Shown in pieces: positions 1 through 64,000 of a stretch of DNA of 64,000 nt (position 1 is the stretch's first letter; each line of letters starts with the position of its first letter). This stretch comes from an uncultured Bacteroidota bacterium (GTDB taxonomy: Bacteria; Bacteroidota; Bacteroidia; Chitinophagales; Chitinophagaceae). The notes below the pieces were generated by a model. It was not told the DNA's origin, did no database searches, and saw only the letters and a list, made by a program, of their open reading frames with translations. The position numbers and the translations under genes were made by a program. The stretch is taken from positions 1-64,000 of the forward strand of contig CAILLK010000157.1 of assembly GCA_903835005.1 (NCBI GenBank), given 5' to 3'.

Positions 1-228
1 AATTATTTACCTAATGCAAAACAACCTTCCCAATTTATTCTTTCCAATAGTTGTCAAGCAAAAATTAGCCGGAAAATTATTTTTTAAAGCGGCTTAACTG
101 CTATGCTTGGCAAGCTTATTATTTTGCCGCTGAATTACTGACTAAAATATAAAACTAAATTTCCTCTATAACTAAATGGAAAGCTATCTGATACAGACGA
201 AAATACATGTGCAACAATAATGATTTTC

Positions 229-250
229 TTTATCGAATTAATTCGATAAA
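229..250. promoter_or_regulatory. 22-bp perfect palindrome, possible operator
   Basis: Positions 229-250 read the same on both strands (half-site TTTATCGAATT). The site lies about 36 bp upstream of the TACATTTG box at 286-293, so it would sit roughly 50-70 bp before the start of transcription, a position that suits an activator or repressor dimer. The binding protein is unknown. An AT-rich palindrome of this length is unlikely by chance, but a cruciform or unrelated role is possible. Confidence 0.4.
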
Positions 251-285
251 ATAGGAGAAGGCTTCAATTTTTCATTTTAAAGCTA

Positions 286-293
286 TACATTTG
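286..293 (+). promoter_or_regulatory. Bacteroidota-type -7 promoter box (TACATTTG)
   Basis: Exact match to the TAnnTTTG -7 consensus of Bacteroidota sigma-ABfr promoters. No TTTG is found at the -33 spacing, only a T-run around 268-272. It would start a transcript near 299 and drive the repeat protein at 491. Confidence 0.4.
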
Positions 294-490
294 TATATAA
301 AAATCTATTATTAATTACCAGTTAATAATAGTATGCAAATTCCAAATTAATGAATTTATTAATCCGAAACCCCTTTTATGCACTTCAGCTCAGATCCATA
401 AACATTCAGACCAATCTAAAATAACTACCTGATTGGTATCATATAATTTCTGAATCAGTTCATTTAATTTTTTGGCCAAATACAATTTCT

Positions 491-3400
491 ATGCAAAAAA
501 CCTGTCTACTCGCCTTATTGCTGATATTATCAGCCTTTAACGCCCTTTTGGTAAAAGCACAGACCCCTACAGTGGTCTATACCAACAATTTCGACTATTC
601 AACGTTTACCACAGCAACGGCATATGGTACACCACCCACCACCTATAAGTTTACACTTGGCGGTACAAGCACTATAAACACTACACTGGTCAGCGGCAGT
701 AACTACCGGGCAAATATTAACAGCGGAAGTACCGCCAACAGGAGCTTATTTGTGGCACCCCTGGCACCATTTTCGGCACCAAACACGATATTCAGCCGGC
801 AACTGAGCTCCAATTACGGGTTGGTAACCTGGACGTTTAATATGAGGACCAGTAATGCAGTAACCACTTCAACTCCTACGTCGGGTGCCATTTCGGGAGG
901 AATAGATCTTTGCGGGAATGCTGCAGCGAATATATACAATGGCGCACCCACAGGCTATGGAGTAGTATTCAACTCGGGCGCAACCGGCGGCGTGAATTTA
1001 ATCAGGTTCAGCGCGGGTATGCTTACCAATGTTACGCTTATAACCGGCACTACCACGATGCCAAAAACAGATTATTACAGTGTAAGGGTCACCTATAACC
1101 CGGCAACAAATCAGTGGTCGCTGTATGTGCGTGATGACGGTGCAGCAGCATTTGCCGACCCATCGAGCGGCGTAACCACACAACAGGGATCAACAATAAC
1201 TGATGCTACCTATACCAACAATGTTCAGGTGAATTTCGGCGCAGTATATGGTTTTACAGCAGGCACAGGAAAAACAATGTCGGTAGATAATTTCCAGGTA
1301 GCAGTAACCTTACCGGCCTGCACCGCACCCGGGATACCGACAGGCCTTTCCTACACCAATACTGCAACCAGCACATCAGTGTCATTCACACCTCCGGGAA
1401 CAGCACCCACCGGCTACATACTGGTAATGAGCAGCGGACCATTGGCGGGAAATCCGACAAACGGGCAGGCTATAACCGTGGGTACAGCAGTAGGTTCAAA
1501 CGGCACCATAGTTGGAACAGGAACTTCTTCACCTGTTGCGACTTCAACGGCACTTACCGGCAATACCAACTATACTATGACTTTGTTTCCGTATAATAAT
1601 ACGGGTTGTGGCGGAGGGCCTTTTTTCAATACGTCGGTATCATCGAACAGCATAACTACCTGCCCCAACGCGCCAACACTTACTTCATTCGGGCTGCCAT
1701 CTGCCAGTATTATACCGGCAGTTTCATGGAGCGCTCCGGCAGCAGGAGGTGGTGTTTACAGTACCTACACCTACCTGCTGAATGTATATACCGACCCCGG
1801 TCTGACCATACCTGCCCCGGGATATCCGTCGGGTGGAACCACGGTAACCAGCCCTTATGATTTAACGAGTTTAACTTCAGGAGTAACTTATTACTGGACA
1901 ATTACAGCAGTTGATTCGGCATGCAACAGTGCGCCGAGCGCATCAAACACCACTACTACATCGATAGTGCCCTGTGCAGGTTATCCTAACCCGGGAACCG
2001 CCTCCACCTCAGCCGGCATGGTTACCGGCTCTACCACTTTTAATCTTGGCCTTGTGGGGGCATCGGGAGAAACAGGAATAAGTTTTCAGTGGCAAAGTTC
2101 GGTATGCGGCAGTACCTGGACCAACATTGGCAGTCCGCTGACTTCTGCCAATTTTACTACCTCAGAAACAGGGCCAACCTTGTATCAATGCGTTGTTACC
2201 TGTGCAAACAGCGGATTAATTTCTACTTCCAACCCTATATATGTAGGCCGCACCAATGCAGCCTATTGTTTTCCCACATCGACCAACGGATGTTCGCTGG
2301 GTGACGGGGTAAATGAATTTACAATGGCCGGCGCATGCGGAACATCGATCAGTGATCCCGGACCGCTTTTATGTACGGGTATTAACCTGGATCATACCGG
2401 CTATACACCAATAAAATTATATGCAGGCAGCAGTTATGCAGCCACAGTAAACAGCAATTTTGATGGTGATGATGTGTATGTGTGGATTGACTTTAACAAT
2501 GACGGCATTTTCTCATCAAGCGAGATAGTCTATTCTACGAATACCGCTGTGGTTCCGGGGCTTCCATTTACCTATTCATTCAGTATACCAATACCAACAA
2601 TATCATCAGGAGCGACTCCCGGCATTCACCGCATGCGGGTTGTTGCAGACCAGGCGCAGGTATTGTCGACCGGGTGCGATGCACTGACTTATGGCACTTC
2701 AGTTGATTATACTGTTCAGATTATTCCTAACCTGAGCCTGAGTTATAACTCACCGTTATGCCTACCAAGCGGCCTTACACTGACAGCATCGCCGGCGCTG
2801 GCTTGCGGAAGTACGTATACATGGTCGGGCCCATCGGGGTACAACAATGTTACCCCAAACACCAATACCATCAACCCTCCGGCTGTTGCGGGCACTTACT
2901 CCGTCTCTGTAAGCGTAAACGGAATAAGCTCCTGCCCTTCTGCGGCTACAACAACTGTTACGGCTTATTCGACACCGGTAATAACAGGTGTAACCGGAAT
3001 GTGTGTGGGATCACTGAATACATTGACAACATCTGTGACGGGAGGCGCCTGGACCAGCAGCAATGCAGGAATAGCATCGGTAGTTTCGGGAACCGGAGCA
3101 GTAAGTGGTGTGGCAACAGGCGCGGCAACAATTTCCTATACTGCCCCATCCGGTTGCCTGGGTACCAGCCCGATGACAGTAACCAATACGCCCGGTGTGT
3201 ATACTGTTACCGGAGGTGGCAATTATTGTTCTGGCGGGGCCGGAGTGCATATAGGATTAAGCGGTTCGGATGCGGGAGTGAGTTACCAGCTTTACCTGGG
3301 CGGAGTTCCAGCCGGCAGCACACATTCAGGTACAGGATCTGCCCTTGATTTCGGACTCATTACCGCTTCCGGAACCTATACCATTACCGCAAACCCGGGA

Positions 3401-6400
3401 ACCTCCTGCTCGACGGTTATGACCGGAAACGCAACTGTTTCGATACTGTCATTACCTACATTATATAATGTAACCGGAGGTGGAAATTACTGCCCCGGGA
3501 CATCGGGCGTGCATGTGGGATTAAACGGCAGTCAGAGCGGAGTTAGTTACCAATTATACCTTAATGGCACAGCTACCGGGTTGCCCTATACAGGAACCGG
3601 TCCGGCCATTGACTTTGGATTGGCAACAGGCGCCGGAACTTATAATATTATTGCCACCAATCTTATCAGCGGATGTTCCGCAGTTATGAACAGCAGCGCT
3701 ACCGTATCACTGAATCCTATACCTGCTCTGCAGACAGTAACAGGCGGGGGCGCTTTCTGCGCAGGAGGTACCGGTGTGCATATCGGCCTTTCAGGTTCGG
3801 CCAGCGGTACCAATTATAAATTATATACCGGCGGCGTACCTTATGGAACATCCACAGCTGGTACTGGTACTTCAATTGATTTAGGTCTTGTGCCTGCAGC
3901 GGGGACTTATACCGTACTTGCAACAACAGTTGCAACCGGATGCTCCGACAGTATGATTGGGTATGGAGTTGTAACCATTAATCCTGCGCCAACGCCATTT
4001 ACCGTAACAGGCGGAGGTAATTATTGTGCCGGTGCTGCAGGGCTTCATATCGGCCTTGGCAGTTCGGTAATCGGAACCAGTTATAATTTATATAACAGCG
4101 GCAGTCTTATTTCATCAGCTTCCGGTACTGGTGCACCGCTAGATTTCGGATTGCAGACTGCCGGCGGCACTTACACAATAACCGGCAATGTTGGATCTAC
4201 GGGCTGTACCGGCAATATGACCGGCAGCGCTGCGATAGTGGTCAATGCATTGCCAGCGGTATTTACTGTAAGCGGCGGAGGTGGTTATTGCACAGGTTCG
4301 GCAGCGCCCCATGTGCAGCTCAGCGGATCAACAACCGGAGTAACCTACCAGGTATTCAATATGGGATCCCCGACAGGCGCGGCAATCAATGGATCAGGTA
4401 GTTATCTTGATCTAGGCGCGCAGACAACAGCAGGAAATTATACGGTTGCCGCAACAGTAACGGCAACCGGTTGTATGGGCACAATGAGCGGAAGTGTTTC
4501 TGTATCTGTAAATATTCCGCCATCAGGCTACCTGATTACAGGTGGGGGTAATTATTGTGCCGGTGGCACAGGAGTGCATATAGGATTGATCAATACAGAT
4601 ACCGGAATCCATTACCAATTGCGCAATGGCGCTTTAAATATCGGTTCGGCATTGGCAGGTACCGGCTCAGGAATTGATTTCGGATTGCAGACCGGCAGCG
4701 GTGTTTATACTGTGGCAGCTACAAGTAATACGGGTTCATGTACCGTAAATATGCCAGGGTCGGCTACGGTGACAATTTCGGCAGCCCCTACTGCCTATAA
4801 TATGACAGGAGGCGGCAATTATTGCAGTGGTGGCGCCGGTAAGCATATTGGTCTGGCCAGCTCGAATACAGGTATCAATTACCAGTTGTATAACGGAACT
4901 ACAGCCGCAGGAGCCGCAGTGGGCGGAGGCGGATTACAAATTGATTTCGGATTACAGACAGCTCCGGGTGTTTATACTGTTATGGCCACAAATGCAACAA
5001 CCACCTGCAGCAGCATCATGAACTTAACCAAGACCATAGGCATTACACCATTGCCAACTGCATATACCGTAACTGGCGGAGGAAATATCTGCCCCGCCGG
5101 ACCTGGTGCGCATGTGGGCCTGAGCGGTTCGGATGCCGGGGTTACCTATCAATTATATAATGGAGTTACTTCTGTTGGATCAGCAGTTACCGGAACGGGT
5201 GCAGCGCTTGATTTAGGGGCGCAAACCACTGCCGGATTGTATTCGGTAATTGCAACCAATCCTACTGCTTCATGCACCAATAATATGACCGGAACAGCAG
5301 CAATCAGCTTCTATTCATTACCCTCATTGCATAATGTAACCGGAGGCGGCAGCTTTTATTGTGCGGGCGGTACAGGTGTGCATATAGGGCTGGACGGATC
5401 AGATGCCGGCAATACTTACCAGCTATACAATGGCACGACACTTACCGGAGCACCCGTTGCAGGTACCGGATATGCGCTTGATTTCGGCCTTCAGCTTCTG
5501 GCAGGTACTTATACCGTAATGGCAACAAGCGGCCTGACCGGCTGCAGCAACAGCATGCCAGGCACTGCAACTGTATCCGTATCAGGGCAGCCTATTATAC
5601 ATGTTATAACCGGCGGAGGCAACTATTGCCCGGGTACATCAGGAGTTCACATTGGCCTCAACGGGTCTGAAACAGGAATAGTATATCAATTGTATAATGG
5701 AATTACGACATCGGGCAGCCCTGTTGCCGGAACCGGCGCTCCGCTTGATTTAGGATCGTATACCACAACAGGGTCCTATTCTATAATGGCAACCAATATT
5801 TCAACGGGCTGTTCGGTAGGAATGGCCGGCTCAGCTACCGTTGGCGTTTCTTCTTTACCGGCAGCTTATACTGTTACCGGAGGCGGCTCTTATTGTGCAG
5901 GAGGCCCGGGTATCAGTGTATTCCTTAGCTGGTCGGATGCAGGAATTAATTACACGTTGTACAATGGAGGAATTGCCACTGCAACTACCATGGCCGGAAC
6001 CGGTGCACCTTTAAATTTCGGATTGCAACCGGGGGGTAATTATACAATAGCCGCTACAAGCAGCACCACTACCTGCACCAATAATATGACGGGCAGTGCA
6101 ATAATTACCGCCAACCCGCTGCCCGACACCTTTATAGTATCGGGAGGTGGCAGTTATTGTGCAGGCGGCACCGGTTTATCCGTTATGCTTGGAGGGTCTG
6201 AAACCGGTGTTAATTATCAACTGTATGCTGGCAGCAGTGCAACCGGATCTCCAGTTGCAGGAACAGGCTCTTCTATAAATTTTGGCCTGCAAACAGCCGC
6301 AGGCAGTTATACAATTAAAGGAACAAAAACCGGAACCGGTTGTGTGCAGACTATGACAGGTGCAGCAGCGATTGTTGCGATACCATTGCCTGCCAGCTAC

Positions 6401-9343
6401 ATAGTAACAGGCGGCGGCAATTATTGCACCGGCGGAGCCGGACAGCATATAGGATTGGGAGGATCAACCTCGGGAGTAACTTACCAGTTGTATAACGGCA
6501 CAACAGCTACTGGTGTACCTCAATTCGGAACAGGCACAGCTATTGATTTCGGATTGCAAAACGCAGCAGGTATTTATACTGTATCGGCAACGGACCTGAC
6601 AACAACCTGTATGCAAACAATGGGCGGATCAGCTACCATCAATACCCTGCCCTTACCTGCAGCATATACGGTTACAGGTGGCGGAAGCTATTGCGCGGGC
6701 GGGGCCGGAGCAGACATTAAGATCAGTGGCTCGGCAACAGGTATAAACTATCAGCTTTCTGTTGACGGGATTACCCTTGGCAGCCCGCTGCCCGGCAGCG
6801 GCTCGGAACTGGATTTTGGTATGCAAACAACTACAGGAACTTATATAGTTACTGCATCCAACAGTTCGACCGGCTGCACCAGTTATATGACCGGCAGCGC
6901 AACGGTAGCTATGGGAGCAATACCATCGGTTTATACAGTAAGCGGAAGCAGCGCGGCAGGCTATTGTGCAGGCGGGGCTGGTGTAATTGTATACCTGAAC
7001 AATTCGGATATGGGAGTTAATTACCAGCTATACAGAGGAGCAACATCAGTTACTACAATGGCAGGAACCGGAACAACAATTTCCTTCGGGCCACAGAGTG
7101 TTTCCGGCACCTATACGATAGTGGCGCACAACGCCGTTGCCGGATGCACCAGCAATATGTCGGGTGGCGTAAATGTATATGTAAATCCGGCTCCCTTAAT
7201 ATATAATGTTACCGGGGGTGGCGGTTTCTGCAGTGGTGGTGCCGGGGCTCATATAGAGCTTACAGGCTCAGAAACAGGTGTAACTTACCAGGCCTACCAT
7301 CTGGGCACCCCCACAGGCCTTTCGGAAACAGGCACCGGCGCGGGCCTGGATCTAGGCGCCCAGATATTAGCAGGCAGCTATAATGTTGTAGCCACAAATA
7401 CAGGTACCGGCTGTACCAGCAATATGGCAGGGTCCGCATCCGTATTTGTCAACCCGGCACCTTCTACTTTCACTGTAACAGGCGGAGGCAGTTTTTGCAC
7501 TGGCAGCGCAGGAGTGCATGTGGGCCTGAGCGGATCGGCAGCCGGCACAACTTATCAGTTATTAATTGGCGGAGCAACCAGCGGAAGCCCAATAGGCGGC
7601 AGCGGATTACCTGTTGATTTTGGTGTTATTACGGTTCCCGGTTTGTACACCGTATCGGCTACTGTTGCAGCGACTGGATGCAGTGCAGTTATGGCAAGCG
7701 GCACCTCAGTTACAGCTCTTTCATTGCCGGCACCATATCCTGTATCGGGAGGCGGCAGTTATTGCAGTGGCGGAACAGGCGTGGCAGTTGCCCTCAGCGG
7801 ATCGAATACCGGAGTGACATATTCATTATACAACGGATCCACACTAATAGGATCGCCGGTTGCGGGAAGCGGGTTTGGGTTGAATTTCGGTCTGCAGACA
7901 GGTGGCGGCACATATACAGTAATAGCTACAGACGGAGCTACCTCCTGCCATAGTACAATGCCGGGCACGGCAGTTGTGCTGGTTAACCCTCTACCAGACA
8001 CCTATACACTTACCGGCGGTGGTAATTATTGTGCCGGAGGCACCGGTGTGGCAGTAGGCCTTGCCGGATCAACACCCGGCATCAGCTATACGCTTTATTA
8101 TGGCACCAGCGCACTGGGAACTCTGACCGGTACCGGTACAGTATTGAATTTTGGTATGCAGACAGGAGCCGGCAGCTATACCATACATGCTGAAAACCCG
8201 GGTACAACATGCGCAAGCATAATGGCAGGCGCTGAAACAATAAGTATTACTCCGGTTGTAACGCCTTCAGTTTTGATATCAACAGGCTCAGGCGATACTT
8301 TATGTAATGGCACCTTAACCACATTTGCTGCGATAAGCACAAATGGAGGAACAACGCCAGCCTATCAGTGGACCGTGAACGGAATCCTAACCGGGTCAGG
8401 AATGACTTACAGTTACACTCCTGCCAACGGCGATGTAGTGGGAGTAACCTTTACCAGCAGCGCAGCCTGCGCAACCCCGCTCACAGTAACGGGCAGTGCA
8501 GCGATTACCGTGTTTGAAAAAGAGATGCCGGGTATTACCGTATCAGCAAACCCGGGAATTGAAGTGTGCCTGGGTAATCCGGTTGACTTTACAGCCACAC
8601 CATCATATGGCGGTTCTGCCCCATCGTTTGTATGGATGAAAGGAACAACGATAATGGGAACCGGGCCAAATTTCAGTTATCTGCCATCGGCAGGTGATGT
8701 GATAACCTGCAAAATGACCAGCAATTATCTTTGCCGGCTGGCCAATACCGCAACCAGCGCGCCAGCAGATATGATAGTGGATACCCCTGGCACTCCGGTT
8801 GTAACCATAGCGGCATATCCGGGATTAAGGATATCTGCAGGTGAGACAGTAACACTTGAAGCAACGGTAACTAAAGGAGGCCCGGCGCCCACCTTTCAGT
8901 GGCTTGTGAACGGTGTGACAGTGCCCGGCGCCACTATGCCATCATTCACCAGCAGCACTTTAAACAACAATGATATTGTAGCATGCAACGCTACCAGCAG
9001 CGGCGGCTGTGCCGGAACTACCGGCAGTAGTGCAGTTACACTGCAGGTGATAGGTGTAGGTGTACCTGTAATCAGCACCGGAGTTAACAGCCTGGCTATA
9101 TTCCCTAACCCTAACCATGGTTCGTTTGAAATTAAGGGCAGCCTGGAAAACGGCAATCAGAAAATAATGATTGAAGTAAGGAATATTCTTGGCCAGGCCA
9201 TCTTTACCAGGGAGGTAAATGCAGTAAATGCAAAGATGGACGAAATGGTGCAGCTTGGTGATAATATTGCCCCCGGAATGTATCTGCTCTCAGTGCAATC
9301 GGGTGCAGAAACAATGGTATACCATGTAGTGGTGGAGCAATAA
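491..9343 (+). CDS. Giant secreted T9SS-sorted repeat protein (probable adhesin)
   Basis: 2950 residues. A Sec signal peptide (hydrophobic LLALLLILSAFNALL, likely cut near VKAQ) opens the protein. About 30-275 is a lectin/LamG-like beta domain, 280-495 reads as fibronectin-III-like modules, about 600-750 matches a GEVED-type domain (DDVYVWIDFNNDGIF, DYTVQI), and about 820-900 is Ig-like (BIG2-type). Residues 903-2591 are 19 tandem repeats of about 89 residues, followed by three Ig/PKD-like modules. The end (from about 2865, IFPNPNHGSFEIKG) is a T9SS type A sorting domain, so the protein should cross the outer membrane by type IX secretion and be anchored or released there. Most repeats carry two Cys (GGGxYC and TGC), probably forming a disulfide. 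Adhesion or biofilm function is inferred from architecture only. The gene is monocistronic: own promoter region and own terminator. Confidence 0.88.
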   Translation: MQKTCLLALLLILSAFNALLVKAQTPTVVYTNNFDYSTFTTATAYGTPPTTYKFTLGGTSTINTTLVSGSNYRANINSGSTANRSLFVAPLAPFSAPNTIFSRQLSSNYGLVTWTFNMRTSNAVTTSTPTSGAISGGIDLCGNAAANIYNGAPTGYGVVFNSGATGGVNLIRFSAGMLTNVTLITGTTTMPKTDYYSVRVTYNPATNQWSLYVRDDGAAAFADPSSGVTTQQGSTITDATYTNNVQVNFGAVYGFTAGTGKTMSVDNFQVAVTLPACTAPGIPTGLSYTNTATSTSVSFTPPGTAPTGYILVMSSGPLAGNPTNGQAITVGTAVGSNGTIVGTGTSSPVATSTALTGNTNYTMTLFPYNNTGCGGGPFFNTSVSSNSITTCPNAPTLTSFGLPSASIIPAVSWSAPAAGGGVYSTYTYLLNVYTDPGLTIPAPGYPSGGTTVTSPYDLTSLTSGVTYYWTITAVDSACNSAPSASNTTTTSIVPCAGYPNPGTASTSAGMVTGSTTFNLGLVGASGETGISFQWQSSVCGSTWTNIGSPLTSANFTTSETGPTLYQCVVTCANSGLISTSNPIYVGRTNAAYCFPTSTNGCSLGDGVNEFTMAGACGTSISDPGPLLCTGINLDHTGYTPIKLYAGSSYAATVNSNFDGDDVYVWIDFNNDGIFSSSEIVYSTNTAVVPGLPFTYSFSIPIPTISSGATPGIHRMRVVADQAQVLSTGCDALTYGTSVDYTVQIIPNLSLSYNSPLCLPSGLTLTASPALACGSTYTWSGPSGYNNVTPNTNTINPPAVAGTYSVSVSVNGISSCPSAATTTVTAYSTPVITGVTGMCVGSLNTLTTSVTGGAWTSSNAGIASVVSGTGAVSGVATGAATISYTAPSGCLGTSPMTVTNTPGVYTVTGGGNYCSGGAGVHIGLSGSDAGVSYQLYLGGVPAGSTHSGTGSALDFGLITASGTYTITANPGTSCSTVMTGNATVSILSLPTLYNVTGGGNYCPGTSGVHVGLNGSQSGVSYQLYLNGTATGLPYTGTGPAIDFGLATGAGTYNIIATNLISGCSAVMNSSATVSLNPIPALQTVTGGGAFCAGGTGVHIGLSGSASGTNYKLYTGGVPYGTSTAGTGTSIDLGLVPAAGTYTVLATTVATGCSDSMIGYGVVTINPAPTPFTVTGGGNYCAGAAGLHIGLGSSVIGTSYNLYNSGSLISSASGTGAPLDFGLQTAGGTYTITGNVGSTGCTGNMTGSAAIVVNALPAVFTVSGGGGYCTGSAAPHVQLSGSTTGVTYQVFNMGSPTGAAINGSGSYLDLGAQTTAGNYTVAATVTATGCMGTMSGSVSVSVNIPPSGYLITGGGNYCAGGTGVHIGLINTDTGIHYQLRNGALNIGSALAGTGSGIDFGLQTGSGVYTVAATSNTGSCTVNMPGSATVTISAAPTAYNMTGGGNYCSGGAGKHIGLASSNTGINYQLYNGTTAAGAAVGGGGLQIDFGLQTAPGVYTVMATNATTTCSSIMNLTKTIGITPLPTAYTVTGGGNICPAGPGAHVGLSGSDAGVTYQLYNGVTSVGSAVTGTGAALDLGAQTTAGLYSVIATNPTASCTNNMTGTAAISFYSLPSLHNVTGGGSFYCAGGTGVHIGLDGSDAGNTYQLYNGTTLTGAPVAGTGYALDFGLQLLAGTYTVMATSGLTGCSNSMPGTATVSVSGQPIIHVITGGGNYCPGTSGVHIGLNGSETGIVYQLYNGITTSGSPVAGTGAPLDLGSYTTTGSYSIMATNISTGCSVGMAGSATVGVSSLPAAYTVTGGGSYCAGGPGISVFLSWSDAGINYTLYNGGIATATTMAGTGAPLNFGLQPGGNYTIAATSSTTTCTNNMTGSAIITANPLPDTFIVSGGGSYCAGGTGLSVMLGGSETGVNYQLYAGSSATGSPVAGTGSSINFGLQTAAGSYTIKGTKTGTGCVQTMTGAAAIVAIPLPASYIVTGGGNYCTGGAGQHIGLGGSTSGVTYQLYNGTTATGVPQFGTGTAIDFGLQNAAGIYTVSATDLTTTCMQTMGGSATINTLPLPAAYTVTGGGSYCAGGAGADIKISGSATGINYQLSVDGITLGSPLPGSGSELDFGMQTTTGTYIVTASNSSTGCTSYMTGSATVAMGAIPSVYTVSGSSAAGYCAGGAGVIVYLNNSDMGVNYQLYRGATSVTTMAGTGTTISFGPQSVSGTYTIVAHNAVAGCTSNMSGGVNVYVNPAPLIYNVTGGGGFCSGGAGAHIELTGSETGVTYQAYHLGTPTGLSETGTGAGLDLGAQILAGSYNVVATNTGTGCTSNMAGSASVFVNPAPSTFTVTGGGSFCTGSAGVHVGLSGSAAGTTYQLLIGGATSGSPIGGSGLPVDFGVITVPGLYTVSATVAATGCSAVMASGTSVTALSLPAPYPVSGGGSYCSGGTGVAVALSGSNTGVTYSLYNGSTLIGSPVAGSGFGLNFGLQTGGGTYTVIATDGATSCHSTMPGTAVVLVNPLPDTYTLTGGGNYCAGGTGVAVGLAGSTPGISYTLYYGTSALGTLTGTGTVLNFGMQTGAGSYTIHAENPGTTCASIMAGAETISITPVVTPSVLISTGSGDTLCNGTLTTFAAISTNGGTTPAYQWTVNGILTGSGMTYSYTPANGDVVGVTFTSSAACATPLTVTGSAAITVFEKEMPGITVSANPGIEVCLGNPVDFTATPSYGGSAPSFVWMKGTTIMGTGPNFSYLPSAGDVITCKMTSNYLCRLANTATSAPADMIVDTPGTPVVTIAAYPGLRISAGETVTLEATVTKGGPAPTFQWLVNGVTVPGATMPSFTSSTLNNNDIVACNATSSGGCAGTTGSSAVTLQVIGVGVPVISTGVNSLAIFPNPNHGSFEIKGSLENGNQKIMIEVRNILGQAIFTREVNAVNAKMDEMVQLGDNIAPGMYLLSVQSGAETMVYHVVVEQ
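3197..8263 (+). repeat. 19 tandem coding repeats of about 267 bp (89 aa)
   Basis: Nineteen consecutive units inside the giant secreted protein share the pattern VTGGGxYCxGGxGVHIGL, then YQLYNG, GTGxxxDFGLQT, GxYTVxATN, TxCxxxMxGxAxV and PLP. Length is almost constant, mostly 88-90 residues. Units are clearly homologous in protein but diverged in DNA, so they are old duplications or have been shuffled, not recent slippage copies. Unit 15 has GSSAAGYC in place of GGGxYC, and unit 9 has one extra residue before the Cys. Confidence 0.92.
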
Positions 9344-9372
9344 TGATAAAGACGATTATTGTGATAAAAAAG

Positions 9373-9399
9373 GGGCTGAAGCAATTCAGCCCTTTTTTT
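9373..9399 (+). terminator. Rho-independent terminator after the repeat protein
   Basis: Perfect 8-bp stem GGGCTGAA/TTCAGCCC with loop GCAA, followed by seven T. It lies 30 bp after the stop codon. Confidence 0.85.
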
Positions 9400-9483
9400 A
9401 TGTAATTAATAAACAAAGGATCAGGCCTGGAAAAGCATTCCACTTTATGAATTCAATTGTATGAGTCAGGGAACCGATCTGAA

Positions 9484-10356
9484 TTATTTCATCCTTCCTT
9501 TTGCATACAGCTTCCTGAAAGCATTGTATACCGCCTGATGCATAACGGTAGCATGGTTTTCGAGAGGCAGGTAATCGGTAAAAACCCGGAGGTGGTTATT
9601 GTGAACGCGAATGATTTTATCGGCCAGCATTTTCGCATCTTTCTCCATAACATGATTGCCGGGGCCGGGGGCTAAACCCTCTTTTCCGGTGCCGATATAA
9701 ATACCGGTACTTTCCCCGGGAACAGAGGATGATAAGGCCATCTTAACCTTGAGCAAGGAGCCATCATCCCACCAAAGACTGGGGCTGACTATTATATAAT
9801 TATTGAATAACCAGGGTTTTCTTATCAGAATTTCGGCGGCAAGCAATCCTCCCAATGATTCACCAATGATCATATTGGAGCCTGAGGTTCGGTAGTGATC
9901 CTTTATCCAGGGCTTCAGTTCTTTTTCGAGGAAGGCTATAAATTTTTCTGAGCCTCCGGTAGTTGGGTATTTATCCTTCTCACTTTTAATGGTAGTGGGG
10001 AATGTAAAATCACGCTTCCGGTCTACATTTACTATGCCCACCAATATGCAATCTGGCAGCCTGCCTACCCAGGGGAATGTGCTGAACTGAATAAGACCGG
10101 CAATGTGAAAGAAATCTTCATCAGTGCCGCCATCCAGCAAATAGATGACCGGATACTTTGCAGTATCGTTTTCACTGTAGCCCGGAGGCAGATAAATGTT
10201 CAGGTACCGGGTTTCTGATAGTTGTGCCGAAACCAGTTGCCTGGTAATACCAAAACTGACAGGGCCTTCCGCGGGCTTGTCTGTCTGCGCCCGTAAGGAA
10301 GAAGACAAATACAGCATAAGAAATATTGCCGGAATAAATTTAGCAGTTAGCATCAT
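9484..10356 (-). CDS. Secreted alpha/beta-hydrolase, putative esterase (esterase D/IroE-like)
   Basis: 290 residues. An N-terminal signal peptide (hydrophobic FIPAIFLMLYL) ends near LRAQ, so the product is periplasmic or exported. The PF00756-type esterase fold is supported by YLPPGY, VIYLLDGG around 69-77, the nucleophile elbow GESLGG with Ser167, and a C-terminal LENHAT with His268. Relatives hydrolyse esters such as S-formylglutathione, ferulate or siderophore lactones; the substrate here cannot be told. Two ATGs lie in tandem (10356 and 10353) and either may be the start. The gene converges on the giant repeat protein, from which it is separated by that gene's terminator. Confidence 0.8.
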   Translation of the reverse strand: MMLTAKFIPAIFLMLYLSSSLRAQTDKPAEGPVSFGITRQLVSAQLSETRYLNIYLPPGYSENDTAKYPVIYLLDGGTDEDFFHIAGLIQFSTFPWVGRLPDCILVGIVNVDRKRDFTFPTTIKSEKDKYPTTGGSEKFIAFLEKELKPWIKDHYRTSGSNMIIGESLGGLLAAEILIRKPWLFNNYIIVSPSLWWDDGSLLKVKMALSSSVPGESTGIYIGTGKEGLAPGPGNHVMEKDAKMLADKIIRVHNNHLRVFTDYLPLENHATVMHQAVYNAFRKLYAKGRMK

Positions 10357-10470
10357 ATAAAAAATAGTACATAAAGATAGGCAGGGATTTAAAGAGGCGG
10401 GTAAAAGGAGAAGGGTATTTTTGTGGTGGTTTTTCTGAAATTGTTTTTTCTATAAACGTAATATACCGGT

Positions 10471-10504
10471 AAAAAAAAGCCTGTTGCAAATGAAACTGCA
10501 ACAG
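10471..10504 (-). terminator. Hairpin terminator downstream of the M3 oligopeptidase
   Basis: Stem CTGTTGCA (10481-10488) pairs with TGCAACAG (10497-10504) around an 8-nt loop. Read on the minus strand it is followed by eight T (A-run at 10471-10478). A T-run also follows on the plus strand, so it could act in both directions. Confidence 0.7.
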
Positions 10505-10565
10505 ACTTTTTTTAATCTCAAAGCCGGAATATCGCTAATCTAATGAAGCCTGTGTTATCACCGCT

Positions 10566-12296
10566 TTAGTTTACCCCCCTTTCGGCAAGAACGGGAGTTA
10601 TAAAATCGGTCAGCTCTTTTATGTAAGCGGGAGAAAAATCGAATTTTATACCTGCAGCAGTATACAGTTCTTTCAGTGTTTTGGTATAGCCCAGGCTCAG
10701 CGCTTTCATATAATTGCTTAATGCCTGCTCCTTACTGAGCCTGTATTGCCGCCACATGGCCAACGCGCCCAACTGGGCTATGCCATACTCGATATAATAA
10801 AAAGGCACTTCAAACAGGTGCAACTGTTTCTGCCACATATTGGTGCGGTATTCCTCAAATCCGGTCCAGTCGGTGATACCGGATGAGAATTCATTAAGAA
10901 TAACAAGCCATTGTTCCTCCCGCTGCAAAACGGTATGACCCGGATTGGTATACAGCCAATGCTGGAATTTATCAATAGTAGCTATCCATGGCAGCACTGT
11001 GATTGCCCTTTCCAGTTCTTCCAGTTGAGCCCGCTGTAATTCTTTCTCATCATTAAAAAACACATCCCAATGTTCCATAGAGAACAGTTCCATACTCATG
11101 CTGGCCAGTTCAGCTATTTCCATCGGGTATTCCTTAAAAGCCGACAACCTGAGATCGTGAGAGAGAAAAGAATGGACCGCATGGCCACCTTCGTGCATCA
11201 TGGTGATTACATCGCTCATTGTGCCTGCGGCATTCATAAATATAAAGGGAACACCGGTTTCGGCCAACGGGCAGTTATAGCCGCCAGGAGCTTTCCCCTT
11301 TCGGCTTTCCAGGTCCAGCCTCTTCATCTGTTCCATGGTCTGCAGGCAGCCGCTGAAGTATGGATTAAGGCGTGTGAACACCTCCCTGGCTTTGGCGCTC
11401 AACTCCGGTCCGTCCTTAAACGGATGAAGAGGTTCGGTACCCACCGGTTCTGCATCACCATCCCAGGGGCGCATAACATCAAGGCCTAATCTATGCTGCC
11501 TGTGCCTGACCAATTTAGCCTGTAATGGTACAATATGCTCCCTTACCGCATCATGAAATGCAAAACAATCGGCAACTGTATAATCAAACCTGCCGAGCTC
11601 CCTGAATTTATAATCCCGGTAATTTTCAAAGCCAGCATTCAGGGCTACCTGCTGACGCAATGCAAGCAACTTATCAAATAGTTCATTCAGTTTATCCTTG
11701 TCTTGCAGCCGGCGTGTTGCGATTTTCAAGAATACGGTTTCGCGCAGGCTCCTGTCGGGGCTATGCAAAAATTTAGCAGCCTGCTGCATGGTATATTCTT
11801 TTCCATCCACATCAACAGACATAGCGCCTGATATAACGCCATACTGCTGTGCCAGCAGGTTCATATCGGCCTGCAAAGGCACATTTGCATCCCGGTAGAG
11901 CTTGGCAGCATTATCCACACTGCGCAGGTAAGGGAAATAAATGCTCGTATCCAGTTCAGATGTGAAAGGGCAGGCAAGCAACTTTTTATTGATTTCAAAA
12001 CCAAATGGTTTCATCCTGGGTTCAATCTCCATGCAGAAGTAGGCAAAAGCATCTTCACATTCTTTATTCGTGGTATCGCAGGTCATATTGATCTGCCGCC
12101 AGCAGGCATCTTCACTGATCACAGCCTCCAGCTCACTGATGTCGGTCAACCATTTCTCGAGCTGCTCTTTATTATTGAGCGGCCTGCTCAGGAGTTCTTC
12201 AAAGTAAGGTAGCAGATGATCCCAATCTGTAACTTTAAAATCGGCGGGTAAAAACTGCCGGTCTTTATTTTGCAATGGAATGAAAGTATCGTTCAT
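10566..12296 (-). CDS. M3 family oligoendopeptidase (PepF-like)
   Basis: 576 residues, the usual length for the bacterial M3 subfamily labelled oligoendopeptidase F-like. It is a cytoplasmic zinc metallopeptidase that cleaves short peptides. The zinc motif HEGGH is at residues 368-372 (MMHEGGHAVHSF), with the third ligand expected at Glu396 in MEIAELASMSMELF. No signal peptide is present. It starts at the ATG at 12296. It stands alone, with a terminator on its 3' side and a long AT-rich intergenic region on its 5' side. Confidence 0.9.
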   Translation of the reverse strand: MNDTFIPLQNKDRQFLPADFKVTDWDHLLPYFEELLSRPLNNKEQLEKWLTDISELEAVISEDACWRQINMTCDTTNKECEDAFAYFCMEIEPRMKPFGFEINKKLLACPFTSELDTSIYFPYLRSVDNAAKLYRDANVPLQADMNLLAQQYGVISGAMSVDVDGKEYTMQQAAKFLHSPDRSLRETVFLKIATRRLQDKDKLNELFDKLLALRQQVALNAGFENYRDYKFRELGRFDYTVADCFAFHDAVREHIVPLQAKLVRHRQHRLGLDVMRPWDGDAEPVGTEPLHPFKDGPELSAKAREVFTRLNPYFSGCLQTMEQMKRLDLESRKGKAPGGYNCPLAETGVPFIFMNAAGTMSDVITMMHEGGHAVHSFLSHDLRLSAFKEYPMEIAELASMSMELFSMEHWDVFFNDEKELQRAQLEELERAITVLPWIATIDKFQHWLYTNPGHTVLQREEQWLVILNEFSSGITDWTGFEEYRTNMWQKQLHLFEVPFYYIEYGIAQLGALAMWRQYRLSKEQALSNYMKALSLGYTKTLKELYTAAGIKFDFSPAYIKELTDFITPVLAERGVN

Positions 12297-12587
12297 AACT
12301 ATTTTTATGGCCGCAAATTACACCACTTCCCAGACAAAACGGGCACTTGAATTTAATTAAATAAATAAATTATTTATTTATCCATAAATAATTTAGCCAG
12401 AAAAGAACAATTAATTTTAATGTAACAATTATGTAATAAAGAGGATTTTAGTCAAATGTTATATTTTTTTAACTGGAAATACATTGATTATCAGCTTGAC
12501 GAACAAATAAAATGTTATTTTTAACTATATCTATAAAAGTGATTGCCAAGGATTGCAAAACCATTTTTTTACTACGCCTGCAAATTG

Positions 12588-12595
12588 TACATTTG
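12588..12595 (+). promoter_or_regulatory. TACATTTG promoter box of a putative short transcript
   Basis: Exact TAnnTTTG match with a T-run (12564-12570) at the -33 spacing. It would start transcription near 12602, only about 55 nt before a terminator-like hairpin. Confidence 0.4.
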
Positions 12596-12601
12596 TATCA
12601 A

Positions 12602-12659
12602 GTTGTGAATTTAATGGGTTAGTAAGTAAGAGCTGCCGGATTCCTCCAGCGGCTCTTTT
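12602..12659 (+). ncRNA. Putative small RNA of about 58 nt
   Basis: The region from the predicted start of TACATTTG (12588-12595) to a terminator-like hairpin has no ORF. The hairpin is GAGCTGCCGGA (12630-12640), loop TTCC, TCCAGCGGCTC (12645-12655), with one G-U pair and one mismatch, followed by TTTT. A promoter plus terminator with nothing coded between is the layout of a small RNA. No known RNA family was recognised, and an attenuated leader is also possible. Confidence 0.35.
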
Positions 12660-12675
12660 CATTTAACCGAAGTCT

Positions 12676-12700
12676 CACCCCAAACCCCTGAAGGGGCTTC
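12676..12700 (+). repeat. Short GC-rich interspersed repeat, copy 1
   Basis: Reads CACCCCAAACCCCTGAAGGG and on, with the internal palindrome CCCCTGAAGGGG at 12685-12696. It resembles copies at 12846-12874 (opposite orientation) and 22593-22621. Similar dispersed palindromic repeats are common in Bacteroidota intergenic regions. Confidence 0.6.
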
Positions 12701-12845
12701 ACAAGAGAATAAGACTTCAACTTCAAATCTTTATTGGGCTTTTGCAAAATTTCCTTTACACAGATTTCTTTACTCTATCACACGCTAAAATAATTTAGCC
12801 AGATGGTTAGCTGAAGATGAGAGATACCACAGTACCTAAATGCAT

Positions 12846-12874
12846 GGTTCCCCTTTAGGGGTTCAGGGGTTAGT
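12846..12874 (-). repeat. Short GC-rich interspersed repeat, copy 2
   Basis: On the minus strand it reads CACTAACCCCTGAACCCCTA then AAGGGGAACC, nearly identical to the copy at the end of recJ. With copy 1 it forms an imperfect inverted pair flanking about 145 bp of non-coding sequence just before radA. Confidence 0.65.
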
Positions 12875-12884
12875 GTTACCTTTG
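12854..12884 (+). promoter_or_regulatory. radA promoter, near-leaderless
   Basis: TACCTTTG at 12877-12884 matches the -7 consensus exactly. TTTA at 12854-12857 sits 19 bp upstream, close to the TTTG -33 box. The box ends 5 bp before the radA ATG, so the transcript would begin at or next to the start codon. The -33 half falls inside repeat copy 2. Confidence 0.5.
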
Positions 12885-12889
12885 GCGGT

Positions 12890-14266
12890 ATGGCTAAAAT
12901 AAAATCAGCTTTTTTTTGTCAGCAATGCGGACATGAAACACCTAAGTGGACCGGTAAATGTCCATCGTGCGGTGCATGGAATTCTTTTGTGGAAGAGGTT
13001 GTTCAGCGTGATGACAAAACGAAGCCAGAGGCAGTGAGCTGGGATGATGACAACAACAAGCAGCAACGCAAAGCCTACAAGCTGGAGGAGGTAGTGCATA
13101 CCAATGAGGCCCGCATGATAGCGCCCGACAGTGAGCTGAACCGTGTGCTGGGCGGCGGTATGGTGCCCGGGTCAGTAATACTTATAGCAGGCGATCCGGG
13201 AATTGGCAAGAGTACGCTGTTCCTGCAACTGGCGCTGCACTGGCGGTCTATTACTACACTTTATGTATCGGGCGAAGAAAGCGCACAGCAGATAAAACTC
13301 CGTGCTGACCGTATAGGCGTAAAGAATAATAACCTGTATCTGCTCACTGCTACCGATACCAACACCCTCTTCCAGGAAGTGAAAAAAGTGCGGCCGCAAT
13401 TGCTTATCATAGATTCTATACAAACACTTGAATCGCCCTATGTGGAATCGGCAGCTGGCAGTGTATCGCAGGTGCGGGAGTGCGCTGCCGAATTGCAGCG
13501 TTTTGCAAAGGCAACCAATATACCTGTATGCATCATAGGCCATATTACAAAGGATGGATCGATAGCAGGGCCGAAAGTACTGGAGCATATGGTGGACACT
13601 GTACTGCAATTTGAAGGCGACCGGCATTATGCCTACCGGATATTGCGGACTTTGAAAAACCGATTCGGTTCCACCTCTGAGCTGGGCATTTATGAAATGG
13701 TGACGCAGGGAATGAGGGCAGTAAGCAACCCGAGCGAAATATTATTGTCGCAACACGATGAACCGCTAAGCGGAGTAGCCATAGCTGCTACCATGGAAGC
13801 CAGCAGGCCGCTGATGATAGAAGTACAAGCCCTGGTAACCCAGGCAGTATATGGCACACCCCAGCGCACGGTAAGCGGACTGGACCTGCGCAGGCTGCAG
13901 CTATTGCTGGCAGTACTGGAGAAACGCGGGGGCTTTCACTTCGGGGCCAAAGATGTATTTGTAAATATAGCCGGTGGACTGAAAATAGAAGACCCATCAA
14001 TAGAACTGGCCCTTGTTTGCGCCCTGTTATCCTCCTACGAAGATAAAGCGCTGCCCTCAAATATATGCCTGGTAGGAGAGATAGGCCTCAGCGGAGAAAT
14101 ACGCGCCGTGAACCGCATAGACCAGCGAATAGCCGAAGCCGACAAACTGGGTATGGATGTGATTTTCATTCCGAAAGCCAATGCCAAGGGACTGCATAAG
14201 ACCAATTATAAAATTGAAATAAAGACTGTGAATAAGGTAGAGGATGTGTATAAGATGCTGTTTTGA
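12890..14266 (+). CDS. radA: DNA repair protein RadA
   Basis: 458 residues, the normal length. RadA is a RecA-like ATPase that processes recombination intermediates and promotes branch migration. Order of parts: an N-terminal C4 zinc finger (Cys10, Cys13, Cys24, Cys27), Walker A GDPGIGKST at 101-109, the RadA-specific KNRFG motif at 256-260, and a C-terminal Lon-like domain (about 280-458). It starts at the ATG 5 bp after a promoter box, so it is probably read from a leaderless or nearly leaderless mRNA. It is monocistronic; PBP1A follows after 250 bp with its own promoter-like box. Confidence 0.97.
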   Translation: MAKIKSAFFCQQCGHETPKWTGKCPSCGAWNSFVEEVVQRDDKTKPEAVSWDDDNNKQQRKAYKLEEVVHTNEARMIAPDSELNRVLGGGMVPGSVILIAGDPGIGKSTLFLQLALHWRSITTLYVSGEESAQQIKLRADRIGVKNNNLYLLTATDTNTLFQEVKKVRPQLLIIDSIQTLESPYVESAAGSVSQVRECAAELQRFAKATNIPVCIIGHITKDGSIAGPKVLEHMVDTVLQFEGDRHYAYRILRTLKNRFGSTSELGIYEMVTQGMRAVSNPSEILLSQHDEPLSGVAIAATMEASRPLMIEVQALVTQAVYGTPQRTVSGLDLRRLQLLLAVLEKRGGFHFGAKDVFVNIAGGLKIEDPSIELALVCALLSSYEDKALPSNICLVGEIGLSGEIRAVNRIDQRIAEADKLGMDVIFIPKANAKGLHKTNYKIEIKTVNKVEDVYKMLF

Positions 14267-14335
14267 GTAGTTCCTTTCCAGCAAATAATAACAATAAATG
14301 CTAATACTGTGGCAGGGGGAAGCAGTAATTTGCAC

Positions 14336-14343
14336 TAACTTTG
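14336..14343 (+). promoter_or_regulatory. TAACTTTG promoter box upstream of the class A PBP
   Basis: Exact TAnnTTTG match with no clear -33 TTTG at the right distance. It would give a leader of about 170 nt before the PBP start at 14517. Confidence 0.3.
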
Positions 14344-14516
14344 CTACCACCTTAATTAGATTTCGAATTTTAAAGCATATATCAGTGAGTGATTATTCTG
14401 GAATACTGAATATTTGTTAAACTATGTTGAGGAACAATAAATAATTGCATTTTTTGTGGAAATTTAGGCTTCCGGATGTCTATATAAATTCAACCGGCGG
14501 AGAAAAATAATAACTC

Positions 14517-16796
14517 TTGAGAAATAAACAGGAAAATAAGAATAACAGGAAGCCCGGAGAAAAAGACCCGGCAAAGAAAGCAAATAAGGCTGTCCGTATT
14601 TTATGGATAACATTTATCTCATTTCTTGTAGTCTTCCCATTGCTTATTCTGGCTATTGACCATGGCCTGGTAGGCGAAATGCCTTCGCTTGCTGAACTGG
14701 AAAACCCGCAAAATGACCTCTCTACCGATGTGCTGGCGGCAGATGGAACCATGCTGGGCAGGTATTTTGTTACAGACCGGTCGAACAGCACATTCAGGGA
14801 TACCTCGCTGAATGTGATACATGCTTTGCTGGCTGCCGAAGATGAGCGCTTTTTTGACCATGCAGGTATAGATCCTATAGCTACGGTTGCCATCCCTTTT
14901 TATGCCATAATACATAAAAAACGGGGCTCATCTACCCTCACCCAGCAACTTGCCAAGAACCTTTTTAAGAGAAAGAGCAGCAATATTTTTGTACTGCCAT
15001 TCGTCAAGCTGAAGGAATGGGTGCTGGCCGTGAAACTGGAAAGGAACCTTACCAAACTCGAAATCATTAATCTATATCTGAATACTGTTCCTTTCGGTGA
15101 TAATGTATTCGGTATTAAAAATGCTTCACTTACATTCTATAGTGTATTGCCCGAAAATGCAAGTGTTGATCAGGCAGCTGCGCTTATAGCTATGCTGAAG
15201 GGCAACTCTATTTATAATCCGCGAAGCCACCCCAAACAATCGAAAGCAAGAAGGAACACTGTTCTGGACCAGATGTACAAGTATGGCTACATTACAGAAG
15301 CCCAGGCCAATGATTTAAAATCAAAGGAAACACCCCTTAATTATCATAAACTCGATTACCACGGTGGTATAGCACCCTATTTCAGAATGATAGTGGAAAT
15401 GCAGGTAAAACAAATGATCAAGGACCTGAAAAAACCCGATGGCACACCCTACGATATATATAAAGACGGGCTGAAAATATGGACTACCCTTGATGTAAAA
15501 ATGCAGGGTTATGCCGAGGAAGCCATGCAGGAACACCTCACTAACTGGCAGAAAACATTTTTGAGTCAGCCTGTTTATAAGGATGGTACCATTTGGAATA
15601 AAGAAGGACCGATACAAACCATTCTTAACCAGGCCATAAAGAGTTCTGACCGCTACCTTGCCTTCAGGAACCAGGATATGACCGAAGCTAAAGCACTGGC
15701 GCAGATGAAGGTGCCTGTGAAAATGAAGGTATTTGCCTGGAACAAAAACCGCTCGCTGGATACGGTTATGAGCCCCATGGACTCGCTGAAATATATGAAG
15801 TTGTTTCTGCAGGCAGGATTTATGGCAATGGACCCAGCTACAGGCGAGGTGAAAGCCTGGGTGGGCGGAATAGATCATAATTACTTCCAGTTCGATCACG
15901 TGAATATTAATGCCAAGCGGCAGGTGGGATCGACCATTAAGCCGCTGCTTTACACTTTTGCTGTAGATAATGGTTTTGATCCGTGTTCATCTATAGAGAC
16001 CACCCCACAGGATTTTCCGACAAAAACGGGCTATAATGCGGATAAAGGCGCCAGTTACGACCCGCATGTAACTATGAAGGAAGCACTGGCAAAATCTATA
16101 AACAATGCAGCACTTTACGTGCTCCGGCAGGTGGGCATTGACCCTTTTGTGGATTTTGTGCAGAAGTGCGGCATTACCAGCCGTATAGATAAGGTACCTG
16201 CGGTGGCGTTGGGAGTATCTGATATTTCGCTTACTGAAATGCTGGGAGCCTACAGTATGTTCCCGGGCAAGGGAATAAATACACAGCCTTACTATATTAC
16301 CAAGATTGAAGATAAAAATGGTACGGTGCTGAAGACATTTGCACCTGTGCAGAAGGAAATAATTAATGATACGGTGGCCTATAAAATGGTGAATATGATG
16401 CGTGGCGTTGTGAATTTTGGTACCGGTGCACGACTCAGGGGCAAGTACCAGATATCCAGTGATATTGCAGGCAAAACAGGTACTACAAGCAACCAGGCTG
16501 ATGCATGGTTTATAGGATATAGCCCGGATCTGATTGCAGGTGCATGGGTAGGCTGCAATGACCGTGAATTCCGGTTCAGAAGAGAAGAACTGGGACAGGG
16601 CGCGGCTTCGGCATTACCGATCTGGGCACTATTCATGAAAAAGGTATGGAAAGATGATGTGCTCAGTAAGAAATATGACCCGAGAAAAACCTTCCCGATA
16701 CCTAAAGGATGGACAGATTGTGTATCGGCAGATACGTTGGTTCACCAGCCACCACCTCCCGGAACTGAGATTAATGAAACCAGCGGCGAGTACTGA
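14517..16796 (+). CDS. Class A penicillin-binding protein (PBP1A-like transglycosylase/transpeptidase)
   Basis: 759 residues. It polymerises and cross-links peptidoglycan in the periplasm. A Lys/Arg/Asn-rich cytoplasmic tail is followed by one membrane anchor (about 26-46). The GT51 domain has AAEDERFFDHAG with catalytic Glu108 and STLTQQLAKNLF. The transpeptidase domain has the nucleophile motif STIK (Ser472), SIN (Ser527) and KTG (653-655). The start is a TTG at 14517; the next internal Met is near residue 80, past the membrane anchor, so TTG is preferred. A purine-rich GGAGAA lies about 15 nt upstream. The C-terminus stops shortly after the transpeptidase domain, without the long extension of some PBP1s. 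Confidence 0.93.
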   Translation: MRNKQENKNNRKPGEKDPAKKANKAVRILWITFISFLVVFPLLILAIDHGLVGEMPSLAELENPQNDLSTDVLAADGTMLGRYFVTDRSNSTFRDTSLNVIHALLAAEDERFFDHAGIDPIATVAIPFYAIIHKKRGSSTLTQQLAKNLFKRKSSNIFVLPFVKLKEWVLAVKLERNLTKLEIINLYLNTVPFGDNVFGIKNASLTFYSVLPENASVDQAAALIAMLKGNSIYNPRSHPKQSKARRNTVLDQMYKYGYITEAQANDLKSKETPLNYHKLDYHGGIAPYFRMIVEMQVKQMIKDLKKPDGTPYDIYKDGLKIWTTLDVKMQGYAEEAMQEHLTNWQKTFLSQPVYKDGTIWNKEGPIQTILNQAIKSSDRYLAFRNQDMTEAKALAQMKVPVKMKVFAWNKNRSLDTVMSPMDSLKYMKLFLQAGFMAMDPATGEVKAWVGGIDHNYFQFDHVNINAKRQVGSTIKPLLYTFAVDNGFDPCSSIETTPQDFPTKTGYNADKGASYDPHVTMKEALAKSINNAALYVLRQVGIDPFVDFVQKCGITSRIDKVPAVALGVSDISLTEMLGAYSMFPGKGINTQPYYITKIEDKNGTVLKTFAPVQKEIINDTVAYKMVNMMRGVVNFGTGARLRGKYQISSDIAGKTGTTSNQADAWFIGYSPDLIAGAWVGCNDREFRFRREELGQGAASALPIWALFMKKVWKDDVLSKKYDPRKTFPIPKGWTDCVSADTLVHQPPPPGTEINETSGEY

Positions 16797-17244
16797 TAGT
16801 ATTACTGTAGATTTTAGCCTGGGAGGAGGCGTATGAATTTTTAGCTTTCAGATACACAATTGCGAATGAGTAACTGCCTGAACTATATATGAGGTATGAG
16901 GGCTCAAGTTGAATTGGTTGCAGATAGCGTTACGGTGATTTCCCGCTGGTTTTCAAGATCGGAATCTAAACGAATCGGATATAATGTCAGGATTCCAGTT
17001 CCTATTCGTTGTAAAAGTCTTTAAATAAAGCATTATTCGCAGATGATCTTCGCTCGTGCCTTTGCAGGCATTCCTCAATAAACACAAAAATAACTTCGCA
17101 ATATAGAAGGAATTATTTTGAAAGCTTCACTAACCTGCAGTTGGAAGATTTAAAAAAAATTTCGAAATTGATACACTTGATTGGAAGTATATCAATAGCC
17201 GGCTAAAAAAATTATAACTCAATACTTTCAAACTGTTCTAAACT
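16797..17244. other. 448-bp intergenic region, nothing recognised
   Basis: It lies between the PBP gene and a small hypothetical gene. No convincing ORF, hairpin terminator, promoter match or RNA gene was found in it. Confidence 0.5.
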
Positions 17245-17451
17245 ATGACCGATACCCCCGACCATATAAAAAAACTACAACTACAGATATGGCTGGCCAA
17301 AACTCCGGAAGAGCGGCAGGTACAGGCTATCAAAGACAATGAGGATATGTTTAACTTCAGGAAAATGGCAAAGTCACAGCTTGATTCAGCAATTGAAACA
17401 AACAATTCAAAAAAAGGTATCCGGTTAATCCCTTGTATCCCCCTTATTTAG
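17245..17451 (+). CDS. Small hypothetical protein (68 aa)
   Basis: 68 residues, charged and predicted helical, opening MTDTPDHIKKLQLQIWLAKT and continuing with PEERQVQAIKDNEDMF. Small proteins with a similar opening (TPxxIKxLQLxIWLxKxPxER) occur in Bacteroidota with unknown function; this is from memory and unverified. The last 15 residues look unrelated to the helical part. It converges with the RluA-type gene, 18 bp away. It could be spurious, but the residue pattern and isolated ATG argue for a real gene. Confidence 0.5.
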   Translation: MTDTPDHIKKLQLQIWLAKTPEERQVQAIKDNEDMFNFRKMAKSQLDSAIETNNSKKGIRLIPCIPLI

Positions 17452-17469
17452 TCTCAGGCAAATTGGATA

Positions 17470-18216
17470 TTATAATACCTCATCTCCATTCACCTTACTC
17501 TTCGTCCATTTGTTCAGTTGTTTGATGCAAGCACTAATATCCCTGGGTATTTCGGCCTCAACTACTATGGGCGTTCCATCTTCTTTTACAAACTCCAGTT
17601 TGTAGGCATGTAGCGCCAGTCGGCTCAGCAAAGGCTTCTCCTGCTCATCTTTTTCAGAGAGGCGGAATTTGCGTTTGATATTGGAGAGCATGAACGGCTG
17701 GCCATCGCCATAAAGTTCATCGCAAACAATAGGGTGCCCAATAGAAGCCATATGTACGCGTATCTGATGCGTGCGCCCTGTATGAATCTGAAATTGGACC
17801 AGGGAATAAAGAGGCCATTGCTCTACCACCCGGTAATCCGTAACGGCAACTTTTCCTTTACGGTTCACCACCATTTTGCCATGCACAGCAGGGTGCTCGG
17901 CAATAGGGCTTTCAATTCGCCCGTCGGGTGGAATAACAATACCTGTAACCAGCCCGGCATAAAATTTATTCACATCCCGCTCCTGGAAACAAATGGATAA
18001 GTAACGATGCGCCTGTTCGGTTTTAGCAAAACAGATAACCCCGCTAGTGTCTTTATCGAGCCGGTGTACCACCCATATCTTCTGGCCGGTTTTGCTTTCC
18101 AGAATACGGTTGAGGCTGGGCAGTTCGTGATTGAACCTGTCGGGGATAACCAGCAATCCGGCGGGTTTGTTTACAATAATCAGTTCGTCATCTTCGTAAA
18201 GTGTTTCTATCTGCAT
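17470..18216 (-). CDS. RluA-family RNA pseudouridine synthase
   Basis: 248 residues. It isomerises specific uridines to pseudouridine in rRNA or tRNA. The family motif HRLDKDTSG is at 51-59 with catalytic Asp54, followed by FAKTEQAHRYLS and the C-terminal RTHQIRVHMASIGHPIVCD. There is no N-terminal S4 domain, so it resembles the short TruC/RluA-type members. The start codon overlaps the ybeY stop by one base (TGATG), so the two are one operon with coupled translation; both act on stable RNA. The exact target base cannot be read from the sequence. Confidence 0.9.
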   Translation of the reverse strand: MQIETLYEDDELIIVNKPAGLLVIPDRFNHELPSLNRILESKTGQKIWVVHRLDKDTSGVICFAKTEQAHRYLSICFQERDVNKFYAGLVTGIVIPPDGRIESPIAEHPAVHGKMVVNRKGKVAVTDYRVVEQWPLYSLVQFQIHTGRTHQIRVHMASIGHPIVCDELYGDGQPFMLSNIKRKFRLSEKDEQEKPLLSRLALHAYKLEFVKEDGTPIVVEAEIPRDISACIKQLNKWTKSKVNGDEVL

Positions 18217-18653
18217 CAGGCTGATTCGTTTTTATAATTTTCCAGGCAATAATCTTCATTTTCGCGCATGATCTTCTGGTCTTTCGGCGTTTTATCTTTA
18301 AAACCGCACAGATGCAGTACCCCATGAAATATTACCCGGTGCAATTCATCGGTAAAAGTAGTCTTATATAATTTCGCATTCTCTTTTACCCGCTCTATGC
18401 TGATATAAATTTCTCCCTGTAGCTCTTGTTTTGATTCACTGAGGTCGAAAGTAATTATATCGGTAAAAGAGTCGTGGTCGAGAAAATTCTGATTCATTTC
18501 CAGCAGAAAATTATCATTGCAGAAAACATAAGTAATCTCAGAAGTCTTTACATTCTTCAGATACCTGGAAACCAGGCCATCAATAAACGCTGATAACTTG
18601 CGTTTGTTTTTCAGACCAGCTTTGATTTCATGTTCGTAAAATGTGGCAGGCAT
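18216..18653 (-). CDS. ybeY: Endoribonuclease/rRNA maturation factor YbeY
   Basis: 145 residues, the usual size. YbeY is a metal-dependent ribonuclease for 16S rRNA 3' maturation and ribosome quality control. The zinc motif normally reads HGxLHLxGYDH; here it is HGVLHLCGFKD, with His110 and His114 kept and Asp120 in place of the third His. Other conserved parts are FTDIITFDL and GEIYISIERVKENA. The same substitution is recalled in other Bacteroidota YbeY proteins, so it is probably a lineage feature, not decay. It is the first gene of the operon with the pseudouridine synthase. Confidence 0.92.
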   Translation of the reverse strand: MPATFYEHEIKAGLKNKRKLSAFIDGLVSRYLKNVKTSEITYVFCNDNFLLEMNQNFLDHDSFTDIITFDLSESKQELQGEIYISIERVKENAKLYKTTFTDELHRVIFHGVLHLCGFKDKTPKDQKIMRENEDYCLENYKNESA

Positions 18654-18733
18654 AGCAATTGGTTTTTTACAAAGGTCGTAACAAAAATGATCTTTATAAA
18701 CAAGAGGTAGCGAAAATCTGTAGTCACAGACTA

Positions 18734-19324
18734 TTACTGGGGTGTAATGTCTTTAAACAAATCTGTCAGGTTCAGCTCAAAGCCAGGCAAAACAGAAGAT
18801 GTTACGAGGTCGCCGGTGACAAAATAGGGTGATTCCTTAAACTTACCTTCTACCAGCGTATATACCCGCATCCACTGGTCCTGCGGGCTTACGAGCCAAT
18901 ATTCCAATACTCCGGCTTCCTCATATACTTCGTACTTTTTCTTCAGTTCTTTTGCGTTATTCCCGGGGCTTAGCACTTCGACTACTATCTCCGGTGCACC
19001 CAGGCAACCTTGGTTGTCTAACTTAGTAAGGTCACATATCACACAAACATCCGGCTGCAGAACCGTAATAATGTTCTTATCGCTTTTTGACTTCCGGGGT
19101 ATGCGCACATCAAAAGGTGCATCATAAACCTCACAAGGCTTATTTTCAAGAAAGAACCATAAACGGGCGTGGATATTCCCGGCAATTTTTTGATGAAACC
19201 GGTTTGGAGCCGGGCTCATTTTGAAAATTTTCCCTTTTATAAGTTCTACACGTTCCTCAAATTTCCATTTGAAATAATCGGCATAAGTGTAACTTTTTTC
19301 CAGATCAAGGTCGGCAAATTGCAT
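18734..19324 (-). CDS. Uma2 family (DUF820) putative PD-(D/E)XK endonuclease
   Basis: 196 residues. The Uma2 fold is recognised by YTYADYFKW near the N-terminus, ELIKGKIFKMSPAP around 28-41, the nuclease core LQPDVCVICD, and PEIVVEVLSPGN, where the Asp and the Glu-x-Leu would hold the metal. Family members are predicted restriction-like nucleases, often in many copies, with mostly unknown roles. It stands alone upstream of ybeY, with an 80-bp gap. No key residue seems missing. Confidence 0.85.
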   Translation of the reverse strand: MQFADLDLEKSYTYADYFKWKFEERVELIKGKIFKMSPAPNRFHQKIAGNIHARLWFFLENKPCEVYDAPFDVRIPRKSKSDKNIITVLQPDVCVICDLTKLDNQGCLGAPEIVVEVLSPGNNAKELKKKYEVYEEAGVLEYWLVSPQDQWMRVYTLVEGKFKESPYFVTGDLVTSSVLPGFELNLTDLFKDITPQ

Positions 19325-19520
19325 GTTGTAAAATTAGTATAAAAACTGCAATAACCACAGGGTACAAGTATTAGTCAACTGAATAAAATCAGATGTTTTA
19401 AGAATATAATTTAATTATTTGCAACCATGGTCTTATCACATTACCCCCAGAATTCGTTACCTTGCAATCAACATGCACTTTGTGCCATTTACTTAAAATT
19501 TCAATAACAATATACTCAAT

Positions 19521-20900
19521 ATGTCACGTAAAGTTACCATTTTAGGAGCAGGCCTGGTTGGGTCATTGCTCGCCATTATTTTAAAAAAAAGAGGCCATGA
19601 GGTTGATCTGTATGAACGCCGGCCGGATATGAGAAGTGCAACTATATCTGCAGGTAAATCAATCAACCTGGCCACCAGCCACCGGGGCTGGAAAGCCCTG
19701 GAGCTGGCAGGATTAAAAACTGAAATGGAAGCCCTGGCCATACCTATGTACGGGCGGTACCTGCACCAGGCAGATGGCAGTACCGGTTTCCAACCTTACA
19801 GCAAAAACAATGAGGCAATCTACTCCGTGAGCAGGGGCGACCTGAATAAAAAACTGATGACCCTTGCTGAACAGCATGGTGTAAAAATATTTTTTGAGCA
19901 CAGGTGCACTAATGTTGATGTAGCGTCAAATATCATTTATTTTGAATTACCTGATAAATCTCAAAAAGTAGTTCATGCCGACCTGCTGTTTGGGGCCGAC
20001 GGAGCGTTCTCGTCATTGAGGGACAGCTATACCCGGTTGACGAGGGTAAACTGTGACCAGAATTACCTGGAATATGGCTATAAAGAATTGTGCATATTAC
20101 CTGGTAAAGATGGTGAATTCCTGATGGAAAAGAATGCATTGCATATATGGCCACGGGGTAATTATATGCTGATTGCATTACCAAATACAGATGGTACATT
20201 TACCTGCACCCTGTTTATGCCTTTTGAAGGACCTGTATCTTTTGAGCAATTAAAAACCGAAGCAGATGTAACTGAGTTTTTTGATCAGCAATTTGCAGAT
20301 ACCAAGGCCTTGATGCCGGGGTTGCTACATGATTTCTTTACCAATCCTACTGCGGCTCTGGTTACCTCTCATATCAATAAATGGCACCACCTGGATAAAA
20401 GCGCACTGATAGGCGATGCCGCACATGCCATTGTTCCCTTTTACGGACAAGGAATGAATGCCGGATTTGAAGACTGCACAGTGCTCAGCTCTCTAATGGA
20501 CAAATATGGCGAAGACTGGGAAACCATTCTTGAAGTGTATGCGGCAAAAAGAAGACCCAACGGCGATGCTGTAGCCAGCCTGGCACTGAATAATTTTATT
20601 GAAATGCGTGATAAGGTATCCTCACCCCTCTTCCTGGAAAGGAAGAAAATAGAAAAGGAACTGGGTAAGCGATATCCCGAGCAATTTATCTCCGTATATG
20701 AGATGGTATCATTCAGTCATATTCCTTACGACACTGCTATAAAATGCATACAGGTGCAGGATAACCTGCTGGAGCAGATAATGGGTGATGTGGATTTTTT
20801 CGCCAACTGCAATGAGGCAGGATTTGGTGAAAAGCTGGATTTATGGATTAAAGATTATCACCACGCCCTTCAAGAATTTGATTTCGGTAATGAAGCCTGA
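19521..20900 (+). CDS. kmo: Kynurenine 3-monooxygenase
   Basis: 459 residues. This FAD-dependent aromatic hydroxylase converts L-kynurenine to 3-hydroxykynurenine with NADPH and O2, in tryptophan breakdown and de novo NAD synthesis. The N-terminal dinucleotide motif GAGLVG is at 9-14, then YERRPDMR, and the flavin motif GDAAHAIVPFYGQGMNAGFED. The C-terminal region (FSHIPYDTAI) matches bacterial KMO. No other kynurenine-pathway gene is in the window. Its 3' end overlaps the recJ start by 11 bp, so the two are probably co-transcribed, although functionally unrelated. Confidence 0.93.
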   Translation: MSRKVTILGAGLVGSLLAIILKKRGHEVDLYERRPDMRSATISAGKSINLATSHRGWKALELAGLKTEMEALAIPMYGRYLHQADGSTGFQPYSKNNEAIYSVSRGDLNKKLMTLAEQHGVKIFFEHRCTNVDVASNIIYFELPDKSQKVVHADLLFGADGAFSSLRDSYTRLTRVNCDQNYLEYGYKELCILPGKDGEFLMEKNALHIWPRGNYMLIALPNTDGTFTCTLFMPFEGPVSFEQLKTEADVTEFFDQQFADTKALMPGLLHDFFTNPTAALVTSHINKWHHLDKSALIGDAAHAIVPFYGQGMNAGFEDCTVLSSLMDKYGEDWETILEVYAAKRRPNGDAVASLALNNFIEMRDKVSSPLFLERKKIEKELGKRYPEQFISVYEMVSFSHIPYDTAIKCIQVQDNLLEQIMGDVDFFANCNEAGFGEKLDLWIKDYHHALQEFDFGNEA

Positions 20901-22611
20901 AAAAAGATGGACCCTGAAACCTGTTGATGAGGAAACAGTAAGCATACTTTCAGCAGCCCTCAATATCCAACCTGCAATATGCAGGATACTGGCATTACGC
21001 GGTGTGAAAGACTATGAAACAGCAAAGCTTTTCTTCAGGCCCGAATTGTCGCAACTGCACGACCCTTTCCTGATGAAAGGAATGAAGCGGGCTGTAGACC
21101 GTATTTGTGAAGCTATGGAATGGCATGAGCGGATAATGGTGTATGGCGATTATGATGTGGATGGCACTACTGCGGTTGCATTGTTTTATTCTTTTCTGAA
21201 AAAAAACTATGATGGCCCTCTGGCCTACTATATCCCTCATCGCTATAAGGAAGGGTATGGCATATCGAAGCAAGGTATAGATTACGCGCATGGTAATGGT
21301 TTTACTCTTATGGTAACCCTTGACTGTGGCATTAAGTCGGTAGAGATGATAGCCTACGCGCAGTCTTTGGGCATTGATGTTATTGTGTGCGACCATCACC
21401 TGCCAGATGCACATATACCCCCTGCCTACGCTATACTGAACCCCAAACAAAACGACTGTAAATACCCGTTTAAGGAACTGAGCGGCTGCGGTATTGGCTT
21501 TAAGCTGGCATCGGCCCTGGCTATCCACTGGAAGCAACCGATGGATACTGTTTACCAATACCTTGACCTTGTAGCCACAAGTATAGCTGCCGATATAGTA
21601 CCCATGGATGGCGAAAACAGGATTCTCGCTTTTTATGGTATTAAGCGGATTAATGAATCACCCTGCCTAGCTATCTCTACGCTTAAAGAACTGGGTGGTG
21701 TGCAGAAAGCATTGTCTATATCTGACCTTGTATTTGTGATAGGCCCACGTGTGAATGCTGCCGGCAGAATGGATGACGCACGTAAGGCAGTGGAATTTTT
21801 TATAGAAACAGACCCCGAAAAAATACAGATTCTGGCAGCAGCCCTGCACTCAGATAATGATGACCGGAAAGAGGTAGATAAAAGCACCACCGATGAGGCA
21901 ATGGCTATAATGGCTGAAGATAAACAAATGAGGCACCGCAAATCAACTGTGCTGTACAGGCCCCACTGGCATAAAGGTGTGGTGGGCATAGTAGCATCAC
22001 GGCTTATAGATCATTATTACCGGCCTACAATAATGCTGACCTCGGCAAATGGCAAGGCCACAGGTTCGGCACGCTCAGTTTCTGGTTTCAATATCTACGA
22101 AGCTATACACGAATGCCGCGATCTGCTCGATAATTATGGTGGCCACTTCTATGCAGCAGGTATGACGATGGCTGAGAATAAAGTAGAGGAATTTATTAGC
22201 AGGTTTGAACAGATAGTATCCTCAACCATAACCCCCGAACAGGAAATACCGGAAATAGAAATTGATGCCGAAATATCGCTGGCATTGGTGAAACCTGCGC
22301 TCAATAATATCCTGAAACAGTTTGAACCTTTTGGCCCGGCCAATATGAAGCCTGTATTCCTTACCCGACAGGTATATGACTACCAGGGCAAGTCGAACCT
22401 GGTTAAGGATATCCATTTGCGGATAGTAGCCCATCAGCAAAACGGATCGATAATAGAAGGTATTGGCTTTAACATGGGCGATAAGTACAACATAGTAAGA
22501 GACGGGCCTTTTGATATGGTTTATAACCTGGATGAGAATGAATATAATGGCACTACCCGACTACAGGTGAGGGTGATTGATGTGCGGCCAAGCACACCCC
22601 TGAACCCCTAA
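20890..22611 (+). CDS. recJ: Single-stranded-DNA-specific exonuclease RecJ
   Basis: 573 residues from the ATG at 20890, which overlaps the kmo end. An open frame extends upstream to 20785, but the earlier codons lie inside kmo and do not look like RecJ. RecJ degrades ssDNA 5' to 3' in RecF-pathway recombination and mismatch repair. DHH-family motifs: YGDYDVDG (Asp87, Asp89, Asp91), LDCGIKS, CDHH (Asp168-His169-His170), then DHHA1 with GVVGIVASRL and YGGHFYAAGMT. The last residues, STPLNP and the stop codon, lie within a short interspersed repeat, so the C-terminus was probably rewritten by repeat insertion. Confidence 0.94.
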   Translation: MKPEKRWTLKPVDEETVSILSAALNIQPAICRILALRGVKDYETAKLFFRPELSQLHDPFLMKGMKRAVDRICEAMEWHERIMVYGDYDVDGTTAVALFYSFLKKNYDGPLAYYIPHRYKEGYGISKQGIDYAHGNGFTLMVTLDCGIKSVEMIAYAQSLGIDVIVCDHHLPDAHIPPAYAILNPKQNDCKYPFKELSGCGIGFKLASALAIHWKQPMDTVYQYLDLVATSIAADIVPMDGENRILAFYGIKRINESPCLAISTLKELGGVQKALSISDLVFVIGPRVNAAGRMDDARKAVEFFIETDPEKIQILAAALHSDNDDRKEVDKSTTDEAMAIMAEDKQMRHRKSTVLYRPHWHKGVVGIVASRLIDHYYRPTIMLTSANGKATGSARSVSGFNIYEAIHECRDLLDNYGGHFYAAGMTMAENKVEEFISRFEQIVSSTITPEQEIPEIEIDAEISLALVKPALNNILKQFEPFGPANMKPVFLTRQVYDYQGKSNLVKDIHLRIVAHQQNGSIIEGIGFNMGDKYNIVRDGPFDMVYNLDENEYNGTTRLQVRVIDVRPSTPLNP

Positions 22612-22621
22612 AAGGGGGACC
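22593..22621 (+). repeat. Short GC-rich interspersed repeat, copy 3, containing the recJ stop
   Basis: Reads CACACCCCTGAACCCCTAAA then AGGGGGACC, nearly identical to copy 2 upstream of radA on the other strand. The TAA stop of recJ (22609-22611) is inside it. The stem CCCCT/AGGGG could make a weak hairpin. Confidence 0.65.
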
Positions 22622-22675
22622 AAGGAATTGGCACAGGGTACTTCTTTCTGATTTGGCAGGGGTATTGAGCAGAAT

Positions 22676-22693
22676 AATTTTACCGGTAAAATT
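22676..22693. promoter_or_regulatory. 18-bp perfect palindrome, probable operator of the AAA/TOPRIM-like operon
   Basis: AATTTTACCGGTAAAATT is its own reverse complement. It ends 4 bp before the -7 box at 22697, so it covers the space between -33 and -7. A dimer bound here would block the promoter. No regulator gene is adjacent, so either a product of the operon or an unlinked protein could bind. Confidence 0.5.
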
Positions 22694-22696
22694 GTA

Positions 22697-22704
22697 TAGT
22701 TTTG
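22697..22704 (+). promoter_or_regulatory. TAGTTTTG promoter box of the AAA/TOPRIM-like operon
   Basis: Exact TAnnTTTG match; transcription would start near 22710, about 24 nt before the ATG at 22734. The upstream spacer is taken up by a perfect palindrome. Confidence 0.5.
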
Positions 22705-22733
22705 TAATGAATATTGAAACAATTTAGCGGGTA

Positions 22734-23981
22734 ATGATAAAGAAAATAGAAATAGAGAATTTCAAGTCTATTGATAAACTGGAACTTGATCTGGGACGGT
22801 TTAATGTTTTTATTGGGGAGAATGGATGTGGGAAGACAAATATACTTGAGGCGGTGGCGTTTGGGTCTTCGTATGGAAATGTAGACGATGTAAGCCTAGG
22901 TCTTAAGGGGATAAGGGTCTCTGATCCGATAACATTTAAATCAGGATTTCAACTAGCCTCAGCAAACAGAAATATTGATTTTACATTGCACGACGACAGA
23001 GATAATATAATTACATTTACCTACTCGAATTCAAATGAACCATATTCTAAATGGAAAAGTAAACTTTCAGTAAATCACGAAAATGAAATAAATAATATAT
23101 TATCCAGTGGAGATACCATGCATAACATCTCTCAAAATATCCTTAGCAAGATTAAAGAAGAAAAATTAGGTAATAAGCTTTTTGAACTTGGTGATGATCT
23201 AGTTCCAAGATTAAAAGGAAATGAATTTAATGAATGGTTTATAGACGAGAGTGAAAATTTACTTGGTGATGTAGTTTCTAGTATTAGTGCCAAATACTTA
23301 AATATTATACTCGGAACAAGCTTGCAAAAATTCATGATTTACGCACCCGAAAACTACTTTCTTAGAAATTATAGTACAGATACGCCATATTTACAACCAT
23401 TGGGGACTAAAGGGGAAGGACTATTAAAGTTATTTAAATTTTTAAAAAAGGAAATAACCGTTGAATATAAAGAAATTATTGAGCATCTTCATTTAATTGA
23501 CTGGTTCTCAAAAATTGAGATTAGTGATGATAACATCAGTGGTAATGAATTTAAATTAACTGATGCATACATGGAAGAAGGTATCGGAGGCTTTGACATC
23601 AGAAATGCAAATGAAGGTTTTTTCCTTTTGCTATTTTACATTACGCTTTTTGTAAGTGATTATACTCCTAAGTTCTTTGCCATTGACAATATTGATACCG
23701 CACTAAATCCGAAGTTGTGTACCAAATTAATTGAGATACTTATTGAACTTGCAAAGAAGCATGATAAACAGGTATTGATTACTACACAGAATCCAGCGAT
23801 ACTGGATGGTATTAACCTCAACGATGATGAGCAAAGATTAATGGTGGTTTCGAGAAATAATGATGGCTATACAAGGGTGAAGAGAATTGAAAAGAAAGAA
23901 CCGTTGCCTGGCGAAAAATCCATGAAACTATCTGAACAATTTTTAAGGGGCTACATTGGAGGGCTCCCTAAAAACTTTTAG
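22734..23981 (+). CDS. AAA family ATPase (OLD/AriA-like, SMC-type head)
   Basis: 415 residues, in clearly more AT-rich DNA than recJ. The N-terminus (IEIENFKSIDKLELDL, then GENGCGKTN with Lys34) is the RecF/OLD/AAA_15-type ATPase head. The Walker B region near residue 318 reads FFAIDNIDTALNP, where the usual DE pair is DN, followed by a switch-like LITTQNPAIL. There is no nuclease domain in the chain. The next gene starts directly after its stop codon (TAGATG) and encodes a TOPRIM-like protein, so the pair resembles a split OLD or PARIS (AriA/AriB) arrangement. Defence function is inferred from architecture; a role in DNA repair is possible. Confidence 0.8.
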   Translation: MIKKIEIENFKSIDKLELDLGRFNVFIGENGCGKTNILEAVAFGSSYGNVDDVSLGLKGIRVSDPITFKSGFQLASANRNIDFTLHDDRDNIITFTYSNSNEPYSKWKSKLSVNHENEINNILSSGDTMHNISQNILSKIKEEKLGNKLFELGDDLVPRLKGNEFNEWFIDESENLLGDVVSSISAKYLNIILGTSLQKFMIYAPENYFLRNYSTDTPYLQPLGTKGEGLLKLFKFLKKEITVEYKEIIEHLHLIDWFSKIEISDDNISGNEFKLTDAYMEEGIGGFDIRNANEGFFLLLFYITLFVSDYTPKFFAIDNIDTALNPKLCTKLIEILIELAKKHDKQVLITTQNPAILDGINLNDDEQRLMVVSRNNDGYTRVKRIEKKEPLPGEKSMKLSEQFLRGYIGGLPKNF

Positions 23982-24662
23982 ATGAGCACATTTGGCATCA
24001 TATCAGAAGGTCCAAGCGACCAGATAATTATTCGCAATATACTTGTCGGTTATTTCAGTGATCCAGACATATCATTGCAGCCATTGCAACCTTCAACTGA
24101 TGCAACAGATATAGCCGATATAAGGGGTCATGGAGGATGGATGAATGTATTTGAGTACTGCAAATCAGATTTTATTGTAGGAGCTTTTGAGCAAAATGAC
24201 TTTGTTATCATACAGATAGACACAGACAGTTGTGAAGAAATAAACTTTGATGTAAGCAGAAGAAATGCAGATGGATCTGTAAGCACGCCGGAAGAAATGA
24301 TTTTAAAAATACTGGCGAAGTTTGAACAGATATTTCTAAGCAATCATTCCGATAAATATGGGATTTTCAAAAACAGGATATTGTATGCAATCTGCGTGGA
24401 AGAAATAGAATGTTGGCTATTACCACTCTATCATACTGACCATAAAAAAGAAGCAACTTTTGGTTGTATTAATAAATTAAACCCCCGACTACTGGAAGAG
24501 TTCAAAGTATATATAGATAAGAGCAATAAATCCATTACACTTCCACATTATAGAAAATTCGCCAAGCCATTCTCAAAAAGAAAAAACATCGATAAGATAT
24601 ACAACGACAACTTCAGCCTGAAGATATTTTTAGATAATATAAACAAAGTCGTTGCGGATTAA
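23982..24662 (+). CDS. Putative TOPRIM-like nuclease partner of the AAA ATPase
   Basis: 226 residues, starting immediately after the ATPase stop. Features seen: GIISEGPSD at 5-13 (a TOPRIM motif-1-like Glu9), VIIQIDTDSCEE around 75-86 with the Asp80-x-Asp82 pair, and VEEIECWLLPLY near 140, a motif type shared by the DUF4276/RloB/OLD TOPRIM-like groups. These fit a metal-dependent nuclease or effector. The family itself was not recognised. Placement next to the ATPase suggests that the ATPase senses or restrains it. Like the ATPase gene it is AT-rich, consistent with acquisition by transfer. Confidence 0.6.
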   Translation: MSTFGIISEGPSDQIIIRNILVGYFSDPDISLQPLQPSTDATDIADIRGHGGWMNVFEYCKSDFIVGAFEQNDFVIIQIDTDSCEEINFDVSRRNADGSVSTPEEMILKILAKFEQIFLSNHSDKYGIFKNRILYAICVEEIECWLLPLYHTDHKKEATFGCINKLNPRLLEEFKVYIDKSNKSITLPHYRKFAKPFSKRKNIDKIYNDNFSLKIFLDNINKVVAD

Positions 24663-24718
24663 TATTAAGATATTTCATTCTTCAGAAAGCCTACAGAATT
24701 ATTGACAACATTTGCTTT

Positions 24719-25738
24719 ATGAAATCTAATCGCTCTGCTTTAGCGGCAATAGTTGCCTTATTTACATTTTGTACGTGTGCAAATGCACAGGTTTATCATG
24801 TACTCCATACATTTCATATCGCCAGTTCCGGCGGCTGGGATTATCTAACTGTATGCCCGGTAAATGAGAATATCTATGTGAGCCATGGCACACAAGTCAA
24901 TATTCTGAACAAAAATACCGGAGATTCTGTGGGCGTGATATTGAATACCGAAGGAGTGCATGGTATTGCATTTGCTCCGGAGTTCAACAAAGGCTTTACC
25001 AGCAATGGCAAAACGAATGACCTCAGCGTATTTGATATCAAAACAAATGCAGTAACGGGACACATTAAAGCAGGTGAAAAACCTGATGCAATAATGTATG
25101 ACCCGTATACTAAAATGATCCTAGTATGCAACGGGAAAAGCAAAGACCTGAGTGTTATTAATCCTAAAAATAATGAGGTTGTAAAAACAATATCACTTGG
25201 TGGCAAACCTGAAACTGCAGTAACAGATCTGGCCGGTAAAATCTACATAAATATTGAAGACAAAAGTGAGATAGCAGTTGTAAATACAAAAACATGGACT
25301 GTTACCAGTCACTGGAAGACAGGAAAAGGCGAAGAGCCTACCGGCCTGGCCATAGATACCAAAACCAAAAAATTGTTTGCAGGCTGTAATAAACTGATGG
25401 TGATAATGAATGCCGAAAATGGCAAAGTAGTTAAAGAACTGCCTATTGGTGATGGTTGTGATGGTGTGGCGTTTGACCAGGAAACCAGGACTGCTTTCAG
25501 CTCGAACGGCGATGGCACGCTGACTGTAGTAAAAGAAGGGAAATTAATCGAAAGTCCGGGATTTGACTTTACTGTAGTGGAAAATGCCCCCACCAAGAAG
25601 GGCGCACGTACAATTGCCCTTGATGAAAAGACACATAAAATATATCTGCCAACAGCAGATTTGGGAGCAACAGCTGAAGGGCAGAAAAGACCATCTATGG
25701 TTCCGGGAACTTTTCAGATATTGGAAGTGGGTAAATAA
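24719..25738 (+). CDS. Secreted YncE-type beta-propeller protein
   Basis: 339 residues. A signal peptide (ALAAIVALFTFCTCANAQ) directs it to the periplasm. Successive blades of about 42 residues carry the YVTN-like pattern (NILNKNTGDSV, VFDIKTNAVTGHIKAG, VINPKNNEVVKTISLGG, VVNTKTWTVTSHWKTG, IMNAENGKVVKELPIG). YncE-like propellers bind DNA or small ligands, or act as scaffolds; no catalytic residues are evident. It ends 16 bp before the response-regulator gene, so it may belong to the two-component/efflux operon and could serve in sensing or substrate delivery. That link is inferred from position only. Confidence 0.8.
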   Translation: MKSNRSALAAIVALFTFCTCANAQVYHVLHTFHIASSGGWDYLTVCPVNENIYVSHGTQVNILNKNTGDSVGVILNTEGVHGIAFAPEFNKGFTSNGKTNDLSVFDIKTNAVTGHIKAGEKPDAIMYDPYTKMILVCNGKSKDLSVINPKNNEVVKTISLGGKPETAVTDLAGKIYINIEDKSEIAVVNTKTWTVTSHWKTGKGEEPTGLAIDTKTKKLFAGCNKLMVIMNAENGKVVKELPIGDGCDGVAFDQETRTAFSSNGDGTLTVVKEGKLIESPGFDFTVVENAPTKKGARTIALDEKTHKIYLPTADLGATAEGQKRPSMVPGTFQILEVGK

Positions 25739-25754
25739 TAATTAAATTTACTCA

Positions 25755-26432
25755 ATGAAGATCCTTATAGTAGAGGATGAACCATCGCTGAACAAAAGCA
25801 TTGTTGATTATCTCACCTCGCAGCAATACCTGTGCGAACAGGTGAGTAACTACCGTGATGCGCTGGACAAAATTGAGACTTATGATTATGACTGCATAGT
25901 GCTGGATATTATGCTGCCCGGCGGCAACGGATTGCAACTATTGCAGTCGGTTAAGAAATCCGGTAAAACTGACGGAGTAATAATTATTTCCGCTAAAAAT
26001 GAGCTCGACGATAAAATTAAGGGTATAAGCCTGGGCGCTGACGACTATCTTACCAAGCCATTCCATTTATCCGAATTAAGTGTGCGGATAGCCGCTATTA
26101 TCAGGCGTAAAAATGGGATGGGCAATAATCTGATCTCCTTTGAAGAAATTGTTGTTGATGTGCAGGCACATACCGTATCTGTAAATAATCAACCTGTTAT
26201 CCTCACCCGAAAAGAATTTGAACTGCTGCTTTATTTGGTGATTAATAAAAACAGGGTACTATCGAAAAACACCATTGCCGGGCATATGTGGGGTGATGAC
26301 ATGGATATGGCTGATAGTTATGACTTCATTTATGCCCATATCAAGAACCTGCGAAAGAAATTACTGGCTGCCGGCGCGGGGGATTATATACAAAGTGTAT
26401 ATGGAATGGGCTATAAATTTGCACTGCGTTGA
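25755..26432 (+). CDS. OmpR-family response regulator
   Basis: 225 residues. Receiver domain (1-120): acidic pocket Glu7-Asp8, phospho-acceptor Asp51 (IVLDIMLPGG), switch Ser79 and Lys101 (LTKPF). The C-terminal winged-helix DNA-binding domain has LTRKEFELLLYL and the end pattern YIQSVYGMGYKF. Its stop overlaps the start of the histidine kinase gene by 4 bp (TTGA), so they form a coupled pair. The downstream efflux genes are the probable target. Confidence 0.95.
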   Translation: MKILIVEDEPSLNKSIVDYLTSQQYLCEQVSNYRDALDKIETYDYDCIVLDIMLPGGNGLQLLQSVKKSGKTDGVIIISAKNELDDKIKGISLGADDYLTKPFHLSELSVRIAAIIRRKNGMGNNLISFEEIVVDVQAHTVSVNNQPVILTRKEFELLLYLVINKNRVLSKNTIAGHMWGDDMDMADSYDFIYAHIKNLRKKLLAAGAGDYIQSVYGMGYKFALR

Positions 26433-27682
26433 AACTGCTCGATAAATACAGCAGGCTGAATATCACAGCCACAATACTTACCTTCATAATAGGTAGCTGC
26501 ACTTTTTATTTTCTCCTGAATTACATCCTGATACGCGAACTGGACGAACGCCTGCAGGCCGAACAACAGGAGATACAGGCCTATGTAAACACCCATAAAT
26601 CCCTGCCCGATATTGTAAGGACCAAAGATCAATTTACGATCTATGAACAGGCCACTGCAAAAGTCAATACTGCTTTCACTACTGTTAAACTAAAACAAAA
26701 TAATGAACAGGAAGATTACAGGGAAATTAAATTTTCGTTGCTCGCAAGGGATAAATATTACCAGGTAACAGTTGGCACTCCGCTTGATGAGACAGAAGCA
26801 TTATTACAGGTAATAATCGGTGTTACTATTGCAATGATCGGCATTATATTACTCATCGGGTTTCTCATTAACCGTATAGTGATAAGGAGGCTTTGGAAAC
26901 CTTTTTATTCCACAATTGAAAGTGTGAAAAATTACCACCTCTCTGAGCAGCAGACACTGAAACTGGAGCGTACTGATATCGATGAATTTTCATTGCTGAA
27001 CCAGAGTATCAATGAAATGGTAGACAGGATACAGCAGGATTATGGTTCGCTCAAAAACTTTACCGGACAGGCTGCCCATGAAATGCAGACACCCCTGGCC
27101 GTTATCCGGACAAAACTGGATACACTGATGCAAAATGAAGCCGTACTGGAGAAAAATGCACCGCTTATTACAGATATTGAAAAGGCGGTACATCGCCTGT
27201 CGCGCTTACACCAATCGCTTTTATTACTTACAAAAGTAGAAAACAAGCAGTTTCTGCTCAATGAAAATATAAACCTCGGTAAAATTGTAACCGATAAATA
27301 TGAAGAATTCGGAGAAATGGCATCGGCCATGAATCTGGAGGTGAAGGTGGACCTGCAACCTTTGACATTGCTGTTCCATCAGCAACTGGCAGAAATAATT
27401 ATCGGCAATCTCTTAAACAATGCCATACGCTATAACCGTAAGGCGGGAGAAATTGAGGTTACATTGCATGATAGCGTATTGACCGTTGCAAATACCTCAG
27501 AAAAAGGGAACCTGGATAATGCAAAATTGTTCAAACGATTTTACCGGGATGCCGATTCATCAGAGGGAACAGGGCTAGGATTGTCGATTGTAAAACAGAT
27601 ATGCGATATGGCCGGATACATTATTAGCTACAGGTTTTATGAAGGCAAGCACGTATTTACGATTATATTCAATCAGCCATAA
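26429..27682 (+). CDS. Sensor histidine kinase
   Basis: 417 residues. The start is a TTG overlapping the response-regulator stop. Membrane segments at about 10-32 and 130-153 enclose a periplasmic sensor region of about 100 residues with no recognised fold, followed by a HAMP-like linker. The H-box is AAHEMQTPLAV with His217 (Met-Gln instead of the common Leu-Arg). The ATPase domain has the N-box IIGNLLNNAIRYN and the G-box GTGLGLSIV. It probably senses a compound exported by the adjacent pump. Confidence 0.93.
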   Translation: MKLLDKYSRLNITATILTFIIGSCTFYFLLNYILIRELDERLQAEQQEIQAYVNTHKSLPDIVRTKDQFTIYEQATAKVNTAFTTVKLKQNNEQEDYREIKFSLLARDKYYQVTVGTPLDETEALLQVIIGVTIAMIGIILLIGFLINRIVIRRLWKPFYSTIESVKNYHLSEQQTLKLERTDIDEFSLLNQSINEMVDRIQQDYGSLKNFTGQAAHEMQTPLAVIRTKLDTLMQNEAVLEKNAPLITDIEKAVHRLSRLHQSLLLLTKVENKQFLLNENINLGKIVTDKYEEFGEMASAMNLEVKVDLQPLTLLFHQQLAEIIIGNLLNNAIRYNRKAGEIEVTLHDSVLTVANTSEKGNLDNAKLFKRFYRDADSSEGTGLGLSIVKQICDMAGYIISYRFYEGKHVFTIIFNQP

Positions 27683-27721
27683 TTCCGATTTTATTCAGAA
27701 TTGGGTTTTTACTTTGCACCA

Positions 27722-28993
27722 ATGAATGTTCCAGTATCCAGACTGATGCCATCAATCTTGTTTAAACTAACAGTTTTGATACTGCTGTTGCACTATAGTT
27801 ATGACTTATCTGGCCAGACAAAAAATCTGGACTATTATCTTGGTAAGGGGCTTACGAATAGCCCTGTGCTGAAGGATTACCAGAACCAGGTAAAATCAAA
27901 TGTCATAGACAGTGAGCGGCTCAGCGCCACTTTCAGACCACAGGTAACAGGTATCAGTAACAACGCTTATTCGCCGGTAGTCAATGGCTGGGGTTATGAC
28001 CAGGCAATAAGCAATGGGGCAACCTTTACCGAGATGGTTAATGTGAGCCAGACATTTGTAGGAAAGAAAAACCTGGGAACACAATACAAAGGAATTAATT
28101 TTCTGAGCGATTCGGTGAGGAACGCTCAGAAGCTTACCGAACAGGAGCTGAAAAGAACGGTCACTGCACAATACATCACTGCATTTGGCGACCTGCAGCA
28201 ACTCAATTTCTATACCGATATAAACCAGATACTTAAAAACCAGGAAACAATACTTAAAAGACTGACGGAAAATAACATCTACAGGCAGACAGACTACCTA
28301 ACCTTTCTGGTAACCCTGAAGCAGCAGGAATTGCTGATGAAACAACTTCAGATTCAGTACCGCAACGATTTTTCGATGCTCAATTATCTATGTGGTATTT
28401 TCGATACCAGTGCCGGAATTCTGGAAGAACCGGCCATTTCCTTGCAGCAATTGCCCGATACTTCGGCCTCGGCTTTTTTCTACCAGTATAAAACGAACCA
28501 CCAGAAGCTCGAAAATGAGCGCAACGTTCTTGATTACAGTTACAAACCCAGGCTCAGCGCTTTTGCCAATGGAGGCTACAGTTCTACCCTGCTATACCAG
28601 GCTTATAAAAACTTTGGCCTTGGTGTTGGCATAAATCTGAATGTGCCAATCTATGACGGACACCAGCGGCAGATGCTGCACCGTAAAATAATGCTGAATG
28701 AAAACAGCAATGAGAATTATAAAGACTTTTTCGGCAGGCAATACAGCCAGCAGATCGCCATGTTGCGGCAACAACTGGCGGGTACAGAATCGCTCATAAA
28801 TGACATCAATGAACAGATAAAATACTCAGATGCGCTGATAAAAGTAAACGGCAAACTGCTGGAGACAGGCGATGCAAAGATTCCGGATTTTGTGATTGCG
28901 ATCAATAATTACCTCACTGCAAAAAACCTGCTCACACAGAACAACATCAGCCGCATGCAGATCATCAACCAATTAAATTACTGGAACCGATAA
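27722..28993 (+). CDS. TolC family outer-membrane efflux protein
   Basis: 423 residues from the ATG at 27722; an in-frame TTG at 27701 would add seven residues ahead of the signal peptide (SILFKLTVLILLLHYS) and is less likely. The chain has the long coiled-coil helices and Gln/Asn-rich pattern of outer-membrane efflux channels (ALNQ/YLxxGL-type repeat halves, LGVGINLNVPIYDG at about 300). It forms the outer-membrane exit duct for the RND pump. The gene starts 40 bp after the kinase and is followed closely by the adaptor. Confidence 0.85.
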   Translation: MNVPVSRLMPSILFKLTVLILLLHYSYDLSGQTKNLDYYLGKGLTNSPVLKDYQNQVKSNVIDSERLSATFRPQVTGISNNAYSPVVNGWGYDQAISNGATFTEMVNVSQTFVGKKNLGTQYKGINFLSDSVRNAQKLTEQELKRTVTAQYITAFGDLQQLNFYTDINQILKNQETILKRLTENNIYRQTDYLTFLVTLKQQELLMKQLQIQYRNDFSMLNYLCGIFDTSAGILEEPAISLQQLPDTSASAFFYQYKTNHQKLENERNVLDYSYKPRLSAFANGGYSSTLLYQAYKNFGLGVGINLNVPIYDGHQRQMLHRKIMLNENSNENYKDFFGRQYSQQIAMLRQQLAGTESLINDINEQIKYSDALIKVNGKLLETGDAKIPDFVIAINNYLTAKNLLTQNNISRMQIINQLNYWNR

Positions 28994-29003
28994 ATATCAG
29001 CTC

Positions 29004-29939
29004 ATGGTAAACTTATTCAAGAATACAATTTTTTTCCTCCTCCTGATTACTATGGGTTTGCCTTCCTGCAAAGGGCCTGAGAAAAAAGAGACAAATGATG
29101 AGAAAATTGAAGCAGGTACACCGGTAACAGTTGCAACTATTGGCAATGATGCACTTGCCGAATATACCGACCTGAATGCAACAGCCACCTTTCTGCAAAA
29201 GAACTATGTGAAGGCCAATGTAAATGGATATATTCAGTCGGTAAATGCTGCCCCGGGTAAGTTTGTATCGGGCGGGCAAACGTTGTTTGTTATCAAAACC
29301 AAAGAAGCCCAGAGCCTTGATAATACCGTAAATAAACTGGATCCTTCCTTTAAATTTTCAGGCGTAAATAACATTAAAGCAAGCGCTACCGGATACATTA
29401 CCCAGCTCAATCACCAGGCAGGTGATTATGTTCAGGACGGCGAGCAGCTTGCCATTATCAGCAATCAGAACAGCTTTGCATTTATATTGAATCTGCCATA
29501 CGAACTGAAACAATACCTGAATACAAATAGCACAGTAGACATGACCCTGCCCGATGGCACAAAACTGAAAGGCAGGGTTACAGAATCAATGCCGAGTGTA
29601 GATGCTGCAACACAGACCCTGAATGTAGTGATTAAAGTGCCGGAAGCTGATAAACTGCCTGAGAACCTGATTGCCAAAGTGCGTATAGTAAAGACCAATA
29701 AGGCATCGGCGATTTCTTTGCCCAAAGCAGCAATACTCACCAATGACGTGCAAAGCGAATTCTGGGTAATGAAGATGCTCGATTCAGTTACTGCGGTTAA
29801 AGTGCCTATAAAAAAAGGCATAGAAACAAATGAACGGGTGGAAATTCTGGAGCCGGCATTTACAGCAAAAGATAAAATACTGATTACCGGAAATTATGGA
29901 TTGCCGGATACCGCAAAGGTGAGAATTGTAACAAATTAG
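29004..29939 (+). CDS. RND efflux periplasmic adaptor (membrane fusion protein), lipoprotein
   Basis: 311 residues. A signal peptide with a lipobox (MGLPSC, Cys near residue 22) anchors it by lipid in the inner membrane. It contains a lipoyl/barrel-sandwich domain (NYVKANVNGYIQSVNAAPGK, then GYITQLNHQAGDYVQDGEQL) and the beta-barrel and membrane-proximal regions (GRVTESMPSVDAATQTLNV). The helical hairpin is short compared with AcrA. It links the TolC-like channel to the RND pump, although the pump gene is separated from it by a DUF1016 gene. Confidence 0.88.
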   Translation: MVNLFKNTIFFLLLITMGLPSCKGPEKKETNDEKIEAGTPVTVATIGNDALAEYTDLNATATFLQKNYVKANVNGYIQSVNAAPGKFVSGGQTLFVIKTKEAQSLDNTVNKLDPSFKFSGVNNIKASATGYITQLNHQAGDYVQDGEQLAIISNQNSFAFILNLPYELKQYLNTNSTVDMTLPDGTKLKGRVTESMPSVDAATQTLNVVIKVPEADKLPENLIAKVRIVKTNKASAISLPKAAILTNDVQSEFWVMKMLDSVTAVKVPIKKGIETNERVEILEPAFTAKDKILITGNYGLPDTAKVRIVTN

Positions 29940-29942
29940 AGG

Positions 29943-31079
29943 ATGAAAAGGATAAAAAAACAGACTATTGAATCATTGGTTGCAGAGATACTGCAAACAA
30001 CTCTGTTTTTTCAAAACCAGGCGCAAAAACAAGTCAATATTGCGCTAACCCTGAGAAACTGGGCCATAGGCCACTATCTTTTTGAGTATGAACAGAATGG
30101 CAGCGACAGGGCCGAATATGGAGAACAGCTTTATAAGAATATATCCCGAAGACTTGCCCATTCAGGATTAAGAGGATTATCGTTTACCACTCTCCATCTT
30201 TGCAAGCAATTTTACCTGGCATATCCTCAAATTGTTCAGACAGTGTCTGAACAATACGGGTTAAATAAATTTAAAATATCAAAATCGGATTCCGATAAAA
30301 ATCTGTCACGCAAAAAGATTATTCAGACACCGTCTGAACAATTTAGAACAGCCCCGGACCTGTTAATTAACAGGCTGAGTTTTTCTCATTTCATAGAACT
30401 TCTGAAGACGGAGGGACTGAAAAGAACTTTTTATGAAACAGAAGCATTAAAGAACAGCTGGTCGGTCCGTGATTTACAGCGTGCTGTAAACAGTATGCTT
30501 TATGAGCGTACAGGGCTTAGCACAAAGAAAAAAGCAACTATCAGGAAGCAACCAAAAAGCAAATCGCCGGAATCAATATCCGAATTGATCCGGGATCCTT
30601 ACTTACTGGAGTTTTTAGGTCTTGAAGAAAAACATGAATACACTGAACAAGAACTTGAACAAGCAATCATAGACCATTTGCAATCTTTTCTTATTGAATT
30701 GGGCAGAGGTTTTTGTTTTGAAGCCCGGCAAAGGAGAATTACATTCGACAATAAGCATTACAGGATAGACCTTGTTTTCTATCACCGCATATTGAAATGC
30801 CATGTACTGATAGATCTTAAAGTTGGCGAGTTTGACCATGCAGATGCAGGGCAAATGAATGTGTACCTGAATTATTTCAAAGAAAACGAAATGGCAGATG
30901 GCGACAAACCACCCATAGGTATTATTTTATGTGCAAATAAAAACGAAAACCTGGCGCGATATGCTACTACAGGCCTGCCGCAAAAAGTATTTGTATCAAA
31001 ATACCTGGTAAACTTACCGAGTGAAACCCAACTGATAAACATCATAAAAGCAGAACAAAAGAAACTGAATAAAGGATAA
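29943..31079 (+). CDS. DUF1016 (YhcG family) PD-(D/E)XK nuclease domain protein
   Basis: 378 residues. The N-terminal DUF1016 helical domain (ALTLRNWAIGHYLFEYEQ, LHLCKQFYLAYPQIVQT) and the C-terminal nuclease-like domain (YRIDLVFYHRILKCHVLIDL with a following KVG, GQMNVYLNYF, IGIILCA) are both complete. Family members are predicted DNA nucleases, often near restriction or mobile elements; their role is unclear. Between the domains lie two copies of QTxSEQ encoded by palindromic DNA. It begins 3 bp after the adaptor stop and ends 46 bp before the RND pump, so it interrupts an otherwise standard efflux operon. It is probably an insertion tolerated in the transcript. Confidence 0.88.
   Translation: MKRIKKQTIESLVAEILQTTLFFQNQAQKQVNIALTLRNWAIGHYLFEYEQNGSDRAEYGEQLYKNISRRLAHSGLRGLSFTTLHLCKQFYLAYPQIVQTVSEQYGLNKFKISKSDSDKNLSRKKIIQTPSEQFRTAPDLLINRLSFSHFIELLKTEGLKRTFYETEALKNSWSVRDLQRAVNSMLYERTGLSTKKKATIRKQPKSKSPESISELIRDPYLLEFLGLEEKHEYTEQELEQAIIDHLQSFLIELGRGFCFEARQRRITFDNKHYRIDLVFYHRILKCHVLIDLKVGEFDHADAGQMNVYLNYFKENEMADGDKPPIGIILCANKNENLARYATTGLPQKVFVSKYLVNLPSETQLINIIKAEQKKLNKG
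30232..30254. repeat. Perfect palindrome inside the DUF1016 gene, copy 1
   Basis: Arms TTGTTCAGACA and TGTCTGAACAA flank a single G. It encodes VQTVSEQ in frame. A diverged copy lies 65 bp downstream. Confidence 0.7.
30319..30341. repeat. Near-perfect palindrome inside the DUF1016 gene, copy 2
   Basis: Arms TTATTCAGAC and GTCTGAACAA (one mismatch) flank ACC. It encodes IQTPSEQ in the same frame as copy 1, in the linker between the two domains. Confidence 0.65.
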
Positions 31080-31125
31080 CCAATAACATTACTGTTGTCA
31101 AAAAAAATCAGATTTCAGAAAGCAA

Positions 31126-34100
31126 ATGAAGAACTTTTTCGTTTCCTACAAGCAGCCACTGACCGTTGTTCTCGTAATGATCATTATGGGGGGCATGTTT
31201 TCCTACAGCAGGCTGCAGACGGCTTTGTTTCCGGAGATCACTTTTCCCAAAATAAAGATCATTGCAGATGCGGGTTTGCAGCCGGTGAATAAAATGATGG
31301 TAACAGTTACCAAACCTTTGGAAAACGCCATCAAGCAGGTACCTGATCTTAAAACAATACGCAGCACTACCAGCCGGGGAAGTTGTGAAATATCGGCTTA
31401 CATGAACTGGGACGGCAATATAGACCTGGATAAACAGAGGATAGAATCTAAAATTGCCGAAATAAGAAACTCACTGCCACCGGATGTGGACATCACAGTT
31501 GAGAAAATGAACCCGTCAATACTACCGGTAATGGGGTATACACTTGAGAGTAGTACAAAATCGCCTATCGAACTGAAGCAACTGGCTAATTATACCATCA
31601 AACCATTTCTGTCGCAGGTTGAAGGGATTGCTGAAATCAGGATTATAGGCGGAAAACAAAAGGAATACTGGGTAACCCTCGACCGGCAGAAAATGACTGC
31701 CATCGGCATTTCGCCTGATTCAATTGGCGCTGCTCTTGCGAACACCAATTTTATAAAAACAAACGGCTACCTCACTGATTACCGATATCTGTACTTGTCG
31801 GTTACCGATGCTCAGGTACATACCACTGAAGATATAGGAAACACCATAGTACGCAATGATGGCAAGCGGATCATTTATCTGAAAGATTTTGCCACGGTGC
31901 AGGTTCATGATGCCAATGAATACGTAAAAATCAACGCAAATGGCAGGGAAGGCATTCTTGTTGCGGTTATCAAACAACCCAATTCCAACCTGGTTGATGT
32001 GTCTGAACTGATAGAAAAGAAAGTCGCAGAACTGAAGCACATATTGCCCGGGGATGTAACGATAAAGCCATATTATGTTCAGGCCGATTTTGTAAAAGAT
32101 TCGGTGAAGAGCGTTACAGATAGTTTATGGATAGGGCTGGCACTGGCAATAATAGTTGCCATGATCTTTCTTCGTTCATTGAAAGCCAGCGCTACTATTT
32201 TAATAACTATACCTGTTACTCTTTGCCTCACCCTTGTTGTATTGTATACCGTGGGTTACACTTTCAATATCATGACCCTTGGCGCCATTGCAGCTGCAAT
32301 CGGCCTGATAATTGACGATGCGATTGTGGTAGTGGAACAGATACACCGCACCCATGAAGAACATCCGGAAGAACCTACAACAACATTAATTCCCAAAGCT
32401 ATAAGGTACCTGTTTCCTGCAATGGTGGGATCATCGATAAGCACGATAGTTATCTTCCTTCCGTTTGTATTGATGAGCGGTGTTGCAGGCGCTTATTTCA
32501 AGGTAATGACCAATACCATGATCATTACATTGATCTGTTCTTTCTTCGTTACCTGGATCGGCCTGCCTGTAGTTTACCTCGTTCTCTCCCGCAGCCGGAA
32601 GAAGCCACTTAAAGCGATGAATGCACATGATGTAAAAAGTCAGAGATGGGTTTCGTTCTTTATCCGCAAGCCAATATTCAGCCTGGTTATTGTGGGAGCA
32701 ATGATTTTTTCTATTGTCTACGTATTACCCCGGCTTGAAACCGGCTTCCTCCCCGAAATGGATGAGGGCAGTATAGTACTGGATTACAGTTCGCCGCCGG
32801 GTACATCGCTTGAAGAAACGGATAGAATACTGAGGCAGGTGGAAAAACTGATTGTTGCCACACCCGAAGTAGCAGCCTATTCCCGCAGAACCGGAACTCA
32901 GATGGGGTTCTTTATCACTGAGCCAAACAGGGGTGATTACCTGATACAGCTAAAAAAGAGCCGGGATAAAAAAACAGAAGAAGTAATAAGCGATCTCAGA
33001 AAAAAAATCGAAGCGACCCAACCGGCGTTGCGCATCGATTTCGGGCAGGTAATCAGCGATATGCTGGGCGACCTGATGACTTCTGTTCAACCCATTGAGA
33101 TAAAGATTTTCGGGGATAACCAACAGAAATTGCAACAACTTTCGGGGCAGGTAGCCGAAATTGTTTCAGGAGTAAAAGGTACTGCAGATGTTTTTAATGG
33201 CATTGTAATTGCAGGGCCGTCAGTAAGGGTTATTCCTGATTATGCCCGTCTCACCCAGTTTGGTATTTCACCGGCAGGGTTGCAATACCAGCTGCAGAAT
33301 TCCCTGGAAGGGAACATAGTGGGTACTTTGCTGGAGAAGGAACAGCTATCGAATATCAGGATGGTTTATCCCGGCAGCCGGAAGGTGAGCGCTGCCGACC
33401 TGCAGCAATTGCAGGTATTTTTACCAAATGGCAAACTGACTCCTATTAACAGCCTTGCAACTATAGTGATAGATTCCGGTGATGCCGAAATACAGAGAGA
33501 AAATATACAGTCGATGGGCGTAGTAACCGGCCGGCTGGAGAAACGGGATCTGGGCAGTGTTATTGCAGATTTACAAAAGGAAATCGGTTCAAAAATAGCG
33601 CTGCCCCAAGGCTACCATATAGAGTATGGGGGCTCGTTTGCCGACCAGCAAAAGTCGTTCCGGGAATTGCTGATGATACTCATTTCATCCAGCCTGCTGG
33701 TATTTGGCGTTGTGCTGTTTTTATTCCGTGATTTCCGTGTGGCACTGCTGATTGTATTGCTGGCAGTACTGGGTATATCCGGCAGTTATCTTGCATTGTT
33801 TCTTACCCATACGCCGCTCAATGTGGGCAGCTATACCGGCCTTATTATGATAGTAGGTATCATAGGTGAGAATGCCATCTTCACATACCTGCAGTTCCGC
33901 GATGCCATTTTAGAAAAAGGGGTTGATGAAGCCATTATTTATTCCATCTCTACACGCCTGCGCCCTAAATTAATGACTGCGCTGGGCGCCATTATCGCTC
34001 TTATGCCCCTGGCATTGGGTATAGGTACCGGAGCCCAGTTGCACCAGCCACTTGCAATATCTGTAATTGGGGGGTTTATTATTGCCTTGCCATTGCTGCT

Positions 34101-34143
34101 GATAGTTCTGCCATCCATGCTACGGATATTATATAAAAAATAG
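31126..34143 (+). CDS. RND family efflux pump (AcrB/MexB superfamily permease)
   Basis: 1005 residues, a little shorter than AcrB. It is an inner-membrane proton-driven transporter. The layout is TM1, a periplasmic loop with porter subdomains, TM2-6, TM7, a second periplasmic loop, TM8-12. The proton-relay motif in TM4 reads GLIIDDAIVVVEQ with paired Asp. The N-terminal region (ALFPEITFPKIKI) and the C-terminal ISTRLRPKLMTALGAIIALM are typical. The substrate class is uncertain: it looks more like a drug/hydrophobe exporter than a metal exporter because of the DDAIVVVE motif. It completes the tripartite system with the adaptor and TolC-like genes upstream. Confidence 0.93.
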   Translation: MKNFFVSYKQPLTVVLVMIIMGGMFSYSRLQTALFPEITFPKIKIIADAGLQPVNKMMVTVTKPLENAIKQVPDLKTIRSTTSRGSCEISAYMNWDGNIDLDKQRIESKIAEIRNSLPPDVDITVEKMNPSILPVMGYTLESSTKSPIELKQLANYTIKPFLSQVEGIAEIRIIGGKQKEYWVTLDRQKMTAIGISPDSIGAALANTNFIKTNGYLTDYRYLYLSVTDAQVHTTEDIGNTIVRNDGKRIIYLKDFATVQVHDANEYVKINANGREGILVAVIKQPNSNLVDVSELIEKKVAELKHILPGDVTIKPYYVQADFVKDSVKSVTDSLWIGLALAIIVAMIFLRSLKASATILITIPVTLCLTLVVLYTVGYTFNIMTLGAIAAAIGLIIDDAIVVVEQIHRTHEEHPEEPTTTLIPKAIRYLFPAMVGSSISTIVIFLPFVLMSGVAGAYFKVMTNTMIITLICSFFVTWIGLPVVYLVLSRSRKKPLKAMNAHDVKSQRWVSFFIRKPIFSLVIVGAMIFSIVYVLPRLETGFLPEMDEGSIVLDYSSPPGTSLEETDRILRQVEKLIVATPEVAAYSRRTGTQMGFFITEPNRGDYLIQLKKSRDKKTEEVISDLRKKIEATQPALRIDFGQVISDMLGDLMTSVQPIEIKIFGDNQQKLQQLSGQVAEIVSGVKGTADVFNGIVIAGPSVRVIPDYARLTQFGISPAGLQYQLQNSLEGNIVGTLLEKEQLSNIRMVYPGSRKVSAADLQQLQVFLPNGKLTPINSLATIVIDSGDAEIQRENIQSMGVVTGRLEKRDLGSVIADLQKEIGSKIALPQGYHIEYGGSFADQQKSFRELLMILISSSLLVFGVVLFLFRDFRVALLIVLLAVLGISGSYLALFLTHTPLNVGSYTGLIMIVGIIGENAIFTYLQFRDAILEKGVDEAIIYSISTRLRPKLMTALGAIIALMPLALGIGTGAQLHQPLAISVIGGFIIALPLLLIVLPSMLRILYKK

Positions 34144-34243
34144 TGGAAGCCTTACCACCTGCTGCAGACTTCAACCAGCAAGCTTAAATTCATTTTTGAT
34201 CCTGAAATCCTAAACACGACTTCATCAATTTAGATAATAAAAG

Positions 34244-34251
34244 TATTTTTG
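34244..34251 (+). promoter_or_regulatory. TATTTTTG promoter box of the glycan cluster
   Basis: Exact TAnnTTTG match ending 7 bp before the MBOAT ATG, so the transcript would be leaderless or nearly so. No clear -33 box is found. Confidence 0.35.
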
Positions 34252-34258
34252 AAGCCGT

Positions 34259-35644
34259 ATGACTTTTATATCACTCCAGTTCCTGGTCTTCTTCATGGTG
34301 GTAACACTTTGGTTTTTCAGATTGAAAAACCAGAATGGACGCATATGGTTGCTGCTTATTGCCAGTTGCTATTTTTATATGTCCTTTATACCAGAGTATA
34401 TCCTGATTCTGGGTGGAACTATTATTGTTGATTACTTCGCTGGTATACAGATTGAAAAAAGTGAAGGCAGCAACCGTAAATTCTGGTTGGTGCTGAGTAT
34501 TATTGCCAATATCGGTACCCTTGCAGTATTTAAATACTACAACTTTTTTATCGACAATATTCATACAGGTTTTCTGTTTTTCGGGAAACCACTTCAGCTG
34601 CAATTGTTAAAAATGGCATTGCCTATAGGGCTCTCATTTCACACTTTCCAGGCACTGAGCTATACTATTGAAGTATATCGCAGAAAGCAACCTGCCGAAA
34701 GGAATTTTGTTGTTTATGCCCTGTATGTAATGTTCTATCCTCAATTGGTGGCCGGCCCTATTGAGCGGCCACAGAATGTAATACCACAGCTTAAGGAGTT
34801 CAGGCCCTATAACTGGGATAATGTAAAAGAAGGGCTGGCGCGAATGTGTTGGGGATTTTTTAAGAAAGTGGTCATAGCCGACAGGCTTGCAATGGTTGTT
34901 GAGCGTACCTTCGGGCATACCGCCGAAACTTCATCTGCTGCGTTGTTTATCGGCGCGGTATTTTATTCATTCCAGATATACTGCGATTTTTCAGGCTACT
35001 CAGATATTGCTTTGGGCGCTGCAAAAGTGATGAACATCCGTTTGATGGAAAATTTCAAACAACCTTATTTATCCGGCAGTCTCAGCGAATTCTGGACCAG
35101 GTGGCACATATCCCTCTCTACCTGGTTTCGCGATTATTTATATATACCACTCGGCGGAAACAGAAAAGGAGAATGGAGGAGACGTGTGAATATTATGGTG
35201 GTATTCCTGCTCAGCGGGCTGTGGCACGGCGCTAACTGGACTTTTATTATCTGGGGATTGCTTCATGGGCTATTTGTATTGATATTAGTCAGTAAGATCA
35301 ATACAGGGAATTCTGCAATACGGAAAATCTTCAGTGTTTTATTCAATTTCATTGTTGTTACCTTTTTGTGGATATTTTTCCGTGCAGAAAATCTTGCCGC
35401 TGCATGGATATATATTAAATCGATCTGCTCTTTCAGAGGTGGTTCAAATTTTATCACATTAAGCCCCGCCGAATTTATTTTCTCATTACTCGTTATTATG
35501 ATAATGTTATTGCGCGAAAAATACCTGCCCCGGCATATTATCAGCCAGAACAGCCGTTTTTGGATTTACCTTTTCAGCATGGTCATTATCTGTTATTTCT
35601 TTGGCGTGTTTAAAGAAAATCAATTTATTTACTTCCAGTTTTAG
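34259..35644 (+). CDS. MBOAT family O-acyltransferase (AlgI/PatA-like)
   Basis: 461 residues with about 10-12 membrane segments. MBOAT proteins move acyl groups, usually acetyl, across the inner membrane for O-acylation of polysaccharides or peptidoglycan. Recognised motifs: GLSFHTFQALSY, YPQLVAGPIER, FWTRWHISLSTWFRDYLYIP with His283, and LLSGLWHGANW with the catalytic His323. It is directly followed (3 bp gap) by two AlgX/AlgJ-like SGNH genes, the usual partners that complete transfer in the periplasm. It starts at an ATG a few bases after a promoter box. Confidence 0.93.
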   Translation: MTFISLQFLVFFMVVTLWFFRLKNQNGRIWLLLIASCYFYMSFIPEYILILGGTIIVDYFAGIQIEKSEGSNRKFWLVLSIIANIGTLAVFKYYNFFIDNIHTGFLFFGKPLQLQLLKMALPIGLSFHTFQALSYTIEVYRRKQPAERNFVVYALYVMFYPQLVAGPIERPQNVIPQLKEFRPYNWDNVKEGLARMCWGFFKKVVIADRLAMVVERTFGHTAETSSAALFIGAVFYSFQIYCDFSGYSDIALGAAKVMNIRLMENFKQPYLSGSLSEFWTRWHISLSTWFRDYLYIPLGGNRKGEWRRRVNIMVVFLLSGLWHGANWTFIIWGLLHGLFVLILVSKINTGNSAIRKIFSVLFNFIVVTFLWIFFRAENLAAAWIYIKSICSFRGGSNFITLSPAEFIFSLLVIMIMLLREKYLPRHIISQNSRFWIYLFSMVIICYFFGVFKENQFIYFQF

Positions 35645-35647
35645 GTT

Positions 35648-36709
35648 ATGATAAAGCGATTTCTGAGTTGTTTTTTTATTTTATTTGGTATAGCCCTGCT
35701 TTATAGTTCTACATCCAGGAAACTGATGTCTTTTTTTAAAGTAGCAAAAGATAATAATAGCTGGTGGGGGGAATTTCAACTGACTAAAGGAGACCTTCTG
35801 GAATTGTCGCACCTTGATTTTATCCATAAACTGAATACCCAACCTCAAAATAACTTAAAAGAATTTACCCATTCGCTCATTCCGGCAAAATATAATTTAT
35901 ATTTATTGGGAGACAGTTATATCTGGGGTTTGAACAAATCAAACTTTGATGGACTAACAGATTATCACTCAATAGATTTTTATGGCATAAATTCCTTTCA
36001 TTTAGACACAGCAAATAAGAATGCACTTATTATAGAGATATCTGAACGATTTATCAGGGAAACTATGGATCATAATCAGGTAACAGCATGTTTTTATGAT
36101 TCCTTAAAAGGGAAAGACAGCGAAAATGGCAGTAATAATACAAGGAGTGCGCCAGGCAAAGACCATACTATACTGGATTATTTTTCTTCAATTACTTTGT
36201 TTAATAAATACATTAATCAGAATCTCGAGTTCAATCTCTTTACCTATAATTTTATGTTGCCTCTTTTTGAAACAAAAGCGGCAATCAATTACTATTTGTT
36301 TGGCAGGGCTTCGGGAGATGCAATTCTATCTGATGACGAGAATTTTTTATTTTTAAAGGAAACAGCAGTTGACAATGGACCTAAAAGTTCTTTTTCAAAA
36401 ATTACCAGTAAAGAAATCACAACTATAGTTCACAATCTGAATGCACTAGATATTTATTATGAAAGTTGCGGGTTTAGCAAAGTATACCTATCCATTATTC
36501 CCAATCCTGTAACGATTATGCAACCCATCGGCTACAATAATCTTATACCTTTGATTCAAAATGACCCGCACCTCAACATGCCTGTCATTGATATTTATTC
36601 CATATTCAAAAATAATCATGATGTATATTACTTACCCGGAGATACCCATTGGAACAATAAGGGAAAACAACTTTGGGTTGACCTGGTAAATAAAACCTTA
36701 CGGAACTAA
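35648..36709 (+). CDS. SGNH/AlgX-like periplasmic acyltransferase, paralog 1
   Basis: 353 residues with one N-terminal membrane anchor (about 4-20). The SGNH-type block I motif YLLGDSY gives Ser90, and the C-terminal GDTHWNNKG gives Asp332 and His334; both are the pattern of AlgX, AlgJ and DltD-type O-acetyl transferases and esterases. It probably accepts acyl groups from the preceding MBOAT protein and passes them to a glycan. It shares most of its length with the next gene, including identical positions of Ser90, Asp332 and His334, so the two arose by duplication. The base composition is AT-richer than that of its neighbours. Confidence 0.75.
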   Translation: MIKRFLSCFFILFGIALLYSSTSRKLMSFFKVAKDNNSWWGEFQLTKGDLLELSHLDFIHKLNTQPQNNLKEFTHSLIPAKYNLYLLGDSYIWGLNKSNFDGLTDYHSIDFYGINSFHLDTANKNALIIEISERFIRETMDHNQVTACFYDSLKGKDSENGSNNTRSAPGKDHTILDYFSSITLFNKYINQNLEFNLFTYNFMLPLFETKAAINYYLFGRASGDAILSDDENFLFLKETAVDNGPKSSFSKITSKEITTIVHNLNALDIYYESCGFSKVYLSIIPNPVTIMQPIGYNNLIPLIQNDPHLNMPVIDIYSIFKNNHDVYYLPGDTHWNNKGKQLWVDLVNKTLRN

Positions 36710-36719
36710 AATTCATAAT

Positions 36720-37793
36720 ATGGCTAAAAGATTTTTAAGTTTCTTTTTCATCATTTTCGGCCTGCTTGTCCTGTGGATGTCTACATCGCGCTCCTGCATG
36801 CAATTTGTAGCTGAGCACAGAGATAACAATACCTGGTACGGGTCATACCAGATGCTCCATGGCGACCTAGTAAGCTTATGTTACCTGGATATGGTTAAGC
36901 GCTTTAATCCGCCCCGCGAAAAAATCATCTTTAAGAAGCCGGCCAATACACTTACACACAACATTAATCTTTATCTGCATGGCGACAGTTATACTTATCA
37001 GGTACCTGATTCTGTCTTTTCAGGGATAAACAAACTGTACTGGATTGATCGTAATCATGGCATGAATTATCATCTGGACAGTACAAAAAGGAACATTCTC
37101 CTAATTGAGGTTTCGGAGCGTTACCTGCGCCCCTATTTCTCAGGTTTGCAAATGCTGGATGAGGTATGTGATTCCATGGTAAAAAAGAAGAAGCTGGCTC
37201 TTGGTAAATATGGTACCTACAACCAGATGATTTATGCCTCAGTTCTGCAAGGTTTTAATCTCAACGATCTGTTCAATAAATATATTAATCAGAACCTTCA
37301 GTGCAACTTATTTAATTATAACTTCATGATGCCTCTTTTTGAATCGAAAGCGGCACTGAATTATTATGCTTTCAACAGGGCATCCGGCGATGTGGTCATT
37401 TCAAAAGACAGGAACTTTCTTTTCCTTAAAGAAACTGTTTCGCTTACCGATCCAGGGAGTTCCTATATACCACTTACGCCTGATGACATTACCCGGCTGG
37501 TCAATAATTTCAATGCTATCTATGACCATTATAAGTCAGCTGGTTTCTCAGAAGTTTACTTATCGGCCATACCCAATTCTGCTACAATAATGCAGAACCA
37601 TGGATACAATAATCTAATACCCCTTATTCAAAACAATCCCAAACTGAGAATGAAAATTATAGATGTCTATTCACCTTTTCTTAAATCAACAAAGGTATTA
37701 TACCAGCCATGCGATACACACTGGAACAACGATGGTAAGCTGTTTTGGCTCGATCTTGTCAATGAAAAACTGCAAAACCCGGATACAAACTGA
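36720..37793 (+). CDS. SGNH/AlgX-like periplasmic acyltransferase, paralog 2
   Basis: 357 residues. Same layout as the preceding gene: N-terminal anchor (about 5-20), GDSY with Ser90, and DTHWNNDG with Asp332 and His334. Shared blocks include YNFMMPLFESKAALNYY, FNRASGD and NHGYNNLIPLIQN. Both copies keep the catalytic residues, so both are probably active and may differ in acceptor or position on the glycan. It starts 10 bp after paralog 1 and precedes the first GT-C-like gene by about 96 bp. Confidence 0.75.
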   Translation: MAKRFLSFFFIIFGLLVLWMSTSRSCMQFVAEHRDNNTWYGSYQMLHGDLVSLCYLDMVKRFNPPREKIIFKKPANTLTHNINLYLHGDSYTYQVPDSVFSGINKLYWIDRNHGMNYHLDSTKRNILLIEVSERYLRPYFSGLQMLDEVCDSMVKKKKLALGKYGTYNQMIYASVLQGFNLNDLFNKYINQNLQCNLFNYNFMMPLFESKAALNYYAFNRASGDVVISKDRNFLFLKETVSLTDPGSSYIPLTPDDITRLVNNFNAIYDHYKSAGFSEVYLSAIPNSATIMQNHGYNNLIPLIQNNPKLRMKIIDVYSPFLKSTKVLYQPCDTHWNNDGKLFWLDLVNEKLQNPDTN

Positions 37794-37889
37794 ATTTGCT
37801 GAGTTCCGCGCAAAAAAAATCATTACTGGTGCAAATAATTATCTTTACCAGTATCTGTTACTTCAATTAAAACTGCTGCATAGATCAGG

Positions 37890-39575
37890 TTGAAAACAAA
37901 AATTTCATACAGCCAACTGATATCCCAATTTCTTAATAACCATTCACTGGTATTCAGCTGCTTTTGCATACTAAGTTTTATGCTGTACCTCCCGGCCGCA
38001 AAGGCAGGGCTGGTAGGCGATATGCCCTACCTCATTGACTCAATCAATAATATCAGTTTCTTTGATTTTCTGAACAATAAAGGCGGCACAGCGCTTTATC
38101 AGGTAGCTTCCCTGAATTTTTATATTCTCATAAAACTATTCGGAACCAACTTATGGCTCTGGTTTCTGTTTTATATCACTATGCATTCCTTTATTGGAAT
38201 CCTGTTGTATAAATTTTTCAGCAGGTTGCTTACCGATTCCGGAATTGATAATGCCCTGCCTATTTCGTTTATGGCTATTGTCTTGTTCCTTGTTTCTCCT
38301 CATGCATCTGAAGTGGTGGTATGGAAAGCATCCAATCACCATTCAGTGGCAACTGCCATAATTTTCATCATCTTACTCTATGTTCAGAAATTCATTAAAA
38401 ACCCCAAGCCCGGCTATGCTATAATTACCACCTGCCTGTTTTTTTACTCCTTATTTTCACACGAGTTTTTTTACCTCACTCCCTGGTTTGTACTTGTATT
38501 AATTTGCTTTTACGCCATTGCGCTGGGGTATGATAAAAAAAAAATCGGGAAATCGTTCCTGTATTTCTTCCTACCGCTGCTGCTGCTGTTTATTTTCCAC
38601 CTGGTATTGCTGCAGCTGATAAAACATACCTACATCTCCCATTTTGGCAAACTTGAAAAGATGCCCGTCTTCTACTACCTAGATAAACCATTGAAATATC
38701 TGTTCCATGTGCTATTCTTTGGCCGTTATTTCCCCGGTTACCGGAGAAGTAATATCTATGCCATCTGCGAAGCAAGAGGGATCATTATCAGCTTTTACAG
38801 CCTGTTATTGTGCATCTGGACGTACGTTGCTTTACGGTTCAGGAAGGTTGGAATGAAAGTGAAAATTCTGGCGCTGCTCTCTGTTTACCTGATAATTATT
38901 TTTCTGTTCCTATCCCCTGTTGCTTTTGCCGATACCATGCTGGTAACCTATGACAGGTATGTATACCCTTCACTTGGTTTTGCTGCTTTATTTATTGTTC
39001 TGCTGATCAGTTGCATACCTTATAAGGGCTTAAAAGTGGCTTTGATTGCTGGTTACGCCTTGATAAATATTTGCCTGACAATAAAAGTAAACATTTACTG
39101 GAAACAATCTGCCTATATAGTAAAGCGCCTGATAAATGACTTTCCCGATCCTGGCAATAAAATTGTACTGCTGCTCAACCTGCCCGACGACCTTCATGGT
39201 GTACCTATGATATCGGCGGAGCATGATGGCCGCTTTAAAAAAATGGAAAATGCGCTGACCGCTCACAGGTACACCAACAAAATTTATGATGTTGCCGCCT
39301 ATAATATGATTTCAACGGACGATGGTGCGCATGTAATTATAGCCAACGACAGTACCATCCATGTCACACTGAATCAATGGGGCACCTGGTGGCTGCATGG
39401 CATGTGGGGCGCCGAGAGTTATGCTACAGAAGACTTTGATGTGAATATGATTGATGAGGGACATTGGTATGAGCTCAAACTCAAGCATACTGCAAATCAA
39501 TATTTATTATTGTACCAGGCCGGAGCCCAATGGAAAGTGGTGGACCTGAACAAGAAGAATATCGACCAGTATTAA
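37890..39575 (+). CDS. GT-C-like polytopic membrane protein, tandem paralog 1 of 5
   Basis: 561 residues with about 10-12 membrane segments and a C-terminal soluble domain of about 115 residues. The start is TTG; the first internal Met (residue 31) is already inside the first membrane helix. GT-C signs: an Asp (Asp44, AGLVGDM) at the mouth of the first extracytoplasmic loop, LYKFFSRLL after a TM with His, SEVVVWKASNHH and the YDRYVY block near 355, comparable to the ERYxY block of TMTC/PMT-type glycosyltransferases. The C-terminal domain carries DGAHVIIANDS, TLNQWGTWW, GHWYELKLKH and QYLLLYQ. The probable role is moving sugar from a lipid carrier onto an extracytoplasmic acceptor; this is inference. 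Confidence 0.6.
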   Translation: MKTKISYSQLISQFLNNHSLVFSCFCILSFMLYLPAAKAGLVGDMPYLIDSINNISFFDFLNNKGGTALYQVASLNFYILIKLFGTNLWLWFLFYITMHSFIGILLYKFFSRLLTDSGIDNALPISFMAIVLFLVSPHASEVVVWKASNHHSVATAIIFIILLYVQKFIKNPKPGYAIITTCLFFYSLFSHEFFYLTPWFVLVLICFYAIALGYDKKKIGKSFLYFFLPLLLLFIFHLVLLQLIKHTYISHFGKLEKMPVFYYLDKPLKYLFHVLFFGRYFPGYRRSNIYAICEARGIIISFYSLLLCIWTYVALRFRKVGMKVKILALLSVYLIIIFLFLSPVAFADTMLVTYDRYVYPSLGFAALFIVLLISCIPYKGLKVALIAGYALINICLTIKVNIYWKQSAYIVKRLINDFPDPGNKIVLLLNLPDDLHGVPMISAEHDGRFKKMENALTAHRYTNKIYDVAAYNMISTDDGAHVIIANDSTIHVTLNQWGTWWLHGMWGAESYATEDFDVNMIDEGHWYELKLKHTANQYLLLYQAGAQWKVVDLNKKNIDQY

Positions 39576-39626
39576 TCCTGATTAAGGCAACCTATCTTTG
39601 TTACTACAACTAACCCGCATTAAATT

Positions 39627-41315
39627 TTGACGGCAAGCCCCGATTATATCATTAAGCGACAGTTACAGAGCAGAAACCTGCTCTTATTTGCTGCTTATTG
39701 GGTAGTTCTGTTCGTTCTTTATCTGCCTGCAGCTAATGCAGGCAGAGTTGGTGATTTCCCTGGCTGGGTCACATTCCTTAATGCCAATAATTTCATTGAT
39801 TATATCAACCGCAAGGGATCAGGCATACCCAGTTTATATCAGTTTACGCAAACTGTCACCTGGTGTTTCTACAGGTTGTTCGGGGCAAATGCCTGGCTAT
39901 GGCATCTGATTTACCTCACCCTGCAGGCGCTGAATGCTTTTTTACTGTATACCTTTTTCAGTAAGCTGTTCAGCAACGCGCATGTCCGCAATGCGGCTAT
40001 TGCTGCATTTACCGGCGCTCTGCTGTTTTGCGTTTCTCCCTATATATCAGAAGTGGTGGTGTGGGAGCCGTCTTTTCATTATTTACTTGGTTTGCTGCTG
40101 ATGCTGATTGTGCTCATATGCTCCCAGAACTACCTGATTACACAGCGAATAAAGTTTGCATGGTGGGGTGGTATCGTGTTTTTTCTCTCCTCCTACTCGC
40201 TCGAGGTATTTTACCTTACGCCACTGTTTGTCATTTCGTTGGCACTTTTTTACAGAGTAGTTCCGGGTGTTGAGCAAAAATCATTCAAAAACCTGATTAT
40301 TTATTTTACTATACCGCAGATCCTTATTTTCCTGCTGCATCTCACCTTATTGCGAATATTGTACCATTCGGGTGTTGCGCATGTTGGTAATGTCGCTATT
40401 CAGGTCAATAATATCAATTTGTCCAAGTCATTAAAATACCTGTTTCACATTGTCTTTTTAGGCCGGTTTTTTCCTGCCGCTACCAGAGCCAGAGTTTACC
40501 AATTTAGCGAAACGGCGGCCAGTCTCTGGCTTTTTTATGGCCTGCTTTTGATAGCAATTCTGTTCTTAATATCCAGGTACCGCCGGATGGGCACGCAATC
40601 ATTAACAATTGTATTATTGACTGCATGGGTTGGCTGCTCACTTGGGCTTATACTTCCGTTGTGGTTTCCGGATACGGGTCTGGTAATTTACGACCGCTAT
40701 ACTTATGTGCTCGATTCATTTCTGTTCATGTTTCTCTCCTTAATTATCGGCTCCTTTTGCAACCGCACCGCATTTTTTATTATCGTTTTCATATACTCAT
40801 TAGTCAACATAAGGTTCACTCACAAAGTCAATACCTACTGGCAGCAATCTGCCCATATTGTTAATAACCTGGTTGCCACATTCCCGAATGACCCAACAAA
40901 AAAAGTACTGCTACTCAACTTGCCCGAATGCCTTGTTGGTGTGCAGATGGTGGGCACCCGTGATGATGGTGAGTTCAGGATGATGTATAATTCCATCAGG
41001 CCCGATAAGATCACCAATCTGGTTTATGATGTAGAAGCATTTTATATGAGCAGCCCTGGTGACGGGGCTCATGTAAATGTTGTTAATGACAGCACTATGA
41101 AAGTAACACTTAACCAGTGGGGAACCTGGTGGCTTTATTATGGCTATGGCGCTACCAATTATGAGAATGCAGATTATAAAGTAATTATGCGCGACCAGGG
41201 CCACTGGTATGACCTAGTTTTGAAACATCCGGCCAATGAATACCTGATTTTATATACCGTTGCTGATAAGTGGAAGAAAGTAGACTGGAATATAAAAGGT
41301 ACCGACCAGAATTAG
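39627..41315 (+). CDS. GT-C-like polytopic membrane protein, tandem paralog 2 of 5
   Basis: 562 residues, same architecture as paralog 1 and 51 bp behind it. TTG start. The loop Asp is Asp43 (AGRVGDF). Conserved blocks: SEVVVWEPSFHY, SLEVFYLTPLF, YLFHIVFLGRFFP, YDRYTY, then the C-terminal DGAHVNVVNDS, TLNQWGTWW and GHWYDLVLKHP. Every motif shared by the family is intact, so it is likely functional. Confidence 0.6.
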   Translation: MTASPDYIIKRQLQSRNLLLFAAYWVVLFVLYLPAANAGRVGDFPGWVTFLNANNFIDYINRKGSGIPSLYQFTQTVTWCFYRLFGANAWLWHLIYLTLQALNAFLLYTFFSKLFSNAHVRNAAIAAFTGALLFCVSPYISEVVVWEPSFHYLLGLLLMLIVLICSQNYLITQRIKFAWWGGIVFFLSSYSLEVFYLTPLFVISLALFYRVVPGVEQKSFKNLIIYFTIPQILIFLLHLTLLRILYHSGVAHVGNVAIQVNNINLSKSLKYLFHIVFLGRFFPAATRARVYQFSETAASLWLFYGLLLIAILFLISRYRRMGTQSLTIVLLTAWVGCSLGLILPLWFPDTGLVIYDRYTYVLDSFLFMFLSLIIGSFCNRTAFFIIVFIYSLVNIRFTHKVNTYWQQSAHIVNNLVATFPNDPTKKVLLLNLPECLVGVQMVGTRDDGEFRMMYNSIRPDKITNLVYDVEAFYMSSPGDGAHVNVVNDSTMKVTLNQWGTWWLYYGYGATNYENADYKVIMRDQGHWYDLVLKHPANEYLILYTVADKWKKVDWNIKGTDQN

Positions 41316-41345
41316 CCTATATTTGTTACATAATCTTTTTAATTC

Positions 41346-43043
41346 TTGCATAGCTCAGATTCAACAAAAAAAATAAAGTTATCCATGATATTCCGGAATA
41401 GTAATTTCGGGATTTTCATTATTCTCTGGCTCCTAACCTGTATCATTTACCTTCCTGCTGCAAAAGCCGGGTGGGTACTGGATTCAGCCGGCTGGCTGAA
41501 TAATATACGGAACCTTAAATTCTGGCAATACGTCAATAATACCCAATCCACAATTCCCAGTCTTTACCAGTTTACTCAGCTCACCACTTTCTTAATTTAC
41601 AAATTAATCAATGCAAATCCCTATGCCTGGCATTTGCTTATGATAACGCTGCATACACTGAATTGCTTTCTTTTTTTCACAATCTGCTCCAGGCTTTTTG
41701 AAGATTCAGGCATCAAAAACGGAAAGAATATCGCATTTGCAGGTATGCTTTTATATACAGCCTGTCCGCACCTATCCGAGGTTTTAGTCTGGGAGTCTGC
41801 CTTTCATTACATTCAAGGTTTTCTGCTTATCCTGCTGATATTATTATTTACCCAGCGCTACTTTCATACTACGCTGAAAAAATATGCCTGGATATCAGGT
41901 ATACTCTATTTTTTTTCCACCTATTCGCTCGAAATATTCTACCTCACACCATGGTTTGTTTTGATACTTTCCCTTTATTATCGCCATGTTCTTGGATACG
42001 ATAAAAAAGTTTTTAAAAAGGTAATATACAATTTTGTTGTTCCGCAACTATTGATGTTTGCCTTACACCTTATCATATTGAGGTCAGTTTACAACGGGCA
42101 AATGGCTCATCTCGGCCCTAATATATGGCAGCCATTTTCAACCTATATTTGCAAACCGCCAAGATATCTCTTTCACGTTCTGTTTTTAGGCCGGTTCTTT
42201 CCATTAGAAACCCGCAGAATAGTCTATCTCGCTGTTGGCTCAAATGCCGGGCTCATCATTTTCTACAACATTTTTGTGCTGGTATGCCTGCATATCATTT
42301 CAAAATTCCACACCATGCAGATTAAGGGAAAAATCAGTGTCCTGTTTTTTGCCTGGGTTATTGTCAGCGTATCTATACTGCTGCCCCTTGCATTCCCTGA
42401 TATGCTTTTATTGTATTATGACCGGTATACCTATTTCCTCGATGCATTCGTATATATGCTGCTTGCTTTCCTGGTAAGTTACATCCCGGCTAAGTATGTT
42501 GGCGCAATTTTACTGGCAATTTATGGCTTGATCAATGTGTATTTTACAATCAAACTGAATCTGTACTGGAAACATTCCACCTATATTGATAACCGCCTTC
42601 TTAAAGATTTTCCCAACCCGGGAAATAAAACTGTCCTGCTTCTGAACCTGCCCGAATGTTATAATGGTATACCCATGATCGGAGCGGAAAAAGAAAGCCA
42701 GTTCAAAATGCTGTATAAATTATTTGTCAATAAAGATTATTCAGGCAAAATGTATGATGTGGCTGCCTACAACATGATTACCAGGGAAGATGGAGCACAT
42801 GTATATGTGCACAACGACAGCTTAATTACAGTAACCCTGAATCAGTGGGGCACATGGTGGTGGTATGCGCAATATGGCGGCTTCAGTTACGAAAACGAAG
42901 ATTACAAGCTGGAAATGAAGGACATGGGCCATTGGTTTGACTTAAAACTGAAACACCCTGCCGATCAGTACTTACTGTTATTCCAGCAGGGAGATCAGTG
43001 GAAGACAGTAAATATGAAGAAAAAAAATGAACAGCAATATTAA
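41346..43043 (+). CDS. GT-C-like polytopic membrane protein, tandem paralog 3 of 5
   Basis: 565 residues, TTG start, 30 bp after paralog 2. Loop Asp46 (AGWVLDS). Conserved blocks: HLLMITLHTLNCFLF, SEVLVWESAFHY, SLEIFYLTPWF, YLFHVLFLGRFFP, YDRYTYFLDAF, DGAHVYVHNDS, TLNQWGTWWWY, GHWFDLKLKHP. The LH-T-LN helix after the first loop is like the corresponding HLxNxLLHxLN helix of TMTC-type mannosyltransferases. Its 3' end overlaps paralog 4 by 17 bp if that gene starts at 43027. Confidence 0.6.
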   Translation: MHSSDSTKKIKLSMIFRNSNFGIFIILWLLTCIIYLPAAKAGWVLDSAGWLNNIRNLKFWQYVNNTQSTIPSLYQFTQLTTFLIYKLINANPYAWHLLMITLHTLNCFLFFTICSRLFEDSGIKNGKNIAFAGMLLYTACPHLSEVLVWESAFHYIQGFLLILLILLFTQRYFHTTLKKYAWISGILYFFSTYSLEIFYLTPWFVLILSLYYRHVLGYDKKVFKKVIYNFVVPQLLMFALHLIILRSVYNGQMAHLGPNIWQPFSTYICKPPRYLFHVLFLGRFFPLETRRIVYLAVGSNAGLIIFYNIFVLVCLHIISKFHTMQIKGKISVLFFAWVIVSVSILLPLAFPDMLLLYYDRYTYFLDAFVYMLLAFLVSYIPAKYVGAILLAIYGLINVYFTIKLNLYWKHSTYIDNRLLKDFPNPGNKTVLLLNLPECYNGIPMIGAEKESQFKMLYKLFVNKDYSGKMYDVAAYNMITREDGAHVYVHNDSLITVTLNQWGTWWWYAQYGGFSYENEDYKLEMKDMGHWFDLKLKHPADQYLLLFQQGDQWKTVNMKKKNEQQY

Positions 43044-44748
43044 TGCCGGAAGAATGAATACAGCTGCTCCAATAAAATTTTCCTTTCCACCAGGCAAAGC
43101 CAGTGTGAAGCCTGTTTATGTATTTGTGGCATTATGGCTGATGTTGTTCCTGTTATACCTTCCGGCGGTGAATGGTGGCTGGGTATCAGACAGCATTGAG
43201 CACCTGGAGAAAGTAATACATGGTTCATTCCTGGATTTTATCAATGCCAAAGAATCACGGGGCAACAGCTATCAGTTTGCCCGCAGTATTGATTATTTAT
43301 TGTACCATTTGTTCGGAATGAATGTCTGGTTGTGGCTGATGCTGTTTATATCACTCCAGGCCGCCAATGCAACACTGCTGTTTGTATTGTGCACAAAATT
43401 GTTCGCTGATTCAGGTGCAAAGCATGGCATTACTATTGCTGCAGGTGCTGTAATACTGTTCTGTATCTGCCCGCATATTTCCGAGGTAATGCTTTGGAAA
43501 GCTGCTTATCATTACCTGCAGGCCATGCTTATCTTGTTGTGCATATTGTTGTGGGTACAGAAGTTTCAGGCTTCGCAGCGCGCAAGTTATGCCTGGTATT
43601 CAGCCTTCCTGTTCATCTTGTCTGTTCTATCCGATGAATTTTACTTCCTTACACCCTTATTTATTTTTACCTTAATAGCCTATTACCGGGTAGCGCTTGG
43701 CTACGACAAAACTGTTTTTAAAAAATCACTGCTGTATTTTTTACTTCCGGTTATTATAATGCTGTTTTTGCATATCCTGTCAATCAGCTTTTCATCCGGT
43801 TCTTATGCGGCTGATCTGGGAGATGAGGCCAATCAGCCACTCTCAGGATATTTACGTAAGCCTCCATTATATTTGTTTCATATTATTTTTTTCGGCCGTT
43901 TTTTCTCCCAGGATTTCCGGCAACACATCTATGATCTTGCAGTTGCAAAAAAGGGATTAGTGCTCGTTTATGGGCTGTTTGCTGCTCTGTGCATTTACAT
44001 TATGGTCCGGTTTAAATATTTCAAGCCGGGCGGTAAAGTCACAACACTCCTGCTTACCTGGATGCTCTTTGCCATGGCAATGGTTTGCCCGGTCTGGTTT
44101 CCGGATATCCAGACTGTTCAGTTCGACAGATATACCTATTTTATGCTACCCTTTATTTATCTAATAACAACCTTTTTCCTGGTCCATATTAAATTCAGAG
44201 AACTGGCAATAACCATCTGGACAATGTATGCCTTTATCAATATTTATTTCACCTTAAAGGAAAATAACGACTGGCGGCATTCCAGCCATATAATTAATAA
44301 ACTGATCAGCGACTTTCCCGTAGCAGCCGATAATAAAATTATTCTGCTGCTTAATGTACCTGCCAATATGAATGGAGTACCCATGGTAGGCCCATTTCTG
44401 CATTTTTCATTTAAGCAAATGTATAATCTTGAAAATGTGCAGCAGATTACCAACCCAGTGTATGAAGTAGTATCGTATAATATGACCGGTCCCGGTGATG
44501 GTGCGCATGTAATGGTCATCAACGACAGTATGCTGCACGTAACGCTGAATCAGTGGGCTACCTGGTGGTGGTATGGTATGAGGGGCGCATTCAGCTATGA
44601 GAATGAATACTACAAAGTGAATATGATAGATGCAGGCCATTGGTATGAACTGACATTAAAGCATCCTGCAGGGCAATACCTGCTTTTGTACCAGGTAGGC
44701 GATAAATGGAAAAAAATAGACTGGACTTTAAGGTGTGATCAATTTTGA
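43027..44748 (+). CDS. GT-C-like polytopic membrane protein, tandem paralog 4 of 5
   Basis: 573 residues from the ATG at 43027, which lies inside the end of paralog 3; an ATG at 43054 (11 bp after the paralog 3 stop) is an alternative that removes nine residues. Loop Asp55 (GGWVSDS). Conserved blocks: SEVMLWKAAYHY, SDEFYFLTPLF, YLFHIIFFGRFFS, FDRYTYFMLPF, DGAHVMVINDS, TLNQWATWWWY, GHWYELTLKHP. The Phe in FDRYTY and the Ala in QWATWW are small departures from the other copies. Confidence 0.6.
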   Translation: MNSNINAGRMNTAAPIKFSFPPGKASVKPVYVFVALWLMLFLLYLPAVNGGWVSDSIEHLEKVIHGSFLDFINAKESRGNSYQFARSIDYLLYHLFGMNVWLWLMLFISLQAANATLLFVLCTKLFADSGAKHGITIAAGAVILFCICPHISEVMLWKAAYHYLQAMLILLCILLWVQKFQASQRASYAWYSAFLFILSVLSDEFYFLTPLFIFTLIAYYRVALGYDKTVFKKSLLYFLLPVIIMLFLHILSISFSSGSYAADLGDEANQPLSGYLRKPPLYLFHIIFFGRFFSQDFRQHIYDLAVAKKGLVLVYGLFAALCIYIMVRFKYFKPGGKVTTLLLTWMLFAMAMVCPVWFPDIQTVQFDRYTYFMLPFIYLITTFFLVHIKFRELAITIWTMYAFINIYFTLKENNDWRHSSHIINKLISDFPVAADNKIILLLNVPANMNGVPMVGPFLHFSFKQMYNLENVQQITNPVYEVVSYNMTGPGDGAHVMVINDSMLHVTLNQWATWWWYGMRGAFSYENEYYKVNMIDAGHWYELTLKHPAGQYLLLYQVGDKWKKIDWTLRCDQF

Positions 44749-44783
44749 TAAATTTTGTTGTAAACAAGGGAAAATAAATATTA

Positions 44784-46466
44784 ATGAACAATTCAACCAC
44801 AACAGTAATCAACCGTATCAGTGCCAGATGGTTCTTCCTGGTTTTCTGGTTGCTTACTTTTGTTATCTATATAGCTACTGCCAGGGCGGGCTGGGTGATA
44901 GATGGCGTTGGGTTTCTTTACAATATGAAGCACCAGGGTTTTTGGGATTTCATCAACCGAACTTATTCCCAGGATCAGAGTTTTTACCAGGTACTAACCC
45001 TGCATTACTATATATTCTATAAGATATGGGGCTTAAATCCCTGGATGTGGGGCTTATTGTATGTCACTCTTCATGCTTTGAATGTTTATCTTTTGTTCCT
45101 GATAAGCAAAAATATCCTGTCTGATTCAGGGGTTGGCAACAGCAGAGTCATTGCCTTAGCTGGCTCATTGCTTTTCATTGTTGCTCCTCATATCTCAGAG
45201 ATATTGGTATGCCGGGCTTATTATCATTACCTGCAGTGTTTCTTTTTTATACTGCTTATTTTATATTGGGCGCAAAAATACCAGCACAATCCACGCCCAG
45301 GTTACATTGTTGGTTCATTAGCGCTGTTTGCTTTATCCGTATTTACTTTAGAGGTTTTCTATATCATACCCATTTTGGTTGTGGCCATAGCCTTGTACTA
45401 CCATTTTGTATTGGGGATAGAAAAAAAGATTTTCAGAAAAACAATTCTCTACTTTGTTATTGGTCAGGTCTTGTTGCTGATTGTATATTTCCTGGCTCTT
45501 TTTGCCAGGTTCAGACATCTGACTCCGCACAAAATTGAAATAAATCAGGGGCCTCTCGATTATTTAACGAAGCTTCCGAAATACTTTTTCCATATCGTTT
45601 TACTAGGTCGTTATTTTTCGGCTGAGGTGAAGGATAAGGTATATGCAATGTGCGGCTCCGGGTCTGTAATAATTATATTTTACGGGTTAATTGTTTATTA
45701 CTTTGTTTATTTTATTTCCCGTTTCAATACCATTACTAATTATGGCAAAGCTATATTTCTGTTTTTTATTCTCGCTTTAATTAATGTTTCCTTCCTGACC
45801 CCGCTGCCTTTCCCCGATTCTTCTCTGGAGGTATTCTACGACAGATACACCTATTTTACCGATGCCTTTGTCTATATCCTCCTGGCAATGATAGTTGTTA
45901 AGTACGTAAAAAACAAATACATCATCATCGGGCTTTTTTGTGTTTATGTAGATTTTAACCTCTATTTTACTATACAGGTAAATACTTACTGGATCCAATC
46001 CGATGCTATTAATAACCGGCTTTTGCGGAATTTCCCAGATTGTGGCAATAAAACAGTGCTCTTGTTAAATAACCCGGAAAACATGAATGGCGCGCCCATG
46101 ATAGGCGCACAACCGGAAGGCATTTTTAAGGGTATGCTCGAAATATATACGGGCAGGACTGTACCTAATACAATTTACGATGTGGCATCGTACAATATGA
46201 ACGCTGATTATAACGGCGCACATGTTACCGTAATCAACGATACCACATTGATGGTAGTATTAAATCATGGAGGCACATGGTGGTGGTATGAGGGTCATGG
46301 GGCGGTAAATTATGAGACACCAGACTATAAAACTGATTTCAAAACGGTTGGTATGCGCTATGATATTACCCTTAAGCGCCCTGCCGGTAACTATCTTATC
46401 CTCTACAGTGTAGGAGATAAATGGAAGACAGTGGATATGAGCCTGAAGAATAAACAACAGGATTAA
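44784..46466 (+). CDS. GT-C-like polytopic membrane protein, tandem paralog 5 of 5 (diverged)
   Basis: 560 residues, ATG start, 36 bp after paralog 4. Loop Asp40 (AGWVIDG) and YDRYTYFTDAF are kept, but the C-terminal domain has drifted: NGAHVTVINDT instead of DGAHV, LNHGGTWWWY instead of LNQWGTWW, and GMRYDITLKRP instead of GHWYELKLKHP. SEILVCRAYYHY replaces the Trp of SEVxVW. The membrane part appears intact, so it may have a different acceptor or partner. It is the last gene of the cluster. Confidence 0.58.
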   Translation: MNNSTTTVINRISARWFFLVFWLLTFVIYIATARAGWVIDGVGFLYNMKHQGFWDFINRTYSQDQSFYQVLTLHYYIFYKIWGLNPWMWGLLYVTLHALNVYLLFLISKNILSDSGVGNSRVIALAGSLLFIVAPHISEILVCRAYYHYLQCFFFILLILYWAQKYQHNPRPGYIVGSLALFALSVFTLEVFYIIPILVVAIALYYHFVLGIEKKIFRKTILYFVIGQVLLLIVYFLALFARFRHLTPHKIEINQGPLDYLTKLPKYFFHIVLLGRYFSAEVKDKVYAMCGSGSVIIIFYGLIVYYFVYFISRFNTITNYGKAIFLFFILALINVSFLTPLPFPDSSLEVFYDRYTYFTDAFVYILLAMIVVKYVKNKYIIIGLFCVYVDFNLYFTIQVNTYWIQSDAINNRLLRNFPDCGNKTVLLLNNPENMNGAPMIGAQPEGIFKGMLEIYTGRTVPNTIYDVASYNMNADYNGAHVTVINDTTLMVVLNHGGTWWWYEGHGAVNYETPDYKTDFKTVGMRYDITLKRPAGNYLILYSVGDKWKTVDMSLKNKQQD

Positions 46467-46518
46467 ATTTAATGTATTAAAATTAGCTAATTAAATAAAT
46501 GGATTCCAATCCGCCAAT

Positions 46519-47862
46519 TTGAAAGTATCAAACGAACATAAACTAGAGCGGGGCCTCTCCCTCGGCCAGGCCACAGCTATCAATATGATAGATATGGTAG
46601 GCATTGGGCCGTTTGTTACCATGTCCATCATAGTAGGGTTTATGCATGGGCCGGGCAGCGTCTTTGCGTGGCTGCTGGGCGCCTTGCTGGCCTATATGGA
46701 TGGCATGGTATGGTCTGAACTGGGCGCTAAGTGGCCGGAGGCTGGTGGCAGCTATGTATTTCTCCGCAAGCTTTACGGAGATATGAAGCTGGGCAAACTC
46801 ATGTCCTTCCTGTTTATCTGGCAAACTACTATACAGGCACCCCTGGTAATAGCCAGTGGCGCTATCGGCTTCTCCAAATACTTTTCCTACCTCATTCCCC
46901 TCACCGATATCCAGAAGAAAATGGTAAGCGGCACACTGGTAATATTATTGGTAGCCTTGCTTTATCGTAATATCAAAAGCATAGGCAAGATATCAGTGGT
47001 GCTGTGGATCATTACAGGTGGCACTATCCTCTGGCTCATTGGTTCAGGATTCGGACATTTCAATGCGCATCAGGCATTCAACTGGCACTTCGAGGGTTTT
47101 GATGGCAGCTTGCTGCTGTTTGCTGCATTGGGTCGGTCTTCGCTCAATGCTGTTTATTCTTACCTGGGTTATTACAATGTCTGTCACCTGGGGGCAGAGA
47201 TCAAAGACCCTGCGCGCAATATTCCCCGCGCCATTATTTATTCTATCACCGGTATAGCCATCCTTTACCTGGGCATGCAAACCATGATCCTCGGTGTACT
47301 GCCATGGGAAACGGTTGCTAATTCCGACTTTGTAGCCAGCCTCTATTTCGAGACCATCTACAACAGCCATCTGGTGGGCCAGGTAGCCACATTTCTGATA
47401 CTCATTATCGCATTGGCATCCTTGTTCTCAGCCATCCTTGGTTACTCCCGCATCCCTTACGCCGCCGCCCTCAATGGCGATTTCTTCAGCATATTCGGGC
47501 GGGTGCATCCCCGGCACAACTTCCCGCACATTTCCCTTCTGGCAATCGGGGGCATGGGCTTTATCTTCAGTTTATTGTTCCGGCTGGGCGATGTCATAAC
47601 CGCCATCCTCATGATGCGCATCCTTATCCAGTTTGTATCTCAGTCGGTCGGTGTTATCATCTGGCATTACCGGAAGCCGCACGAAGACCGCCCGTTCAAA
47701 ATGCCCCTCTTCCCAATCCCTGCTATATTGAGCATACTCATCTGGATGTTTATATTTTTTAGTAACGACCCTAAGTTTATTTTGGGTGCATTAGTAATTA
47801 TCGGAAGTGGCTTGGTGGTTTATTATGTGCGGGATAGATTGACATATAGTAACCGGATATGA
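46519..47862 (+). CDS. APC superfamily amino-acid permease
   Basis: 447 residues, about 12 membrane segments. Typical N-terminal LSLGQATAINMIDMVGIGPF (TM1 with the unwound Gly motif) and MDGMVWSELGAKWPEAGGSY after TM2, matching amino-acid/polyamine antiporters; the substrate is unknown. The frame opens at a TTG (46519). Upstream, ATG at 46499 opens MDSNPPI and stops at a TGA that overlaps this TTG, so either the short leader is translated and coupled, or one base is missing or extra and the real start is 46499. Its stop overlaps the FRG gene start by 4 bp (ATGA). Confidence 0.88.
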   Translation: MKVSNEHKLERGLSLGQATAINMIDMVGIGPFVTMSIIVGFMHGPGSVFAWLLGALLAYMDGMVWSELGAKWPEAGGSYVFLRKLYGDMKLGKLMSFLFIWQTTIQAPLVIASGAIGFSKYFSYLIPLTDIQKKMVSGTLVILLVALLYRNIKSIGKISVVLWIITGGTILWLIGSGFGHFNAHQAFNWHFEGFDGSLLLFAALGRSSLNAVYSYLGYYNVCHLGAEIKDPARNIPRAIIYSITGIAILYLGMQTMILGVLPWETVANSDFVASLYFETIYNSHLVGQVATFLILIIALASLFSAILGYSRIPYAAALNGDFFSIFGRVHPRHNFPHISLLAIGGMGFIFSLLFRLGDVITAILMMRILIQFVSQSVGVIIWHYRKPHEDRPFKMPLFPIPAILSILIWMFIFFSNDPKFILGALVIIGSGLVVYYVRDRLTYSNRI

Positions 47863-49385
47863 AAATTAATCTTGACGATACAGACATTTTTGTAAAAGAT
47901 GTTTTTGAGGCAGTGAAAGTCGCAAAATGTCTAAAGGAAACAGGTAGGTGCGATTTATTTAGAGGGCAGATTGAAAGCTATCCACTTGTCCCTGGCTTCT
48001 TTCGATCTAATACTAACCAAGAAACGGAAATAAATCGTTTAAATAAATTCGCTGGCTGGATTGAATCAATTCCAGAATTGAAGTCATTTCACGGTAATGT
48101 TGATCAGATAACTGCAGTTGCTCAGCACTATGGAATGAAAACGCATTTTCTTGATTTTACCAGAAATCCAGAAATTGCGGGTTTTTTTGCTTCAGATGGG
48201 GACAAAAGAGAAGACATAAAATACAGTACGATTGTGTGTGCTAATCAGGAAGTATTTACAAAATCGTGGGCGGGGATAAAATATAAAGATTCTGGAATTT
48301 TAACGAGAATAGTTGATATCGACATTCGTAATTTATGGCGTCTTCATTCTCAAGACGGAGTATTTATTGATGTTAGAATACCCCCAGATACTCTTGAGGC
48401 TTTTTCATTTTTTAGACACATATATTTCCCATACACAGTTCAATATGATTTGGTAAGTGACGATAAAATTTATCCATTGGAAAAGAGCCATTTAGAAATA
48501 TTGATCGATGAATACTTTTATCTTGAATTTTGGGAAAATGAAATGAAAGAGCAAACAAAAAATTATGACGTAGTTATTGATTTTTCACAATCAAAAGAAG
48601 TTTTTGGTAGAGCAAATGCGTTCGTCTCAAATGCTCTTCCAAATCATCATCCAAGTTGGAATATAGAACATATTGAGGAATGGTTGAAGGAGCCAAACGA
48701 ACAGTATCAACATATATTTTCTGGTATTTCAATTACAATTGTAATCAACAGAAATTTGTCTATCCGTGAACTTGCAAACTACATAAAGGGGGTAATTCAT
48801 GATATATTAAGTACAAATAGTGAGTACAGAGCAAAAAAATTAGGGTGGAATATTATTGATCAGGATGGAAAATTGGTGACAGTTGATAAGAGACAACTGG
48901 AGATTTTGGACGATGATACGTACCCTCAAATTGAATGTGGTCAATATGTCTCTATTTTGTGGGAGGGGTTAAGGAGGTTGCCATATTCTGATGATCAAAT
49001 TGCAAAGTGTATTGCTAATTATATTGTTTTTGGAATTTTTGACGAGATAGGTATTTCCGACCTGTTAGGAGAGCATACCGGAGTTGAATTCACTACGGGT
49101 ACCTCAATCAATAGCGGTTATGTTTCTGATGAGTCATTTTTGACATGTTTACGGCCTGATTTTATGGATTTACTAATCGACGAAGAGCGAGTGAAAATAA
49201 CCAATTCGGAAATCAAACTTTATAATATATTAATGATATTGAGTGACCCCAGAAGCTTATTTGAGTTTACATCGTTTGTTGATTTATTTGTTCAGCAAAT
49301 AATACCAATCCAGGCTTTGTACAAGCGGGAAAATGATGTAATAATATTTTCGCCGGTTAGGCTGGAAATTTTCGGTTTGCTTTGA
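47859..49385 (+). CDS. FRG-domain protein of unknown function
   Basis: 508 residues. The FRG domain (PF08867) is seen as DLFRGQ at 32-37 and AQHYGMKTHFLDFTRNPEIAGFFA at about 88-111, both strongly conserved in the family. The rest (about 200-508) was not recognised. FRG proteins are common in accessory and defence-associated loci; their biochemical activity is not settled. The gene is much AT-richer than the permease it overlaps by 4 bp, which points to acquisition. It faces the antitoxin-like gene tail to tail. Confidence 0.75.
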   Translation: MKINLDDTDIFVKDVFEAVKVAKCLKETGRCDLFRGQIESYPLVPGFFRSNTNQETEINRLNKFAGWIESIPELKSFHGNVDQITAVAQHYGMKTHFLDFTRNPEIAGFFASDGDKREDIKYSTIVCANQEVFTKSWAGIKYKDSGILTRIVDIDIRNLWRLHSQDGVFIDVRIPPDTLEAFSFFRHIYFPYTVQYDLVSDDKIYPLEKSHLEILIDEYFYLEFWENEMKEQTKNYDVVIDFSQSKEVFGRANAFVSNALPNHHPSWNIEHIEEWLKEPNEQYQHIFSGISITIVINRNLSIRELANYIKGVIHDILSTNSEYRAKKLGWNIIDQDGKLVTVDKRQLEILDDDTYPQIECGQYVSILWEGLRRLPYSDDQIAKCIANYIVFGIFDEIGISDLLGEHTGVEFTTGTSINSGYVSDESFLTCLRPDFMDLLIDEERVKITNSEIKLYNILMILSDPRSLFEFTSFVDLFVQQIIPIQALYKRENDVIIFSPVRLEIFGLL

Positions 49386-49396
49386 AAAATATTAAA

Positions 49397-49645
49397 TTAT
49401 TTCTGAAACCATCTGCTATATTTTTCTACCATTTCTTCATGTGGTATTCCGCCGCCCGCTTCCGATTCTTTAAGGCTCATTTCAACCAATGCAATTACTT
49501 CATCCGGCATTTCATCCCACCAATCTTCGTTCGTTTCTTCCCACTGCTGTTTTTCCAATATCACCTTCACCATTCGCAAAGCCTTATCCCCGGCATGGTC
49601 TACCAATTCCTTTACATCTTCGCGCAAAATTTCTGTAGCTGACAT
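49397..49645 (-). CDS. Orphan antitoxin-like small protein (addiction-module type)
   Basis: 82 residues. The helical N-terminus (MSATEILREDVKELVDHAGD, ALRMVKVILEKQ) and the C-terminal motif IPHEEMVEKYSRWFQK are like the antitoxins of RelE/ParE-type modules in Bacteroidota, where HEEVMKKY precedes a toxin gene. No toxin gene follows: the FRG gene ends 12 bp downstream in the opposite direction. It may be a leftover antitoxin, a solitary regulator, or a different small protein. The reading frame on the opposite strand (49382-49642) lacks any such pattern. Confidence 0.6.
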   Translation of the reverse strand: MSATEILREDVKELVDHAGDKALRMVKVILEKQQWEETNEDWWDEMPDEVIALVEMSLKESEAGGGIPHEEMVEKYSRWFQK

Positions 49646-49749
49646 AACAAATACTCTTTATACAAATTTACGAAAAACATTTTAAAATAATTCCCTGGTA
49701 TAGTGTAATAAAATGATCCTTTACCTTACTAAAGTAATAAACACTTTAT

Positions 49750-50637
49750 ATGGTCAGGCTATTCTTTAAGTACGCAACATTCATCGTTGCCTATATCTTT
49801 TTCACAACAATTTCAATTGCGGCCCCTGCACCACCTGATGCCTTTCAGGTAAAAGTAACCGGCAAGGGCCAGCCCATAATATTCATACCCGGAGCCACCT
49901 GCGGCGGAGATGAGTGGGATGCCACTATCACACATCTGGCCGGCAAATACCAATGTCATGTGCTCACTTTAGCTGGTTATGCCGGAGTCCCTGGCCTGCC
50001 AAACGGGCCCTATTTAGAGCGGGTAAGGAAACAACTCATCGAATATATTAATGACAATCACCTGGAACAAGTAATCTTGGTGGGCCATAGCATTGGCGGG
50101 TATCTTTCACTTTACCTGGCATCCGAAATGAAAGACCATCTGGCGAAAATCTTCGTTGTAGATGCCATGCCTTTTTTCGCCGGTGCACAAAATCCAAATG
50201 CACCCGATACCTTCAGCGAAAGCCAGGCACAAAGAATGCTGGCCATGTACAACGGCATGGACGACAATGCCCTGAAAGCCAGCCAATACAATACCGCCAA
50301 ATTCCTGTGCCGCGACTCCACCTACTGGGACAAAATAGCAACCTGGGGAGCGCAATCCGACAGGAGGACAATGGCCTATACCATGTCGGAAATGCTGGGC
50401 GGTGATATCCGTAAAAAAATAGCTGCCATCAATATTCCTGTTCTCGTTTTGGGCGCATTCTGTAAAATGCCCCAATACCCTGGTTTTACCCGCGAATCTG
50501 TTGTAAAAACCTATTCCGATCAATACAAGGCATGCAGTAAGTGCACTGTACATGTTAGTGAAGATAAAGCCCGGCATTTTATTATGTTTGATGCGCCTGA
50601 GTGGTATTTTGCAGAATTGGATTCTTTCCTGAAATAA
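49750..50637 (+). CDS. Secreted alpha/beta-hydrolase
   Basis: 295 residues. N-terminal hydrophobic signal (about 5-25, ending near IAAPAP). Nucleophile elbow GHSIGG with Ser114, oxyanion region FIPGATCGGDEW and C-terminal His276 (KARHFIMFD) complete a triad-like set. Substrate unknown. It is followed after 13 bp by an ECF sigma factor gene. Confidence 0.85.
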   Translation: MVRLFFKYATFIVAYIFFTTISIAAPAPPDAFQVKVTGKGQPIIFIPGATCGGDEWDATITHLAGKYQCHVLTLAGYAGVPGLPNGPYLERVRKQLIEYINDNHLEQVILVGHSIGGYLSLYLASEMKDHLAKIFVVDAMPFFAGAQNPNAPDTFSESQAQRMLAMYNGMDDNALKASQYNTAKFLCRDSTYWDKIATWGAQSDRRTMAYTMSEMLGGDIRKKIAAINIPVLVLGAFCKMPQYPGFTRESVVKTYSDQYKACSKCTVHVSEDKARHFIMFDAPEWYFAELDSFLK

Positions 50638-50650
50638 ATTAACAGTACAG

Positions 50651-51154
50651 TTGCAGCAACACAAAGACCTATTCAATGATATAGTTCAGCAGAACCGATC
50701 AGCTATCTACCGTATCTGTAAAGCCTATCTGTATGATCAATCGCACATCGATGATCTGTACCAGGAGATATTGCTGCAGGTTTGGAAAAGCCTGGATAGC
50801 TACAAGGGCAATGCAAACATCAGTACGTGGATATACCGGATCGCGGTGAATACGGCAATCACGTACAATACGCAACATAAGAAAACCCGCCTTAATGAAT
50901 TGCCTGAACATGCTGAAATTGCAGATGAACCACAAACGGCTGCTAAAGAAAAAGAATCGCTGCTTACCAATCTGACCAATGCCATTAATCGGCTTGAAGA
51001 GCACGACCGCATCATTATCTCGCTTGTGCTCGAGGGTCTGAGTTACAAAGAAATTGCGGAGATCACCGGAGGCAATACCAATAACATTGGTGTCAGGATT
51101 GCCCGTATAAAAACGAGATTATTGAAGTTAATGGAAAATCAAAACGATGAGTGA
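50651..51154 (+). CDS. ECF-type RNA polymerase sigma factor
   Basis: 167 residues, TTG start at 50651. Sigma region 2 (AIYRICKAYLYDQSHIDDLY, QEILLQVWKSL, ISTWIYRIAVNTAI) and region 4 (LEEHDRIIISLVLEGLSYKE and NNIGVRIARIKTRL). It redirects RNA polymerase to a small set of promoters. The stop TGA overlaps the start of the next gene (TGATG), so the downstream membrane protein may be its regulator. Confidence 0.92.
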   Translation: MQQHKDLFNDIVQQNRSAIYRICKAYLYDQSHIDDLYQEILLQVWKSLDSYKGNANISTWIYRIAVNTAITYNTQHKKTRLNELPEHAEIADEPQTAAKEKESLLTNLTNAINRLEEHDRIIISLVLEGLSYKEIAEITGGNTNNIGVRIARIKTRLLKLMENQNDE

Positions 51155-51756
51155 TGGACTTTGATGAACTGCAGAAAAACTGGCAGGCACAGCCAATTAA
51201 TATGCCTGAAAACTGGCTATCCATAAATGCCGGACTAACCGAACAATGGCACAAACAGCAACGCAGTGTTTTGCGAAGCAACCTGTTTACAACAATTGGT
51301 TTCGCAGGTGCCGTTATCAATTTTGTATGGGTGTATATTACTTTTCACAAAGGACATACTGTTTTCTTTGGCGGCAGTCTTTTATTTATGTCTGTTTTAT
51401 TGGTTGTCTACCTGGGGGTACTCTGGCAAGGTTATGCGCTCAAAAAAAATGATCCCACTGTTTCCAGCATGGTGTATATAAACCAATCTATAAAAAAACT
51501 CGTATGGCGCCGGAAAACCATAACGCACTTTGGCTGGATCTATGCAATACTGTTGTGGGCCGCACTGATGTTGTATATGCAGGAAGTAACAACCGGGGGC
51601 TCACTGGCATTCAGGATTGGTGCGCCATTAGTTACAACCGTTTATATTTTCGGCATTATGATTATTGTGAGAAAAACCAAACAAAAAAAGCAACTAAAAA
51701 AAATAGACTCGCTGATTACAGATTTGCAGGTTCTGAGGGAGAAAATGGAAGCGTGA
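51154..51756 (+). CDS. Membrane protein coupled to the ECF sigma factor (possible anti-sigma)
   Basis: 200 residues from the ATG at 51154; a GTG at 51151 would add one. A cytoplasmic N-terminal segment of about 45 residues (DFDELQKNWQAQP) is followed by four predicted TM helices and a basic/coiled C-terminal tail (KQKKQLKKIDSL). No zinc HxxxCxxC anti-sigma motif and no known fold were recognised. The overlap with the sigma gene stop and the polytopic form are the only clues that it may hold or sense for that sigma factor. Confidence 0.75.
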   Translation: MDFDELQKNWQAQPINMPENWLSINAGLTEQWHKQQRSVLRSNLFTTIGFAGAVINFVWVYITFHKGHTVFFGGSLLFMSVLLVVYLGVLWQGYALKKNDPTVSSMVYINQSIKKLVWRRKTITHFGWIYAILLWAALMLYMQEVTTGGSLAFRIGAPLVTTVYIFGIMIIVRKTKQKKQLKKIDSLITDLQVLREKMEA

Positions 51757-52241
51757 AAATTTTATCTACCTTCCTGGGTTACCCCGTCAGTCTGTTAAAC
51801 TAGTAATTCTTGCTACTCTGCTTCAATCATCACGGGTTTCAGCGATTTCAGGAGCTGTTTCAGCGCCCGGATAAACAATTCCAAATGGGCAATTTATCGC
51901 TTATAAACCGGGGCAATTCGCTAAGTACAAGGAAAGTATTATCGCTGTTTTTATAATATTTGCAGGGCCTGAAAATGTGCCCAATTATAGGATCTGAAGG
52001 GCTAATCCGGCAATTCATACTGAAATATTTATAAACTGATTTTGCTGTCTTTACTTCAGGCAAATACAGAATAAATTTTTTATATACCAAATACTGAATT
52101 GCTTAAGTATACCTGTGTAAAGCAACATACCGACTTTATGACCCCGGTCATCAATTAAATCCCATATTTCATTTATCTTTGCGGCTCATTTTCACCAGAC
52201 TTTCTGCTTATTACTAAAGACTAAAAACTTTATACTGTTTT
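51757..52241. other. 485-bp intergenic region upstream of gcvP
   Basis: No convincing gene. A minus-strand frame at 51860-52090 (76 aa) has no recognisable pattern. Near the 3' end is a promoter box at 52174-52181 (listed). The rest shows no strong hairpin, repeat or RNA gene. Confidence 0.55.
52174..52181 (+). promoter_or_regulatory. TATCTTTG promoter box for gcvP
   Basis: Exact TAnnTTTG match; transcription would begin near 52187, about 55 nt before the gcvP ATG. No clean -33 TTTG is present. No glycine riboswitch was recognised in this short leader. Confidence 0.45.
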
Positions 52242-55133
52242 ATGAATTTATTTTCCATCCAGAATGAGGAGTTTATTGGCCGCCACATCGGGCCCAATGA
52301 ACAGGATACAAGGGTAATGCTCGACACCATTGGTGTGGCAGACATGGACGAACTGATAGGCCGCACAGTGCCCGCGGGTATACGTATGGACCATAAACTG
52401 CGCATCCCTAAGGCGGAAAGCGAGGCTGCGTACCTGGCCGAACTGAAAGAGGTGAGCATGAAGAACAAATTGTGTAAGAACTATATCGGCCAGGGCTATT
52501 ACGATACCCATACACCAAGTGTTATATTGCGCAATGTATTTGAAAACCCGGGATGGTATACCCAGTATACACCCTACCAGGCCGAAATAAGCCAGGGCCG
52601 CCTGGAAAGCCTGCTCAACTACCAGACCATGGTAGCCGATCTTACCGATCTGCCTATTACCAACGCATCGCTGCTCGATGAAGCTACTGCTGCTGCCGAA
52701 GCTATGAACATGTTTTTTCATACCTGCAATAAGGATCCGAAAAAGCCGGAACGCCCTAAATTTTTTGTAGACCACGATGTGTTTGCTCAAACCAAGGATG
52801 TGGTACTTACCAGGGCGAAACCTCTGGGGATAGAAGTGGTTTTCGGCGACTTCAGGGTTGCTGATCTGGATATAACCTATTTCGGAGGTCTTGTTCAGTA
52901 TCCCGATTGCAGGGGAAGCGTTGAAGACTACCGTGGCTTCATTGCTTCAATGCACGAGGCCGGTGGCTATATAGTTATGGCTACTGACCTGCTGGCACTT
53001 ACGCTGCTAACCCCTCCGGGCGAGCTGGGCGCTGATGCCGCTGTAGGTTGCGCACAACGCTTTGGTGTGCCTATGGGCTTTGGCGGGCCCCATGCCGCTT
53101 TCTTTGCTACAAAGGAAGAATTTAAAAGGGCAATCCCCGGTCGTATTATCGGTGTTAGTATCGATGCGCAGAACAACCGTGCACTGCGTATGGCACTGGG
53201 TACCCGTGAGCAGCATATTAAAAGAGAAAAAGCAACTTCCAATATCTGCACAGCCCAGGCCCTGCTGGCCAATATCTCGGCTATGTATGCCATTTATCAT
53301 GGCCCGGCAGGCTTGAAAAATATTGCTAAACGTGTAGCCGCCCTAACCCAGGCACTCGGCAATGCACTGGAGGATGCGGGTCAGGTTTTGCTTAATAAAG
53401 CCCATTTCGATACCATTACTGTTATTACCGGTGATAAGGCTGCCATCCGCAAAGTCGCTGAGGCAAAAGGAATCAATTTCTTCTACCATGCCGACAATAA
53501 AATCAGCATATCGCTCGATGAAACTACTACCACCCGTGATGTACTGGATATTATAAGTGTTTTTACCAGCGTTGAAGAGCCATCTTCATTCAATATTGAT
53601 GAGAATACAGCGCTTAATCATATTCCTACATCGCTTACCCGCACAAGTCCGTTTCTTACCCACCAGGTATTCAACAGGCACCACAGCGAAACGCAGATGA
53701 TGCGCTACATGAAGATGCTGGAAAATAAAGACCTGAGCCTTAATCAGAGTATGATATCGCTGGGCAGCTGCACCATGAAGCTCAATGCTGCCAGCGAAAT
53801 GATGCCGCTGAGCTGGCCGCACTGGGGCAAAATGCACCCGTTTGCACCTGCAGGCCAGTGGGACGGATATGCACAGATTGCCAAAGAACTCAGCGAATAC
53901 CTTTGCGAAATAACAGCATTCGATGCCTGCAGCCTGCAGCCCAACAGCGGTGCACAAGGCGAATATGCCGGACTGCTGGCTATACGTGGCTATCACGAGA
54001 GCCGCAACGAAGGCTACAGAGATGTGATACTGATACCTATATCAGCTCATGGCACCAACCCTGCCAGTGCAGTAATGGCAGGATATAAGGTAGTTGTGGT
54101 GAAGGCGCTTGAAAACGGATATGTGGATGTAGCGGACCTGAAAGCGAAGGCAGAGCAGTATGCCGCAAACCTGGCCGGTATTATGATCACCTACCCAAGT
54201 ACATACGGCATATTTGAAGAAGCAATAAAAGAAATAACCGATATCGTTCATACCAATGGCGGCCAGGTATATATGGATGGTGCCAACATGAATGCACAGG
54301 TGGGCCTTACCGCTCCCGGCCTCATTGGCGCCGACGTTTGCCACCTCAACCTGCACAAAACTTTCTCCATACCTCATGGCGGCGGCGGACCAGGCATGGG
54401 CCCTATATGTGTAAAGAAACACCTGGATCCATTCCTGCCCGGTCATGTATCGCTTTCTCCTTCCGATGTGGTATCCGCATCCGATGGCCATCATGCCGTT
54501 TGCGCGGCCCCTTACGGCAGCGCCAGCATATTGCTCATATCCTATGGTTACATCCGTATGCTGGGCTCAAAAGGCGCCCGTATGGCTACCGAATACGCCA
54601 TACTCAATGCCAACTACATGCGCGCAAGACTGGAAAAGGATTTTGAGATCCTTTACATGGGGCCTGGGGGCACATGCGCCCATGAGTTTATTGTAGACCT
54701 CAGGCCGTTTAAGAAGAGCGCTGAAGTAGAAGCTGAAGATGTGGCCAAACGACTCATTGATTTCGGCTTCCATGCACCTACCATGAGTTTCCCGGTAGCA
54801 GGTACAATTATGATTGAGCCAACTGAGAGCGAAGACAAGGCAGAGCTGGACCGTTTCTGCGATGCATTGCTCAGTATACGTGAAGAGATAAGGGATATTG
54901 AAGAAGGCCGTGCCGATAAGCTGGATAATGCACTCAAAAATGCACCACACACACAGCATGTGATCACTGCCGATGAATGGAACCATAAGTACACCCGCCA
55001 GCAGGCAGCATTCCCGCTGCATTGGGTGAAGAACAACAAGTTCTGGCCAAGTGTAGCCCGCGTAAACAACACCTATGGCGACCGCAACCTGGTTTGTACC
55101 TGCGAGCCTACTGAGAGCTATGCCGAAGCATAA
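52242..55133 (+). CDS. gcvP: Glycine dehydrogenase (aminomethyl-transferring), P-protein
   Basis: 963 residues, the normal size of the single-chain type that fuses the two halves. It decarboxylates glycine with PLP and passes the aminomethyl group to lipoyl-GcvH. Recognised: N-terminal [29 protein letters not shown], the glycine-rich GGGGPGMGP, and the PLP-binding Lys706 in [11 protein letters not shown]. It is monocistronic here, with its own promoter box and a strong terminator; gcvH and gcvT are not in the window. Confidence 0.97.
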
Positions 55134-55153
55134 ATAATCAGCCGATAAAATAT

Positions 55154-55190
55154 AAACAACAAACCCTGCTTATGGCAGGGTTTGTTGTTT
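55154..55190 (+). terminator. Terminator after gcvP
   Basis: Perfect 16-bp stem: AAACAACAAACCCTGC at 55154-55169 and GCAGGGTTTGTTGTTT at 55175-55190, loop TTATG. Symmetric A/T ends suit termination in both directions. Confidence 0.85.
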
Positions 55191-55234
55191 ATCACAAGCA
55201 GGTAAATGATCTTTAATTGCCACCAGACCAAAAC

Positions 55235-55265
55235 GATTCAGGCCACCTTTCGGGTGGCCTGAATC
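55235..55265 (-). terminator. Terminator for the minus-strand T9SS gene at 55304
   Basis: Perfect 13-bp stem GATTCAGGCCACC/GGTGGCCTGAATC with a 5-nt loop. On the minus strand it is followed by GTTTTGG, a short T-run. It faces the gcvP terminator, so the two genes converge with separate hairpins. Confidence 0.75.
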
Positions 55266-55303
55266 TCCTGCAAAATTTAATAATAATACAAATAAGCAAA
55301 GGC

Positions 55304-56056
55304 TTACTGCTTGGTAAATTTCTTGGTAGCAACTACATTACCTGAACCATTATATAGCCTCATAAAATAAATACCCGATGGAATATTCTCCAGGCTCATA
55401 TTGGCACTGTTGCCGTTTACTTTATACACAGCCATTACCTTACCTATAATACTGTAAACAACAACGTTCCTGATATCACTGGCATCGTCATAAACAACGT
55501 TAACTTCATTAACAGCCGGATTTGGGTACAATAAAATATCATTCTGAACGTTTGTTATCTGATTAACGCCTACGGTATTAATTGTTTTTGAAAGAAGAAA
55601 AGTAACATCCTTACTATAGCCCGAAGCATTATCTTTAAGATTTACAGTAACATAGAAAGTACCGATTGTATCAGAACCAGCCAGGTTCATTGATAAGCTA
55701 AATTGTTCAGTACTGTCATGAGCGCTGTTATGGTGGTAAACAGCAGTGAATGTATTACCGGATCCGGCTGATTTACTCCAAAGTTGATTGCTGGAATTAG
55801 GATAGCAGGTGTTATCATCACAAATTCCGAATGCACCCATAGTCAGCCAATCCGCAGGAAAATTACAAGCTATTACAGTCCACTTCATAGTAATGTCATT
55901 CCCTGTGATATTCATTACATTATCATTGGCTCCCCCTGTTTTATTGATAGTAACAACAACGGTATCCAGAGGAACAGTAAAGGTGGCCTGCGCCTGTACC
56001 TTCATTACACTGAAGGCACTGCAGAATGTAAATATGGCGAGTAAAATCTTTTTCAT
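55304..56056 (-). CDS. T9SS-sorted secreted protein, paralog A1
   Basis: 250 residues. Signal peptide (ILLAIFTFCSAFSVMKVQAQ). The middle part is a beta-rich domain with the motif WTVIACNFPADW and CDDNTCY, two nearby Cys that probably pair. The C-terminus (about 170-250; LYPNPAVNEVNVVYDDASDI, IPSGIYFMRLYNGSG) is a T9SS type A sorting domain. It shares this layout and long identical runs with the next gene, so they are a duplicated pair. Function unknown; extracellular. Confidence 0.82.
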   Translation of the reverse strand: MKKILLAIFTFCSAFSVMKVQAQATFTVPLDTVVVTINKTGGANDNVMNITGNDITMKWTVIACNFPADWLTMGAFGICDDNTCYPNSSNQLWSKSAGSGNTFTAVYHHNSAHDSTEQFSLSMNLAGSDTIGTFYVTVNLKDNASGYSKDVTFLLSKTINTVGVNQITNVQNDILLYPNPAVNEVNVVYDDASDIRNVVVYSIIGKVMAVYKVNGNSANMSLENIPSGIYFMRLYNGSGNVVATKKFTKQ

Positions 56057-56120
56057 TTTGAGTATGTGTTGATCATAATAATAATAACATCAAAAACCTT
56101 GCCATAAAATTACAAAAAAA

Positions 56121-56159
56121 ACTGTAACAATAAAGAAATATTTTCTTTATTGTTACAGT
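56121..56159 (-). terminator. Terminator for the T9SS gene at 56226
   Basis: Perfect 18-bp stem (56121-56138 with 56142-56159, arm ACTGTAACAATAAAGAAA) and a 3-nt loop. On the minus strand eight T follow. Confidence 0.85.
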
Positions 56160-56225
56160 CTATGCTAAAATCAGGTTAAAACTTAAAATTGCTGTGGCTA
56201 TCTTGGAAAACCCGGAAATACAAAT

Positions 56226-56966
56226 TTACTGCCTTGTAAACTTCCTGGTTAAAATCACACTGCCGGTACTGTTATACAGTCTCAGGAAATATATACCTGA
56301 AGGTATGTTTTCGATGTTCAGATTAGCGCTTGTTCCCGATACTTTATAAACACTCATTACCTTACCTATAATGTTATAAACAGCAATATTTTTCACATCC
56401 AGGCTGGCATCATAAACTACATTTAATTCATTATAGGCAGGGTTTGGATACAGAACAAAATCTTCTGCAGGTTTGGTATTATTGACATTAGTAGCAGCAC
56501 AATTCTTACGAACAATAAATGTCATGGTAGCGGAGTCCGTAGGTATGTTATAGTTGTGTGCTCTCACAGTTACATAATGGCAGCCACTCGATGCATCGAA
56601 TGCCGGGGAGGTAGTTGTTAAGGCAGTCTGAAGGTGAAAATCTCCGGTGCCGTTAGGATATTGCGAAGAATATTTTATGGTAGTTGGCCATAGATTGCTA
56701 AAATTGTAACAGAGATTGTTGTCACAGATTCCTGTAGCCCCTTGCCAGTCTGCAGGAAAATCTGTTGCTATTACTTTCCAGCTAAGCTGAACACTGTCGG
56801 TAACTATTGTTGACGGATTAACTACATAATCTGGCAGGTTAACTAACCCGGTTCCGGTATAGTTTAATATTACCGTATCATGCTGATAACTAAATGATTG
56901 AGCTGAAACAGTATATAAACCGGTGAAAATCAGAAACGCAGCTGATAAAAAATAAATCTTCCTCAT
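56226..56966 (-). CDS. T9SS-sorted secreted protein, paralog A2
   Basis: 246 residues from the ATG at 56966; the frame stays open to 57029, but only the later Met gives a clean signal peptide (KIYFLSAAFLIFTGLYTVSA). Domain motif WKVIATDFPADW and CDNNLCY, matching the A1 product, and a C-terminal T9SS type A sorting domain (LYPNPAYNELNVVYDASLDV, IPSGIYFLRLYN). Function unknown. Its own terminator lies between it and A1, so the pair is not one operon. Confidence 0.82.
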   Translation of the reverse strand: MRKIYFLSAAFLIFTGLYTVSAQSFSYQHDTVILNYTGTGLVNLPDYVVNPSTIVTDSVQLSWKVIATDFPADWQGATGICDNNLCYNFSNLWPTTIKYSSQYPNGTGDFHLQTALTTTSPAFDASSGCHYVTVRAHNYNIPTDSATMTFIVRKNCAATNVNNTKPAEDFVLYPNPAYNELNVVYDASLDVKNIAVYNIIGKVMSVYKVSGTSANLNIENIPSGIYFLRLYNSTGSVILTRKFTRQ

Positions 56967-57062
56967 AATAATCAATTTGACATTGCAAATTAAGGATCTT
57001 TTCACTGGTAGCCAAATAAATCTCTTCATTCAAAAGCAAAAAAAACGCTAATACTTATTCTA

Positions 57063-57097
57063 AATTAAAAAGCTGCCTTACGGGCAGCTTTTTAATT
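57063..57097 (-). terminator. Terminator for the T9SS gene at 57115
   Basis: Perfect 15-bp stem AATTAAAAAGCTGCC/GGCAGCTTTTTAATT, loop TTACG. It lies 18 bp past the stop codon on the minus strand, with A/T-rich arms. Confidence 0.8.
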
Positions 57098-57114
57098 TTT
57101 TAAACTAAACTGAC

Positions 57115-59049
57115 TTACTTAACAATTGAGAAATGCTCAGTTTGCGTATCTCCGTTGGTATGAATAACCATGTTGTAGACTCCGCTGGCCAGCATTGATG
57201 TGTTAACCTGGATAGTATGCGCTCCTGCTTCCATTGATTCATTGGCAACATTGTTCATTACCCGGCCCAATGCATCTACAATCATTACCTGTACATCTGA
57301 TTGCTCAGTAAGGCTGAAAGAAAGGGTAGCTTCATTGTTTGCCGGGTTAGGATAGATATTTATTTTACCATCTATTGCGGCGAGTGCATTAACATTTGTG
57401 GTATTTACAAAATTAATATCATCAACCCACATTGAGTTACCACCACCATGTGTGTATTTGAATCCGATAATTACACTTCCTGCCGGCACTGAACTCAGAC
57501 TTGCTGAACGCTGTGCATAATTTGATGCAGCGGTTGGCACTACAAGGCTGCTTGCATTTAATGCCATGGTAGCCATAGTGGTTCCTGTCATTGTCCAAAT
57601 AGATGTCCATGTGCTGCCGCAATTGGTTGAATATACTACATCAAGCGCATCTGTGTTTGTAGTAGCAATCTGTGCATATGCTTCCCAGAAGGTAATCTTC
57701 TCGTGTGCAGGATTTGTCAGATTAACTTCTGGCAGATAAAATGTATTGTTGACATTAGTTGATGAGAAATATCCCAGCTCCGCGCCCATTGCATGAGATC
57801 CGGTATGGCCCAGTGGCGTAGATGTATTATACCAGTCTTCCCATGTACTGCCGTCGCTGTAATTGTCTGTTGAATAATATCCGGTGTCACTGCTTTCAAA
57901 GCTGGTTGAAAATGGCAGTGCAGCAGCGGCGGAATTCTCAATAAAGAAATAGCTGTAAGAATAATTATTAACCTGATTGATAGCAACAACTCCGTTTGGC
58001 TTTGCTACTGAATCAGCAAAATAATGGTATCCTGCTGCATTAACAGTTACTGAAAGTGCGGGCAGAGTTACTGTAGTTGTAGCTGTAGAAGCAAGGCTGC
58101 CGCTCCAGGAATAAGATGAATAAGTGCCGCCATCCACATTATAATAAATAGTAGCTGAAGTCAATGTACCTGAACCTGGGTTTTTCAGCACCATGCTATG
58201 TGTTAAGCTGGTTGTTCCTGTTGCACAGCTCATTGCCGGGCCTGCTGTTCCTGCTGTTGCCACGTCGGTAGCCATTATTGGCAACGGAGTTGCCTTGGCT
58301 GCCTGCTGTATTGATTTATCAACATCATTCTGGATCCAGCATACTATGAAAGGGCTGCCTGATTTATCAACATATGAAGGCACTGCTCCTTTGATTGTAT
58401 AGGTATGGGTGTTACCCACAGCCCATGAACCTGCCATCGGTGTGCCGAGTGTATCGGGATACATGGCCTGTACCACATTTTCAAAATGGGTTTCGCCGTT
58501 GCTTCCTGGTGAAGTAAGGAAATTATTTGTTTCTGCAAGCACAGTACGAAGGTACAGGGTACCTGAGTAAGCAGTAACACAAGTAACTGTTATTGTGGCT
58601 GTTACAGAGTCAAATGCCGAATTCCATACATTGGATACAGTAATATTAAAAGGCGCAGCTATTGCGGCTTCTGTTGTAATATCACCTGCTGTAAAACATC
58701 CGGGATGACCGGCACTGCTGCCTGCAGGTGAGCCGCAGGATGGATCAGGCACATGACCATCATAACGACCATATGGTGCAAATGGAATTGCATAATAGTT
58801 TTGCATGCGGGTAACGATATCTGGAGTGCGCTGGCAATAAAAGCCCGTAGATGGTATTGGCACCATATAGGCAATGTGAATCAATTGGCTTGAATAACCA
58901 TTTATCAACGTCCAGAAGTCTGGATTGGTTGCAGCACATGGCCCGCAGTTTTCTCCCGTAAATTCTTCATGCAATGTCATTCGCGTCTGCGACATTGCTG
59001 TCATAGTAATGGAAGCAAGCGCTACCACAGAAAGTAAAATCTTTTTCAT
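57115..59049 (-). CDS. T9SS-sorted secreted protein with thioredoxin-like CGPC motif, paralog B1
   Basis: 644 residues. Signal peptide (about 1-21). The N-terminal domain opens LHEEFTGENCGPCAATNPDF, with Cys35-Gly-Pro-Cys38 as in thioredoxin active sites, in the position where Omp28-related proteins carry a CxxC. It continues with an Ig-like beta region (about 130-330), a jelly-roll/MAM-like region (about 370-560) and a T9SS type A sorting domain (about 565-644, IYPNPANNEATLSFSL). It is probably an outer-surface redox or structural protein. It is the closest relative of B2 and shares nearly identical runs, for example GSNGETHFENVVQAMYPDTL. Confidence 0.82.
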   Translation of the reverse strand: MKKILLSVVALASITMTAMSQTRMTLHEEFTGENCGPCAATNPDFWTLINGYSSQLIHIAYMVPIPSTGFYCQRTPDIVTRMQNYYAIPFAPYGRYDGHVPDPSCGSPAGSSAGHPGCFTAGDITTEAAIAAPFNITVSNVWNSAFDSVTATITVTCVTAYSGTLYLRTVLAETNNFLTSPGSNGETHFENVVQAMYPDTLGTPMAGSWAVGNTHTYTIKGAVPSYVDKSGSPFIVCWIQNDVDKSIQQAAKATPLPIMATDVATAGTAGPAMSCATGTTSLTHSMVLKNPGSGTLTSATIYYNVDGGTYSSYSWSGSLASTATTTVTLPALSVTVNAAGYHYFADSVAKPNGVVAINQVNNYSYSYFFIENSAAAALPFSTSFESSDTGYYSTDNYSDGSTWEDWYNTSTPLGHTGSHAMGAELGYFSSTNVNNTFYLPEVNLTNPAHEKITFWEAYAQIATTNTDALDVVYSTNCGSTWTSIWTMTGTTMATMALNASSLVVPTAASNYAQRSASLSSVPAGSVIIGFKYTHGGGNSMWVDDINFVNTTNVNALAAIDGKINIYPNPANNEATLSFSLTEQSDVQVMIVDALGRVMNNVANESMEAGAHTIQVNTSMLASGVYNMVIHTNGDTQTEHFSIVK

Positions 59050-59202
59050 TTTGCTGTTTTTAGTTTAAAGTATTATGGTTATGATTTTTTTAGCTTACGA
59101 AATTAGGGAAAAATACAATTCAAATACAGTACTGTTAAATATTTTTATTGCTCATGCCAATGAATTCTAAATATCTCCTGATATATTCCTTCCTGTTTTA
59201 CA

Positions 59203-59243
59203 AAAACATAAGAAGCTATTTATTGCATAGCTTCTTATGTTTT
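59203..59243 (-). terminator. Terminator for the T9SS gene at 59267
   Basis: Perfect 17-bp stem (59203-59219 with 59227-59243, arm AAAACATAAGAAGCTAT), 7-nt loop. T-rich on the minus strand exit. Confidence 0.82.
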
Positions 59244-59266
59244 ACAATTTCGGGCAGCGTATAGAT

Positions 59267-61207
59267 TTACTTTACGATACCCAGTTTTTCCGCACAGATA
59301 CCGCTTTCTGTTTTGATAACAACAGTGTAGATACCGGCAGAAAATGCCGATGTATTTACAGGGATCAGATGAATACCTGCATCCATTTTCCCACAGGCCT
59401 GATTATAAATAATACGACCGGTTTCATCCGTTACACTGATCTGCACATCGCCTGCATTAATAAGATTCAGAGAAAGTGTAGCTACATCAGTTGCCGGATT
59501 TGGATAAATACCTGTCAGAACCGACTTCGGGTTTACCTGGCCAACAGAAGTTGTAGAACGGATATTAATATCATCAACCCATATATTATTACCAAAATCG
59601 CTGGTACCACGCAGTCCGAGAATAGCACCGGCTGGTACTGTAGACAGACTTACCGTCTGCTCAACATATTGTGATGATGTTGGTGTAAACGGTGATGTGG
59701 AAACTGGCAGATTCGCCAGAGAAGTGCCTGATTTCAGCCACAGTGAGGTCCAGGTACTGCCGCAATCTGTAGAATATACCACTTCAAGTGAATCATTCTC
59801 CGGAGAGGCTGCCGTATATTCACAATGCGAAGTATAGAATGTCAGTACATTATCTGTACCTGAAGCTACTTCAGGCAATGTCATAACACCAACAACTGCC
59901 TGGTTAAAATCATAGCAATCATATAGTGCAGCGTTTGTGCCGGTATGGGCAAGCGATGCGCCGGTACCGTTATCATATATGCCCCAGGTAGCGCCGGGAG
60001 TGTTTACCGCAATCATATCAAATTTGCCCAGATCAGCAGTTTCAAAGCTGGTGCTGTATGGAAGACCTAAAGCAGTTGTGCTTTCGATGAATACAGACTG
60101 GCCACCTGCATTATTAACAAGATTATAATCAGTGGCGCCATTAGGTTTTGCAACCGAATCAAAAACCGAGTGATATAATGCACCTGCTACCGTAAGGGAA
60201 TAAACTGGCATTGTAACAGATGCTGTTGCACCAGTCGCCAGACTTCCGGTCCAGGGGCTCGTTAGCAATGTGCCGCCATCAATACTGTAATAGATAGTGG
60301 CTGATGTAAGCGTGGTACTTCCGCTGTTTTTCAGCGTAACGGTATGTCCCAGTGAGTAAGGCCCGTTGGCTACACAAACCAGAGGAGATGTAGTTGCTAC
60401 TGCAGTAATGGCAGCATCGTTGGCAACTGAGGGAAGTGGTGCGGCCTGCGCTGCCTGATGGATGGATTGATCAACGTCATTCTGTATCCAGCATACGATA
60501 TAAGGACTTCCAGACTTGTCAACATAGGAAGGAACTGCGCCTTTAACAGTATAGGTATGGGTACTGCCTGCAGCCCATGTGCCAGCCATTACAGTACCTA
60601 ATGTGTCAGGATACATAGCCTGTACCACATTTTCAAAATGGGTTTCCCCGTTGCTTCCGGGCGATGTGGCAAAATTATTGGTTTCTGCAAGAACTGTTCT
60701 TAGATAGAACGTACCTGTATCTGCTGTTACGCAGGTTACAGTTATAGTTGCTGCTACCGAATCAAAGTTCGTGCTCCATGCGTTAGTAACGCTGATATTA
60801 AATTTGGCTGGTATAGCAGCTTCCGCGTCTATATCTGCTTGTACAAAACATCCGGGATGTCCTCCACTGCTGCCTGCAGGTGAGCCGCAGGATGGATCAG
60901 GCACATGACCATCATACCGGCCATATGGTGCAAATGGCACTGCATAATAATCCAGCATCCTGGTATAAATATCAGCGGTCCGGTTGCAGTAGAAACCTGC
61001 CGACGGAATAGGAACCATATAGGAAATGTGTATCAGCTTCGACGGGTTTCCTGAACCATCGCATAATGACCAGAAACCCGGATTGGTAGCAGCGCATGGC
61101 CCGCAGTTTTCACCGGTAAATTCTTCGTGTAACGTCATGCGGGTCTGACCGCTGGCAGTTACCAGGCAAACTGATACTACCATAAATGAAAGTAAAATTT
61201 TCTTCAT
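59267..61207 (-). CDS. T9SS-sorted secreted protein with thioredoxin-like CGPC motif, paralog B2
   Basis: 646 residues with the same layout as B1: signal peptide, LHEEFTGENCGPCAATNPGF with Cys35 and Cys38, Ig-like and jelly-roll-like regions, and a T9SS type A sorting domain (IYPNPATDVATLSLNL). The first 250 residues are much closer to B1 than the later jelly-roll part. Each copy has its own terminator. Function unknown; the Cys pair suggests disulfide chemistry at the cell surface. Confidence 0.82.
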   Translation of the reverse strand: MKKILLSFMVVSVCLVTASGQTRMTLHEEFTGENCGPCAATNPGFWSLCDGSGNPSKLIHISYMVPIPSAGFYCNRTADIYTRMLDYYAVPFAPYGRYDGHVPDPSCGSPAGSSGGHPGCFVQADIDAEAAIPAKFNISVTNAWSTNFDSVAATITVTCVTADTGTFYLRTVLAETNNFATSPGSNGETHFENVVQAMYPDTLGTVMAGTWAAGSTHTYTVKGAVPSYVDKSGSPYIVCWIQNDVDQSIHQAAQAAPLPSVANDAAITAVATTSPLVCVANGPYSLGHTVTLKNSGSTTLTSATIYYSIDGGTLLTSPWTGSLATGATASVTMPVYSLTVAGALYHSVFDSVAKPNGATDYNLVNNAGGQSVFIESTTALGLPYSTSFETADLGKFDMIAVNTPGATWGIYDNGTGASLAHTGTNAALYDCYDFNQAVVGVMTLPEVASGTDNVLTFYTSHCEYTAASPENDSLEVVYSTDCGSTWTSLWLKSGTSLANLPVSTSPFTPTSSQYVEQTVSLSTVPAGAILGLRGTSDFGNNIWVDDINIRSTTSVGQVNPKSVLTGIYPNPATDVATLSLNLINAGDVQISVTDETGRIIYNQACGKMDAGIHLIPVNTSAFSAGIYTVVIKTESGICAEKLGIVK

Positions 61208-61380
61208 TGCTGCTTTTTAAGTTTAAATATTTAAGATAAAATTAATTTTGAAGCGCTAAAATTAAGACTATTATTGGGTAATAAGCAAAAATAATTAGCA
61301 GCTTAAGAAAACTCCTAAAATAATTCTACAACAAAAATGTAATTATAATATATGATACTCCGTTTTAATTAAAAAAATAA

Positions 61381-61413
61381 TGGGCCGAACGAAATAATAT
61401 CTCGTTCGGCCCA
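61381..61413 (-). terminator. Terminator for the Omp28-like gene
   Basis: Perfect 12-bp stem TGGGCCGAACGA/TCGTTCGGCCCA with a 9-nt loop, followed by T on the minus strand exit (A-run 61371-61377). Confidence 0.85.
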
Positions 61414-61432
61414 TTCTTTTTTAAACAGTTCC

Positions 61433-62680
61433 TTATTTATTTATAACAAATTCTTTCGTCACTTTTTCTCCGCCATTATAAATGTTCATTAAATAGTTTC
61501 CATTAGCGAAATTGTTGAGTTCAATCGACTCACCGAATATCGTACCACCAGCAACATATTCTTTTACCAGCACTAACTGACCTGCCGCATTAACGATTTC
61601 AATTTTTGTAGCAGTTGGCTCACTCAATGTACCCTTAACAGTAATCCTTGTTGAAGCAGGATTAGGATAAAGAGATACATCTGTCATTGCTTTTACAGTT
61701 TCAGCCACTCCCGTAGCCGACTCAGAAGCTGGCATCAGCCTTACTTTTGCCTGTATTACATTTTCAATGTAATTACCATTAGTAGTACTTGCAGGGCCGG
61801 GTTTCTGAACTAAACCCATAACCTTCATAAACTTGGGGTTGAATACAGTAGTATCAAACTTGAAAGTATATGTCTTGGTGTAGGTTGCATTGGCTGCAGG
61901 ATTGGTAAACGCCGCATCGCCAAATATATCAGTGGCAAGGTAGGCTCTTACTACATTCATATGAGAATAATTGGCTGCAGGGAGTATCGCGCAACTGCTG
62001 CAGGGATAACCAGGACATGATGAAGCGCATAAACCGGTAAACCAGCAGGTGCTGCCATCGCAGGCGGGGCCATAACTTGTAGAGTACATATAACTATGCT
62101 GCTGGAAATTTCCGGTAGCGCTGGAAATACTGTCTTCAGTAATGAATGCATTGATGTTCCATGTTCCTGTCTGGGCAGATAATGATTTTGCTGTAACTGT
62201 GATAGTAATCGTACCCGTATCAGGATGGGAGGCAACCGGATGGGTGTATATACATTTCAGACTTACATCAAATTTAGGAGACAAAGCATTCTCCGTACTC
62301 ACCCAATTTTCCCATGGCCGGTTCAATCCTACTGCATTTGCCGGAGTAGCTTCATGTATATCCAATTGCACGGTACGGTCAATTGCCGCCGCCGGGAAGC
62401 CTAATACATAACCGGTACCTCCGCAAAACGGGTCTCCGGCTACAACCATGTTTGAGCCATCATAGTAGGAGCCGTGCCACGAAGCAATAATTGCACGCGG
62501 ATAAACCCCTTCAATAGCCTGCTCAATATCCTGCGCGCCATCAGGGCAATAACCACAACCAGGGCCTGTAGCTTCCTCAACTAATACGTATTTTTGTCCG
62601 CCGGTAGTAACTTTATACTGCCCGAAAGAGGTATTCATTATCAGCATAGCTGACAAAAAAAGAATAGATTTCAGTTTCAT
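61433..62680 (-). CDS. Omp28-related T9SS-sorted protein
   Basis: 415 residues. Signal peptide (ILFLSAMLIMNTSFG). The N-terminal domain reads VLVEEATGPGCGYCPDGAQ, the Omp28/thioredoxin-like opening with Cys42 and Cys45, followed by ASWHGSYYDGSN and FPAAAIDR. A Cys-rich insertion near 210-235 (CDGSTCWFTGLCASSCPGYP) is unusual. The end (about 335-415, LYPNPASTRITVKGTL) is a T9SS type A sorting domain. Omp28-like proteins are surface-exposed; the redox role is inferred from the CxxC. Confidence 0.82.
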   Translation of the reverse strand: MKLKSILFLSAMLIMNTSFGQYKVTTGGQKYVLVEEATGPGCGYCPDGAQDIEQAIEGVYPRAIIASWHGSYYDGSNMVVAGDPFCGGTGYVLGFPAAAIDRTVQLDIHEATPANAVGLNRPWENWVSTENALSPKFDVSLKCIYTHPVASHPDTGTITITVTAKSLSAQTGTWNINAFITEDSISSATGNFQQHSYMYSTSYGPACDGSTCWFTGLCASSCPGYPCSSCAILPAANYSHMNVVRAYLATDIFGDAAFTNPAANATYTKTYTFKFDTTVFNPKFMKVMGLVQKPGPASTTNGNYIENVIQAKVRLMPASESATGVAETVKAMTDVSLYPNPASTRITVKGTLSEPTATKIEIVNAAGQLVLVKEYVAGGTIFGESIELNNFANGNYLMNIYNGGEKVTKEFVINK

Positions 62681-62859
62681 TTCTTATGTCTGTTTTAATG
62701 TTAAAATTATAAGATCGGAAGCAATTTAGTAAAAATATTAATACCAGCACTGCATTTTAAAACATATTTTTTTTTATCTTGACACAAGCATTAATATAGG
62801 TATTTTTCACAATTTACAACTGCATCCCTGGGTGCCCTCCCCTTTTTCCCGTTATTAAC

Positions 62860-62867
62860 TACCTTTG
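62860..62867 (+). promoter_or_regulatory. TACCTTTG promoter box for pruA
   Basis: Exact TAnnTTTG match, 30 bp before the start codon at 62898; no clear -33 TTTG. Transcription would begin near 62873. Confidence 0.5.
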
Positions 62868-62897
62868 CAGCCGATTTTAATTTATAAAGCAACTATA

Positions 62898-64000
62898 ATG
62901 AATAACGCTTATTTCGATTTTGCAGAACCAAAGAATGAACCGGTGCTCAGCTATGCCCCGGGCAGCCACGAACGTAAAGCTTTGCAGGCTGCTATAGCCG
63001 AACTCAAAGGCCAGGTGCGCGATATACCAATGTATATAGATGGCCGGGAAGTGCGGGGTGAAGTGAAAAAAGAAATCCGGCCGCCGCACGAGAAAAGTCA
63101 TCTGCTGGGCCATTTTTACCCTTCCACCGAAGAAAATGTGCACGATGCCATCGATGCCGCATTATCTGTTCGCGAAACATGGGCCGCACTCAGTTGGGAG
63201 CACCGTGCTGCCATCTTTATGAAAGCCGCCGACCTGCTCGCCACCAAGTACCGTTTCCGCATGAATGCCGCTACCATGCTGGGCCAGAGCAAAAATGCCT
63301 ACCAGGCCGAGATCGACAGCTCCTGCGAGCTCATAGATTTCCTCAGGTTCAATGTCCATTTCCTCAGCCAGATCTATAAACAACAGCCACTTTCGCCATC
63401 AGGCATGAACAACCGCATGGAGTACCGTCCGCTCGAGGGTTTTGTGCTCGCGGTTACCCCGTTCAACTTTACTGCAATAGGCGGCAATCTGCCCACAGCG
63501 CCCGCCATGTGCGGCAATGTAGTGGTATGGAAGCCGGCCAATACACAGGTATACTCGGCCAGTGTGTTTATGGAAATACTTAAGGAAGCCGGCCTGCCCG
63601 ATGGCGTTATCAACCTTATATACCCTTCAGGCCCCGTGCTGGGTGAGATCTGCTATGCGCATCCTTATTTTGCAGGCGTGCATTTCACCGGTTCCACAGC
63701 CGTTTTCCAGAGCATGTGGAAGAGCATCGGCAACAATATATCCCGCTACAAATCATACCCCCGCATAGTGGGCGAAACCGGCGGCAAAGATTTTGTGTTT
63801 GTGCACCCTTCTGCCAATGTTAATGCAGTAGTAGCAGGCCTTGCCCGTGGCGCATTCGAATACCAGGGCCAGAAATGTTCCGCAGCTTCGCGCGCCTACC
63901 TGCCTGCCAATCTCGCAACAGAGATAAAAGAAAAACTGGTGAAAGAACTCAAAACCATGAAAATGGGCATTGTAGATGATTTCACCAACTTCATCAATGC
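62898..64000 (+). CDS. pruA: L-glutamate gamma-semialdehyde dehydrogenase, 5' part
   Basis: The first 367 codons are in the window; the gene runs off the end. The enzyme oxidises glutamate gamma-semialdehyde (from proline) to glutamate with NAD+. Seen: LAVTPFNFTAIGGNLPTAPA, VVWKPAN, HFTGSTAVF, GETGGKDFVF with Glu293 and the catalytic Cys327 in QGQKCSAASR. It is the single-domain type (no proline dehydrogenase part precedes it). It starts at the ATG at 62898, 30 bp after a promoter box. Confidence 0.95.
   Translation, partial: MNNAYFDFAEPKNEPVLSYAPGSHERKALQAAIAELKGQVRDIPMYIDGREVRGEVKKEIRPPHEKSHLLGHFYPSTEENVHDAIDAALSVRETWAALSWEHRAAIFMKAADLLATKYRFRMNAATMLGQSKNAYQAEIDSSCELIDFLRFNVHFLSQIYKQQPLSPSGMNNRMEYRPLEGFVLAVTPFNFTAIGGNLPTAPAMCGNVVVWKPANTQVYSASVFMEILKEAGLPDGVINLIYPSGPVLGEICYAHPYFAGVHFTGSTAVFQSMWKSIGNNISRYKSYPRIVGETGGKDFVFVHPSANVNAVVAGLARGAFEYQGQKCSAASRAYLPANLATEIKEKLVKELKTMKMGIVDDFTNFIN

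Follow-up and report, generated by a model that had tools for sequence, protein, structure and literature searches.

What does a row of five similar membrane proteins do, and do all five do the same thing? The window analysed here is a 64,000-nucleotide stretch of DNA from a Bacteroidia-type bacterium, in which five collinear plus-strand open reading frames fill positions 37890-46466 and encode proteins of 560-573 aa (Table 1). An earlier note had described them as tandem paralogs, and this is borne out: compared with copy 4, the other copies of the row align over nearly their full length at 37-40% identity, with E values of 2.8e-119 to 9.1e-148. A sixth paralog is found elsewhere in the same genome (G000:C24:10574-12220). 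Because of the near-full-length E values and the sixth paralog, the likeness among the copies is not due to chance. Values of dN/dS were 0.09 for copy 1 and 0.07 for copy 2; none was obtained for copies 3-5 because synonymous sites were saturated. A promoter scan gave results at chance level (58 found versus 51 expected).

Table 1. Features of the five-gene row and its neighbours in the window; conservation is the fraction over 82 family representatives.
Feature	Coordinates	Strand	Remarks
MBOAT O-acyltransferase (DltB/AlgI/PatA type)	34259-35644	+	ends FIYFQF; Pfam MBOAT E 2.2e-25
SGNH-like a	35648-36709	+	N-terminal hydrophobic stretch; GDSY and DTHWN, by inspection
SGNH-like b	36720-37793	+	N-terminal hydrophobic stretch; GDSY and DTHWN, by inspection; similar to SGNH-like a
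GT-C paralog 1	37890-39575	+	561 aa; ortholog group A
GT-C paralog 2	39627-41315	+	562 aa; ortholog group B
GT-C paralog 3	41346-43043	+	565 aa; ortholog group C; structure predicted
GT-C paralog 4	43027-44748	+	573 aa; ortholog group D; 17-nt overlap with copy 3
GT-C paralog 5	44784-46466	+	560 aa; ortholog group E; motifs most divergent
C-terminal domain, copy 3	42621-43040	+
C-terminal domain, other copies (approximate)	39153-39563, 40893-41297, 44326-44727, 46047-46460	+
D46 of copy 3, first-loop Asp	41481-41483	+	aligns with first Asp of TMTC motif M1; 0.99 conserved
E145 of copy 3	41778-41780	+	TMTC M3 position; 0.96 conserved
E196 of copy 3	41931-41933	+	Glu of TMTC KE motif M4, Lys not kept; 0.98 conserved
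R360 of copy 3, in DRYxY	42423-42425	+	Arg of TMTC motif M7; 1.00 conserved

An AlphaFold model of full-length copy 3 was compared with the PDB using Foldseek. The 21 best matches were all GT-C enzymes (probability 0.89-1.00), namely OST/PglB, ALG12, ArnT, PimE, DPY19 and PMT, and two had E values below 0.001. The next match had a probability of 0.07, and among the best 50 of 154 matches the other 29 did not exceed 0.20. The model is modest (pLDDT 69.8, pTM 0.68, six sequences in the alignment), the TM-scores to the GT-C matches are low (0.27-0.41 by query), and the stretches containing D46 and D359-R360 have pLDDT values under 50. Additionally, profile-profile comparison with hhalign matched columns 19-425 to TPR proteins carrying PMT_2 and TMTC_DUF1736 signals, at E 2.8e-29. 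Mere likeness among membrane proteins was rejected as the source of this match, since five control groups gave E values of 0.16 (YfhO), 0.20 (MgtE), 0.33 (MBOAT), 0.35 (RND) and 0.64 (amino acid permease). This control is specific but insensitive, because YfhO, described as a GT-C enzyme in PMC8035078, likewise gave no match. An unannotated cluster protein of 576-580 aa reached E 0.044 in the same comparison. About 11 membrane helices are consistent with both the model and the TMTC comparison, in line with the 10-12 given earlier, whereas a simple hydropathy scan found 10, 9, 7, 10 and 10 segments in copies 1-5. Together the results support the prediction that the membrane half has a GT-C fold and is kin to PMT and TMTC, as had been proposed.

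Of the curated models searched, none from Pfam or NCBIfam fits the family. Pfam gave nothing that was kept for the five copies and nothing above cut-off in 32 diverse members, in which TPR and DUF1736 also had no match; NCBIfam gave nothing that was kept for copies 1, 2, 4 and 5, and PHROGs nothing for copies 1 and 4. Weak matches to VP4 haemagglutinin, holin, DUF3112 and DUF6056 were taken as chance. A PDB sequence search with copy 4 found no match, and the same search with the 32-member profile gave two LptG chains (E 0.16 and 0.5), which were rejected. A literature search of titles and abstract openings found no description of this GT-C family.

The putative catalytic residues were placed by alignment with the TMTC motifs, whose roles we take from statements in PMC7801869. 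The GxVxD loop motif and DRYxY are present in 5/5 copies, and in the model D46 follows the first long helix and precedes two short ones. Core residues are near-invariant across eight ortholog groups, E196 being the exception in 2/16 group E rows. The second Asp of the TMTC DD motif is absent, and Leu, His, Asp or Asn stands where the KE motif has its Lys. The list of shared motifs in the earlier note holds for the set as a whole but not for every copy: copy 5 departs most (SEILVC, EVFYIIP, YFFH, NGAHV, NDT, LNHGGTWW and GMRYDI), and variants also occur in copy 4 (SEVMLW, EFYFLTP, LNQWATWW) and at the GHWYEL position of copies 2 (GHWYDL) and 3 (GHWFDL).

The C-terminal domain, put at about 115 residues in the earlier note, is nearer 140. 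Its model is small and mostly beta, and Foldseek found no significant match to it in the PDB (best E 0.27, mostly Ig-like or GFP-like). PPR/TPR chains appeared down to E 4e-5 when the C-terminal profile was searched against the PDB; no stretch passed and they were rejected. A search with the domain alone, covering 395 class genomes and 395 phylum genomes in overlapping sets, found it mostly together with the membrane half, but one stand-alone lipoprotein that does not belong to the family is similar to part of the domain. The view that a private domain has replaced the TPR part agrees with the end of the TPR-protein homology at residue 425, and the lipoprotein is a partial exception.

An MBOAT and two SGNH-like genes directly precede the row, as described earlier, and SGNH-like a starts 3 nt past the MBOAT stop. 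The MBOAT is sub-threshold for NCBIfam DltB (147 bits, cut-off 375); the sole Pfam match of SGNH-like a, to AlgX, is also sub-threshold (E 0.045), and SGNH-like b has no Pfam SGNH match. FIYFQF, which fits the FXYXXF acyl-shuttle motif, occurs in the window MBOAT and 19 others among the 21 listed, with FIYFRF in the MBOAT of locus L093. Both GDSY and DxHWN were found by pattern in 26/35 SGNH-like proteins over the loci, the other 9/35 lacking one or the other; these counts cover MBOATs longer than 440 aa and SGNH-like proteins of at least 330 aa. The expected co-occurrence holds for cluster-type copies but not for the single-copy group: MBOAT genes were present in 22/30 cluster-type loci versus 1/28 single-copy-group loci and SGNH genes in 22/30 versus 0/28 (Fisher P 1e-9, a figure which, like the hypergeometric ones below, treats related loci as independent).

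This linkage bears on the acceptor. If the five proteins were protein O-glycosyltransferases, they would, like PMT and TMTC, glycosylate proteins that are secreted or reside in the periplasm, with the C-terminal domain replacing TPR in binding the protein acceptor. The sequence relatives, which include PMT_2/TMTC-like TPR proteins, and the PMT and OST chains among the structural matches are consistent with this, but the MBOAT-SGNH linkage points to a glycan acceptor and PMT_2 domains also occur, according to PMC8035078, in GT-C enzymes that decorate polymers; we therefore consider a protein acceptor unlikely. Modification of a glycolipid, with a lipid acceptor as for ArnT or PimE, would agree with the presence of both enzymes among the structural matches. 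Speaking weakly against it, MBOAT-SGNH pairs with the FXYXXF shuttle motif are described in PMC12148441 as acting on envelope polymers, and we give this explanation a rather small chance.

Gene linkage also gives a hint about the donor. Among 57 out-of-genus loci, a GT2 gene is coupled directly upstream in four (hypergeometric P 0.0025, seed excluded) and adjacent in five, adjacency by itself being weak (P 0.06, again excluding the seed). The 57 are the 58 fetched out-of-genus loci minus L201, which is a further coupled case and is likewise left out of the P values. The four coupled genes and the divergent gene of locus L198 exceed the GT2 Pfam cut-off, and that of L201 falls just short of it. 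In the genome of the window, a 43% identical GT2 adjoins a PMT_2 protein. YfhO genes lie beside three family members. The window cluster itself contains no GT2 or GtrA-type flippase gene; the GtrA family was found in 2/6 genomes tested and in none of the other four, the single match in the window's own genome being on another contig. A use of the GT-C scaffold outside sugar transfer, in a transporter, a polymerase, a ligase or a structural protein of the membrane, would suit the two replaced TMTC motif residues and an activity that is only predicted, but is very improbable given that the other catalytic positions are near-invariant over the 82 representatives and that GT2 genes are coupled in several loci.

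Whether the copies differ in function is addressed by their distribution. The family recurs through one bacterial order; a scan of viral contigs found no relative, and a scan of genome contigs with one protein found one locus. Within the genus they fall into ortholog groups whose order is conserved (the tree covers non-identical rows of at least 500 aa), species differ in the groups that they keep, and residues specific to a group adjoin the active site. Given this grouping and these residues, the suggestion of a glycosylation machine with several specificities appears plausible.

Based on our results here, we think it probable that the five are PMT-clan GT-C enzymes which transfer sugars from polyprenyl phosphate to an envelope glycan that is also acylated by the MBOAT-SGNH set, each with its own specificity. 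The fold match, the homology, the near-invariant core, the coupled GT2 genes, the MBOAT/SGNH linkage, the FXYXXF motif and the dN/dS values argue for this; against it stand the lack of GT2 and GtrA genes in the cluster, the modest model, the low TM-scores, the absent TMTC Lys and second Asp, the absence of Pfam matches, the gaps in the SGNH motifs and the fact that genes may be linked yet act on different substrates. From the observed homology, fold, active-site residues, ortholog groups and linkage we infer the donor, the acceptor, the specificities, the role of the C-terminal domain and joint action with acylation, as follows. On the outer face of the cytoplasmic membrane, each copy would receive its sugar from a polyprenyl-phosphate carrier and pass it to an acceptor located there. 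By homology, the loop Asp may be a catalytic or metal-binding residue and Arg360 may hold the carrier phosphate. The small C-terminal domain, lying outside, probably helps to bind the acceptor. The MBOAT and SGNH proteins would acylate the same glycan through an acyl-Tyr shuttle, and the paralogs would keep different specificities for sugar, linkage or position.

We tentatively extend this reading to a set of up to five GT-C enzymes in fixed order, each serving a different sugar or site on a glycan that MBOAT-SGNH acylates, with the C-terminal domain as a new acceptor-binding module. If this is so, species-specific retention of groups would vary the surface between species. A review (PMC8035078) calls the choice of sugar and acceptor by GT-C enzymes poorly understood, and a family divided into ortholog groups offers a natural series for studying it. 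Furthermore, the row links GT-C glycosylation and MBOAT-SGNH acylation genes.

Among known systems, the TMTC-like/PMT_2 TPR proteins (PF13231, PF08409; human TMTC1-4) share the homologous membrane domain (residues 19-425) and the loop Asp, EL2 Glu, EL3 Glu and EL5 Arg; the family described here differs in having one Asp for DD, no KE Lys, no TPR region, DUF1736 or PMT_2 match, and a C-terminal domain of its own. ArnT has a periplasmic C-terminal domain, which is a likeness to the family. The fold match and similar length also recall ArnT (PDB 5ezm, 5f15), although PDB searches gave no sequence match to it and no PDB structure significantly matches the C-terminal model of the family. Multi-component transmembrane glycosylation systems (GT2, flippase and GT-C; Gtr, CsbB/YfhO, GT136) likewise use a GT-C transferase, and coupled GT2 genes in some relatives and YfhO beside three members add to the resemblance; the window cluster differs in having no GT2 or flippase gene and in its linkage to MBOAT-SGNH genes, and the family in having up to five ortholog groups per row. 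Finally, the MBOAT-SGNH acyltransferases (PatA/PatB, AlgI/AlgJ/AlgX, DltB/DltD) resemble the neighbouring genes in the C-terminal FXYXXF of the MBOAT and the SGNH-like GDS and DxH, whereas the SGNH-like proteins here belong to no above-cut-off Pfam family and are encoded in one fixed row together with the GT-C proteins.

The earlier note's observation of five tandem paralogs is real: the other tandem copies are 37-40% identical to copy 4, and a sixth paralog lies on another contig of the same genome (G000:C24). Intergenic gaps from the MBOAT gene to copy 5 measure 3, 10, 96, 51, 30, -17 and 35 nt, and this row looks like one operon. A promoter scan gave no signal above chance. An amino acid permease gene and then an FRG-domain gene follow 3' of copy 5.

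Features of the window and of related loci (L-numbers, loci fetched from other contigs or genomes)
Feature	Position	Strand	Remarks
AAA_21-type ATPase gene and DUF4276-like gene	22734-24662		top PADLOC matches PDC-M31A and PDC-M31B
YhcG/DUF1016 nuclease	29943-31079		PADLOC PDC-S02; between HlyD-type adaptor and AcrB-type pump genes
MBOAT	34259-35644		
SGNH-like a	35648-36709		
SGNH-like b	36720-37793		
Copies 1-5	37890-46466	+	tandem genes, 560-573 aa
FRG-domain protein	47859-49385		PADLOC PDC-S15; 4-nt overlap between its start and the amino acid permease stop
Membrane protein, 576-580 aa	L077:5187-6926; L082:8764-10506; L158:480-2210		inside or beside several clusters; no Pfam match
Partial C-terminal frame	L134:1342-1785		147 residues
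GT2 of the same genome	L229:5342-10123		43% identical to a coupled GT2; flanked by a PMT_2 protein and a 769-aa protein without annotation

The assignment of these proteins to the GT-C fold was rightly made, as both structural matches and profile-profile homology indicate. Copy 3 was modelled with AlphaFold from six sequences (pLDDT 69.8, pTM 0.68); among the best 50 of the model's 154 PDB matches, the top 21 are GT-C chains (E 7.5e-4 to 0.26) and the 22nd has a probability of 0.07. In profile-profile comparison, a family profile of 82 representatives matched 11 weak-match relatives at E 2.8e-29 (residues 19-425) and the other four at E 1.8e-29, values that are not blind because the relatives were fetched with the family profile; their Pfam labels are independent. 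Control membrane proteins gave E 0.16-0.64. The unannotated 576-580 aa cluster protein, at E 0.044, is possibly another GT-C.

Copy 4 found matches at E 1e-5 or better in 39 of 60 genomes, its own included. By our own count of the table, the match is strong (E 1e-101 or better) in 30 of the 34 other same-genus genomes, and at least two matches occur in 23 of the 34. Of 298 genomes from the order, 127 matched a five-copy profile, 63 of them, besides the window's own genome, at E 1e-28 or better (our count); the remainder matched more weakly and only in part, often within 600-730 aa frames. Nothing exceeded the cut-off when 32 diverse family members were scanned with Pfam.

In a quick maximum-likelihood tree, built from 99 sequences of the genus (500 aa or longer) plus five outside ones, all but one of the genus rows fell into groups: A (5), B (16), C (17), D (9), E (16), F (28), G (4) and H (3). 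SH-aLRT support was 96-100 for A-F and under 80 on 26 of 101 inner branches. Copies 1-5 belong, in order, to A, B, C, D and E; L071, L077 and L081 each carry A, B, C and E, and L082 carries B, C, D and E. Mean identity is 0.47-0.64 within groups versus 0.39-0.43 between them. All 98 grouped rows share D46, P141, E145, H154, R283, D359 and R360 (copy 3 numbering); within group E, two of 16 rows have Pro in place of E196. Adjoining these residues are positions that depend on the group: 45 (Gly in A, B, G and H, Ile in E), 149 (Cys in 10/16 E rows), 150 (Lys/Arg in 4/5 A, 9/9 D and 16/16 E rows, Glu in nearly all others), 195 (His/Asp in 3/5 A and 6/9 D rows, Leu in most others) and 255 (Arg in 27/28 F rows). 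This sequence pattern is the one expected of different specificities, though it is no proof of them.

The groups also differ in their neighbours. With profiles seeded from the window genes, MBOAT and SGNH were each found at 22 of the 30 loci of groups A-E, G and H, versus 1/28 (L093, more than 7 kb from the member) and 0/28 for the single-copy group F; for SGNH the Fisher P is 1e-9 with related loci taken as independent. Four of the eight cluster-type loci without them (L157, L166, L168, L169) sit on contigs no longer than 6.1 kb; contig shortness does not explain the absence in L068, L084, L085 and L152. Neither gene was detected at any of 57 out-of-genus loci. Directly upstream of the group F member, mgtE occurs in 15 of 28 loci (e.g. 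L075, L089, L091, L092; Pfam on one). In L071, L080, L082, L083, L095 and L156 the family genes or the cluster have genes for type III glutamine synthetase and phosphopantetheinyl transferase as neighbours (identified by Pfam in L071); the window cluster instead sits behind the efflux and YhcG set.

Outside the genus, GT2 genes made up 11 of 700 neighbouring ORFs, five adjacent to a member and four coupled upstream of one (P 0.0025, seed left out), a count made without L201, where the GT2 gene overlaps the member's start. Coupled loci span three genera (L098 and L184; L104 and L201; L102), and the 139-nt overlap in L104 rests on called starts. YfhO genes adjoin members in L078, L099 and L218.

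PMC8035078 and PMC11127046 describe three steps in relatives: synthesis of a polyprenyl-phosphate sugar by a GT2, its turning over by a flippase, and addition of the sugar on the outside by a GT-C enzyme. For MBOAT-SGNH pairs, PMC12148441 has the acyl group handed on via the Tyr of a C-terminal FXYXXF; the window MBOAT ends in FIYFQF. We infer that one envelope glycan would be modified both by the five GT-C enzymes and by the acylation set.

The C-terminal domain, which the earlier note called private, keeps that description with a small reservation. Residues 420-565 of copy 3 were modelled as eight short strands and two helices (pLDDT 80.5, pTM 0.81); the best PDB match of this model is at E 0.27. 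Built from 32 diverse copies, a domain profile matched 13 of 395 class and 3 of 395 phylum genomes, sets that overlap and with the window's own genome counted. Among 17 hit loci examined, 14, some of them cut by contig ends, also matched through the membrane domain. One locus, L132, runs out at a contig edge, and another, L144, matched at E 7.8e-4 with internal stops but did not match a second time. The claim is weakened a little by L134, whose frame matches part of the C-terminal region only (E 2.5e-6), with no membrane half nearby and no Pfam match; given its MSC-type lipobox it is presumably a lipoprotein, and the domain may thus have a stand-alone cousin. From its position and conserved aromatic residues, the domain probably helps bind the acceptor; PMC8035078 reports a proposal of this kind for additional domains found in other GT-C enzymes.

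Among proteins from ten of the 15 weak-match loci fetched, Pfam found TPR repeats and PMT_2 together in five (PMT_2 above cut-off in two), four of which also had TMTC_DUF1736, always below cut-off; one had a weak TMTC_DUF1736 signal alone and four had none of the three. In the TMTC DD motif it is the first Asp that D46 aligns with; E145 aligns with the EL2 acidic position, E196 with the Glu of KE and R360 with the Arg of ERxxY, positions whose roles we take from PMC7801869. The family lacks the TPR, DD and KE features of TMTC, and for that reason we conclude that it is not a member of TMTC.
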